Notes under the pieces: model-generated | What the model was told of the DNA's origin: nothing | Database searches by the model: none | What the model saw: only the letters and a program-made list of their open reading frames with translations | Shown: in pieces, positions 1 to 42,653 of the stretch | How positions within the stretch are numbered: the first letter of the stretch is position 1 | Layout of the letters: every line of letters starts with the position of its first letter | Translations under genes and position numbers: made by a program | Source of the DNA: Caulobacter sp. | GTDB lineage: Bacteria; Pseudomonadota; Alphaproteobacteria; Caulobacterales; Caulobacteraceae | DNA length: 42,653 bases | NCBI GenBank assembly: GCA_017744495.1 | Contig: JAGIBE010000213.1 | Coordinates: forward strand, 1-42,653 | Direction: 5' to 3'

Positions 1-1569
1 GCACATGGCCACCAGGCGGCCCCTGCCCTGCTCCTCGCGGATCAGTCGCAGCTTGTCCTCGGGCGTGGCCTCGGCCAGGAAGTCGTCGACACCGGCTTCC
101 GAAGCGATGGCGGCGGCGGTCACCGGATTGTCGCCGGTGATCATCACCGTGCGCAGGCCCATGCGGCGCAGGTCGGCGAAACGCGCCTTCACGCCCGGCT
201 TGACCACGTCCTTCAGGTGGATGACGCCGACCAGGGCGCCGTTCTCGCTGACCGCCAGAGGCGTGCCGCCCGATCGGGCGATGCGGTCGACGGCGGCCGT
301 CAGCTCGGCCGGGATCAGCTTCGGGTCCAGGGCCAGGCTGCGATAGACCGCGTCCACCGCCCCCTTGCGCCAGGACATGGCGCCCGCGTCCAGGCCCGAT
401 TGGCGGGTCGAGGCGCTGAAGGCGATGGCGGTCGCGCCCTCGGGGATGTTGATGACGATCCCCTGGTTGCGGCCCAGTTCGATGATCGAACGGCCTTCGG
501 GGGTTTCGTCGGCCAGCGAGGCGCTGACGGCGGCGCGCAGCGCGGCCTCGGGACGAACGCCCGGCGCGGGGATCACCTCGGTGGCCATGCGGTTGCCGAA
601 GGTGATGGTGCCGGTCTTGTCCAGCAGCAGGGTGTCGACGTCGCCCGCCGCCTCCACGGCCCGCCCGGAGGTGGCCAGGACGTTGTGCTTCATCAGCCGG
701 TCCATGCCGGCGATGCCGACAGCCGATAATAGGCCGCCGATCGTCGTCGGGATCAGGGTGATGAACAGCGCGCCCAGCACCAGCGGGTCGAGCGCCACGC
801 CCGAGAACTTGCCCAGGCCCAGCAGGGTGACCACGGCGATCAGGAAGATCAGGGTCAGGCCGGCCAGCAGCACGGCCAGGGCGATCTCGTTGGGTGTCTT
901 GCGACGATCCGCGCCCTCGACCATGGCGATCATGCGGTCGAGGAAGGTCGAGCCGGCCGAAGCGGTGACTCGCACCTTGATCCAATCGGAGACCACGGTA
1001 GTCCCGCCGGTGACGGCCGAACGGTCGCCGCCGCTTTCGCGAATGACCGGGGCGCTTTCGCCGGTGATGGCCGCCTCGTTGACGCTGGCCATGCCCTCGA
1101 CGATCTCGCCGTCGGTCGGCACCACGTCGCCGGCCTCCACAAGGATCACCTCGCCGGGAACCAGCTTGTGGGCCGGGGTCGGGATGATCGTGCCGGTCTT
1201 CTCGTCGATGATCAGCTTGGCGCTGGTGGTGACACGGGTGGCGCGCAGGCTGTCCGCCGCCGCCTTGCCGCGCCCTTCGGCGACGCTCTCGGCCAGGTTG
1301 GCGAACAGCACAGTGGCCCACAGCCAGGCCGAGACCTGGACGGCGAAGCCGGCCGACTGGTGGGCGGCCACCGCCGCGACGGCCGAGACCGTCGACAGCA
1401 GGGCCACGATCCAGGTGGCGAAGATCACCGGATTGCCGGTCAACTTGCGCGGATCCAGCTTGATGAAGGCGTCTCGGGTCGCGCGGGCCAGGATCGGGCC
1501 CGACAGGCCGCCAGCCAGGAGGCTGGCCTTGCGCCGGCCCTCGCCGGCATGGGTGTCATAGGTGGTCAT
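1..1569 (-). CDS. kdpB: Potassium-transporting P-type ATPase subunit B, 3' part missing
   Basis: Catalytic subunit of the high-affinity K+ pump KdpFABC in the inner membrane; it hydrolyses ATP through a phospho-aspartate. The visible 523 residues start at the ATG at 1569 ([16 protein letters not shown]) and run off the left edge; the family is usually about 680 residues, so roughly the last quarter lies outside. The phosphorylation motif DKTGT is at about residue 317, the actuator TGES motif at about 170, and MITGDN with the hinge near the C-terminal end of the visible part. Several hydrophobic membrane segments flank the actuator domain. It follows kdpA by 11 nt in the same operon. The only Shine-Dalgarno-like sequence is a weak GAGAG, so translation may depend on coupling to kdpA. 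The family assignment is certain; completeness cannot be judged. Confidence 0.97.
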
Positions 1570-1580
1570 GATGAGGTCTC

Positions 1581-3290
1581 TCAGCGGCCGGCGACCGCGG
1601 CGAGCACCTGGAAGTGCTCGACGATCGGGCCCAGCGCCAATGCGGGGAAGAATTGCAGGCCGCCCAGGATCAGGATCACCCCGATCAGCAGTCCCACGAA
1701 CAGGCCGCCATGGGTCGGCAGCGTGCCGGCCGAGGGGGCCAGCTTGGGCTTGGCGGCCAGCGAACCGGCGATGGCCAGCACCGCCACGATCGGCAGGAAC
1801 CGACCCATGGCCATCGACACGGCCAGGGTGGTGTCCCACCAGGGCGCGTTGGCGGTGAGGCCGGCGAAGGCCGAGCCGTTGTTGGCCGTACCCGAGGTGT
1901 AGGCGTAGAGGATTTCCGACAGGCCGTGCGGCCCTGAGTGCATCAGGCCCTTCAGCGCCTCGGGCAGAACGGCGGCGATCGCCGAGAAGCCTAGGACGCA
2001 GACCGGGATGGCCAGCACGGCCAAGATCGACAGCTTGACCTCGCGCGCCTCGATCTTCTTGCCGAGATATTCGGGCGTGCGGCCCACCATCAGCCCGGCG
2101 ACGAACACCGCCAGCACGGCCATGACGACCATCACCGCGATGCCGGAACCAATGCCGCCGGGCAGGATCTCGCCCAGGTGCATCAGGAACATGGCGATGC
2201 CGCCGCCCAGGGGCATCAGGCTGGAATGCATGCCGTTGACCGAGCCGTTCGAGGCCCCTGTGGTCATGGCTGCCCAGGCAGCGGTGGCCGGCGCGCCGAA
2301 GCGGGTCTCCTTGCCCTCCATGTTGACGGTTGTGTCGACGTGCGCGGCGACCTGGGCCGGGGCCGGCTGGGCCTCGGCGACATAGATGCCGGCGGCGGCG
2401 GCGAACAGCAGCACGCTCGCCGCGACCACCAGGGCGCGCACGTCCTTCCGCGCCAGGACCGAGCGGCCGAAGGCGAAGAAGGCGGCCCAGCCCAGCACGT
2501 TGATCGACACGGCCGTGATCAGGTTGGTCAGGGGCGTGGGGTTCTCGAACGGGTGAGCCGAGTTGGCGTTGAAGATGCCTCCGCCGTTGATGCCCAGCAT
2601 CTTGATCGCCTCCTGCGAGGCCACGGCGTAGAGCGAGATCTTCTGGTCGGCGCCCTCCAGGGTGTGGGCGGTGACCCCCGCCGCCAGGGTCTGGGGCATG
2701 CCCAGGGCGACCAGCAGGACGGCCAGGACGAAGGACAGCGGCAGCAGCACATAGAGCGTGGTGCGGATCAGGTCGGCCCAGAAGTTGCCGACACCCCCTT
2801 CCCGGTTGGCCACGAAGGCGCGCGCCAAGGCCGCGGCCACGGTCGCGCCGGTGGCGGCGGAGACGAAGTTCTGAACGGTCAGCACGACCATCTGGCTGAG
2901 CGTCGACATGGTCGTCTCGCCCGCATAGCTCTGCCAGTTGGTGTTGGTGACGAAGCTGATCGCCGTGTTGAACGACAGGTGCTCTGAGATCGCCCCGAAG
3001 CCCTGCGGGTTCAGCGGGAGCACGCCCTGCAGGCGCAGGACGCCGTAGGTGATCAGGAAGCCGACCAGGTTGAAGGCCAACAGGGCCCCGGCGTAGCCGT
3101 ACCAGCTCTGCCCCTTCTTCGGATCGATCCCGCAGGCGGTGTAGAAGAACGCCTCGAACGGCCGAAGCACCGGGTCGAGCCAGGTGCGTTCGCCGTTCCA
3201 GACACGCGACATGTAGACGCCCAGCGGCCAGCCGATCGCGACCGCCAGGCCGAGCGTCAGGGCGATTTCCGCCCAGCCTTGCCAATTCAT
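1581..3290 (-). CDS. kdpA: Potassium-transporting ATPase subunit A
   Basis: Channel-like subunit of KdpFABC that selects and conducts K+ across the inner membrane. The protein has 569 residues, normal for the family, with about ten hydrophobic segments. All four pore-loop regions typical of KdpA can be read in order: TNTNWQSY near residue 117, [19 protein letters not shown] near 235, [20 protein letters not shown] near 345, and [11 protein letters not shown] near 470. The ATG at 3290 is preceded by GGAAA at about 7 nt. It lies 13 nt after kdpF and 11 nt before kdpB, so the genes form one leftward operon. Nothing is truncated or unusual. Confidence 0.98.
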
Positions 3291-3303
3291 GGAAAGATTT
3301 CCG

Positions 3304-3390
3304 TCAGAACTTGTCGGGCCGCAGCATCGCCGCGACCATGTAGACCGCGACGACGATCGCCCCGGCGCCCCAGAGCACGTTCACCAGCAT
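3304..3390 (-). CDS. kdpF: KdpF small subunit of the potassium pump
   Basis: A 28-residue single-span membrane peptide ([20 protein letters not shown], then AMLRPDKF) directly before kdpA. The composition matches KdpF: a hydrophobic helix ending in a short basic LRP(D/E)KF-like tail. In other bacteria KdpF stabilises the KdpABC complex. Position, length and the C-terminal motif make the call secure although the gene is too short for most gene finders. It starts only 2 nt after the stop of the preceding small ORF. Confidence 0.9.
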
Positions 3391-3392
3391 GG

Positions 3393-3476
3393 TCAAACGC
3401 GCCTCAAACCCATGGCGAACGCGGCGAAGGCTGCGAACAGCCCCACCCCCGACGCCAGAAAGATCAGATCAGCCAT
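3393..3476 (-). CDS. 27-residue membrane peptide leading the kdp operon
   Basis: This short frame reads MADLIFLASGVGLFAAFAAF followed by AMGLRRV: one hydrophobic helix with a basic C-terminus. It starts at the ATG at 3476 with a strong GGGAGG ribosome binding site (3483-3488) and stops 2 nt before the kdpF ATG, so the two are probably translationally coupled. I know of no established function. Similar one-helix peptides can precede kdpF in other kdp operons, but I recall this only as a general pattern. It could be an extra KdpF-like subunit or a leader peptide. A longer in-frame extension up to 3692 exists, but its sequence is not protein-like. Confidence 0.65.
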   Translation of the reverse strand: MADLIFLASGVGLFAAFAAFAMGLRRV

Positions 3477-3484
3477 GAAAGGCC

Positions 3485-3503
3485 TCCCGCTAAACTGGCG
3501 GGA
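3485..3503 (-). promoter_or_regulatory. Hairpin covering the first kdp ribosome binding site
   Basis: Read on the minus strand, TCCCGC and GCGGGA form a perfect 6-bp stem with the 7-nt loop CAGTTTA. The 3' arm merges into GGGAGG, the Shine-Dalgarno of the 27-residue peptide. Folding would hide that site, so translational control of the operon head is possible. The base pairing is seen directly; the regulation is inferred. Confidence 0.4.
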
Positions 3504-3841
3504 CCTGATCACAGAGCGGCGTAAGGGCTCCATGCGGGAGCCGGGGACGCCGCATAAGGGCGCCGTAAAGATCGGGCGGGACAGCGCGGGAGCGCCGGCC
3601 CTCACCTGTCGCGGATTCAAACCGCCAGAAATGGAGCTTTGCCCCTTCTGCGCCCGGCCCCAACCCTGCGCCCCAGGTTGCTTTTCCATCATTGGCGATC
3701 GGTAGTTGACCTGATTGCCTGGCCGCGCCTCCCGCCCAAACTCGCTTTACTTGTAGCTTCGGGTAACGGCCGTGCGCCTTGATCGACGGCCAGGGCCACG
3801 CCTATTCCGGAAAGCTCGGCGTCAGATTCAACTGGTGAAGA
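3504..3841. promoter_or_regulatory. Intergenic region with presumed kdp promoter and phased half-sites
   Basis: About 340 nt without a convincing gene between the kdp operon and the end of the giant autotransporter gene. Three similar elements lie on the same strand: CGTAAGGG at 3520-3527, CATAAGGG at 3553-3560 and CGTAAAG at 3564-3570. Their starts are 33 and 11 bp apart, so they share one face of the helix, as expected for an OmpR/PhoB-type response regulator such as KdpE. A GGCTCC/GGAGCC hairpin spans 3527-3543. No clear rho-independent terminator for the autotransporter gene was found. Confidence 0.35.
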
Positions 3842-6800
3842 CTAGAAACGGACCCGGATGTCGAGCCCGGCCGATTGGGCGCGGGTGCGATCGCCGAACT
3901 CCCGGTCATAGTTGAAGCGCACCGACACGCGGTCGTCGCCGATCACCCGGAAGTCGACGCCGGCCGTATAGGCGCTGCGGTCCAGGGTCGTGCCGACCCG
4001 CGCCGCCTCCGATGTCGGATTGGCTCCCACCAGACGGAACGGCATTTCGATCCGGTCAGTGGTGTTGAACAAGCCGCCGACGCGGAACGACACCGCCGTC
4101 TGGCTGCGCACGCCCTGGCGCATCACGAAGCCCAGCGTCACCTCCGGATTGGCCGTGCCGATGAACTGGGTATGGGACGCGCCGCTCGCACCCAGGCCGC
4201 CGAGGCCATCCTCGGTGAACTTCTGTTGATGCAGACCGGTGGACCAGACGTTCAGCGCCGGGCGCACGAACAGCCGCCCGTTCTCGACCACATAGGCGAA
4301 GCGCGCGTCGGTACGGAGATAGCCGCTCTCCGGCTCGGCCTCGCCGCGTCCCGGCGCGAAGACCTCCACCGCGCGCGTGGTGTCCATCCACTGCCAACCG
4401 CCAGACAGCGAGAAGGCCATCTCGGCTGCGCCCGTCCGCTTCTTCAGGCCCAGGCCGGCGTTGAAGCCCTGCCCTTCGCCCAGCGAACGCATGTTGTCGA
4501 CATTGACCTGGTCCAGCCGCTCGTAGCCGACCGCCGCGGCCAGCGACCAGTCGCCCGCCAGCGGACGCTCGAAGCCGCCGCGCAGGCGCCCGCCCTCGGC
4601 CTTCGCCCCGAGGGTCTCGGCGTCGGCCTCGCCGCGCGAGGTGACCCGCTCGATCGCCGCCCAGGCGCACTTGCCGTCCGGGCTCGAACCCGGGCTGACG
4701 CAGTTGAACAACTGGCTCGAGAAGCTGTCGGCCGAGTACAGCTGGCTGCGCAGCGGCGCCAGGTAGGGCTCGGGATTGAGCTCGCCGAAAATCCGCGAGT
4801 AGGTCGCTTCCTCGCCCGTCTCCAGATTGCCGATCAGCGCCATCAACCGGCCCATGCCGCCGGAGTCACCGGTGATGAGGGCGGAGTTCATGTGCCGGCC
4901 CAGCGCCTGGCCGTTGATATTCAGGAAGCTCTGGTCGAAGTGCGGCGTGAAGGCCAGCTGCACGCCGGCTGAGCCGGTCTGAATCCGATAATCCATCGCC
5001 AGGGTGTCGGCGATCTTCAAACCATTGTCGGTCGCCGAGCCGGACGCGAACAAGGTGACCGGCTTGGCGTCCTGCAGCCAGGTCAGGGTCACTTCGCCCG
5101 TGCCCGCCACGGTGGCCGAGCCCGTAACGTCGACATGGTCGGACGCATAGGGCCCGAAGGCCACGTCGAACGCCATATGGCCGGTCGCGGTCTGGACGAA
5201 GTTTCCGTCGATCGCGACCGTGTTGATCACCCGCAAACCGTAATAGGGGTTGGCCGCCGGATCGCCCAGATCGTCGTAGTCGCCGAACTGCGCGCCGCCC
5301 GCCAGGTCGATCGGCGCACGCGGCGCCGAAAGCCCCATCAGGAAGTCGCCGCTGTTCGTGAACGTCCCGCCCGGGATCGCGGCCGCCGACAGCGACAGGC
5401 TCGCCATGCGGGCGGCGGCCGAATGCGCCGTCGTCTCGCGCAGTGCGATCGAATGGGCGGCGATGAAGGTCGCGCCGTCGTGGTTGACGAAGCTGTTGCT
5501 CCCGCCGCCCAGATCGACGTCGCCGATGACCACGCCCTGGTTGTCGACATGGTCGTCGCCGCCCGAGGCCTGGATGGCCAGATTCGAGATCGCCGAGACG
5601 TGGCCGGTGTTGACCAGGGTGTTGTCGGCCCCGCCGTCGATCACGACGCCCGCGCCCGTCCCCGAGCCGCCACGCGTCACGCCGGCCAGGCTGATAGCGA
5701 TGTCGCCCGCCCCGTTGGAGCCCTGGCTCTGGGCGAAGACGGCAATGCCGTTCGCGCCGACCGCCATCACGTCGTCGGCCAGGGCCAGAGCGATCGAACC
5801 ACCCGCCCCTTCGCCGCCCGCCGCGCCTTGGAACACGCCGTCAACCCAGCCGCCGCCACCGCCCAGGCTCTGGACCGCGACGCCGTAAGCACCCGCGCCC
5901 GTCGTCAGGACGCCGCCGGTCTGGGTGAAGACGATGTCGCCGCCGTCGCCGTTGTTGTTCTGGTTCAGGGTCACGCCGGCCAGGCCCTCACCCAGCACCG
6001 CGCCGCCGCCGCCGCCGATCGACTGCAGCAGCACGCCATGCGCCCCCGCGCCCGTCGTGACGATAACGCCGTCCTGGTCGAGCGTGACGCCGCCGCCGTC
6101 ACCCGTCGCGCCGCCGGTTCCGCCCAAGATCGTCTCGCCGCCACCGAGACTGGTCAGGTTGACCACGCCGCCGCCCGCGCCGATCGACTGGACCAGCAGG
6201 CCCGCGGCGTGATCGCCCGTCGTGACGATCGCCCCATCGAACCGGGCCGAGACCGTCCCGCCCGAAAGGCCCGTCCCGCCGGCCGCGCCCAGGCTCAGGG
6301 TCGGGGTGACCGTCGTCGCGTCCGCGCCCGTGAGACTGACGTCGGCCACGCCGCCGCCACCGCCCACGCTCTGCAGGATCGCGCCGGCGCCGAGCGCGCC
6401 CGTGGTGGTGATCGAGCCCTGATGGACGCGCGTCACCGCGCCGCCGCCCTCGTCGCTCCCGTTCTGGCCGCCCAGGGCCACCGAGACGGGTCCGACCGCC
6501 GCGCCTTGCGCCACGTCTACGGTGACCACGGCCCGGCCGCCGCCGCCGCCGATCGACTGGTCGAGCACGCCGGGTGAATGGTCGCCGTTGGTCAGGATGT
6601 CGCCGGTCTGGGTATTGTCCAGGACGCCGCCGGCGTTGCGCACGCCGTCGATCCCGCCCAGGGCCGCGTTAACCGCCAGGGCCATGGCCTCGCCGCCGAC
6701 CTCGGCCGCGGGATCGACCGCGAGAGCGGACACAGCGTCGTCCTCGGGCTGGGCCGCGACCTCGAGATCGACGCGCAGGGTCCCGCCGCCGCCGCCGATC

Positions 6801-9800
6801 GACTGGTTGAAGATACCCGCGGCGTTGTCGCCCGCCACGCCATACGTGCCGGTCGAGATCACATGCACCGCGCCGGCGTTCATGTCGGTCGCGCCCTCGG
6901 CGCCCGCCCGGGCGGCGATCCTCGGATCGGCCGGCGGAGTCGTGGCGTTGTCGCCGGCCAGCGGCATGCCCTTGCGGCCGTAGACCTGCCTCAGATCGAA
7001 GGCCAGCTGGCCGCCGCCGCCGTTGATGCTCTGGGCCACGATGGCCTGCGAGCCGTCCCCCAGGGTGGTGATGTCGCCGGTGTGGACTACCGTGACCTCG
7101 CCGCCCTGGCCGCCGTCGCCGGTCCCGACCGCGCCGAGGACGGCGTTGATCAGGCCCGACGTGCTAATGGCCCCGAGGTCGGTCGACGCCGAAATCGCCG
7201 CGCCGGCGTTGCCGCCGCCGCCACCGATCGATTGGGCCAGGATCCCATCGGCGTTGGCGCCCAGGGTGACGATCGAGCCGGCGTTCTCGACCCGCACCGC
7301 GCCGCCGTCTCCACCGTCGCCGCCGATCCCGCCCACCGAGAGCATGGGTGCGGACGACTCCTTGGCGATGTCCAGGGCCAAGGTCAGCACCATGCCGCCG
7401 TTGCCGCCGCCGCCGCCGATCGACTGGGCCAGGATACCGTGCGCGCCCTCGCCGCTCGTGCCGATGACGCCGTCGTTATAAACAGCCACTTCGCCGCCGG
7501 TGTTGCCCGAACCTCCCGCGCCGCCGATGTTCAGCGAGGCCGAGGTGCTGCCCGTGCCGCCCGTCATGAAGGTGATCGAGCGGATCGAGCTGCCGTTGCC
7601 GCCACCCCCGCCGATCGACTGGGCGAAGACGCCATAAGACTCCTTGCCCTCGGTGAGGATCAGGCCCGACCGCTCGTCCTCGCCCGCCGGGCGGTTGGTG
7701 ACGGTGACAGCGCCGCCCGTGCCGCCGGTCCCGCCCGACCCGCCGATGTTCATCGCCGTGCGCGTCGTCGCGCGCGAACCGGACTTGATCGAGCCGCCGT
7801 CGTTCATCACGCCGGCGTCGCCGCCGCCGCCGCCGATGCTGTTCGCAGAGATGCCCGAGGAATAGTCGCCCTTGGTCCAGATCAGGCCTGTATTGACCAC
7901 ATCGACCGCGCCGCCCGTGCCGCCGGCGCCGCCCGAACCGCCGATGTTGATGAAGGTCGACAGCCGCGAGGCGCTCTTGTTCGTGTCGCGCGATGTGGTG
8001 ATGGTCGCACCGCCCACGCCGCCGCCCCCACCCACCGACTGGGCGCGAACGCCGTCCGCGTAGAGGCCTTCGGTGACGATCTGGCCCTCGTTCCGGACGC
8101 TGACCACTCCGCCGACCCCGCCCGAACCGCCCTCGCCGCCCAGGGCGATGCTCATGGCGCCGGCCGAGGAATCGCTCTTCGCGGCCTGCACCGGATCGGC
8201 GTAGGTCACGGTCGCCCCGCCCACGCCGCCGCCGCCGCCCACCGATTGCGCGAGCACGCCGTCGGACCGGTCGCCCCGGGTCCAGACTAGGCCGCTCTGA
8301 GTGACGTCGACCACGCCGCCGTCGCCGCCGGTCCCGCCTTGGCCGCCCAGCACGACCTTGCCGGTGAATGTGCTGAGGATCAGGTTCAGCGCCATGCCGC
8401 CCGCGCCACCGCCGCCGCCGATCGACTGGGCCAGCAGGCCCCGCGCCTCGACGCCGCGCGTGACGACCTGGGCGTCGCTGGTCACTATCACCTGGCCGCC
8501 GTCGGCGCCCTGGGCGCCCTCCAGGCCGATGGTCATGCCCGCTTCGTAGACTTGCTTCTCGGCGTCGCTGCCGGTGCGGGTCTGGGCCCCGACCGAGATC
8601 GCGCCGCTCTTGCCGCCGCCGCCGCCGATCGACTGCGCGTAGAGACCGCCGGAGCGGTCGCCGGTCGTGTCGAGCGCGCCGCTGATGTCGATCGACAAGT
8701 CGCCGCCGGCCCCGCCGGTCCCGCCTTCGCGACCGATCGCGATGGACAGCTTGTTGCTCGTGCCCAGGGCGAAGTTGCTATTCACCATGGCGTTGCCGCC
8801 GCCGCCGCCCAGCGACTGCACCATGATCGCGTCGGAATCGTCGCCCTTGGTGGAGATCGAGCCATCATGGACGACGGTGATGTCGCCGCCGTCGCCGCCC
8901 GAGGTCGGGTCGCCGCCCAGGGCCAAGGCCAGGGCCGTGGTCTTTGGGAAGTAGCCGGCGCCGAGGTTGTAGTTGGCGTTGCCGCCGCCCCCGCCTTGCG
9001 ACAGCACCACCAGGCCGTCGGAATTGGCTCCATCGGTGACGATGTCGCCCCGGTTGGTCACGCTGACGTCGCCGCCGTCGCCCGAGCTGCCGCCGTTGCC
9101 GCCGATCGCCATCGACACGGCGATACTCTCGCTGGTCGGTGTCTCGGCGCTGACGCCGTCGGTCGAGAAGCCGAGCACGGCGTTGACGCCCGCGTCGCCG
9201 CCGCCCCCGCCCGTCGACTCCACATAGACGCCGGCCGAGTTGTCGCCGAACGTGATGACCGAGCCGGCGCGCGCCTCGTCGTCGTCCGGGTCGCCGCGCA
9301 CCACGGTGATGTCGCCGCCGTCGCCGGCCACGCCGCCCGAGCCGCCGACGCCGATGGTCAGCGGGCTGCCCGACAGCGCCACGACGCCCGTGACATTGAT
9401 GCCGCCCGAACCACCGCCGCCGCCGATGGCCATCACCGACACGCCCTTGGCCCCGCCGGTGTAATCGGCCGAAGCCAGGCTGGCCTTGCCCGCCGCGTCG
9501 GTCACGACCTTGGCGTTGACGATCACGTCGCCCACGCTGACCAGCGAGACGTCGCCCGCGTCGGCCCCGACGCCGCCATGACCGCCGATGCCGACGCCCA
9601 GGGCGTAGCCGCGTTCCTCGCTGCTGCCGTTGGTGGCCGAGAGCGTGACGTTCAGGCCGCCGTCGCCGCCGCCGCCGCCGATCGAGCGCACCAGCACGCC
9701 CCCGGCCTCGACGCCCTGGACCCAGACGTCGCCGGTCTGGACCACCGAGACGTCGCCCGCGACGTCGCCGTTCCCGCCGCCGCCGCCGACGCCGAAGGCG

Positions 9801-12800
9801 ATCACCGGCTCCGAACTGTCGGAGCCGCCCTTGATCCCGCCGGCGATGTTGATGCCGCCGTCGCCGCCTCCGCCGCCCAGGGACTCGACCAGCAGACCGC
9901 GCGAGCGCCAGCCGTGGGCCGAGAGGTCGGCGTCGACCACGGCCGTGACGTCGCCGCCCTGGCCGCCGCCGCCGCCGAAGCCGCCCACGCCCAGCGTGGC
10001 CGAGCCGTCCAGCGCGAAGCTGCCCGCGACGTTGATCGCCCCGTTGCCGCCGCCACCGCCGATGCTCTGGATGGCGACCGCCGACTCCGTGTCGCCCTTC
10101 GAGGTGATGACGGTGCGGTCGTCCTGCGTGCCGGCGATAGTCGCCGTGACGTCGCCGGCATCGCCACCGTCGCCGCCGAAGCCGCCGATGCCGATCGCCG
10201 CCGCGCGGCCGGCGCTGTCGGAGCCGCCGTTGATGACCAGGTCGCCGGTAACGTTGATCCCGCCCGAACCGCCGCCCCCGCCCAGCGACTGGACGACGAC
10301 GCCGCTGGAGCCCATCCAATTGGTCTCGCCCACGGGCTGGCCGTGTTCGTCATAGACGTTGCGGGTGATAACGTCCGTACCGGTGGTGACGCTGCCGGTG
10401 ATCGTGGCGGCTACGTCGCCGGCATTGCCGCCGCCGCCCCCAAAGCCGCCGACACCCACGCCAAGACCCAGGGAGTCACTCTCCAGGCTGACCGAGACCG
10501 TGCCGGTGACGTTCAGGCCGCCCGAGCCGCCCGAACCGCCTATCGACTGGACGCTGATGCCGTCCGAGCTGTGGCCGTCGGTCTGGGTCGCGCCGGTGCG
10601 CGTGACGGCGACGTCCCCGGCATTGCCGCCCGCCCCCCCGAAGCCGCCCAGGCCCAGGCCCACCGTGCCGGCGTCGCCCGATGCGACATTGATCGCGCCG
10701 GTGACGTTGATCGCCCCCGCGCCGCCGCCCCCGCCCAGCGACTGGATCAGCGCGCCGATGGCGTCGTCGCCCTCAGTCTGGATGTCGCCGGTGAGCGCGG
10801 CGGTCACCGCCGCCCCGTCGCCGCCGCCGCCGCCGAAGCCGCCCACGCCCAGGCCGATCAGGCCGCTCTGCACCTCGGCCGCCGTCACCGACAGGCCGCC
10901 GGCGATGTTCATGCCGCCGACACCGCCGCCGCCGCCCTGGCTGACCACGGCCACGGCGCTCGCGCCGTCGCCCTTAGTGTGAACATCGCCGGTCAGGCCG
11001 GCGAGCACCGCGCCCGCGTCGCCGCCGCCGCCGCCCAGGCCGCCGATGCCGACCAGCACCGAGGCCGCGTCGGTGGCGATCGTCACCCCGCCGCTGACGT
11101 TGAATCCGCCCGCGCCGCCGCCGCCGCCCTGGCTCTGGACCAGCACGCCCGTGCCCTTAGCGCCTTGGGTGAAGACGTCACCGGTGATCGTGGCCGATAC
11201 CGCGCCCGCATCGCCGCCGTCACCGCCCGAACCGCCGACGCCCACGCCGACATTGGTGGCCGTGTCGGCCGCGATCGACAGCTGGCCCTCGATGTCGAAG
11301 CCACCCGAGCCGCCGCCTCCGCCGATGCTCTGGGCCACCACCCCGCGCGAGCCGGAGCCCTTGGTGTAGGCCACGTAGTTGGAGTCGCCGGTGTCCGAGG
11401 CCGCGTTGCTGGCCAGGGCCAGGGTCACAGCCGCGCCCGAGCCCCCGTCGCCGCCCGAGCCGCCGACGCCCACCCCGATATTGGTCGCCGCATCGGCGGT
11501 GATCGACATCTGGCCCGTAGCGTTGAATCCGCCTGAGCCACCGCCGCCACCCACGCTCTGGGCCACGACGCCGTCGCTGCCGCCGCCTTCGGTGAGGATC
11601 TGGCCGATGATGTCGAGGTCGACAGCCCCGCCGGCGCCGCCGCCGCCGCCCGAACCGCCGACGCCCACGCCGATCGAACCGCCGCCGGCCGTGGCGATGG
11701 TGGTCATGCCCGTCACGTTGAAAGCCCCGGTCCCGCCGCCGCCGCCCACGCTTTGGGCGGTCACCCCGGCCGAGTTGCCCCCCGTCGTCTCGACATCCCC
11801 ACGGACGGTCGCCTGAAGCGCCCCGCCGCTGCCGCCGGCGCCGCCCGAGCCGCCGACGCCCACGGAGACGCTGCTCCCCGACTGCCCCGTGATCGACAGC
11901 GTCCCAGCGACGTCGAAACCGCCGGAACCGCCACCGCCGCCCGCGCTCTGAGCCAGCACGCCACGCGAAACCGCACCTTCGGTACTGGCCAGAAGGCGAC
12001 TGTCGCCGGTTCCCGACGCCAGCTGGCTGGAGGCCGCCAGGGTCACCGACGCACCGTCGCCGCCCCCACCGCCCGAGCCGCCGACACCCACGCTGACGCC
12101 TCCGCCGGCGCCGCTCGAGCCGTTGACCGCGCCGGACACGTTGAAGCCGCCCGAACCGCCGCCGCCGCCCAGGCTCTGGGCTACGATGGCGTCGCTGAAA
12201 CCGCCCTTGGTCGAGGCGCCGCCGGCCACGTCCAGCGACACCGCCCCGCCGTTCCCGCCGCCGCCGCCCGAACCGCCGACCCCGACCGACACCGTGGCCG
12301 CCGAGCCGCCCGAAACGCTCAAGCCCGCCGCGACGTCGAAACCGCCATCACCGCCGCCGCCGCCGACGCTTTGGGCCTTGATCGCGAAGGCCCCCTGCCC
12401 TTCGGTCGTCACCCGGCCGGTCAGCGAGGCGGTCACCGCTCCACCGTCACCGCCCCCGCCGCCCGAGCCGCCGACCCCGACGCCGACCGCGCCCGCCACA
12501 GAGCCCGAAGCTCCCAACGCGCCCGAGACATTGAAGCCGCCGCTCCCGCCGCCGCCGCCGACGCTCTGCGCCAGGAAGCCGTGCGAGCGGTCGCCTTCGG
12601 TCTGGATGTCGCCCGTGATCATCGCCAGCACGTCGCCGGCAGAGCCGCCGCCGCCGCCGGCCCCGCCGACGCCCACGCTGATCGCGCCCGCGCCGTCGCC
12701 GGCCACGCCCAGTCCGCCGGCCACGTTGAAGCCGCCATTGCCGCCACCTCCGCCCACGCTCTGGGCGGTGACCGCGTCCGAGTCGTCGCCAAAGGTCACG

Positions 12801-15800
12801 GCCACCGCGGTGGCTTCGGGATCGCCGCCGGACGCCGCGCCGCTCTTCAGGGCCAGGGTGACGTCGTCAGCCGCGCCGCCGCCGCCGCCCGAGCCGCCGA
12901 CGCCCACGCTGGCGGTGAAGGCCGCCGTGCCGCCGATGCTCAGATCGCCCGAGACGTTGAAGCCGCCGGCGCCGCCGCCGCCGCCCGCGCTCTGGGCCAG
13001 CACCGCTTCGGAGCCGTCGTCGAGCGTCAGCACCAGGCCGTTCACGCCCAGCTTCACCTTGCCGCCCGCACCGCCGGAGCCGCCCGAACCGCCGACACCC
13101 ACGCTCGCCGCCGCGCCGATCCCGCCGCTCAGGGCCGCGTCGCCACTGACGTTGAAGCCTCCCGAGCCGCCCCCGCCGCCGAGGCTCTGGGCCACAACAC
13201 CCGCCGAGTTGTTCCCGCCGGTGACCACCACACCATTGACCTGGAGCTCGACCCCGTCGCCGGCGCCGCCGCCGCCGCCAGAGCCGCCCAGCCCCACGCC
13301 CAGAGAGGCGCCGCCCGAACCGGACGCCGCCAGGGCGCCTGAGACGTCGAAGCCGCCCGAACCGCCGCCGCCGCCCACCGACTGGGCGATGATGGCGTCG
13401 GAGTCGTCGCCCAGGGTAGTGATCACGCCCGACAGGGTCGCCTTCACGGTCCCGCCCGCGCCGCCGAAGCCCCCTGCTCCACCCAGTCCGATGGTCAGGG
13501 CGTTGCCCGAGGCGATCTGCGCCGAAGCCGCGCCGGAGATGTTGAAGCCGCCGCTACCGCCGCCTCCGCCCACGCTCTGGGCCAGGAAGCCGCCCGACTG
13601 ATCGCCCTCGGTATGGATGTTGTGCGCCGTCGCCTCGACCGCCCCGCCGGCCCCGCCGCCACCGCCCGCGCCGCCCAGGCCGACCGCGACCGCCGCGCCG
13701 GCCCCGCCGCCGATGTCGACGCCGCCCGCGAAGTCGAAGCCGCCCGAACCGCCGCCGCCGCCCATCGACTGGACGATCACGCCGGCGGACTTGTCGCCGT
13801 AGGTCACGACGTCGTCGGCGATGTCGGCCGTGGCGCGGGCGCCAGCTCCGCCGCCGCCGCCCGCGCCGCCCAGGCCCACGCCGATCGCGCCGCCGCCGCC
13901 GGTCGCCAGCGACAGCGCGCCCGAGACGTTGAACCCGCCGCTGCCGCCGCCCCCGCCGACGCTCTGGACCAGCACGCCGGCCGACTGGTCGCCGTCGGTA
14001 GTGACCACGCCGCCCGTGGCGCCATAGGCGTCGCCGCCGTCTCCACCACCGCCCCCGACGCCGCCGACACCGACTCCGACAGCCACGCCGGTCGCCGCCG
14101 CGGACAGCGATCCGGCGACGACGAAGCCCCCCGCGCCGCCGCCGCCGCCCACCGACTGCACCACCAGACCGCCGGAGCGGTCGCCCTCCGTGGCGATGTC
14201 GCCCCCGACATAGCCCGACACCGAGCCTCCGGCGCCGCCCATGCCCCCCGTCCCGCCGACTCCGGCCGAGCCCGCGCCCGTGTCGCCGACCGCCAGCGCC
14301 GCCGCGCCGCTGATGGCGTAGCCGCCCGAACCGCCGCCGCCGCCCACCGACTGGATCAGCGCGCCCTTGGCGTCGTCCCCGTAGGTGGTGATCGCCCCCT
14401 CGAACGCCGCGCCGACATTGCCGCCGGCCCCGCCGCCGCCGCCTTGGCCGCCGACGCTCACCGAGGCCGCCACCGACGCGACGATCCCGCCCGCGCCGGC
14501 GAAGGCCAGGGCGTAGCCCCCGCTCCCGCCGCCACCGCCGACCGACTGGGCGACCAGGCCCGTCGAGAACCGCCCCGTGGTCTGGATCGAGCCGCCCGAG
14601 ATCACGTCGACCTGGCCGCCGGCGCCGCCGCCGGCGCCCGAGCCGCCGATCGCCGCCGCGAACGCGCCGCCTCCCGCTTGGCTGGCCGCCACGGTGAGGC
14701 TGAGGGCGTAACCGCCCGCGCCCCCGCCGCCGCCCACCGACTGCGCGAAGATCCCCTCGGCGCTGTCGCCCCTGGTGGTGATGCTGGCGTCGCCCTGGAT
14801 CCAGACCGCGCCGCCCTTGCCGCCCACCGAACCGTCGCCGCCGATGGCCGCGCTGGCGCCCACGCCGTAACCCACCGCCGTCGCGCTGGCGAAGCCGCCC
14901 GCGCCGCCGCCGCCGCCCACCGACTGGGCGAAGATCCCGCGCGAGCGGTCGCCTTCGGTGTCGATGGTCGGATCGATATCGACGGTGGCCCCGCCGACGT
15001 TCACGGAGATCGGAACCAGGTTGACCGTCACCACGCCGCCGTCGCCGCCGCTGTCGCCCTGGCCGCCGATCGCCGCGCCCCCGAACACGCCGACCGACGT
15101 CGCCGAGCCGCCGCTGCCGCCGCCCCCGCCAATGGACTCTGCGAAAATGCCGTTGGAGTCGTCGCCCTTGGTGTGGATCGCCCCGCCGTGGGTCACCGTC
15201 ACCGCGCCCGACTTGCCGCCGATGTCGCCCGTGCCGCCGATGGTCAGGAACACCCCGCCTGACGAACCGCCGTCGCCGCCGCCCCCGCCGATCGACTGGG
15301 CCTGGATGGCGCTGCCGTGATCGCCGTTCGTGTTGATCGCCCCTGTATTGATCACCGACACGTCGCCGCCGTCGGCCGCCGCGCCGCCGGCCCCGCCCAG
15401 GGCCGCCAGGCCTCCCGCGTCGCTGCCCGAACCGCCGCCGCCGCCGATCGACTGGGCCAGGACACCCAGGGCGAAGTCGCCTTCGGTCGTGATCCAGCCG
15501 GCGTTCTGGACGGTCACCGTCCCGCCGTCGCCGCCCGAGCCGCCGTGGCCGCCCAGCGCGACCAGGCCGACCGAATAGCCGCCCGCCCCGCCGCCGCCGC
15601 CGATCGACTGGGCCAAGATGCCGGTCGCGCCCTTGCCGTAGGTGTGAATCGACGAGGCCGCGCCGGTGACCACCGTCACCGCGCCGCCATCGCCCCCAGC
15701 GCCGGCGACCGTGTCGCCCAACGAGACGATGCCCGCGCCGTCGCCGGCCGAACCGCCCGAACCGCCGATCGACTGGGCGACGATGCCGTAGGAGTCGTAG

Positions 15801-17329
15801 CCGCTGACGTCGTCGCCGTGGGCGTTGAAGTCCCAGCCGACCTCGTCGCCGGTGACGATGGTCCCGTTGTTCTCGACATAGACGCTACCGGCGTTGCCGC
15901 CGGTGCTGCCGGACGCGGCGCCGGCTACGATGCCATAGCTGGACCCGCCCGTGCCCGCGCCGCCGCCCAGGCTCTGGGCCGAGACGCCCGCCGAGCCGTA
16001 GCCGACCGTATGTAGATAGCCGTCGTTATAGACGTGGACGTCGCCCGACTGGGCGGCCGCGCCGCTGACCGCGCCGTTCGACAGGCCATAGCCGTCGCCG
16101 CCGTTGCCGCCCGTGCCGGCGCGGCTCTGGGCGAAGATCGCCGCCGCGCCTTTGCCCGTGGTGGTGACCGAGGTGTGGTTGGTCAGGTCGACGTCGCCGC
16201 CGGCTCCCGCCTTTCCGCCCCGACCGCTGACCACGTAGCCGTAGCCGTTGCCGCCCGTACCGCCGCTGCCGCCCTGGCTGAGGGCGAAGATGCCGGCCAG
16301 CTTGTCCGTCGCGGTCTTGATCGGACCGTCGGCGGCGTAGACCGTCGCCGTGACGTCCAGCCCGGCGCCGCCGTTGCCGCCGTTGCCCGGCTCCTTGCCG
16401 ATCGTAACGCAGCCGAGGAAGCCGAGGCAGACGCGAACGCCTCCGCCGTCGGCGCCGTTCTTGCCGTTGGCGCCGATGCTCGAGAAGATGCGGTTGTTGA
16501 TATCGCCCGCCCCGCCCCACGAGGTCAGCGCGCCGTTCGGATCGGTGGCCCCGGTCGCGCCGGCCGGCGGATTGACCAAGGGCGTGACTAGGTCGAACGA
16601 CACGGCGTTGTTGGACGCGTCCTTGACCTTCAACTTCGGGTGGGCCGGGTCGGTATTGTCCACCGACACCACGGTGTAGGTCTTGCTGGTCCCGGTCGGA
16701 TCGGGCGTGCCGTCGTCCGGATGGGCGCCCGTGCCCTGGTCGGCGACGGTGAAGGTGGTGCCCGCCGCCATCGGCACCAGGATCAGATTGCCGCTCTCGG
16801 TGCGGACCGTGATCGCGTTGACGATCTCGGCGATCTCCTCCTGCTGGCCCGTGGCCGGGTTCGTGATCATGTCGTCGACATGATAGGCCGCCGTCGGATT
16901 GGGCGGCGGGGCAGGATCGGCCGCCGCCAGGTTCGGGGCGCTCATCGCCACGATCGCGGCCACCGCTACGGCCAGACGCCGCAGCTCGCGGCTCAGTCGC
17001 TTGCCGATCATGTTCCGATGGCCAGGGGCCGCCAGGCTCGAAACCGCGATCTCGACATCTGCCTCGACCGGGATCGGCGCCAGCCCTTCGGCGAGGGCCA
17101 GGAAGCCCGCGTGCAGCGCGATCAGGTCGGGCTTGCGGCTCCGCGACAGCAGGCCGGCGATCTCCAGCACCTGGGCGCGCGCCGAGGCGCGGTCGGTGTT
17201 GGACAGGTCACGCTCGGACGCCAGTTTCTCCAGCCCGCGCAGCATCAAGGCGATCTTGGCGCACGCCTTGGAAGCCGCATCCACGCCCATCGGCGCGTCG
17301 TTTTGGTTTTCGGGCGTCGGCGCTTGCAC
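3842..17329 (-). CDS. Giant glycine-rich repeat autotransporter (type Va adhesin-like)
   Basis: Predicted surface protein of 4,495 residues. I chose the GTG at 17329 because GGAAGG (17337-17342) sits 7 nt upstream; a longer start at 17404 has no such site. Domain order: a 106-residue helical extension, a Sec signal peptide (MIGKRLSRELRRLAVAVAAI onward, probable cleavage after PNLAA), a short non-repeated region, about 55 glycine-rich repeats of the form (G)VxAQSxGGGGGxGG spaced about 64 residues, a non-repeated stem, then an autotransporter beta-barrel of roughly the last 285 residues ending in ...IRVRF with the terminal Phe typical of outer-membrane proteins. The passenger is almost free of cysteine, apart from a pair in VCLGFLGC near its start; another pair (residues about 4210 and 4221) precedes the barrel. 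Adhesion or biofilm function is inferred from the family; no enzymatic motif is visible. Confidence 0.93.
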   Translation of the reverse strand: MQAPTPENQNDAPMGVDAASKACAKIALMLRGLEKLASERDLSNTDRASARAQVLEIAGLLSRSRKPDLIALHAGFLALAEGLAPIPVEADVEIAVSSLAAPGHRNMIGKRLSRELRRLAVAVAAIVAMSAPNLAAADPAPPPNPTAAYHVDDMITNPATGQQEEIAEIVNAITVRTESGNLILVPMAAGTTFTVADQGTGAHPDDGTPDPTGTSKTYTVVSVDNTDPAHPKLKVKDASNNAVSFDLVTPLVNPPAGATGATDPNGALTSWGGAGDINNRIFSSIGANGKNGADGGGVRVCLGFLGCVTIGKEPGNGGNGGAGLDVTATVYAADGPIKTATDKLAGIFALSQGGSGGTGGNGYGYVVSGRGGKAGAGGDVDLTNHTSVTTTGKGAAAIFAQSRAGTGGNGGDGYGLSNGAVSGAAAQSGDVHVYNDGYLHTVGYGSAGVSAQSLGGGAGTGGSSYGIVAGAASGSTGGNAGSVYVENNGTIVTGDEVGWDFNAHGDDVSGYDSYGIVAQSIGGSGGSAGDGAGIVSLGDTVAGAGGDGGAVTVVTGAASSIHTYGKGATGILAQSIGGGGGAGGYSVGLVALGGHGGSGGDGGTVTVQNAGWITTEGDFALGVLAQSIGGGGGSGSDAGGLAALGGAGGAAADGGDVSVINTGAINTNGDHGSAIQAQSIGGGGGDGGSSGGVFLTIGGTGDIGGKSGAVTVTHGGAIHTKGDDSNGIFAESIGGGGGSGGSATSVGVFGGAAIGGQGDSGGDGGVVTVNLVPISVNVGGATVDIDPTIDTEGDRSRGIFAQSVGGGGGAGGFASATAVGYGVGASAAIGGDGSVGGKGGAVWIQGDASITTRGDSAEGIFAQSVGGGGGAGGYALSLTVAASQAGGGAFAAAIGGSGAGGGAGGQVDVISGGSIQTTGRFSTGLVAQSVGGGGGSGGYALAFAGAGGIVASVAASVSVGGQGGGGGAGGNVGAAFEGAITTYGDDAKGALIQSVGGGGGSGGYAISGAAALAVGDTGAGSAGVGGTGGMGGAGGSVSGYVGGDIATEGDRSGGLVVQSVGGGGGAGGFVVAGSLSAAATGVAVGVGVGGVGGGGGDGGDAYGATGGVVTTDGDQSAGVLVQSVGGGGGSGGFNVSGALSLATGGGGAIGVGLGGAGGGGGAGARATADIADDVVTYGDKSAGVIVQSMGGGGGSGGFDFAGGVDIGGGAGAAVAVGLGGAGGGGGAGGAVEATAHNIHTEGDQSGGFLAQSVGGGGGSGGFNISGAASAQIASGNALTIGLGGAGGFGGAGGTVKATLSGVITTLGDDSDAIIAQSVGGGGGSGGFDVSGALAASGSGGASLGVGLGGSGGGGGAGDGVELQVNGVVVTGGNNSAGVVAQSLGGGGGSGGFNVSGDAALSGGIGAAASVGVGGSGGSGGAGGKVKLGVNGLVLTLDDGSEAVLAQSAGGGGGAGGFNVSGDLSIGGTAAFTASVGVGGSGGGGGAADDVTLALKSGAASGGDPEATAVAVTFGDDSDAVTAQSVGGGGGNGGFNVAGGLGVAGDGAGAISVGVGGAGGGGGSAGDVLAMITGDIQTEGDRSHGFLAQSVGGGGGSGGFNVSGALGASGSVAGAVGVGVGGSGGGGGDGGAVTASLTGRVTTEGQGAFAIKAQSVGGGGGDGGFDVAAGLSVSGGSAATVSVGVGGSGGGGGNGGAVSLDVAGGASTKGGFSDAIVAQSLGGGGGSGGFNVSGAVNGSSGAGGGVSVGVGGSGGGGGDGASVTLAASSQLASGTGDSRLLASTEGAVSRGVLAQSAGGGGGSGGFDVAGTLSITGQSGSSVSVGVGGSGGAGGSGGALQATVRGDVETTGGNSAGVTAQSVGGGGGTGAFNVTGMTTIATAGGGSIGVGVGGSGGGGGAGGAVDLDIIGQILTEGGGSDGVVAQSVGGGGGSGGFNATGQMSITADAATNIGVGVGGSGGDGGSGAAVTLALASNAASDTGDSNYVAYTKGSGSRGVVAQSIGGGGGSGGFDIEGQLSIAADTATNVGVGVGGSGGDGGDAGAVSATITGDVFTQGAKGTGVLVQSQGGGGGAGGFNVSGGVTIATDAASVLVGIGGLGGGGGDAGAVLAGLTGDVHTKGDGASAVAVVSQGGGGGVGGMNIAGGLSVTAAEVQSGLIGLGVGGFGGGGGDGAAVTAALTGDIQTEGDDAIGALIQSLGGGGGAGAINVTGAINVASGDAGTVGLGLGGFGGAGGNAGDVAVTRTGATQTDGHSSDGISVQSIGGSGGSGGLNVTGTVSVSLESDSLGLGVGVGGFGGGGGNAGDVAATITGSVTTGTDVITRNVYDEHGQPVGETNWMGSSGVVVQSLGGGGGSGGINVTGDLVINGGSDSAGRAAAIGIGGFGGDGGDAGDVTATIAGTQDDRTVITSKGDTESAVAIQSIGGGGGNGAINVAGSFALDGSATLGVGGFGGGGGQGGDVTAVVDADLSAHGWRSRGLLVESLGGGGGDGGINIAGGIKGGSDSSEPVIAFGVGGGGGNGDVAGDVSVVQTGDVWVQGVEAGGVLVRSIGGGGGDGGLNVTLSATNGSSEERGYALGVGIGGHGGVGADAGDVSLVSVGDVIVNAKVVTDAAGKASLASADYTGGAKGVSVMAIGGGGGSGGINVTGVVALSGSPLTIGVGGSGGVAGDGGDITVVRGDPDDDEARAGSVITFGDNSAGVYVESTGGGGGDAGVNAVLGFSTDGVSAETPTSESIAVSMAIGGNGGSSGDGGDVSVTNRGDIVTDGANSDGLVVLSQGGGGGNANYNLGAGYFPKTTALALALGGDPTSGGDGGDITVVHDGSISTKGDDSDAIMVQSLGGGGGNAMVNSNFALGTSNKLSIAIGREGGTGGAGGDLSIDISGALDTTGDRSGGLYAQSIGGGGGKSGAISVGAQTRTGSDAEKQVYEAGMTIGLEGAQGADGGQVIVTSDAQVVTRGVEARGLLAQSIGGGGGAGGMALNLILSTFTGKVVLGGQGGTGGDGGVVDVTQSGLVWTRGDRSDGVLAQSVGGGGGVGGATVTYADPVQAAKSDSSAGAMSIALGGEGGSGGVGGVVSVRNEGQIVTEGLYADGVRAQSVGGGGGVGGATITTSRDTNKSASRLSTFINIGGSGGAGGTGGAVDVVNTGLIWTKGDYSSGISANSIGGGGGDAGVMNDGGSIKSGSRATTRTAMNIGGSGGTGGTGGAVTVTNRPAGEDERSGLILTEGKESYGVFAQSIGGGGGNGSSIRSITFMTGGTGSTSASLNIGGAGGSGNTGGEVAVYNDGVIGTSGEGAHGILAQSIGGGGGNGGMVLTLALDIAKESSAPMLSVGGIGGDGGDGGAVRVENAGSIVTLGANADGILAQSIGGGGGNAGAAISASTDLGAISTSGLINAVLGAVGTGDGGQGGEVTVVHTGDITTLGDGSQAIVAQSINGGGGQLAFDLRQVYGRKGMPLAGDNATTPPADPRIAARAGAEGATDMNAGAVHVISTGTYGVAGDNAAGIFNQSIGGGGGTLRVDLEVAAQPEDDAVSALAVDPAAEVGGEAMALAVNAALGGIDGVRNAGGVLDNTQTGDILTNGDHSPGVLDQSIGGGGGRAVVTVDVAQGAAVGPVSVALGGQNGSDEGGGAVTRVHQGSITTTGALGAGAILQSVGGGGGVADVSLTGADATTVTPTLSLGAAGGTGLSGGTVSARFDGAIVTTGDHAAGLLVQSIGAGGGVVNLTSLGGGETILGGTGGATGDGGGVTLDQDGVIVTTGAGAHGVLLQSIGGGGGAVLGEGLAGVTLNQNNNGDGGDIVFTQTGGVLTTGAGAYGVAVQSLGGGGGWVDGVFQGAAGGEGAGGSIALALADDVMAVGANGIAVFAQSQGSNGAGDIAISLAGVTRGGSGTGAGVVIDGGADNTLVNTGHVSAISNLAIQASGGDDHVDNQGVVIGDVDLGGGSNSFVNHDGATFIAAHSIALRETTAHSAAARMASLSLSAAAIPGGTFTNSGDFLMGLSAPRAPIDLAGGAQFGDYDDLGDPAANPYYGLRVINTVAIDGNFVQTATGHMAFDVAFGPYASDHVDVTGSATVAGTGEVTLTWLQDAKPVTLFASGSATDNGLKIADTLAMDYRIQTGSAGVQLAFTPHFDQSFLNINGQALGRHMNSALITGDSGGMGRLMALIGNLETGEEATYSRIFGELNPEPYLAPLRSQLYSADSFSSQLFNCVSPGSSPDGKCAWAAIERVTSRGEADAETLGAKAEGGRLRGGFERPLAGDWSLAAAVGYERLDQVNVDNMRSLGEGQGFNAGLGLKKRTGAAEMAFSLSGGWQWMDTTRAVEVFAPGRGEAEPESGYLRTDARFAYVVENGRLFVRPALNVWSTGLHQQKFTEDGLGGLGASGASHTQFIGTANPEVTLGFVMRQGVRSQTAVSFRVGGLFNTTDRIEMPFRLVGANPTSEAARVGTTLDRSAYTAGVDFRVIGDDRVSVRFNYDREFGDRTRAQSAGLDIRVRF
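5680..16303 (-). repeat. About 55 tandem coding repeats of about 193 nt
   Basis: This tract encodes the autotransporter passenger. Each unit carries a core like DxSxGVxAQSVGGGGGSGGFN, then a second glycine block like VGVGGSGGGGGxGG, then a short strand and I(Q/T)T(E/K)GD. I counted 55 cores by eye over about 3,541 residues. Units near 11080-14000 are the most alike, sharing GGFNVSG. Units at both ends are more diverged, and the last ten lose the second glycine block. Runs of GGC/GGT codons give the DNA a strong CCG periodicity and long meaningless open frames on the opposite strand. Confidence 0.9.
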
Positions 17330-17660
17330 TGTCTTACCTTCCGTTGCGCACGGACCTCGTCTGTCGGCGCGCGCGGTCGGGAGCGGTCCTTCGACACGCT
17401 CCATCAGAGTGGGAATGGGCGGATCCGGTCTCGATCAGCGATCGTGACGGATGGCGGCCGCGTTGGCGGCGAGGCTCAGGACTGGACCGGGCGGGTCCAG
17501 GAGCGGATCGTTGCTACGGACAAAGCGTTCCCCCAAACAAAAGAGTTGACGGAATTTAACTAACCGTGGTTACGCGAGTTGGCATGCTGCAGCTTACCCA
17601 TTGCGTGTTTTTTCCGGTGACGAAAGCGTACGACCGCCGCGTCGGAGTGGAGCGGCGCGG
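17330..17660. promoter_or_regulatory. Divergent promoter region with TAACCGTGGTTA inverted repeat
   Basis: Space between the leftward giant autotransporter gene and the rightward double-HTH gene. TTGACGG at 17546-17552 matches the -35 element (TTGACGS) known for the Caulobacter housekeeping sigma factor and points toward the HTH gene. The 12-bp inverted repeat TAACCGTGGTTA at 17561-17572 (arms TAACC/GGTTA) lies where the -10 region would be, a good place for a repressor. The strip 17330-17404 could be coding if the autotransporter starts further upstream. No clear promoter for the autotransporter was recognised. Confidence 0.45.
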
Positions 17661-18608
17661 GTGAGCGACCCGTCGCGAGTATCTGTCCCGAGCGGCGCGT
17701 TCGGGGACTTCCGGGAGTGGGAGATCGCCCGGGCGTCCCTAGGCTTCATCCGTGACGTCGTCCGGATCACCCGAGGCGACCGGCATTTTATCGACGCCTT
17801 GATCTTCACCGTCGCGCTCGACGCCAACATGGCGCCGGTCACCAGGGACCGCAGCCTCCTGGCCGCCTACGGGGGCGCGGAGACCTCGACGCCCGACGAG
17901 TTGCGACGCCCCGTCAGCATCAATGCGGTGGCCACCTCGCTGCGGCTGCCGCTGGAGACCGTGCGGCGGCGTTTCCTCAACATGGCCCGCGCCGGCCTCT
18001 GTGTGATCGGCCCGCAGGGCGTGATCATCCCGCGCGAGGCTGTGACCTCGCCGGTCTATCTCGCCGAGCAGCGCGCGCGCTTCGATCGCACCCGCGACTT
18101 CTACCAGGCGATGAAGGCGGCGGGCGCCTTGCCGGACCGGATCGCCGCCGAGGTATCGCCGGCGGAGGGCGAGCCCCTGGTGCGGGCCGCCAACTGGGCC
18201 GTCTCGGAATATGCGCTGCGGATCTGCGGCGACCTGATCGGCCTCACGGGCAGCGTCATAAGCAGCCTCGTCCTGCTGGACCTGGTGCTGGCCAATATCG
18301 ACCCGCTTCCACCCGAAGCGATACCCGACTGGGGTCGCGACCCCGAACGCCTGGGGCGGCCGGTCCGCATCAGTGCGCTGGCCGGTCCGCTGCGTCTGTC
18401 CAGCGAGACCATCCGGCGTCACCTGCTCGCCTTGGAGACGCTCGGCTTCTGCCGTCGTAAGTCGGGCGGCCTGGTCGCGGTCGCGCCCGACTCCGCCGGA
18501 CCGCAATTGGCCCGCATCGTCGAGACCAACCGGACCAACAGCGCGCGCTTGTTCGCGCGCCTGGGCCAACTGGGCGTCCTCGACGGCTGGGACGCCTCGC
18601 TCGCCTAG
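17661..18608 (+). CDS. Protein with two duplicated helix-turn-helix units, putative regulator
   Basis: A protein of 315 residues from the GTG at 17661, chosen because GGAG at 17649-17652 is 8 nt upstream; a TTG at 17601 lacks a site. It has no known family that I can name. Two halves of about 120 residues repeat each other. Each has a hydrophobic helix, then RPVSINAVATSLRLPLETVR / RPVRISALAGPLRLSSETIR, which reads as a winged helix-turn-helix, then a wing-like strand and a closing helical segment (FYQAMKAAGAL / LFARLGQLGVL). One chain could therefore imitate a regulator dimer. It is divergent from the autotransporter gene with an inverted repeat between, which suggests it controls that gene and itself. 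It ends 15 nt from the convergent ABC-F gene. The duplication is seen directly; the target is inferred. Confidence 0.8.
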   Translation: MSDPSRVSVPSGAFGDFREWEIARASLGFIRDVVRITRGDRHFIDALIFTVALDANMAPVTRDRSLLAAYGGAETSTPDELRRPVSINAVATSLRLPLETVRRRFLNMARAGLCVIGPQGVIIPREAVTSPVYLAEQRARFDRTRDFYQAMKAAGALPDRIAAEVSPAEGEPLVRAANWAVSEYALRICGDLIGLTGSVISSLVLLDLVLANIDPLPPEAIPDWGRDPERLGRPVRISALAGPLRLSSETIRRHLLALETLGFCRRKSGGLVAVAPDSAGPQLARIVETNRTNSARLFARLGQLGVLDGWDASLA

Positions 18609-18623
18609 ACGCGAGGACCGCCG

Positions 18624-20252
<1,629 letters not shown>

Positions 20253-20352
20253 GGGGCGGTCTGCTAACGCGACCGGGCGCGGAACGCCAGCCTTGGCGCG
20301 ACATCAATTCCAACCGCGACGATTGGCCATCATCCCCAGGTCCGTGTGATGT

Positions 20353-21903
20353 CTACGACGCCAGATCGATCCGCCAGGTGTCGAGCGTCGTGCCCAGTTG
20401 CAGATCGAACAGGGTCATCGCGTCGAGATAGGCGATCTCGGCGCCCAAGGCCTGGCTTTGAGCGGTCCTCAGCGCGTTGTCGAAAGTGAGAACCTCGAAG
20501 TTGGACGTCCGCCCGGCCTGGAGTTTGGCGGTGGCCACCTCGAGGCTGCGCGCGGCCAGGTCGCGCGCCTGACGGGCGGCCTCCAGGCGCCGCCAAGCCA
20601 GCTCGACGCCTTGCGCCGCGTCACGCACCTCCGCTTCCACCCTTTGACGCTGATCGTCCAGCTGGGTTTCCTGGATCCGTAGGGCGGTCGATGCATGGAC
20701 CTCGCGCTGACGCAGACTGTAGTCGCCCAGCGGGATACGCAGTTGCATTCCGACGACACCGCTCGTCCCGCCAGGCAGGTTCGCGGCGGGGAGCGGAGCT
20801 CCGGTTGCCGGGTCGATGACCACGGCGCCGCCCCGCGTGTCCAAGCGCTGCACGCTGGCGTCTACCGACAGGTCCCAAAGGCGGTCATTACGGGCAACCA
20901 GCAGGGCCTGGCGCGCCTGCTCGACGGACGACTTCTGCGCCAGATAATCTGGGCGGTTGTCGAGGGCGGTGTCGATCGCTGTTTCCAGGTCCACCTGGAC
21001 ATGCCCCGGCGCCAGGGTGTCGCCCGCGACGACGTCGGTGTGCAGGTCCATGGCCAGCAGACGCAGCAGATTCAGCTGGGCCGAGTTGCGCTGCTGCTCG
21101 GCGGCCAGCAGGGACACCTGCTGGTTGGCGATGTCCGCCTGGGTCTGGACCAGTTCGGCCGCCGCCATGCGCCCCGCGTCGATCAGCGCCTGGTTAGTCT
21201 CAAGCTGAACCTTGGACCGTTCGAGCGACTGGCGGGCGATGATCAGCTGCTCCTGAGCCTGCATCAATCCGCGATAGGCCATGATGATCGACGAGACCGT
21301 GTTCGAGGCCGTCGATTTCAGGGCCAGGCGGTCGATACGGTCCTGCAGCACCGCCTGGGTGATCGGCGCCCGATTGACCGCCAGACCGGCGCCGCGCAGC
21401 AAGGGCTGGCGGACCGAAAGCAACGCCGTGTCAGTCCCCTGGCGGTAGCCCAGTCCGCGCAGATCGATCCTCGACCAGACGAACTGGAACTGGGCGCCGG
21501 TCGGGACCAGCCAGGCCGCCGACGGCGTGAGCTGGCTGCTGGATCCGCGCGCGCCGTCCTGCCTGGTGGTCTCGGCCCGCGCGTCGATCAGCGCCGTCGG
21601 CGCGAAACGTCGCTTGGCCACGTACAGGTCGTAGGCCTCGGCGACGCGCGACAGATAGGCCGACCGGATGGTGCGATTGTCGCGCAGGCCGATCATCACG
21701 GCGTCGGCCAGGCTCAGCGACAGGCTGGGTCCCGTCGCCAACGGGCGAGCCCCTAGCGGGGGGGCGACGGTCGGAGCCTGAGCCCATGCTGGCTGAGACG
21801 CCAGGAGCGCCGCCGCTAGGAGCGCCGACCCAATCGCCGACCGCCGGATCGTCCTGTCCGCCCCCCTGGATCGCATCAGGATGAAACGGAGGCTAATAAG
21901 CAA
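20353..21903 (-). CDS. TolC-type outer membrane efflux protein
   Basis: Outer membrane channel of the OEP/TolC family, up to 516 residues, forming the exit duct of a tripartite pump. A signal peptide ends near residue 42 (ALLASQPAWAQA). Two related coiled-coil halves follow, with family-like stretches such as LQDRIDRLALKSTASNTVSS, ARQSLERSKVQLETNQALID, and ARQARDLAARSLEVATAKLQ with AGRTSNFEVLTFDNAL near the C-terminus. The ORF begins at a TTG (21903); the ATG ten codons in (21876) is an equally plausible start, and neither has a clear ribosome binding site. It is divergent from the MacAB-like genes, so it probably supplies their outer membrane component. Confidence 0.9.
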   Translation of the reverse strand: MLISLRFILMRSRGADRTIRRSAIGSALLAAALLASQPAWAQAPTVAPPLGARPLATGPSLSLSLADAVMIGLRDNRTIRSAYLSRVAEAYDLYVAKRRFAPTALIDARAETTRQDGARGSSSQLTPSAAWLVPTGAQFQFVWSRIDLRGLGYRQGTDTALLSVRQPLLRGAGLAVNRAPITQAVLQDRIDRLALKSTASNTVSSIIMAYRGLMQAQEQLIIARQSLERSKVQLETNQALIDAGRMAAAELVQTQADIANQQVSLLAAEQQRNSAQLNLLRLLAMDLHTDVVAGDTLAPGHVQVDLETAIDTALDNRPDYLAQKSSVEQARQALLVARNDRLWDLSVDASVQRLDTRGGAVVIDPATGAPLPAANLPGGTSGVVGMQLRIPLGDYSLRQREVHASTALRIQETQLDDQRQRVEAEVRDAAQGVELAWRRLEAARQARDLAARSLEVATAKLQAGRTSNFEVLTFDNALRTAQSQALGAEIAYLDAMTLFDLQLGTTLDTWRIDLAS

Positions 21904-22149
21904 GCGAGTTTAGTCGCCGATCCAAACCCGAGCTTCACTCCCTCCGCGGACATTTCCGAATTCAAAGATCCCACCATCGACAGATAAGCCACTCTAATCT
22001 TCACACTTGGACTGCGCATGAGCCGTCCTTGTCGGAAATGGCCGCTTCACTACTTGCAGACGTCTGGAAAGTGCATTCGGGGGGATGCTGTACATTATTT
22101 TTTTGAGGATTAGGCTTCGACACGCAGGTCAGAGCGGCGTGGACGTTTC
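21904..22149. promoter_or_regulatory. Divergent intergenic region of the efflux genes, palindrome CAGACGTCTG
   Basis: 246 nt between the TolC-type gene and the MacB-type ATPase gene. A perfect 10-bp palindrome, CAGACGTCTG, lies at 22057-22066, with looser outer arms ACTT/AAGT. The stretch around 22090-22110 is T-rich. It could hold an operator for both directions, but no regulator gene is adjacent. No gene is supported here. Confidence 0.3.
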
Positions 22150-22830
22150 ATGCTCAGATTGTCAGGTGTCGGGAAGCAATACGGCCCTCCGGACAGGCCC
22201 ACCCCGGTGCTGCGCGACATCAGCTTCTCGCTGGCGGACGGGACGTTCTGCGCCGTCGTCGGTCCGTCCGGTTCCGGCAAGAGCACCCTGATGAACATCA
22301 TCGGCCTGCTGGACCGGCCGACGAGCGGACGCGTCGATTTGGATGGGATCGCCGTAGACTTCGCGTCTCCCGAGACGACGGCGCGCCTTCGGAACCAGAC
22401 GCTGGGTTTTGTTTTCCAGGCCTTCCATCTGCTGCCCAGGCTGACCGCCTGGGAGAACGTCGCCCTGCCCCTGCTCTATCGCCGCACCGAGCGACGCGAA
22501 CGCCGCGGCCGGGCCCTGGACATGCTCGGCCAGGTCGGGCTGGCCGACCGAGCCGATCACCGGCCTGGCGAGCTGTCCGGCGGCCAGAAGCAGCGCGTCG
22601 CCCTGGCCCGCGCGTTGGTCGGCCGGCCGCGCCTGATCCTGGCGGACGAACCGACCGGCAGCCTGGACAGCGTCACGGCGAACGAGGTCATGAGCCTTCT
22701 GAGCGACCTGAACCGGCGCCTAGGCCTGACCATCGTGATGGTCACCCACGACCAGGCGCTGGCCGCGCGCTGCGATCGTCGGATCGAGGTGTTGGATGGC
22801 CGCATCGTCCTCGACACGGCGGCCGCATGA
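22150..22830 (+). CDS. MacB-like ABC transporter ATP-binding protein
   Basis: ATPase of 226 residues driving a MacB/LolD-type transporter on the cytoplasmic face. Walker A GPSGSGKST is at 38-46, the Q-loop near 90 (FVFQAFHLLP), the signature LSGGQ at 142-146, Walker B LILADE at 162-167 and the H-loop in VTHDQ near 198. The length fits a stand-alone ATPase, unlike E. coli MacB where it is fused to the permease. The ATG at 22150 has only a weak GGA upstream. Its stop overlaps the permease start by 4 nt (ATGA), so the two are translationally coupled. Confidence 0.94.
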   Translation: MLRLSGVGKQYGPPDRPTPVLRDISFSLADGTFCAVVGPSGSGKSTLMNIIGLLDRPTSGRVDLDGIAVDFASPETTARLRNQTLGFVFQAFHLLPRLTAWENVALPLLYRRTERRERRGRALDMLGQVGLADRADHRPGELSGGQKQRVALARALVGRPRLILADEPTGSLDSVTANEVMSLLSDLNRRLGLTIVMVTHDQALAARCDRRIEVLDGRIVLDTAAA

Positions 22831-24029
22831 GCACAGCGAACCTCGCGATTTCGGGCGTCGATCCCGGCGAGGGCGTAGTCGAGGCCCTAGGCAATCTCTA
22901 CGCCCAGCGTCAACGCTCGCTGCTGGCGCTGCTGGGCATCATGATCGGCACCGCCTCGATCATCGCCATGCTGACGATCGGCCACATGGCTCAGCACGAG
23001 ACGATGCGGATGTACAAGCATCTGGGCGTCGACATTCTGCAGATCCACGCCCTGCCGGTCACCGGCCCGGAGGGGTTCCTGGACCGCCGGACGATCGTCG
23101 CCCTGCCCGGCGCGGACCCCGACATCCTGGCGGCGGCGCCGCTCGCGGTCGGTCGCGCCGGCGTGGCCGCGAGCGGCGCCGCGGCCGACCTGGCGGTGGT
23201 GACCGCCGATCCCGCCCTGCCCGGCCTGACCGGCATGCGCCTGGCTCAGGGCCGGTTCCTGGGCGGGATCGACGAAGACTCGCTCGCCACAGTGGTCGGC
23301 GCGGGCGCGGCGGCGAAGCTGTCGACGCCGGGGGCGCCGGTGGTTCCCGGCGCTTCGGTGCGGATCGGCCAGTACGTGTACGGCGTGGTGGGCGTGCTGG
23401 CGCCCATGCCCTACACCGCGTTCGATCCGACCAACTTCAACGACGCGGTCCTGATCCCCCTCAACGGCGCGGGCCGGTTTCGAGCTTCCGGCCAGCCCGA
23501 CACCGTGCTGATGCGCTTGCGGCCCGACGCCGACGTCAAGGCGGCGGGCGAGCGGATCGCCGCCCGTCTCGCCAATCCGAACTCGCGCATGCAGGTGATC
23601 AGCGCCCGCGAGCTGATCGACGGCATGAACGCCCAGAAGGCGATCCACGGTCGCCTGCTGACGGCCATCGGCGGCATCTCGCTGCTGGTCGGCGGCATCG
23701 GGGTCATGAACGTCATGCTGATGGGCGTGATGGAGCGGCGGCGGGAAATCGGGCTGCGGGCGGCCATCGGCGCCACGCCCGGCGACCTGCGCCGGATGTT
23801 CCTGATCGAGGCGGCGGTCCTGGCCTTCGTCGGTGGCGTCGGCGGGCTTGCGCTGGGCCTGGCGGCCGCGCTTCTGACCGCGCGGATGTCCGGCTGGGCC
23901 TTCGGCGCGCCGCTCTACGTCTTGATCCTAGGGCCCGGCATGGCGGCGCTGGTGGGCGTGGCTTTCGGCTTCTACCCCGCCGCCAAGGCCGCCCGCCTCG
24001 ACCCCATCGAAGCCCTGCGTGCGGAGTGA
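22827..24029 (+). CDS. MacB/FtsX-type ABC transporter permease
   Basis: Inner membrane permease of 400 residues with the MacB layout. A first membrane helix (LLALLGIMIGTASIIAMLTI, about residues 32-51) is followed by a large periplasmic domain to about residue 270. Three C-terminal helices with the FtsX region follow, including GGISLLVGGIGVMNVMLMGV, then MERRREIGLRAAIGAT, and the closing AAKAARLDPIEALRAE typical of the family. MacB-type pumps work by mechanotransmission, pushing periplasmic cargo out through TolC. The gene overlaps the ATPase gene and is followed 3 nt later by the adaptor. Confidence 0.94.
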   Translation: MSTANLAISGVDPGEGVVEALGNLYAQRQRSLLALLGIMIGTASIIAMLTIGHMAQHETMRMYKHLGVDILQIHALPVTGPEGFLDRRTIVALPGADPDILAAAPLAVGRAGVAASGAAADLAVVTADPALPGLTGMRLAQGRFLGGIDEDSLATVVGAGAAAKLSTPGAPVVPGASVRIGQYVYGVVGVLAPMPYTAFDPTNFNDAVLIPLNGAGRFRASGQPDTVLMRLRPDADVKAAGERIAARLANPNSRMQVISARELIDGMNAQKAIHGRLLTAIGGISLLVGGIGVMNVMLMGVMERRREIGLRAAIGATPGDLRRMFLIEAAVLAFVGGVGGLALGLAAALLTARMSGWAFGAPLYVLILGPGMAALVGVAFGFYPAAKAARLDPIEALRAE

Positions 24030-24032
24030 AGC

Positions 24033-25343
24033 ATGAAAGCGTCTCTCGCCTTGAAATCGATCCATCGCCCCCGCAAACCGGTGATGCTGGCGACGCTGGG
24101 GCTGGTGACGACCGTGGCGATCGTCGGCGTCGCGACGCTCCATCGCGCCGGTCAGGCCTCCAGCGCCGCCGCGACCGAAGAACAGCGCGCCGTCATTCAG
24201 CGCAGGCCCTTCGTCGCCTCGCTCTCGGTGGCGGGAACCATCGCCCCCGGTCCCGGCGGAGAGGTGACCGCGCCGTTCGACGGCACGATCCGCAGCGTCG
24301 AATTCGTCTACGGCGAGCGCGTCGAGCCGGGCCAGGTGCTGGTGGTGTTCGACGCCGCCGACCTCCGCGCCCGTCGCAACGAGGCCGAGGCGGCTGTCCT
24401 GAAATCATCGCAAACCGCCGCAGAATTCGCGGACTGGGAACACGGCCCGGACGTTTCACGGGCGCGTCGCGCCGTAGCCCTGGCCGAGTCGGACCTGCAG
24501 GACGCCGATCGCAAGATCGATGAGACCAAGTCGCTGCTCGATCGCGGCCTGGTTCCCCGCAACGAATACGACGCCGCCTTGCGCCAGCGACAGGTCCAGG
24601 AGGCCGGCCTGGCCATGGCCCGGCAAGACCTGGCCCAGGCCTTGGCGCGGGGCGGCGCCACACCGCGACGTGCAGCGGGGCTGGATCTGCAGAACGCCCG
24701 GGACCGGCTGGCGGAGCTGGCTGGCGAATCCGCGAGCGCGGTGGTCCGCGCCCCGATCGGGGGCGTGATCGTGCGCCCGCCCGCCGACAAGGCGGAGGCC
24801 GCCGTCCATGCGGGACAGCAGATGACCCGGGGCCAACTGATCGGCGCCGTGGCCTCGCCGGGCGCCTTGATGGTGACGTTCCAACTGGGCGAGACCGACG
24901 CCAACCGCGTTCGGCCGGGCCAGCCGGTGACCGTCACGGGGACGGGCTTCCCCGGCATGATGCTGAAGGGGCGCGTGACGGCTGTAGCCGGTGAAGCCAC
25001 GCCGCCTTCGGCCGGCAGCCCGATCTCCACCGTCGCCGCCCTGGCCCGGCTGGAACCGCTGTCGCCCCAGCAGGCCGGCGCGGTGCGCATCGGCATGACC
25101 GCGGCGGTGTCGATCCAGATCTACGCCAATCCTTCGGCGGTGATCGCCCCGCCCGCCGCGATCCAGGGCGCGGCGCCGAACGCCACCGTGTCGGTGCGGG
25201 ATCCCGCCGGCGGGCGGGTCCGGACCACCGCCGTCCGCATCGGCCAGGTCGCGCCGGACGGCGTCGAGATCCTGTCAGGCCTCAGGCCTGGCGACGTGGT
25301 CGTCTGGACCCCGCCGCCGCCCGTCCCCACCACGGCCTCCTGA
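24033..25343 (+). CDS. Periplasmic adaptor (MacA/HlyD-type membrane fusion protein)
   Basis: An adaptor of 436 residues linking the permease to the TolC-type channel. An N-terminal membrane anchor (about residues 18-36) comes first. A biotinyl/lipoyl-like half (APFDGTIRSVEFVYGERVEP) follows, then a charged helical hairpin from about 105 to 220, the second lipoyl half (VVRAPIGGVIVRPPADKAEA), and a beta-barrel region. The C-terminal part ends in a proline-rich tail. The order ATPase-permease-adaptor is the reverse of E. coli macAB, but the parts match. Substrate unknown; antibiotics, lipids or small proteins are all possible in this family. Confidence 0.92.
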   Translation: MKASLALKSIHRPRKPVMLATLGLVTTVAIVGVATLHRAGQASSAAATEEQRAVIQRRPFVASLSVAGTIAPGPGGEVTAPFDGTIRSVEFVYGERVEPGQVLVVFDAADLRARRNEAEAAVLKSSQTAAEFADWEHGPDVSRARRAVALAESDLQDADRKIDETKSLLDRGLVPRNEYDAALRQRQVQEAGLAMARQDLAQALARGGATPRRAAGLDLQNARDRLAELAGESASAVVRAPIGGVIVRPPADKAEAAVHAGQQMTRGQLIGAVASPGALMVTFQLGETDANRVRPGQPVTVTGTGFPGMMLKGRVTAVAGEATPPSAGSPISTVAALARLEPLSPQQAGAVRIGMTAAVSIQIYANPSAVIAPPAAIQGAAPNATVSVRDPAGGRVRTTAVRIGQVAPDGVEILSGLRPGDVVVWTPPPPVPTTAS

Positions 25344-25363
25344 GCGAGCAGCGACGAAAGAAA

Positions 25364-25386
25364 CCCCGATGCCGGAAGCATCGGGG
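25364..25386 (-). terminator. Rho-independent terminator for the PraB-like gene
   Basis: On the minus strand CCCCGATGC-TTCCG-GCATCGGGG is a perfect 9-bp stem with a 5-nt loop, followed by TTTCTTTC. It lies about 60 nt past the stop of the secreted PraB-like gene. On the plus strand it would also form a stem after the adaptor gene, but without a T tract. Confidence 0.7.
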
Positions 25387-25391
25387 CAGTC

Positions 25392-25421
25392 GGGACGCGC
25401 TGGCTCGACGCAGCGCGTCCC
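25392..25421. terminator. Second perfect hairpin between convergent genes
   Basis: GGGACGCGCTG and CAGCGCGTCCC pair over 11 bp around an 8-nt loop. It sits right next to the terminator hairpin at 25364-25386, in the gap between the convergent adaptor and PraB-like genes. There is no T tract on either side, so it may be part of a double terminator or a transcript-end protector. Confidence 0.5.
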
Positions 25422-25447
25422 TTCCAACCGAGGAGGGGGCCTCTCGA

Positions 25448-25921
25448 TTACGGCCAGACGATCGAGACGGTCGGCGTGGTGACGATCGGCGAGGTCGTCT
25501 GCACGGCGCAGTTGGGCGCCAGGGTGGTGTTGAAGGTGATGTTTCCGCCGCTGATCGTGGCCGGCACGTTGCCGGTGCAGGTCCCGAAGATCGAGGCGCT
25601 GACCGAGACGTTGTTGATCGTGGCGGTGGTGGGGCCCGTCACGGTGACCGACCACGGCAGGCCGGTGGCCGAGATGCCCGAGCACAGGAAGCTGCCGGGC
25701 GTGAAGGTCGCGCTGGTGATCGAGGCGTTGCCCGCCGCGTCGGTGGAGCCGGTGAAGTTGGCGTTGCAGCCGATGGTCGGCAGGCCCGACTTGGCCAACT
25801 GGGTCTTGCCCACGCCGGTGAAGCTGGTGCCGGGCGGGCTGATGCTGGCGGCCGAGGCTTGAGCGGCGATCAGGCTGGCGGCGGCCAGGGCGCCGACGGC
25901 GATGATGGAGGAGACTTTCAT
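25448..25921 (-). CDS. Secreted PraB-like small protein
   Basis: A protein of 157 residues with a clear Sec signal peptide (MKVSSIIAVGALAAASLIAA, cleavage likely after QASA at 24). The mature part is Ser/Thr/Gly-rich beta-type sequence with four cysteines (52, 80, 115, 138), enough for two disulfides. The pattern TSFTGVG..L, CNANFTG, NASITSATFTPGSFLC and GLPW resembles proteins annotated 'alkane oxidation protein activator PraB'. I base this on memory of the family, not on a search. The name reflects an old phenotype; the role may be surface or biofilm related. ATG 25921 is preceded by AGGGA. It converges on the MacAB-like operon and could be its periplasmic cargo, which is inference. Confidence 0.7.
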   Translation of the reverse strand: MKVSSIIAVGALAAASLIAAQASAASISPPGTSFTGVGKTQLAKSGLPTIGCNANFTGSTDAAGNASITSATFTPGSFLCSGISATGLPWSVTVTGPTTATINNVSVSASIFGTCTGNVPATISGGNITFNTTLAPNCAVQTTSPIVTTPTVSIVWP

Positions 25922-26151
25922 GGCGTTTCCCTTATGTCCGAATTCGCGTTTTCTCTGGGGGATGAGAAGACATCCACTCAGTAAGACGCGAGAAATTCGC
26001 GTAAGGGGGGATCGAATTTCAGATTTCGCTAAAAAGTTTTCTCAGTAATAGAGATTTTTATTCCGCGAAATAATTTGTCATGACTCAACATTTCGCACTC
26101 ATGGCGATCAAATGGCGCGCCGAATATAGTATAACCACCTTCACATACGCC
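25922..26151 (-). promoter_or_regulatory. AT-rich upstream region of the PraB-like gene
   Basis: This 230-nt gap is much richer in A/T than the rest of the window. AATTCGCGT occurs twice in direct orientation (25941-25949 and 25994-26002). The second copy is part of a CGCGA-GAAAT-TCGCG hairpin (25989-26003). A near-perfect 16-bp palindrome, TTATTCCGCGAAATAA, lies at 26058-26073. These could be regulator sites for the secreted protein gene. No coding frame is convincing. Confidence 0.35.
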
Positions 26152-26691
26152 CTACCCCTCCAACCGCACGGCCCGGCTAACCCGACAGGTGGCGCGCTGC
26201 AACAGCTCCTTCACGGAGTCGCGGGAGATGCCCATGCGGTCGGCGATCCCGGCATAGGTCAAGTCGTCGAAGCGATGCAGCCGGAACGCGTCGCGGGCCC
26301 GGGGCGGCAGGGCTTCGATGGCCTTCACCACCCGGATGATCTCCTGCCGCGCCGCGACGATCCGCTCCGGCGACAGATCGCTGGAGGGTTCCGGAGAGTC
26401 GTCGAGGCAATCGTGCAGCGCGCTCCGGCGGACGGTCCGGTGGCGGCGAAGATTGACCAGGGCGTGATGGGCCACCGTGAACAGGTAACGCTCGACGTCG
26501 GCGATCGGCGTGCGCAGCCGCGCCGACTGCAGATTCAGGAACACGTCCTGCACCAGGTCGTCGATGTCGGCGGTGGGCGCTCGCCTGGCGAAATAGCGGC
26601 GAAGCCGGTCGCCGTAGCTGGCCATCCAGGCGCCGAGGTCGGGCGGCGGCGGGGCGGCGATCTGCGAGTCCTGCGTTTCGGTGTGAGCCAT
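26152..26691 (-). CDS. ECF-type RNA polymerase sigma factor
   Basis: A sigma-70 family protein of 179 residues with only regions 2 and 4. Region 2 covers about 25-90 (YFARRAPTADIDDLVQDVFL), region 4 about 122-175 (EALPPRARDAFRLHRFDDLT, then YAGIADRMGISRDSVKELL as the helix-turn-helix). It resembles FecI-type sigma factors. The ATG at 26691 is chosen because GGAG lies 8 nt upstream; a GTG at 26709 would add six residues. It is the second gene after the TonB-dependent receptor on the same strand. No FecR anti-sigma gene is present, so its control must differ from the classical Fec system. Confidence 0.88.
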   Translation of the reverse strand: MAHTETQDSQIAAPPPPDLGAWMASYGDRLRRYFARRAPTADIDDLVQDVFLNLQSARLRTPIADVERYLFTVAHHALVNLRRHRTVRRSALHDCLDDSPEPSSDLSPERIVAARQEIIRVVKAIEALPPRARDAFRLHRFDDLTYAGIADRMGISRDSVKELLQRATCRVSRAVRLEG

Positions 26692-26709
26692 TGAGCTGCT
26701 CCGGGGCAC

Positions 26710-26735
26710 GGGGGCGGCGGCGCCGCGCCGCCCCC
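26710..26735 (-). promoter_or_regulatory. GC hairpin between receptor and sigma factor genes
   Basis: GGGGGCGGCG and CGCCGCCCCC form a perfect 10-bp stem with a 6-nt loop, inside the gap after the receptor stop and just upstream of the sigma factor start. No T tract follows. It may stabilise the upstream receptor mRNA or lower read-through into the sigma gene. Confidence 0.4.
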
Positions 26736-26766
26736 GGCCGGGCCGGGAAGCGGCGCGGCCTTCGCG

Positions 26767-29757
26767 TCAGAAGGTCTTGCGGACACTGACCCCGATCAGT
26801 CGCGGATCGAGGACGAAGACGTTGGTGGTCAAGGCGGTGTCGTCGCTGTTGATGAAGGCGCCGGTGATCGGCGTGTCGTTCAGGAGGTTCTTGACGTAGG
26901 CCTCCAGCTGGAGACCGGCGTCGGGCTTGGAGACCGTCAGGCGCAGGTTGACGTTGTACCAGCCGTGCAGCTTGTCGATCGCGTCCTGGTACACCCGCGC
27001 CCAGGACTGGGACTGGTGATAGACGTCGCCGCGCATCGTGGCCTTCCAGTCGGCCCCGAACCAACGGGTGTATTCCGCGCCGAAGCTCTGGGTCCAATGC
27101 GGGGCGTTGGGCAGTTCGTGACCGGAGACGTCGGCATAGAAGCCGCGACCGCCGTTGGGCAGATCCGCCTCGGTGGGCTGGAACGGCAGCCCGAGGCTGA
27201 AGAAGGTGCCCGGGCAGATCAAGCCCAGATTGGCGTCGTCCGGCTGGCCGTTGGCCCGGTTGTAGAGCAGAATCTGTTCGACATAGGCCTTGGACACCAC
27301 GCAGTTGGACGGCAGGAACTCGTTGCCCTTCAGGACGGTGAAGTCCGTGTTCCCCTGGGTCCGGTCCATCACGTCGATCGAGCGCGAGCCGCCGGCGATC
27401 TTGCTGTCCTGGTACCCCAGGGCGAGATTGAAGCGCAGGTCCGGCGTGGCCTGGAAGACCGACTCCAGCTCGACGCCCCAGACCTTGGAGTCGAAGTTCT
27501 CGTTGATCGCGGTGCGATCCTGGATCTGCGAGACCTGATAGTCCTTGTAGTCGTAGTAGAAGGCCGCGCCGTTCAGGATCAGGGCCCCGCCCAGCAGGGT
27601 GTTCTTGGTCCCCAGCTCGAAGGCGTTGACGTACTCGGGGCGGAAGGTCGCGGGATAGGACTGCAACTGGGCCAGCGGCGGAAAGCCGGGGAACATCGGC
27701 TCGGTCGTGTAGCCGATCGCCGGCGGGTTGGCCCCGCCGCCCTTGTAACCGCGGTTGTAGAAGGCATAGACGAGGGTCTGGTCTGTGAACGACACGTCCG
27801 GCGTCCAGTCCAGGCCGAGGCGGCCGGTGACCACGCCCCACTTCTGCTTGATCTCGGCCAGTTCCGGATAGCCGCCCGGCACCGTGCCGCCCTTGCTCGG
27901 CGACAGCAGCACCTGGGACGGGACGGGCGTGAAGGTCTTGCGGTCGTCGGTGTAGCGAAGACCCGCTGTCAGCTTCAGCGTCGGATCGATGTTGTAGTAG
28001 AGCTCGCCGAAGACCGCGCCCGACTGCAGTCGGTAGGGATTCTTGCTGCGGAAATAGTTGTGGCCGTCACCGTCGATCTTCTCGATCGGATTGGGGTCGA
28101 TATAGGCGCAGGTCGAGGTTCCGTTCGGCGTGATCACGGCAGGCGGGGCCGTGCCGTCGTTGCAGATGCGGACATCGTTGCTGTTGTTGCCGACCGGTCC
28201 GAAGCTCTGGGCGATGGCGCTGATGATGTTGAAGAAGACGTAATAGTCCTCGATCGTCTTGTAGCGCGTATAGTTGGCCCCGACGCTGAAGTTCAGCGGC
28301 CCCTCGAACGAGGACTGCAGGCGCAGCTCTTGCGAGAACTGCCGGCTCTTGGCTTGGGACCGGTCCAGCCCGACGATCGAGGACGAGCAGCCCAGCTGCG
28401 GGTCGCAATAGACGCCGCCCTGGGTGATGGTCACCGGCGAGCCGTCGATCACATTGACCAGCCCCGAGGAGTCATTGAACACGCCCGGCAAGGTGTTGAA
28501 CCGGTTGTAGTCCTGGCTCGAGAAATAGTGGTCTTCGACGTACGCCGTTTGCGACGTCAGCACGAGGCTCGGAGCCACCTCGACGTCGAAATTCAGCTCC
28601 AGCACGTCGGCCTTGGCCCGGTATTGTGGGTCGAACTGCGACGAGATCCGCCGCAGGTCCCGCGATTGAGTCGCGCCGCCGTAGGGGTCCGTCGCGTTGA
28701 GCAGAGGCACGGTGGCGAAGGTCGTCGGGTTGAAACCGAGAAACTGGGTGTTCTGGGCGCCCGCCAGGACGAACGGGATCGACAGTCCGTTGGGCGTACC
28801 GTAGGCGGCGTCGCTATATAGCGACGCGTTCTGGCAGCCCTGGCTCATGAAGGCGCTGGCCAGGGGGGACAGGTTCTGCACCGACCCGACCGAGGTGGGG
28901 CCCGGATCGCGCGTGCATAGCTGTTTGGTGCTGCGGGCCCGGTCGTCATCCTCCTTGAACCGCTCCCAGATTAGATCGCCATGGAACCGGTCGCTGGGCC
29001 GGAAGCCGAGGGTTGTGCGGATCGAGTAAAGATCGCGGCCGTCGATATCGCGGTCGGTCGTGTCGTTGTGCGCGTAGCCGTCGCGCTGAGTCGACGACCC
29101 GGCGACCCGCAGGGCCAGCTTCTCGCCGGCCAGCGGCACATTCAGGAAGCCGACCAGACGGCGGCTGTCGTAGTTGCCGACCTCGCCCTTCAGTTCGCCC
29201 TCGAAGCGGCCGGTCGGCTTGGCGGAAATGACGTTGACGGCGCCGGCCGTCGCGTTGCGGCCGTACAGCGTGCCCTGTGGCCCGCGGAGCACCTCCACGC
29301 GCTCGACGTCGAAGAATTCCTGCTCGAACAGACGGTTGCGGATCAGCGCGGTGCTGTTGAAGTTGACCGAGACGCCGGGATCGGTTGACACCGAAACGGC
29401 CTGGGTGCCCACGCCGCGGATGGTGAAGTTGTAGCCGCTGAAATTGCTCTTGGTGAAGCTGACGTTCGGAATGCCCTTCACCAGGTCGGGGCCGCCTTCG
29501 ATCTTCTGAGCCGCGAGGGCCTCGGCCGAGAAGGCCGAGATCGAAATCGGCACGCTCTGGGCCGTCTCCTGCCGGTGCTGTGCGGTGACGACCACCATGT
29601 CGACGACGTTGGCGTCGGACTTCGCCGACGTCGCGGGCGAAGCCGCCGGATCCGCTGGGACGACGGGGGCGGCGTGCGCGACGCCGGCCGAAAATCCGAT
29701 GGCGGTCGCCGATACGCCGGCGACCAGAATTGCACGCATGCGCGCTCGCTGAGACAT
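26767..29757 (-). CDS. TonB-dependent outer membrane receptor
   Basis: Outer membrane active transporter of 996 residues from the ATG at 29757, chosen for GGAGGG 4-5 nt upstream; earlier in-frame starts give a non-signal N-terminus. The signal peptide is MSQRARMRAILVAGVSATAI with cleavage near VAHA. A plug domain follows, with DMVVVTAQHRQETAQSVPIS, GIPNVSF, NFTIRGVG and RVEVLRGPQGTLYGRNATAG. The rest is a 22-strand barrel ending in VSVRKTF. It resembles the IroN/CirA-like 'iron complex' receptors of Caulobacterales and sphingomonads that import varied substrates, so the ligand is not known. The neighbouring TetR pair, not Fur, probably controls it. Confidence 0.95.
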   Translation of the reverse strand: MSQRARMRAILVAGVSATAIGFSAGVAHAAPVVPADPAASPATSAKSDANVVDMVVVTAQHRQETAQSVPISISAFSAEALAAQKIEGGPDLVKGIPNVSFTKSNFSGYNFTIRGVGTQAVSVSTDPGVSVNFNSTALIRNRLFEQEFFDVERVEVLRGPQGTLYGRNATAGAVNVISAKPTGRFEGELKGEVGNYDSRRLVGFLNVPLAGEKLALRVAGSSTQRDGYAHNDTTDRDIDGRDLYSIRTTLGFRPSDRFHGDLIWERFKEDDDRARSTKQLCTRDPGPTSVGSVQNLSPLASAFMSQGCQNASLYSDAAYGTPNGLSIPFVLAGAQNTQFLGFNPTTFATVPLLNATDPYGGATQSRDLRRISSQFDPQYRAKADVLELNFDVEVAPSLVLTSQTAYVEDHYFSSQDYNRFNTLPGVFNDSSGLVNVIDGSPVTITQGGVYCDPQLGCSSSIVGLDRSQAKSRQFSQELRLQSSFEGPLNFSVGANYTRYKTIEDYYVFFNIISAIAQSFGPVGNNSNDVRICNDGTAPPAVITPNGTSTCAYIDPNPIEKIDGDGHNYFRSKNPYRLQSGAVFGELYYNIDPTLKLTAGLRYTDDRKTFTPVPSQVLLSPSKGGTVPGGYPELAEIKQKWGVVTGRLGLDWTPDVSFTDQTLVYAFYNRGYKGGGANPPAIGYTTEPMFPGFPPLAQLQSYPATFRPEYVNAFELGTKNTLLGGALILNGAAFYYDYKDYQVSQIQDRTAINENFDSKVWGVELESVFQATPDLRFNLALGYQDSKIAGGSRSIDVMDRTQGNTDFTVLKGNEFLPSNCVVSKAYVEQILLYNRANGQPDDANLGLICPGTFFSLGLPFQPTEADLPNGGRGFYADVSGHELPNAPHWTQSFGAEYTRWFGADWKATMRGDVYHQSQSWARVYQDAIDKLHGWYNVNLRLTVSKPDAGLQLEAYVKNLLNDTPITGAFINSDDTALTTNVFVLDPRLIGVSVRKTF

Positions 29758-29772
29758 GGCGCCCTCCATCCC

Positions 29773-29799
29773 GACGAGCCCCGCCAAGACAGGCTCGTC
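29773..29799 (-). promoter_or_regulatory. Hairpin in the receptor 5' leader
   Basis: GACGAGCC and GGCTCGTC pair perfectly over 8 bp around an 11-nt loop. The stem ends 5 nt before the Shine-Dalgarno (29762-29767) of the TonB-dependent receptor. It may affect translation initiation or transcript stability. Confidence 0.4.
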
Positions 29800-29890
29800 G
29801 CACCGTTTCCTCACCGCTGATTTTATTGAGGGCCGGCGCGCGGTCATCGCCATGCCCCATGGCGCACAACCATGCGTGTATTCACTGGAC

Positions 29891-29913
29891 TGTCAATAGC
29901 TATTGACGTCAAT
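29891..29913 (-). promoter_or_regulatory. Operator-like palindromes overlapping a TTGACA -35 element
   Basis: GTCAATAGCTATTGAC at 29892-29907 is a perfect 16-bp palindrome, and ATTGACGTCAAT at 29902-29913 is a second perfect one sharing its right half. On the minus strand the sequence also gives TTGACA (29896-29891), a consensus -35 box facing the TonB receptor. A repressor bound here would block the receptor promoter. It overlaps the stop codon of the first TetR gene. Confidence 0.55.
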
Positions 29914-30531
29914 GTCGATTTCTTCGATCAGCGCCGACAGCAGTCCAGCCACGATACGGCGGGCGTCCTCGGCGTCGCGCCCGAGCATCATGCGCAGCGG
30001 ATCGCCGATCATGGCGTCGCCGAACGCGCACAGCGTTAGAAGCAGAAGCGCCGACGGCACGTGACGCGGCGACTCGGCTCCAGCCGCCCGAACGGTTTGG
30101 TCCAGGGCCGCGATGAGTTCGCTCACCGCCTCGCGCACGGGCTCGAGATGCTCGTAGTGGTTCCACAGAGCGATCCAGGCCGCCAAGGGGCCGGCGCCAC
30201 CCTGATCGAACGCATCAAACACGATATTCACAAGGGTTCTGGGCGCGGCGTCGTCGGCGCGTACGCGCATCACGGCCACCTGCAGCGCCGCCGTGAGGTC
30301 GCGCACCATGCCGCCCATCAGCGCCGATTGGAGCTCGGCCGCCGAGCCGAAATGATGGATCAGCGCACCGTGGGTCACGCCGATGTCCCGGGCGACCGCG
30401 TTCAACGAAACGCCGGTGGGCCCCCGTTCGATCAGCAACCGCCTGGCGCTGGCCAGGGCCTGGGCGCGCGCCTCGTCCGGAGATCGACGGCGGCGAGCCT
30501 TGCCGCGCGCCGTCGGCGCCTGACCTGTCAT
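29893..30531 (-). CDS. TetR-family transcriptional repressor (copy 1)
   Basis: A TetR-type repressor of 212 residues. The N-terminal helix-turn-helix is SLNAVARDIGVTHGALIHHF (about residues 42-61), preceded by an arginine-rich arm. The C-terminal ligand domain contains RTLVNIVFDAFDQGGAGPLA, almost shared with the next TetR gene. The two proteins are obvious duplicates by eye. Its stop codon lies within the palindromes of the receptor promoter, and its own start is 9 nt from a site resembling the one upstream of copy 2. It probably represses itself and the receptor, released by a small hydrophobic ligand as usual in the family. Confidence 0.92.
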   Translation of the reverse strand: MTGQAPTARGKARRRRSPDEARAQALASARRLLIERGPTGVSLNAVARDIGVTHGALIHHFGSAAELQSALMGGMVRDLTAALQVAVMRVRADDAAPRTLVNIVFDAFDQGGAGPLAAWIALWNHYEHLEPVREAVSELIAALDQTVRAAGAESPRHVPSALLLLTLCAFGDAMIGDPLRMMLGRDAEDARRIVAGLLSALIEEIDIDVNSY

Positions 30532-30540
30532 TTCCGCCCC

Positions 30541-30567
30541 GTATTGATATTCCTGTAAGTTAAACCA
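30541..30567 (-). promoter_or_regulatory. Putative TetR operator upstream of copy 1
   Basis: Plus-strand GTATTGATATTCCTGTAAG, continuing TTAAACCA, lines up with the sequence at 31248-31274 upstream of copy 2 with about 20 of 27 identical positions. It is 9 nt from the copy 1 start codon. AACCA/TGGTT arms follow immediately. Likely autoregulatory site; inferred from the match and position. Confidence 0.4.
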
Positions 30568-30639
30568 TGACTTGGTTCAAACCAGGATGCAAACCGAGGC
30601 GGGTCGGAACGCCTCGGACGGGGCAGAAATCAACTTAAG

Positions 30640-31233
30640 TTAGAACAGGAAGCTGGGCAGGAGGCGGGCCACGATCTTGCGCGCGGCGTCCTGGTCGCGA
30701 TCGAGCATGTCGCGTAGCGGGGCGCCGATCACGGCGTCGCCGAACGCGCAGAGCGCGATGAACAGCACCGCCGAGGTGACGCGCGCATGGGTCTGCTCGC
30801 CCTCGGCGGCGAACTTGTCGCAGATGGCCTGGACCAGGTCCTGCACCGCCGCGCGGACGGGCTCCAGATGCTGCAGATCGCCCGACAGCGCGATCCAGGC
30901 CGCGAGCCGGCCGGCGCCGCCTTGGTCGAAGGCGTCGAACACCGCGTCGATCAGTGTGCGGGGCGCGCCGGCGTCGGACCGCAGCTCGACGACGGCGGCG
31001 TCGAGCGCCGTGGCGAGATCGCGAACCATCGATTCCATCAGGGCCGACTGCAGGCCGGCGGCCGATCCGAAGTGGTGGATCAGGTTGGCGTGGGTCACGC
31101 CGATCTCGTCGCCCACCGACTTGAGGGTCACGGCCGTGGGGCCTTGCTCGATCAGCAGCCGGCGGGCCGAGGCGATGGCTTCGCGGCGAGCCTCTTCCGG
31201 CGCGCGGCGGCGGCGCTTGGCGGGTTCGCTCAT
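30640..31233 (-). CDS. TetR-family transcriptional repressor (copy 2)
   Basis: A TetR-type repressor of 197 residues from the ATG at 31233; an earlier in-frame start at 31257 would lie inside the putative operator. The helix-turn-helix is TLKSVGDEIGVTHANLIHHF (about residues 36-55). The ligand domain has RTLIDAVFDAFDQGGAGRLA and CAFGDAVIGAPLRDML, closely matching copy 1. It is divergent from the COQ4-family gene and lies just upstream of copy 1 on the same strand. It probably controls the divergent three-gene unit and may cross-regulate with copy 1. Confidence 0.92.
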   Translation of the reverse strand: MSEPAKRRRRAPEEARREAIASARRLLIEQGPTAVTLKSVGDEIGVTHANLIHHFGSAAGLQSALMESMVRDLATALDAAVVELRSDAGAPRTLIDAVFDAFDQGGAGRLAAWIALSGDLQHLEPVRAAVQDLVQAICDKFAAEGEQTHARVTSAVLFIALCAFGDAVIGAPLRDMLDRDQDAARKIVARLLPSFLF

Positions 31234-31247
31234 GGTGTCTTCGCCTC

Positions 31248-31287
31248 GTATTGACATCGATGTAATTTACATCTATGTAGATATAAC
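31248..31287. promoter_or_regulatory. Tandem ACATnnATGT palindromes between copy 2 and COQ4 gene
   Basis: GTATTGACATCGATGTAA followed by TTTACATCTATGTAGATATA contains two palindromic elements, ACATCGATGT and ACATCTATGT, 16 bp apart (about one and a half helical turns). The block sits 14 nt from the start of TetR copy 2 and about 85 nt before the COQ4-family gene. It starts like the site near copy 1 and shares TATTGAC with the receptor promoter. Good operator candidate for TetR copy 2. Confidence 0.5.
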
Positions 31288-31372
31288 CGCAGCGAGCGTT
31301 TGGAGCGGCTGGACCGACGGTCCGGCGCGCCAAACAAATCGCCTTATTGACAGTTTAGGAGATAGCGTCGCC

Positions 31373-32143
31373 TTGGCCCAGACCCTTCATGCCGACGCCG
31401 GTCGCCCTCCCCTCGTCCACCGGCGGAGACCGACGATCGATCCGGTTCGCGCCCTGCGCGGATTTCGGCGGCTGGTCGCCGACAAGGAAGACACCGAGCA
31501 GGTGTTCGAGATCATGAGCGCCCTATCGGGCCGGTCGATCCCCCAGGGATATCAGCGCCTCTTGGACTCAGCCGAGGGCGGCCGGCAGGCCTATCTCGGC
31601 GTCGAACTGGCGGACCGGCTCGCCGACGAGGCGTGGCTGGCCGCCCTGCCTGAAGGCAGCGTCGGCGCCGCCTATCGCCAGTTCATGGCCCAGCGCGGCT
31701 TCTCGCCCGAGGGCCTGGCCTCGGAGAGCCGCAAGGTCGCCGATGTCGAGATCGACGCGGCCCATCCCGACGGCTGGTACGCCCGGCGTCTGCGCGACGT
31801 GCACGACGTCTGGCACGTGCTGACCGGCTACGGGACCGACGCCCTGGGCGAGGCCTGCGTCGTGGCGTTCTCCCATCCGCAGACCCGAAGCGCGGGCTTC
31901 GCCTTCATCGCCGCGGGCGCGGCCGTGGAGTTCGAAAGGCTGCGCAAGGGCCATCCCTATGGACGGGCGATCTGGCAGGCCTGGCGGCACGGCCGGCGAG
32001 CCGCCTGGCTGCCCGCCCAGGACTACGAGGCGCTGTTCGCCGAGCCCCTGGACGCCGCCCGCGCCCGCCTGCGCATCGCCCGTCCCACCTTCTACGACGC
32101 CGTGCCGCCCGAAGCGCGCGACGGCTATCGCTTCACCCTCTAG
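31373..32143 (+). CDS. COQ4-family protein
   Basis: A protein of 256 residues if the TTG at 31373 is the start; AGGAG at 31357-31361 is 11 nt upstream, slightly far, and no better start is visible. The frame stays open far upstream without protein-like sequence. The COQ4 signature HDxxHx(11)E is intact: H144-D145-x-x-H148 and E160 in DVHDVWHVLTGYGTDALGE. COQ4 binds a metal through this motif and takes part in ubiquinone biosynthesis, where it has been linked to C1 decarboxylation and hydroxylation of the ring. Here it heads a three-gene unit under TetR control, so a role on another quinone-like or lipid substrate is possible. Confidence 0.85.
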   Translation: MAQTLHADAGRPPLVHRRRPTIDPVRALRGFRRLVADKEDTEQVFEIMSALSGRSIPQGYQRLLDSAEGGRQAYLGVELADRLADEAWLAALPEGSVGAAYRQFMAQRGFSPEGLASESRKVADVEIDAAHPDGWYARRLRDVHDVWHVLTGYGTDALGEACVVAFSHPQTRSAGFAFIAAGAAVEFERLRKGHPYGRAIWQAWRHGRRAAWLPAQDYEALFAEPLDAARARLRIARPTFYDAVPPEARDGYRFTL

Positions 32144-32160
32144 AGACGAGGAGGCCTTTC

Positions 32161-33018
32161 ATGGCTCACCCCAATCAGACCCCTCTCGACCTCACCATCC
32201 AGCCCCGCGACATGGCGTTCGGCCGCAAGACCTCCAACGCCCGCTGGTGGGCCGGCGGCGACCCGGTCGCCACCTCGTTCTACAACGCGCTGTCGGCCAC
32301 CTTCCCGCTCGGCGAGCGGTTCTTCATGGACAGCGTGCGCCGCTACCGCAACGTCGCGCCCAGCGAGCTGAAGGCCCAGATCGCCGCGTTCCTGGCCCAG
32401 GAGGCCATGCACACGCGCGAGCACATCTTCTTCAACAACCAGATCGCCGACCACGGCTACGACATCGCCAAGATGGAGGCGCGCACCCGTAAGCGCCTGG
32501 ATTTTGCCCGTTCTAGACCGCCCCTGCAGCAACTGGGCGCGACGATCGCGTTGGAGCATTTCACGGCCATATTGGCCCATGCGTTGCTGGCGGATACGCG
32601 GCACCTGGAGGGTGCCTCCGACGAGGCCAAGGCCATGTGGCGCTGGCATGCGATTGAGGAGATCGAGCACAAGGCCGTGGCCTTCGACACCTATGTCGTG
32701 GCCGCCGCGCCCCTCCCCGCCTGGCGACGCTGGTCCTTGCGGGTGATGACCATGATCGCGGCCACCCAACTGCTGTTCGCCGTGGTCGGCGCCAACATGG
32801 CCGACCTTTTCGAAGCCGACGGAATCCGTAACGGCCGCACCTGGCGTCGGGTGCTGAGCTTCCTGCTGGTCAGGCCCGGCATGCTGCGCCAAGTGGTCGG
32901 CGCCTATTTCACCTACTTCCTGCCCGGCTTCCATCCGTGGAGCCACGACGACCGCGCCCTCGTGCGGGAGGCCGAACTCAGCCTCGAGACGGCCTATGCC
33001 CAGGGGGCGCCGGCATGA
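32161..33018 (+). CDS. Ferritin-like diiron 'metal-dependent hydrolase' (PF10118-type)
   Basis: A protein of 285 residues with a strong GAGGAGG site 6 nt before the ATG. The helical motifs resemble the family called predicted metal-dependent hydrolase (PF10118), now considered ferritin-like. Possible metal ligands are E81, H84 and H88 in QEAMHTREH, E132-H133 in LEHF, and E166, E167, H170 in HAIEEIEHK. A hydrophobic segment lies at about 195-215. The true reaction is unknown; the motifs suggest a di-iron oxygenase or oxidase as much as a hydrolase. It lies 17 nt after the COQ4 gene and overlaps the next gene by 4 nt, so all three are probably one operon. Confidence 0.82.
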   Translation: MAHPNQTPLDLTIQPRDMAFGRKTSNARWWAGGDPVATSFYNALSATFPLGERFFMDSVRRYRNVAPSELKAQIAAFLAQEAMHTREHIFFNNQIADHGYDIAKMEARTRKRLDFARSRPPLQQLGATIALEHFTAILAHALLADTRHLEGASDEAKAMWRWHAIEEIEHKAVAFDTYVVAAAPLPAWRRWSLRVMTMIAATQLLFAVVGANMADLFEADGIRNGRTWRRVLSFLLVRPGMLRQVVGAYFTYFLPGFHPWSHDDRALVREAELSLETAYAQGAPA

Positions 33019-33434
33019 TCGCGGCCGTCTTGGCGGCGGGCCTGGTCGCGGCGCAAACCCCGGGCGGCGCCGACCTGTCGGGCCTCTGGCGTACGCCGGT
33101 GGACGGCGGCTCGGTGATCCGGCTCTCGAGGTGCGGCGACGAAATCTGCGGCCGGATCGTCACCTCGCCGCACATCCGCGCGGTCCCCGATCAGCGTGAC
33201 ATCCGCAACCGGGACCCGGATCTGCGCGACCGGGTATTGCGCGATCTCATGGTGATGAGGGTGCGCCCTCTCGGCCCCGGCAAATGGGGCGACGGCTGGG
33301 TCTACAATCCCGAAGACGGCGGCACCTACAAGGGCGAAATGATGCTGCGCCCCGACGGCGCCCTGCGCCTGACCGGCTGCATCGTGGCGCCTTTCTGCAA
33401 GACCCAGACCTGGCGCCGCGTTCAGGCCGACTGA
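33015..33434 (+). CDS. Exported DUF2147-family protein
   Basis: A protein of 139 residues starting at the ATG that overlaps the previous stop (ATGA). A short signal peptide (MIAAVLAAGLVAAQTPG) is followed by DLSGLWRTPVDGGSVIRLSR, two cysteines at 40 and 45 (CGDEIC), and WGDGWVYNPEDGGTYKGEMM, the pattern of DUF2147. Its function is unknown; the domain looks like a small lipocalin-like beta-barrel. As the last gene of the TetR-controlled unit it may act in the periplasm on the same substrate as the two upstream enzymes. Confidence 0.8.
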   Translation: MIAAVLAAGLVAAQTPGGADLSGLWRTPVDGGSVIRLSRCGDEICGRIVTSPHIRAVPDQRDIRNRDPDLRDRVLRDLMVMRVRPLGPGKWGDGWVYNPEDGGTYKGEMMLRPDGALRLTGCIVAPFCKTQTWRRVQAD

Positions 33435-33457
33435 GACCGCTGAGCGCGCGATCGTAG

Positions 33458-33568
33458 AACCGCCAGCTCACGCAGGACCAGGGCTATCCGTACGACATGG
33501 CGGTGGAGCGGCCATTTTGGTCCGCCTATCGCCAAGAGCATGACGCGCCTCCGCTTCCGAACGGCTAG
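33458..33568 (+). pseudogene. Possible remnant of a coding sequence
   Basis: A short open stretch reads DQGYPYDMAVERPFWSAYRQ and then EHDAPPLPNG before a TAG. Its residue mix looks protein-like and ends in a normal stop, but no start with a ribosome binding site precedes it and it matches no family I know. It may be the C-terminal scar of a lost gene, or chance. The rest of the gap up to 33595 shows nothing. Confidence 0.2.
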
Positions 33569-33595
33569 CCGCGCAGCTTCTTCTCGCAAGACCCT

Positions 33596-34165
33596 TTAAC
33601 GGGTGGCCCAGGCGCGGCCCACCTCCGCCAGCGGCACGCATCCGTGATAGGCGCCCGGCACCGGCTCGTAGGCCAAAGCCATGGTCGCGCCGATCTCCGA
33701 GGTGAAGTAGCCGACAGTGACCATGTCCTCCAGCGCCGGGAAGAAATGGGGCAGCCCCTGCTGCCGCGCGACGCCGCCTTCCTCGTCGTAGGTGGTCAGG
33801 AGCGCCACCTGCTGCTCGGGCGTCAACGCGACGAAGACCTGTCCGTGCGTGGCGCGGGCGTCGGCGTCCATGCGCGCCAGGCCGTTCAGCAACTGCTGGA
33901 CCTGGCTCTTGTCGTAGTAGTCGCCGACGGCGCGATCGATGAACTTCGGCACGCCGGCCGCGCGGGCGCCGGGCGTGTCGGTCGCCGGAATGATCAGCTC
34001 TGCCACGACGTCGACCAGGCGCGCCTGGTCCGGTGTCAGGGCCGTCGGAGTCCAGGCTAGGGCCGGAGGCGGAGCGGCGGCGGCCAAGGCGCGCTCGGCC
34101 CAGCCCGCCGAGGCGACCCCGACCGTCAGGGCCAATCCTCGAAGCGTGTCGCGTCGGTTCAGCAT
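33596..34165 (-). CDS. Tat-exported small subunit of a GMC sugar dehydrogenase
   Basis: A protein of 189 residues resembling gluconate 2-dehydrogenase subunit 3 (small 'hitch-hiker' subunit). The Tat signal is NRRDTLRGLALTVGVASAGW; it carries the Tat motif for itself and probably for the large subunit, which has none. The body contains VDVVAELIIPATDTPGARAA and the Gly/Asp-rich DEEGGVARQQGLPHFF typical of the family. The ATG at 34165 shares a base with the stop of the large subunit gene (TGATG), so the two are co-translated. Confidence 0.88.
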   Translation of the reverse strand: MLNRRDTLRGLALTVGVASAGWAERALAAAAPPPALAWTPTALTPDQARLVDVVAELIIPATDTPGARAAGVPKFIDRAVGDYYDKSQVQQLLNGLARMDADARATHGQVFVALTPEQQVALLTTYDEEGGVARQQGLPHFFPALEDMVTVGYFTSEIGATMALAYEPVPGAYHGCVPLAEVGRAWATR

Positions 34166-35913
34166 CAGATATCTCCCCGCCGGCGAGCCTGCACCGCGTG
34201 GTCGGCGGCGCGGGCGGTCAGGGCCATGTAGGTCAGGGACGGGTTCACGCATGACGCGGAGGTCATGGCCGCCCCGTCGGTGACATAGACGTTGTTGCAC
34301 TCGTGGACCTGGTTGTGGGCGTTCAACACCGAGGTCTTCGGGTCGCGGCCCATGCGGGCGGCGCCCATCTCGTGGATGCCCAGGCCCGGCGCATAGCCGC
34401 CGTCGTGGCCCTCGACGTTCTTAAAGCCCGCGGCCTCCAGCATCTCGACCGCCGCCGCCTGCATGTCGCGGCGCATGGCCAGCTCGTTTTCGCGCATGGT
34501 GACGTTGAAGGTCAGGGTCGGCAGGCCGAACGCGTCCTTCACGTCGTGGTTCAGGGTGATGCGGTTGTCCTCGTAGGGCAGGATCTCGCCGAAGCCGCCC
34601 AGGTTCATGCTCCAGGGCCCCGGCTGGGTGAGGGCGGCCTTGCGCGTCGCGCCAAAGCCCTTGGCGCCCTGAGCCCGATGACCCAGATCGCGATCCCAGC
34701 TCGAACGCCCCGCTCCACCCTGGTAGCCGAATCCACGGAGATAGTCGGTGCGCTTGGTCGCCGCGTCGCCGAGGTTGCGGAAACGCGGCACGTAGATCCC
34801 GTTGGGGCGCCGCCCCGAATAGTACATGTCGGCGAACTCGGGCGCTTCGGCCGACGCTCCGACGCCCAGATGGTGGTCCATGATGTTGCGACCCAGCTGG
34901 TCGCTGCCGTTGCCGAAGCCGTTGGGAAACCGCGAACTCGTCGAGTTCATCATGATCCAGGCCGAGTTGAAGGTCGAGGCGCACAGGAAGACGACGTCGG
35001 CGTAGAACTCCTCGTCCTTCCGCGTAGCGGCGTCCAGGATCCGCACCCCTGTCGCCTTGCCGGCCTTCTCGTCATAGATCAGCTCGGTGACGATCGAGTT
35101 GGGCCGGATCACGAGGTTGCCCGTCCGCTCCGCCGCGACCAGCCCGCCAGAATTGGAGCTGTAGTAGCCGCCGAACGGGCACCCGCGGATGCACATGTTC
35201 CGGTACTGGCATTTGGTCCGCCCCAGGGCCAATTGCTCCTCGGTCGGGTCGGTCAGGTGGGCCGTGCGGCCCATGCTGATCCGCCGTTCGGGAAAGCGCG
35301 CTTCGGAGCGGCTCTTGAACGCCTTCTCGACACAGTTCATCTCCATCGGCGGCTGATAGTGGCCGTCCGGGAAGTGCGCCAAGCCTTCGGCCTGGCCCGA
35401 GACGCCGATGAAACGTTCGACGTGCTCGTACCACGGGGCCAGGTCTTCGTAGCGGATCGGCCAATCGACTCCGACGCCCTCCTTGGCGTTGGCCTCGAAG
35501 TCGATCGGGCTGTGGCGGTAGCTCTGTCGCCCCCAGGTCAACGACCGGCCGCCGACATGATAGCCGCGGATCCAGTCGTAGCGGCTCTGCTCGGTATAAG
35601 GGTTCTCGTCGTCCTTGACGAAGAAATGCTGAGTGTACTCCGTCAGGGTGTAGCCGGTCCGGCGCTGCACCTGGTAGTGCGCGTCCAGCTCGACCGAAGG
35701 CAACTGACCTTGCGGATACTTGGTCTCCCACGGATTAACGACCGCAGTGGGATAGTCCTCAAGGTGGCGGACCATCCGCCCGCGCTCCAGCACCAGGACC
35801 TTGAGCCCCTTCTCGGTCAGCTCCTTGGCCGCTATGCCGCCCGTGATACCGCTACCAACAACAATGGCGTCGTACGTGTTCTTGCGACGCGCGCGGCCGC
35901 TCAAATTGGCCAT
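34165..35913 (-). CDS. FAD-dependent GMC sugar dehydrogenase, large subunit (LacA / glucoside 3-dehydrogenase type)
   Basis: A flavoenzyme of 582 residues. The FAD motif GSGITGGIAAKELTEKG starts at residue 20; the start ATG 35913 has AAGGGAG upstream. The signature CQYRNMCIRGC (about residues 233-245) has three cysteines, the arrangement expected for a [3Fe-4S] cluster in relatives that pass electrons to cytochrome c. The active-site region includes GLGIHEMGAARMG and SCVNPSLT. Family members oxidise sugars at C1 or at C3 of glycosides. The small subunit, a cytochrome c and a DUF1080 hydrolase nearby favour a glycoside 3-dehydrogenase. Caulobacter crescentus LacA, needed for lactose use, belongs to this type. 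Periplasmic location is expected through the partner's Tat signal. Confidence 0.92.
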   Translation of the reverse strand: MANLSGRARRKNTYDAIVVGSGITGGIAAKELTEKGLKVLVLERGRMVRHLEDYPTAVVNPWETKYPQGQLPSVELDAHYQVQRRTGYTLTEYTQHFFVKDDENPYTEQSRYDWIRGYHVGGRSLTWGRQSYRHSPIDFEANAKEGVGVDWPIRYEDLAPWYEHVERFIGVSGQAEGLAHFPDGHYQPPMEMNCVEKAFKSRSEARFPERRISMGRTAHLTDPTEEQLALGRTKCQYRNMCIRGCPFGGYYSSNSGGLVAAERTGNLVIRPNSIVTELIYDEKAGKATGVRILDAATRKDEEFYADVVFLCASTFNSAWIMMNSTSSRFPNGFGNGSDQLGRNIMDHHLGVGASAEAPEFADMYYSGRRPNGIYVPRFRNLGDAATKRTDYLRGFGYQGGAGRSSWDRDLGHRAQGAKGFGATRKAALTQPGPWSMNLGGFGEILPYEDNRITLNHDVKDAFGLPTLTFNVTMRENELAMRRDMQAAAVEMLEAAGFKNVEGHDGGYAPGLGIHEMGAARMGRDPKTSVLNAHNQVHECNNVYVTDGAAMTSASCVNPSLTYMALTARAADHAVQARRRGDI

Positions 35914-36015
35914 GTTCGCTCCCTTCGCGGCCGCTCGATGGACCACGCCGGAAGCTCTAAGCAACACGACGCCCCGACTTCGGCGAACCCTTCATTCTTG
36001 GCCAGAAGCTTCCAT

Positions 36016-36028
36016 GAAACGGTTTACA
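36016..36028. promoter_or_regulatory. LacI-type operator-like site between GMC and DUF1080 genes
   Basis: GAAACGGTTTACA contains the odd palindrome AAACGGTTT (36017-36025), resembling cores of LacI/GalR-family operators. It lies about 100 nt before the GMC gene and 64 nt before the DUF1080 gene, between divergent genes. It differs from the site near the LacI gene, so the same regulator need not bind both. Confidence 0.35.
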
Positions 36029-36091
36029 TTGCAAGAAAGCTCGGCATTTGATGTGAAAAATCGCCAAGCGCCCTGGGAGGAGCGAGACATC

Positions 36092-36895
36092 ATGGCACGA
36101 CGAACCGTCGCGATCGGACTGCTGCTGGCCCTATGCGCGGGGGCGGCGAACGCCGAGGAGACCAAGGCCGGCCCCTGGCGCGCCCTGTTCGACGGCAAGA
36201 CCCTGGATGGCTGGACAGCCAAGATCGCCAAGCACCCCGTTGGCGACAACTATCGCCAGACCTTTGTCGCCGATCATGGCGTGATCCGGGTGTCCTATGC
36301 CGGCTACGACAAGCTGGACGGCCAGTTCGGGCACCTGTTCTACAAGACGCCTTTCAAGGCCTATCGCCTGAAGCTCACCTATCGCTTCCTGACCGAGGGC
36401 GGCCTGGCCGACACCCCGTCTTGGGCCCGCAGCAACAGCGGGATCATGTTCCTCAGCCAGAGCCCCGACAGCATGACGGTCGACCAGCCGTTCCCGGTAT
36501 CGGTCGAGTTCCAGCTCCTGGGAAAGGAAGGCGACGCGCCCCGCCCTACCGGCGCGGTCTGCACACCCGGCCTGACCATTACCATCGACGGCGCCAAGGT
36601 GAAGGAGCACTGCACGCCACCCGCCAACGCCCCGACGGTCCCGAACGGGACCTGGACGACGGCCGAGCTGGAGGTGCTGCCCAACGGCGAGATCACCCAA
36701 AAGATCAATGGCGTAGCCGTCCACCACTACGCCGACGTGACCCTCGATCCCGACGACACCGTCGCCGGCGGGGCCAAGCCTTACATCCTGGCGCGTGGCG
36801 CGCGGCCGGTGACCGAGGGCTACATCGCCCTGCAGAGCGAAGGGCACCCGATCGAGTTCAAGGACATCCAGATCCAGGAGCTGACGGCGCCCTAA
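36092..36895 (+). CDS. Secreted DUF1080 (3-keto-disaccharide hydrolase-type) protein
   Basis: A protein of 267 residues starting at ATG 36092 after GGGAGGAG. The signal peptide is MARRTVAIGLLLALCAGAAN with cleavage near NAEE. The body is a jelly-roll of the DUF1080 family (PF06439, described as 3-keto-disaccharide hydrolase), with WRALFDGKTLDGWTAKIAKH at the start and GYIALQSEGHPIEFKDIQIQ at the end, both family hallmarks. Two cysteines (CTPGLTITIDGAKVKEHC) could form a disulfide. It is divergent from the GMC genes and convergent with cytochrome c. It would cleave the 3-keto product of the dehydrogenase. Confidence 0.9.
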   Translation: MARRTVAIGLLLALCAGAANAEETKAGPWRALFDGKTLDGWTAKIAKHPVGDNYRQTFVADHGVIRVSYAGYDKLDGQFGHLFYKTPFKAYRLKLTYRFLTEGGLADTPSWARSNSGIMFLSQSPDSMTVDQPFPVSVEFQLLGKEGDAPRPTGAVCTPGLTITIDGAKVKEHCTPPANAPTVPNGTWTTAELEVLPNGEITQKINGVAVHHYADVTLDPDDTVAGGAKPYILARGARPVTEGYIALQSEGHPIEFKDIQIQELTAP

Positions 36896-36919
36896 GACGC
36901 CGTCACGAGCAGCGCTCGG

Positions 36920-37282
36920 CTACTTCTTCACCGAGCTCAGATACTGGATGACGGCGGCGCGCTTGGCGGCGTCCGCCTCGCCCAGCAGCATCTTCGTGCC
37001 CGGCACGGTCTTGCCCGGAGCCTTGATGAAGGCGTCCAGCTGATCGTTGCTCCAAGTTATGTTCGAACCCTTCAGCGCGGTGCTGTAGGCGAAACCCGGC
37101 GCGGTGGCGGCCTTGCGGCCGACGACGCCGGCCAGGGGCGGCCCCATCTTGCCCGGCGCGGGCTGGAGCGAGTGACACATCGTGCATTTCTGCTCGAACA
37201 CCTGCTGGCCCGATGTCTGGGCGGAGGCGGCGCTGGCGGCCATGCCGACGAGCAACACGGCGAGCATGAGCGGATACTTCAT
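36920..37282 (-). CDS. Periplasmic c-type cytochrome
   Basis: A class I cytochrome c of 120 residues. The signal peptide ends near SAASAQ (residue 21), the haem motif is CTMCH at 33-37, and M98 in VPGTKMLLG is the likely sixth ligand. It resembles cytochrome c2-like electron carriers. The ATG at 37282 follows the TIM-barrel gene by 23 nt, so it is the last gene of the leftward sugar operon. It is the probable electron acceptor of the GMC dehydrogenase. A small CGAGC/GCTCG hairpin follows the convergent DUF1080 gene at 36906-36918. Confidence 0.93.
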   Translation of the reverse strand: MKYPLMLAVLLVGMAASAASAQTSGQQVFEQKCTMCHSLQPAPGKMGPPLAGVVGRKAATAPGFAYSTALKGSNITWSNDQLDAFIKAPGKTVPGTKMLLGEADAAKRAAVIQYLSSVKK

Positions 37283-37305
37283 CGATATTACTCCGTCGGG
37301 AAGGG

Positions 37306-38361
37306 TCACAGGCCGAGCAGGCGGCGGTTGGCGGCGGCGTCCGCGCCGCTGCCGGCGAAATCGTCGAAGGCCTTGTCCGTCACCTGGATGATGTGGTCGC
37401 GGATGAACGGCGCGCCTTCGCGCGCGCCCTGCTCTGGGTGCTTGAGCGCACACTCCCACTCCAGCACCGCCCAGCCGTCGTAGTCGTACTGAGCCAGCTT
37501 GGAGAAGATCGCCTTGAAGTCCACCTGGCCGTCGCCCAGCGAGCGGAAACGGCCCGGCCGATCGACCCAGCCCTGGTAGCCGCCATAGACGCCCGAGCGT
37601 CCCGTCGGCCGGAATTCGGCGTCCTTGACGTGGAACGCCTTGATCCGCTCGTGGTAGAGGTCGATGTAGGCCAGATAGTCCAACTGCTGCAGCACGAAGT
37701 GACTGGGATCGTAGAGAATGTTGGCGCGCGGGTGGCCGCCGACCTCGTCCAGGAACCGCTCGAACGTCGCGCCGTCGTGCAGATCCTCGCCCGGATGGAT
37801 CTCGTAGGCCGCGTCGACACCATTATCCTCGAACACGTCCAGGATCGGCTTCCAGCGGCGGCCGAGCTCGGCGAAGGCTTCCTCGATCAGGCCCGCCGGC
37901 CGCTGCGGCCACGGATAGACGTACGGCCAGGCCAGCGAACCCGAGAAGGTGGCGTGCGCCTTCAGCCCAAGGCGGCGGCTGGCGACGGCGGCGGCCTTCA
38001 CCTGGCCCACCGCCCAGGCCTGACGCTCCTTGGGCTTGCCGCGCAGCTCGGGCGGAGCAAAGCCGTCGAACAGCTCGTCATAGGCCGGATGCACGGCGAC
38101 CAGTTGACCTTGCAGGTGAGTCGAGAGCTCGGTGATCTGCAGCCCGTGCTCGGCCAAAAGCCCCGCGATGTCGTCGCAATAGGTCTGGCTCTCGGCGGCC
38201 AAGGCGAGGTCGAAGAAGGAGTCCGCCCCGCCCGTCGGCATCTGCACGCCGACATAACCTAGTCCGGAGACCCACTTGGCCATGGTCTCCAGCTTGTCGA
38301 ACGGCGGCTCGCTGCCGATGAACTGAGCCAGGAAGATGGCCGGTCCCTTGAGTGTCTTCAT
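37306..38361 (-). CDS. Cytosolic xylose-isomerase-like TIM-barrel protein
   Basis: A sugar isomerase/epimerase-type protein of 351 residues without a signal peptide. The metal ligands of the AP-endonuclease-2 superfamily are visible: E in AYEIHPGED, D and H in ILYDPSHF, H and D in KAFHVKDAEF, and E in AVLEWECAL. It overlaps the upstream Gfo/Idh/MocA gene by 4 nt. It may isomerise or cleave a keto-sugar; the precise reaction is not set by sequence alone. A second, exported member of the superfamily is two genes upstream. Confidence 0.88.
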   Translation of the reverse strand: MKTLKGPAIFLAQFIGSEPPFDKLETMAKWVSGLGYVGVQMPTGGADSFFDLALAAESQTYCDDIAGLLAEHGLQITELSTHLQGQLVAVHPAYDELFDGFAPPELRGKPKERQAWAVGQVKAAAVASRRLGLKAHATFSGSLAWPYVYPWPQRPAGLIEEAFAELGRRWKPILDVFEDNGVDAAYEIHPGEDLHDGATFERFLDEVGGHPRANILYDPSHFVLQQLDYLAYIDLYHERIKAFHVKDAEFRPTGRSGVYGGYQGWVDRPGRFRSLGDGQVDFKAIFSKLAQYDYDGWAVLEWECALKHPEQGAREGAPFIRDHIIQVTDKAFDDFAGSGADAAANRRLLGL

Positions 38362-39491
38362 CGCCCGTCTCCTTGAAGCGACACCCAGCCCGCGTCGTCG
38401 CGGCTGGCGGCCACGGCGCGCTCGACGAAGGCCATGCCGCGCACGCCCTCGCCGATGCCCGGCACGAGCGCACCGCCCTGCGCTTCGATGGCGTCGGCGA
38501 AGTCGCGATAGATGTTGGCGAAGGCCTCGATGAAGCCTTCGGGGTGGCCGGTCGGCAGACGGGTCACGGCGCGGGCGGCGGCGCCCAGATAGGCCGAGCC
38601 GGCGTGCAACACCTGGCTGGGGCCGTCCAGCCAGTCGAGGGTCAGGACGTTGGAATTCTCGTGCGACCAGGTCAGGCCGCCCTTCTCGCCATAGACGCTA
38701 AGCGTCAGGCCGTTGCGCGCTCCGGCCGAGATCTGCGAGGCGATCAACACGCCGCGCGCCCCGCCGGCGAAGCGCAGCAGCACGTTGCAGTCATCGTCCA
38801 GCTCGCGGCCAGGCACGACCGTGGCGACGTCCGCGCAGAGGCGCTCGACCCGGTGACCGGTCACGAACTCGGCGATATTGAAGGCGTGGACGCCGATGTC
38901 CCCGATGCAACCGCCGACGCCCGACCGAGCAGGATCGCCGCGCCAGCTGGCCTGCTTGTTGGTCTCGTCACGCTCCAGGGGCTGCGAAAGCCAGCCTTGC
39001 GAGTATTCGACCACGACCTTGCGCACCGCGCCCAGGTCGCCGCGCGCCACGATCTCTCGAGCCTCGCGGACCATGGGATAGCCGGTATAGGTGTAGGTCA
39101 GGCCGTAGAGCCTTCCCGAAGCCGCGACGACGCGCGCCAGATCCTCGGCTTCGGCCAGATTCAAGGTCGCGGGCTTGTCGCTGATCACATGCAGTCCGCC
39201 CTTCAGCGCGGCGGCCGAGACGTCGAAATGCAGGTGATTTGGCGTCACCACGGAAACCAGCTGCGCGCCGTCCTCCCGCGCGGTCTCGGCGGCGATCATC
39301 GCATGATGGTCCGGATAGACCCGGTCAGGCGCCACGCCCCAGGCGGCGGCCGCCTGGGCGTTCTTGGCCGGGTCGCGGCTGAACACTCCGGCGACCAGCC
39401 GGATGCGGCCGTCCAGCTCGGCGGCCATGCGATGCACCGGCCCGATGAACGACCCCGGACCACCGCCGACCATGGCCATCCTCAGGACCAT
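38358..39491 (-). CDS. Gfo/Idh/MocA-family NAD(P)-dependent oxidoreductase
   Basis: A dehydrogenase of 377 residues. The Rossmann motif [11 protein letters not shown] is at about 7-17, the DKP version of the family EKP motif near 105 ([10 protein letters not shown]), and the catalytic region [17 protein letters not shown] near 195 has the usual H two turns after D. No signal peptide, so it is cytosolic. Its start shares one base with the stop of the upstream Tat-exported gene, and it overlaps the next gene. In 3-keto-glycoside pathways such enzymes interconvert 3-keto-sugars and normal sugars; that role is inferred from context. Confidence 0.92.
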
Positions 39492-40432
39492 CAGGCGACG
39501 ACCTTGGCCAGATAGTCGTAGCTGATCTTGGCCGACTGCAGGCGCGGATGGGCGAACGGCGGCTCCTGCTCGTAATAGAAGCCACGAACCCCGCCGGCAT
39601 AGGCGGCCGGCAGCAGTTTCTTCCAGTCGATCATGCCGCCGCCGACCTCGGTCGGGTCCTGCTTGAGCTCGAAATTGGGCTTGGTGGTCGGCTTGATGTC
39701 CTTGACGTGCATCTGGGTGAAGCGGCCGGGATGCGCCTTCAGCAGGGCCAGCGGATCATGGCCCGCGGCCGTGACCCAGCCGGCGTCCATCTCGAAGGTG
39801 ACGAGGCCTGGGTCGGTACCCTTCAGCAGGATCTCCATGCCGTTGGTCTCGGCGCCCTTCGCGTCCTTGAGCGGGGCGAATTCGAAATTGTGGTTGTGGT
39901 AGCCTGTGGCGATGCCAGCCTTCTTCAGCACCGCGGCCTTCTCATTGAGGAAGTCGGCGTTCCACTTCCAGTCGTCGGCGGTCATCTGCACGCCGGCCTG
40001 GCGCAGGTCGGCGCTCCCAAGCCGGTCAGGGATGTAGAAGATCGGCATCATCACGGACTTCACGCCGATCACGTGCATGTCGTCGGCCAATTTGGACAGG
40101 TCGCCGCTGAAGCCGCCGGGGCCCTTGGGCGAGATGTGGGCGCTGGGGCAGACCAGGCCCGCCTTGTCGAAGGCCGCGCGCAGCTCAGCCGGAGTACGGC
40201 CCAGATAGCCGGCAAGCTCGACCGACTTGAAGCCGATCTTGGCGACGGTCGCCAGCTGGGCCTCCAGTTCCTTGGCCAGGTCCGGACCCAGACTATAGAG
40301 CTGGATGCCGAGCGGCAGCTTGTGGCGCTGGAAGAACGGCATCGCCGCCGCGCCGGCGCCGCCGGCCAAAGTCACACCCATGAGGGCCGCGCCGGCGCCG
40401 AGAAGGCCACGTCGAGAAAGATGTTCGTGCAC
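39491..40432 (-). CDS. Tat-exported sugar isomerase/epimerase-type TIM barrel
   Basis: A protein of 313 residues. The Tat signal is SRRGLLGAGAALMGVTLAGG, so it folds in the cytoplasm and acts in the periplasm. The xylose-isomerase-like barrel has ligands in GYHNHNFEF, VTFEMDAGWV, QMHVKDIKP and YYEQE. The length is normal. It starts 21 nt after the MFS gene, in the same operon. A periplasmic enzyme of this superfamily beside a periplasmic dehydrogenase and DUF1080 hydrolase suggests that sugar processing begins outside the inner membrane. Confidence 0.9.
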   Translation of the reverse strand: MHEHLSRRGLLGAGAALMGVTLAGGAGAAAMPFFQRHKLPLGIQLYSLGPDLAKELEAQLATVAKIGFKSVELAGYLGRTPAELRAAFDKAGLVCPSAHISPKGPGGFSGDLSKLADDMHVIGVKSVMMPIFYIPDRLGSADLRQAGVQMTADDWKWNADFLNEKAAVLKKAGIATGYHNHNFEFAPLKDAKGAETNGMEILLKGTDPGLVTFEMDAGWVTAAGHDPLALLKAHPGRFTQMHVKDIKPTTKPNFELKQDPTEVGGGMIDWKKLLPAAYAGGVRGFYYEQEPPFAHPRLQSAKISYDYLAKVVA

Positions 40433-40453
40433 GGGGCTTTCCTTCCTTGAGAA

Positions 40454-41695
40454 CTAGACTTGGGCCGGGTTGGCGGAAGCGGGCAGCTCCTCGGTCTCCG
40501 CGACCGGGCCGCGCGACGGCGGACGGAAGAACAGGGCCAGCAGCAGCACCGCCACCACGGCCATGCCGGTCGGAACCAGGAACAGGCGGGTGTAATCGAC
40601 CGCCCCACCGGCGCTCAGCTTGCTGATCAGCTCTGGGAACAGGAAGCTGGCGACCACATTGCCGATCCCCAGGATCAGCAGGTTGAACAGGCCCTGGGCG
40701 CTGGAGCGCACGTCCTTGGGGAATACCGCATCGACGAAGATGTACACGGTGGCGAAGAAGAAGGCGTAGCAGATTCCGTGCAGCAGCTGCACGGCCACGA
40801 TGGTCGGGATGCTGTCGGCGCAGAAAGCGAAGACCGCGAAGCGCGCGGCGTGGCCCAGGACGCCGACGATCATGGTGACCTTCCACCCCAGCTTGGCCAG
40901 CACCCGGCCCAGCACGAACATGGTCAGGATCTCGGCCACTTGGCCCAGGCTCAGCACCACCATGGACAGGTTGCCGGCGATGCCGACACGGTTGGTCAGG
41001 AAGGCGTCGGCCATCACGAAATAGCCGTTGTGGATGACGCTATCGATGAAGGTGACGATGAACAGCACCAGCACGAACGGCGCGCCCAGCAGCTTGAAGG
41101 CCCGTCGCCAAGCCAGGTTGTCGATGCCGGGCGCGTCCTTGCGGGCCGGGGTGTGCGGCAGGGTCAGGGCGTAGCCGGCGAAGGCGAACGAGACGATCGC
41201 CGCGACTAGGAAGATCCAGCGCACCTGCTCGACCGAAGCGTGGGCGCCCAGCAGGAAAACGAAGGGCCAGCTGACCAGCACCCAGCCGACCGTCCCGCCC
41301 ATCCGCACCGGGCCGAAGCCGGCGGCTGGGTCCTTCAGATTGGCGAAGGCGATGGAGTTGGTCACCGACAGGGTCGGCACATAGACCAGGCTGAAGACCA
41401 GGTAGCAGGCGAAGAAGGGCCAGAAGTCGGTGGCGAAGGCCGTGCCGACGAGGGCCAGGCCGCCGATCAGGTGGCTGACGGCCAGGAACCGCTCCGCCGC
41501 GAAGTTGCGGTCGGCGAATTGGTTGGAGAAGAAGATGCCGACCAGGGCGGCCACGCCCCACGAGCTGCCGACCAGTGACTGCTGCCATGGCGAAAAGCCC
41601 AGCATGCCCATGTAGGGGAAGATCTTCGGCGCCCAGGCGCCCCAGATCGCCAGCTGCAACACCATCATCAGGAAGAGCCGCAAGCTCGTCTTCAT
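40454..41695 (-). CDS. MFS transporter, nucleoside:H+ symporter-like
   Basis: An inner membrane transporter of 413 residues with about 12 helices, starting at ATG 41695 after GGAGGG; the longer frame to 41845 is not protein-like. GFGPVRMGGTVGWVLVSW near residue 127 matches the motif of the NupG-type symporter family (PF03825), many members of which in this kind of cluster carry sugars rather than nucleosides. It is the first gene of the leftward sugar operon, divergent from the LacI gene. The likely substrate is a glycoside or keto-sugar from the pathway. Confidence 0.9.
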   Translation of the reverse strand: MKTSLRLFLMMVLQLAIWGAWAPKIFPYMGMLGFSPWQQSLVGSSWGVAALVGIFFSNQFADRNFAAERFLAVSHLIGGLALVGTAFATDFWPFFACYLVFSLVYVPTLSVTNSIAFANLKDPAAGFGPVRMGGTVGWVLVSWPFVFLLGAHASVEQVRWIFLVAAIVSFAFAGYALTLPHTPARKDAPGIDNLAWRRAFKLLGAPFVLVLFIVTFIDSVIHNGYFVMADAFLTNRVGIAGNLSMVVLSLGQVAEILTMFVLGRVLAKLGWKVTMIVGVLGHAARFAVFAFCADSIPTIVAVQLLHGICYAFFFATVYIFVDAVFPKDVRSSAQGLFNLLILGIGNVVASFLFPELISKLSAGGAVDYTRLFLVPTGMAVVAVLLLALFFRPPSRGPVAETEELPASANPAQV

Positions 41696-41758
41696 GCTCC
41701 GGCCCTCCCCGGCCAGTCTGGGCGGCGATTCGGCCCCTTTGGACCGGCTCCGCTCCGA

Positions 41759-41781
41759 TGTAATCGAAATCATCGATAACA
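41759..41781. promoter_or_regulatory. Putative LacI operator between MFS and LacI genes
   Basis: TGTAATCGA and TCGATAACA form an inverted repeat with 8 of 9 matching positions around AATCA. The right half matches one side of a TGTTATCGATAACA-type LacI operator. It sits 50 nt before the LacI start and 64 nt before the MFS start, suited to control both directions. Confidence 0.5.
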
Positions 41782-41830
41782 GGGGTCTGCCGCCTTGCCA
41801 AGCTGCGGGCCAATCGCCAGTGTCCGGCCG

Positions 41831-42653
41831 ATGGCGACCATTCAAGATGTTGCGCGCGACGCGGGCGTTTCCACGGCGACGGTTTCCCGGGTGTTCAGCG
41901 CGCCCGGACTGGTGCTTGAGGCGACCCGGTCCAGAGTCATGGAAGCGGCCACGCGCCTCGGCTACGAGCCCAACTTCGCGGCCAAGAGCCTGCGCACCCT
42001 ACGCACCGAGAAAATCTTGGTCACCGTGCCGGACATCTCCAATCCGTTCTTCTCGCACGTGATCCGGGGCGTGGAGGAAGCCGCCCTGGCCGCCGGCTAT
42101 TCGGTGCTGCTGGGCGACACCCGCCACGAAGAAGCGCGCGAAGAGCAGTACGCGGCCATGTTCCGCCGCAAGGAGGCCGACGGCCTGATCTTCCTGGGCC
42201 ACCGTTTGCCGGACGCCCTGGCCGAGATGGTCGCCGCCAAGGGCGTGCGCACACCGATCGTCAACGGCTGCGAGTTCCGCCCAGGCCTCGCCGTATCCAG
42301 CGCCCACATCGACAACGCCGCCGCCGCCGCCGAAGTGGTCGAGCATCTCTATGCGCTGGGTCACGCCCGCATCGGCGTCGTCACCGGCCCGCTGGCCAGC
42401 CCGATCAGCAGCGACCGCCTGGCCGGCGTGCTCGCGGCGGCCGAGCGCCACAGCCGGACCAGCGCTCTGCGCATGGCCATCGGCGACTTCTCGATCGAGT
42501 CCGGTGTGCGCCGGACCGGCGAGCTGCTGGACGAGCCTGGTCGGCCGACGGCGATCTTCTGCTTCAGCGACGAGATGGCCATGGGCGCGTTGGAGGCGAT
42601 CCGCCAGCGCGGTCTGCGCTGCCCTCAGGACGTCTCGCTGGTCGGCTTCGACG
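41831..42653 (+). CDS. LacI-family transcriptional regulator, 3' end missing
   Basis: The visible 274 residues contain the N-terminal helix-turn-helix TIQDVARDAGVSTATVSRVF at 3-22 and the hinge helix, then a sugar-binding domain of the periplasmic-binding-protein type (ILVTVPDISNPFFSHVIRGV, GHARIGVVTG, AIFCFSDEMAMGALEA). The window ends at VSLVGFD, about 60 residues before the usual end. It is divergent from the MFS-led operon and is likely its repressor, released by a sugar intermediate. Confidence 0.94.
   Translation, partial: MATIQDVARDAGVSTATVSRVFSAPGLVLEATRSRVMEAATRLGYEPNFAAKSLRTLRTEKILVTVPDISNPFFSHVIRGVEEAALAAGYSVLLGDTRHEEAREEQYAAMFRRKEADGLIFLGHRLPDALAEMVAAKGVRTPIVNGCEFRPGLAVSSAHIDNAAAAAEVVEHLYALGHARIGVVTGPLASPISSDRLAGVLAAAERHSRTSALRMAIGDFSIESGVRRTGELLDEPGRPTAIFCFSDEMAMGALEAIRQRGLRCPQDVSLVGFD

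Follow-up and report, generated by a model that had tools for sequence, protein, structure and literature searches.

Gene and coding frame

The window, which is the whole stretch of 42,653 nucleotides analysed here, is a Caulobacter contig and carries on its minus strand an intact gene for a 4,495-residue protein with a calculated mass of 414 kDa and a pI of 4.2 (Table 1). On this strand a single frame extends from an ATG at 17404 to 3842 (4,520 residues) and, when read from the GTG at 17329, encodes exactly 4,495 residues; the plus-strand translation of 3842–17329 is interrupted by stops. The GTG is the likelier start codon, since it is preceded by a putative ribosome-binding site (AAGGTA...GACA) that L036, the nearest ortholog, also has, and since homology begins there. 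A preliminary description, in which the strand was left unstated, had proposed an uninterrupted frame of 13.5 kb encoding an autotransporter of about 4,495 residues, and both proposals were borne out by the stop-free frame, the GTG start and the PF03797 barrel. From the position-specific base composition, 31 stops would be expected in 4,495 codons, and the probability of finding none is about 2e-14.

Table 1. Features of the autotransporter gene and its neighbour, with positions in the window.
Feature	Position	Strand	Basis or remarks
Entire gene, encoding a type Va autotransporter of 4,495 aa	3842..17329	-	GTG start at 17329, stop codon 3842-3844
N-terminal extension ahead of signal peptide (residues 1-107), Ala/Leu-rich	17009..17329	-	Alignable in 4 relatives
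Predicted Sec signal peptide (residues 108-138)	16916..17008	-	Hydropathy; hydrophobic core from 119, LAAA-DP end
N-terminal cap (residues 139-344)	16298..16915	-	C-x5-C motif
Repeat array (residues 345-3861), 52-56 units	5747..16297	-	65-aa consensus, with a predicted β-helix rung and two segments of xGG triplets
Four consecutive mid repeats (residues 1117-1375)	13205..13981	-	AlphaFold2 model, pLDDT 86.6
Non-repeat passenger part and start of linker region (residues 3862-4090)	5060..5746	-	C-terminal model
PF03797 autotransporter β-domain (residues 4223-4475)	3905..4663	-	Profile match
335-aa winged-helix-like protein, divergent; candidate regulator	17601..18608	+	HTH_DeoR, 24 bits vs cut-off 21

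C-terminal barrel and N-terminal region

The PF03797 match (E 1.1e-17, 65 bits against a cut-off of 26) and the C-terminal sequence IRVRF confirmed the β-barrel ending in RF that had been noted at the outset. The last residue, Phe, is likewise found in the six aligned relatives; an aromatic last residue is the barrel signal of type Va autotransporters. In a Foldseek search with the C-terminal model, ranks 1–15 were all occupied by autotransporters or translocators (EspP, AaaA, EstA, NalP, BrkA, AIDA-I). By VIA-align, model residues 631–941 superposed on EspP (Z 18.3), and model residues 12/13–575, corresponding to protein residues ~3566–4129, on Vag8 (Z 20.9) and UpaB (Z 19.2). The barrel part of this model has block pLDDT values of 50–86, and helices at model residues 584–653, a possible linker before or in the barrel, lie in blocks of pLDDT only 39–56. 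These results support assignment to the classical (type Va) autotransporters and predict a β-helical passenger at residues ~3566–4129, a β-helix not being universal in that family.

Searches with sequence profiles built from the barrel and the repeats matched no solved structure. Scans of the entire protein against Pfam and NCBIfam named no family, most likely through an effect of the low-complexity filter, and the C-terminal piece alone gave PF03797. NCBIfam returned no credible name for five pieces of the gene (one chance match, E 0.59), and PHROGs held nothing for the repeats, the N-terminal part or the barrel.

At the other end of the protein, the previously noted signal peptide was upheld as a prediction by hydropathy, with a hydrophobic stretch that starts at residue 119 and terminates in NLAAA-DP; the extension of ~107 residues that separates it from the protein start had been overlooked. 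Extension and signal together amount to ~138 residues. The 90 long autotransporter signals compiled in PMC2805444 do not exceed 84 residues, and the pre-signal domain by itself is longer than every one of them. Pfam gave no family in any of the five N-terminal regions scanned, the extension included. The C-x5-C motif of the N-terminal cap is formed by Cys301 and Cys307 and occurs in 4 of 5 aligned rows.

Repeat array and glycine phase

Between cap and C-terminal region, a motif search matched 48 repeats under a strict and 52 under a looser definition, and a profile made from these repeats themselves recognized 58 domains, with 52 at i-E < 1e-3 and 56 at i-E < 0.1, in agreement with the "about 55" glycine-rich repeats first estimated. 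At both ends of the array the repeats are shorter (47–62 residues). The glycines follow a strict triplet phase: there are 63 xGG runs of at least three triplets, as compared with a mean of 1.5 and a maximum of 6 in 200 shuffles, and in 2,000 within-segment shuffles the phase scores of 363 for the B segments and 288 for the A segments were above the null maxima (280 and 240, respectively). Altogether, ~92 xGG-phased glycine segments are present in the array. The outward x positions hold a mixture of residues (Ile/Val/Leu, Gly, Ser/Ala/Asn/Asp, Asp/Ala), some of them acidic or large, and the passenger has a net charge of -206 and a pI of ~4.05.

Structure models of the repeats

Five AlphaFold2 models of the mid repeats were obtained from an alignment that mixes repeats in different registers, one of them being clearly the best (pLDDT 86.6, as compared with 74.2, 70.8, 65.6 and 61.9). 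By VIA-align, this one predicted model superposed on 7jjv, a bundle of nine polyproline-II helices, with Z 13.2 and 1.7 Å over 113 of 125 residues, and on the snow-flea antifreeze protein 2pne with Z 8.4 and 1.2 Å over 81 of 81 residues, where a Z below ~13 possibly reflects an arrangement that is common for repeats. Foldseek gave 7jjv a probability of just 0.38 and a TM of 0.13. The same model superposed on Vag8 (Z 7.0) over residues 181–281, which at ~25 residues per rung would correspond to about four rungs for four repeats. Matches to pectate lyases, tailspikes and similar proteins (Z 4–7) were discounted, as any β-solenoid gives such values. The last repeats were modelled as an ordinary β-helix. 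A β-helix had been expected from a prediction of consecutive repeats; the four-repeat model superposes on one, and on polyproline-II bundles in addition. Helix and barrel are both present in the predicted models.

Substitution pattern and selection

Compared to L036, dN/dS was 0.256 over 4,491 codons and ranged from 0.14 to 0.45 in 15 of 15 blocks of ~300 codons. By segment it was 0.16 in the barrel, 0.27 in the array, 0.40 in the pre-signal extension and 0.08 in the N-terminal cap, where residues 139–300 (0.084) gave the lowest value among the six segments tested. Four of the alternative frames had values of 1.48–2.48; since one antisense frame, filled with stops (65 and 55 in the two genomes), was also below 1 (0.37), dN/dS on its own is not specific to the frame. 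Maintenance of the gene by selection, which the preliminary description had deduced from the intact frame, is supported by the dN/dS value; intactness by itself argues only weakly for it in DNA of 70–78% GC.

Within the array, GG columns changed at rates of 0–0.07 between the window and L036, and the x columns of segment B at 0.09–0.31. Columns 49–61 of the rung strand alternated between high and low rates (.42.05.29.15.35.13.28.04.15.04.20.04.30). Insertions totalled 99 residues, of which 51 lie in the tip and 36 in a single rung turn. Column 11, the central x column of segment A and almost invariably Gly, had no changes in this pair. Glycine was lost at 1/69 x positions vs. 5/661 GG positions (p 0.45) and, in the reverse direction, at 2/70 vs. 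3/659 (p 0.075). Three further comparisons of the glycine-only type gave p values of 0.007, 0.02 and 0.0004, all five comparisons sharing genomes; the glycine columns may be conserved merely for being glycine.

Proposed architecture and alternative explanations

Taken as a whole, the locus is best explained, with a confidence only a little above even, as encoding a surface-anchored type Va autotransporter that combines a β-helix spine with a polyglycine-II fin and may act in adhesion. Sec would export the protein and, by inference from the family, the C-terminal barrel would insert through BAM and the passenger would be threaded out and remain attached, so that the protein is probably displayed on the cell surface. 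Each 65-residue repeat would provide one parallel β-helix rung (~26 residues, VTVTNTGDITTEGDGSAGVLAQS type) together with an arm that runs out and back, composed of a polyglycine-II strand (xGG-GGG-xGG), a variable β-hairpin tip and a returning strand (xGG-xGG-GGG-xGG). Successive arms are predicted to stack into a two-layer polyglycine-II sandwich, a fin of ~92 strands running along the spine. In springtail proteins with nine helices, one face is made by the even-numbered ones (PMC10235112); two helices per repeat would thus amount to one repeat per layer step.

The rungs of a β-helix are spaced by ~0.48 nm. With one rung per 65-residue repeat and the remainder folded sideways, as in the mid-repeat model, a rise of ~0.48 nm per repeat would give an array of ~27 nm and a whole passenger of ~30–35 nm. 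The suggestion that such a protein could reach a great distance from the cell is therefore probably wrong, the modelled array being shorter than Fap2 (measured at ~45–50 nm), and a spine with a stacked fin would make the protein wider and shorter than its size implies. We further propose, tentatively and with less confidence than in the general assignment, an autotransporter-exported composite solenoid in which every mid-array rung of the β-helix bears a polyglycine-II arm, forming a ribbon-like fin of ~92 strands, in Caulobacter and scattered relatives. A longer chain would then add width and multivalency instead of reach, and the very long domain ahead of the signal may set the pace at which this large amount of unfolded, glycine-rich chain is exported. 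The variable tips, the exposed x positions and the charge of the passenger would create a many-copy surface, for which multivalent adhesion or cell–cell association is the most likely job, at about even odds.

The strongest competitor, which we regard as rather unlikely, is an ordinary giant adhesin, a thin conventional β-helix of ~50–60 nm with the glycine stretches as turns or loops. The plain β-helix predicted for the C-terminal repeats, with Vag8 and UpaB as nearest structures, would fit such a protein, as would scaling from Fap2 (3,430 extracellular residues in a rod of 45–50 nm; PMC12397386), which gives ~54 nm for 3,952 residues; however, neither the strict xGG phase of the ~92 segments nor the match of the four-repeat model to polyproline-II bundles, at about one rung per repeat, is accounted for. 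Two functional rivals are compatible with the proposed fold. An acidic passenger could form a dense surface shield or coat blocking phages, predators or protein antibiotics, and a patchy presence would be expected under changing outside pressure (a near full-length orthologous barrel was found in 10 of 61 Caulobacter genomes, source genome included), but patchiness fits an adhesin too and we consider a shield improbable. Still more doubtful is an ice-binding protein whose flat glycine fin face holds the cell to ice or frost: springtail-type antifreeze proteins are the nearest solved structures to the four-repeat model, and in PMC10235112 their layer presents a flat face of small residues, yet the x positions facing outwards carry varied residues, as opposed to a plane of Ala/Ser/Thr/Val, and the fold is also described in non-ice proteins (Obg, phage gp38, PE_PGRS), a shared fold proving no function.

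Least credible of all is an artefact of assembly or annotation, or a gene in decay, even though the ortholog is divided into two frames in the single-contig genome G005, is present in G162 as fragments only, and has in L015 an antisense frame open by accident for 4,293 codons (long accidental stop-free frames occur in GC-rich DNA), given that the longest exact repeat within the gene is 35 nt, a length at which collapse by short reads is not expected, that L036 is almost identical in length (19 gap columns) with the low dN/dS reported above, and that, of nine genomes reached from named loci, eight have stop-free frames of 3,502–4,544 codons, the frame in the ninth being cut by a contig end. A collapsed assembly, named earlier as a possible objection, is at odds with both the short exact repeats and the similar lengths in relatives. 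At least six named Caulobacter isolates carry the gene intact.

Comparison with known systems

The protein shares a putative signal peptide, a predicted β-helical passenger and a Phe-ending barrel with EspP, Vag8, UpaB and Fap2, all type Va proteins with PF03797, and differs from them in its predicted glycine-rich arms and in the pre-signal extension. The claim that it ranks among the largest of its kind holds in so far as it exceeds Fap2 (3,744 residues mature; PMC12397386) and the longest passenger (3,333 residues) in the largest adhesin group of a 2022 review (PMC9289746), but not with regard to BigE, a predicted autotransporter of 10,429 residues (Celik et al. 2012; PMC3419190), and frames of comparable length exist in several relatives. 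BigE, here compared by description only, is likewise giant through internal repetition, with eight 69-residue repeats of similar length, and differs in being 2.3 times longer, betaproteobacterial and built from an eight-fold copy of the whole passenger (PMC3419190).

GGX triplets or glycine-rich strands in layered left-handed helices are also described for PE_PGRS proteins, phage S16 gp38, Obg and springtail antifreeze proteins (PMC10216338, PMC13243192, PMC8409303, PMC10235112). In contrast to those polyglycine-II sandwich domains, with which no homology is claimed, the strands here would be arms on a β-helix, delivered by an autotransporter barrel, and the ~92 segments, as predicted strands, compare with 54 helices in Wag22, the largest protein named in the passages of PMC10216338. 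Among the papers listed in the literature searches, no link between autotransporters and PGII or PPII folds was noticed, PMC5895577 being the one listed paper with both "polyglycine" and "autotransporter"; as far as searched, and with no claim of absence from print, the proposed composite solenoid differs from the autotransporter passengers found described. If the fin is real, residue count cannot be used to size giant autotransporters, the polyglycine-II fold would be known in a new setting, on a β-helix, and from a new delivery route, type V secretion, and "low complexity" repeats become readable, with the glycine phase separating spine from arm. Regardless of this, the record is that of a giant autotransporter conserved across species.

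Genomic neighbourhood

On plasmids, the barrel matched 59 records which, with identities of 23.6–27.5% among the matches listed, are, as judged by sequence, distant autotransporters only. A terminator scan at the gene end gave one site vs. 0.9 expected by chance. The 335-residue candidate regulator occupies the same place beside L036 and, among the loci examined, adjoins the gene only there; those of its relatives in other Caulobacter that were compared (G005, G012 and G093) lie elsewhere in the genome. Conservation of the putative regulator–autotransporter pair is thus established in no more than two genomes. At a further locus, L016, a distant giant autotransporter adjoins the same ABC-F gene in the opposite orientation.

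The giant gene and its product

A single stop-free minus-strand frame runs from 17404 to 3842, and GGAAGGTAAGACA stands upstream of GTG 17329, the start given in the preliminary description. In the nearest ortholog (L036, Caulobacter sp. UNC358MFTsu5.1), AAAAGGTAGAGACA precedes the equivalent GTG, and similarity between the two sequences begins at this codon. The product has 4,495 aa, a calculated mass of 414 kDa and a pI of 4.2; glycine accounts for 27% of its residues, and its barrel matches PF03797 (E 1.1e-17). A repeat profile trained on the giant protein itself recovered 58 domains (i-E < 1e-3 in 52, i-E < 0.1 in 56), a count which is thus descriptive and no test. The N-cap carries a Cys-x5-Cys motif (VCLGFLGCV, window 16406-16432, minus strand), ICIPFIGCA-type in relatives and seen in 4/5 aligned rows; these are the only cysteines within residues 139-4090.

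Segments of the giant protein (borders set by the analysts) and flanking genes
Feature	Residues	Window	Strand	Remark
Pre-signal extension	1-107	17009-17329	minus	
Predicted signal peptide	108-138			
N-cap	139-344			
Repeat array	345-3861			
Linker	3862-4090			
Barrel	linker end to 4495			
kdpA		1581-3290		flanks giant gene on one side; TIGR00680, E 1e-210
Winged-helix-like protein, 335 aa		17601-18608	plus	flanks giant gene on other side; divergent
ABC-F ATPase		18624-20252		past the winged-helix-like gene

Intact frames are an unsafe sign of a gene in GC-rich DNA: in the ortholog L015 (1316-14194, plus strand), the antisense strand is stop-free for 4,293 codons, and intactness alone is therefore weak evidence here. 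Nevertheless, an artefactual origin of the giant gene was rejected on four grounds. Firstly, the longest exact direct repeat within it is 35 nt, below common read length. Secondly, 4,491 codons aligned with L036 (4,506 aa) at 86.8% identity with 19 gap columns. Thirdly, dN/dS (Nei-Gojobori, in-house script) between the two was 0.256, ranging from 0.144 to 0.454 in all 15 windows of ~300 codons and, by segment, reaching 0.40 in the pre-signal extension, 0.38 in the signal peptide, 0.08 in the N-cap, 0.27 in the array, 0.24 in the linker and 0.16 in the barrel. On the same codon alignment, four of the five alternative frames gave 1.48-2.48; the fifth, an antisense frame, gave 0.37 and holds 65 and 55 stops in the two genomes. 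Finally, no stop was found, vs. 31 predicted from position-specific composition.

The hydrophobic core starts at residue 119 and the signal is predicted to end near 138, whereas none of the 90 long autotransporter signals tabulated in PMC2805444 exceeds 84 residues. The ~107 residues ahead of the predicted signal are Ala/Leu-rich, outnumber those of the tabulated signal extensions and matched no family in a Pfam search. Translation of this extension is probable, since it is alignable in four relatives and has a dN/dS of 0.40 over 103 codons. Initiation at an internal ATG (residue 108) would leave the window protein with an ordinary signal of 31 aa, but L036 has Thr at that position.

Predicted structure of the C-terminal region

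The C-terminal 941 residues were modelled with AlphaFold2 from 12 sequences (mean pLDDT 76.2, pTM 0.63). Short-strand rungs (beta-helix turns) occupy model residues 11-410 (block pLDDT 81-98) and become patchier up to ~580, followed by low-confidence helices (39-56) and long barrel strands (50-86). Every one of the top 15 Foldseek hits was an autotransporter or an autotransporter translocator (TM by target 0.28-0.56). With VIA-align, residues 12/13-575 matched Vag8 (Z 20.9) and UpaB (Z 19.2), and residues 631-941 matched EspP (Z 18.3). The beta-helix expected in the preliminary description is thus present in the model, as is the beta-barrel, whose absence it had named as a refuting result.

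Glycine segments and mid-repeat fold

The consensus repeat, AGVLAQSIGGGGGSGGFNVSGALSIAGDASGAVSVGVGGSGGGGGDGGAVTVTNTGDITTEGDGS, contains two glycine segments, A and B, made of xGG triplets. Runs of at least three consecutive triplets numbered 63, whereas 200 whole-protein shuffles averaged 1.5 and never exceeded 6. In-phase glycines exceeded the maxima of 2,000 within-segment shuffles in both B (363 in 54 segments vs. 280) and A (288 in 53 segments vs. 240). Among the 56 units examined, about 92 segments qualified (45 A at 5/6 glycines, 47 B at 6/8). In the literature, GGX triplets are the hallmark of bundles of the polyglycine-II or glycine-rich polyproline-II type (PMC13243192, PMC10216338, PMC10235112).

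Four consecutive repeats (residues 1117-1375) were modelled from an alignment with 77 other four-repeat tiles from the giant protein and its orthologs. The best AlphaFold2 model reached pLDDT 86.6 and pTM 0.75; the other four were clearly poorer (pLDDT 74.2-61.9). In repeats 2 and 3, the glycine segments scored 71-97 in ten-residue blocks (at least 84 in 7/8) and received no strand or helix assignment, while the lowest blocks (61-73) were mostly tips, the variable hairpins between A and B. By VIA-align, the model matched the springtail antifreeze protein 7jjv, with nine polyproline-II helices, at Z 13.2 (rmsd 1.7 Å, 113/125 residues), and the snow-flea antifreeze protein 2pne at Z 8.4 (1.2 Å, 81/81; model residues 7-176), whose six helices correspond to six glycine segments in the matched span. 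The beetle antifreeze chains 4dt5 and 6xnr gave Z 8.2 and 8.1, yet with rmsd of 6.3 and 5.8 Å. The 42% identity to springtail proteins is probably mostly glycine and no sign of homology; Foldseek alone gave 7jjv a probability of only 0.38. Vag8 also matched (Z 7.0, 1.7 Å, 96 residues, chain range 181-281), a range which, at ~25 residues per rung, would represent about four rungs for four repeats. In nine-helix springtail proteins, even-numbered helices are reported to form one face (PMC10235112), so that each helix lies in the layer opposite to that of the helix before it. With two segments, each repeat would then advance both layers by one step, consistent with the single predicted rung per repeat.

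Substitution pattern and proposed architecture

Four ortholog pairs were compared, which are non-independent as L037 and L039 were each used twice. Between the window and its partner, change was 0-0.07 at GG columns, 0.09-0.31 at x of B, 0.11, 0.00 and 0.13 at x of A, and 0.18 on average in the tip; the rung strand alternates free and fixed positions, like residues of a strand that face inward and outward. The window protein has 99 inserted residues, of which 51 follow column 28 (tip) and 36 column 54. When glycines alone were compared, loss was commoner at x than in GG for L037/L039 (p 0.007), L041/L039 (p 0.02) and L037/L015 (p 0.0004), whereas for the window and L036 the difference was not significant (p 0.45 and 0.075).

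The gene, its length and start, the barrel family, the repeats, their triplet phase and selection on the gene are taken as shown. We read the giant protein as a predicted beta-helix bearing a likewise predicted fin, a polyglycine-II stack of arms along its spine, with a classical barrel that would serve as export route and surface anchor; the variable tips would carry adhesion. Beta-helix rungs are spaced 0.48 nm apart. If each repeat supplies one rung, the array would rise 56 x 0.48 nm and the passenger, with linker and cap, would measure about 30-35 nm. Fap2, with 3,430 extracellular residues, has been measured at 45-50 nm (PMC12397386); scaled by this ratio, the passenger of 3,952 residues would reach ~54 nm. 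The preliminary ranking among the largest of its kind holds in so far as the protein exceeds Fap2 and the longest passenger given for the largest adhesin group in a 2022 review (3,333 aa; PMC9289746). It is no record, however, as BigE is listed at 10,429 aa (PMC3419190).

Distribution and genomic context

Loci in named genomes numbered 13 (ten Caulobacter, one Sphingomonas kyeonggiensis, two Maricaulis); these named orthologs and the relatives from the same genus assign the window to Caulobacter. A barrel match of some kind was found in 19/61 Caulobacter genomes: ten, own included, have the orthologous barrel (at least 418/421 residues, at least 46% identity), eight only distant barrels (23-26%), and G162 only C-terminal-end fragments. 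Open frames in eight named-locus genomes span 4,544, 4,100, 4,043, 4,102, 4,109, 4,102, 4,257 (Sphingomonas) and 3,502 (Maricaulis) codons; in a ninth, a contig edge ends the frame at 1,085. In the single-contig genome G005, the ortholog at L013 (5350-17825) is broken into overlapping frames of 2,622 and 1,696 codons by an indel frameshift, which may reflect either erroneous sequencing or real loss. An N-terminal query (residues 94-395) matched 15/150 genomes of the order, own included, with several frames of 3,502-4,378 codons, and the repeat profile (E <= 1e-20) matched at least 6/398 genomes of the phylum, own included and all of the same class. Repeat domains number 49-56 in the window, L036, L037-L042 and L015, and 33-40 in the shorter L043, L016, L017 and L044. 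The giant gene therefore belongs to an accessory, patchily distributed family in which great length is the rule.

The own genome (4.3 Mb, 290 contigs, 85% complete), whose contig C213 opens with the window, has four more PF03797 matches (C274:2849-3598, C213:103839-104540, C249:15615-16367 and C213:59706-59960), three above the cut-off, in frames of 941-1,413 codons. The giant gene was its sole match to a 935-aa giant-repeat query (E <= 0.001). The winged-helix-like protein is 83% identical to a counterpart in the same position beside L036 and was not found in the remaining ortholog loci read. The ABC-F gene of the window also has a distant giant autotransporter as its immediate neighbour at L016 (4622-13798 and 13922-15499), there in reversed orientation; this flank is possibly a favoured site. 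Farther along the window lies a MacB-like export set (20353-25343) of an OEP/TolC-type protein (minus strand), a LolD/MacB-type ATPase, a permease and a periplasmic adaptor. Between an ABC/adaptor set and an ECF sigma factor, a 157-aa protein (25448-25921, minus strand) shows weak likeness to PraA/PraB (NF041561/NF041562; E ~1e-18 to 1e-17, under their cut-offs).
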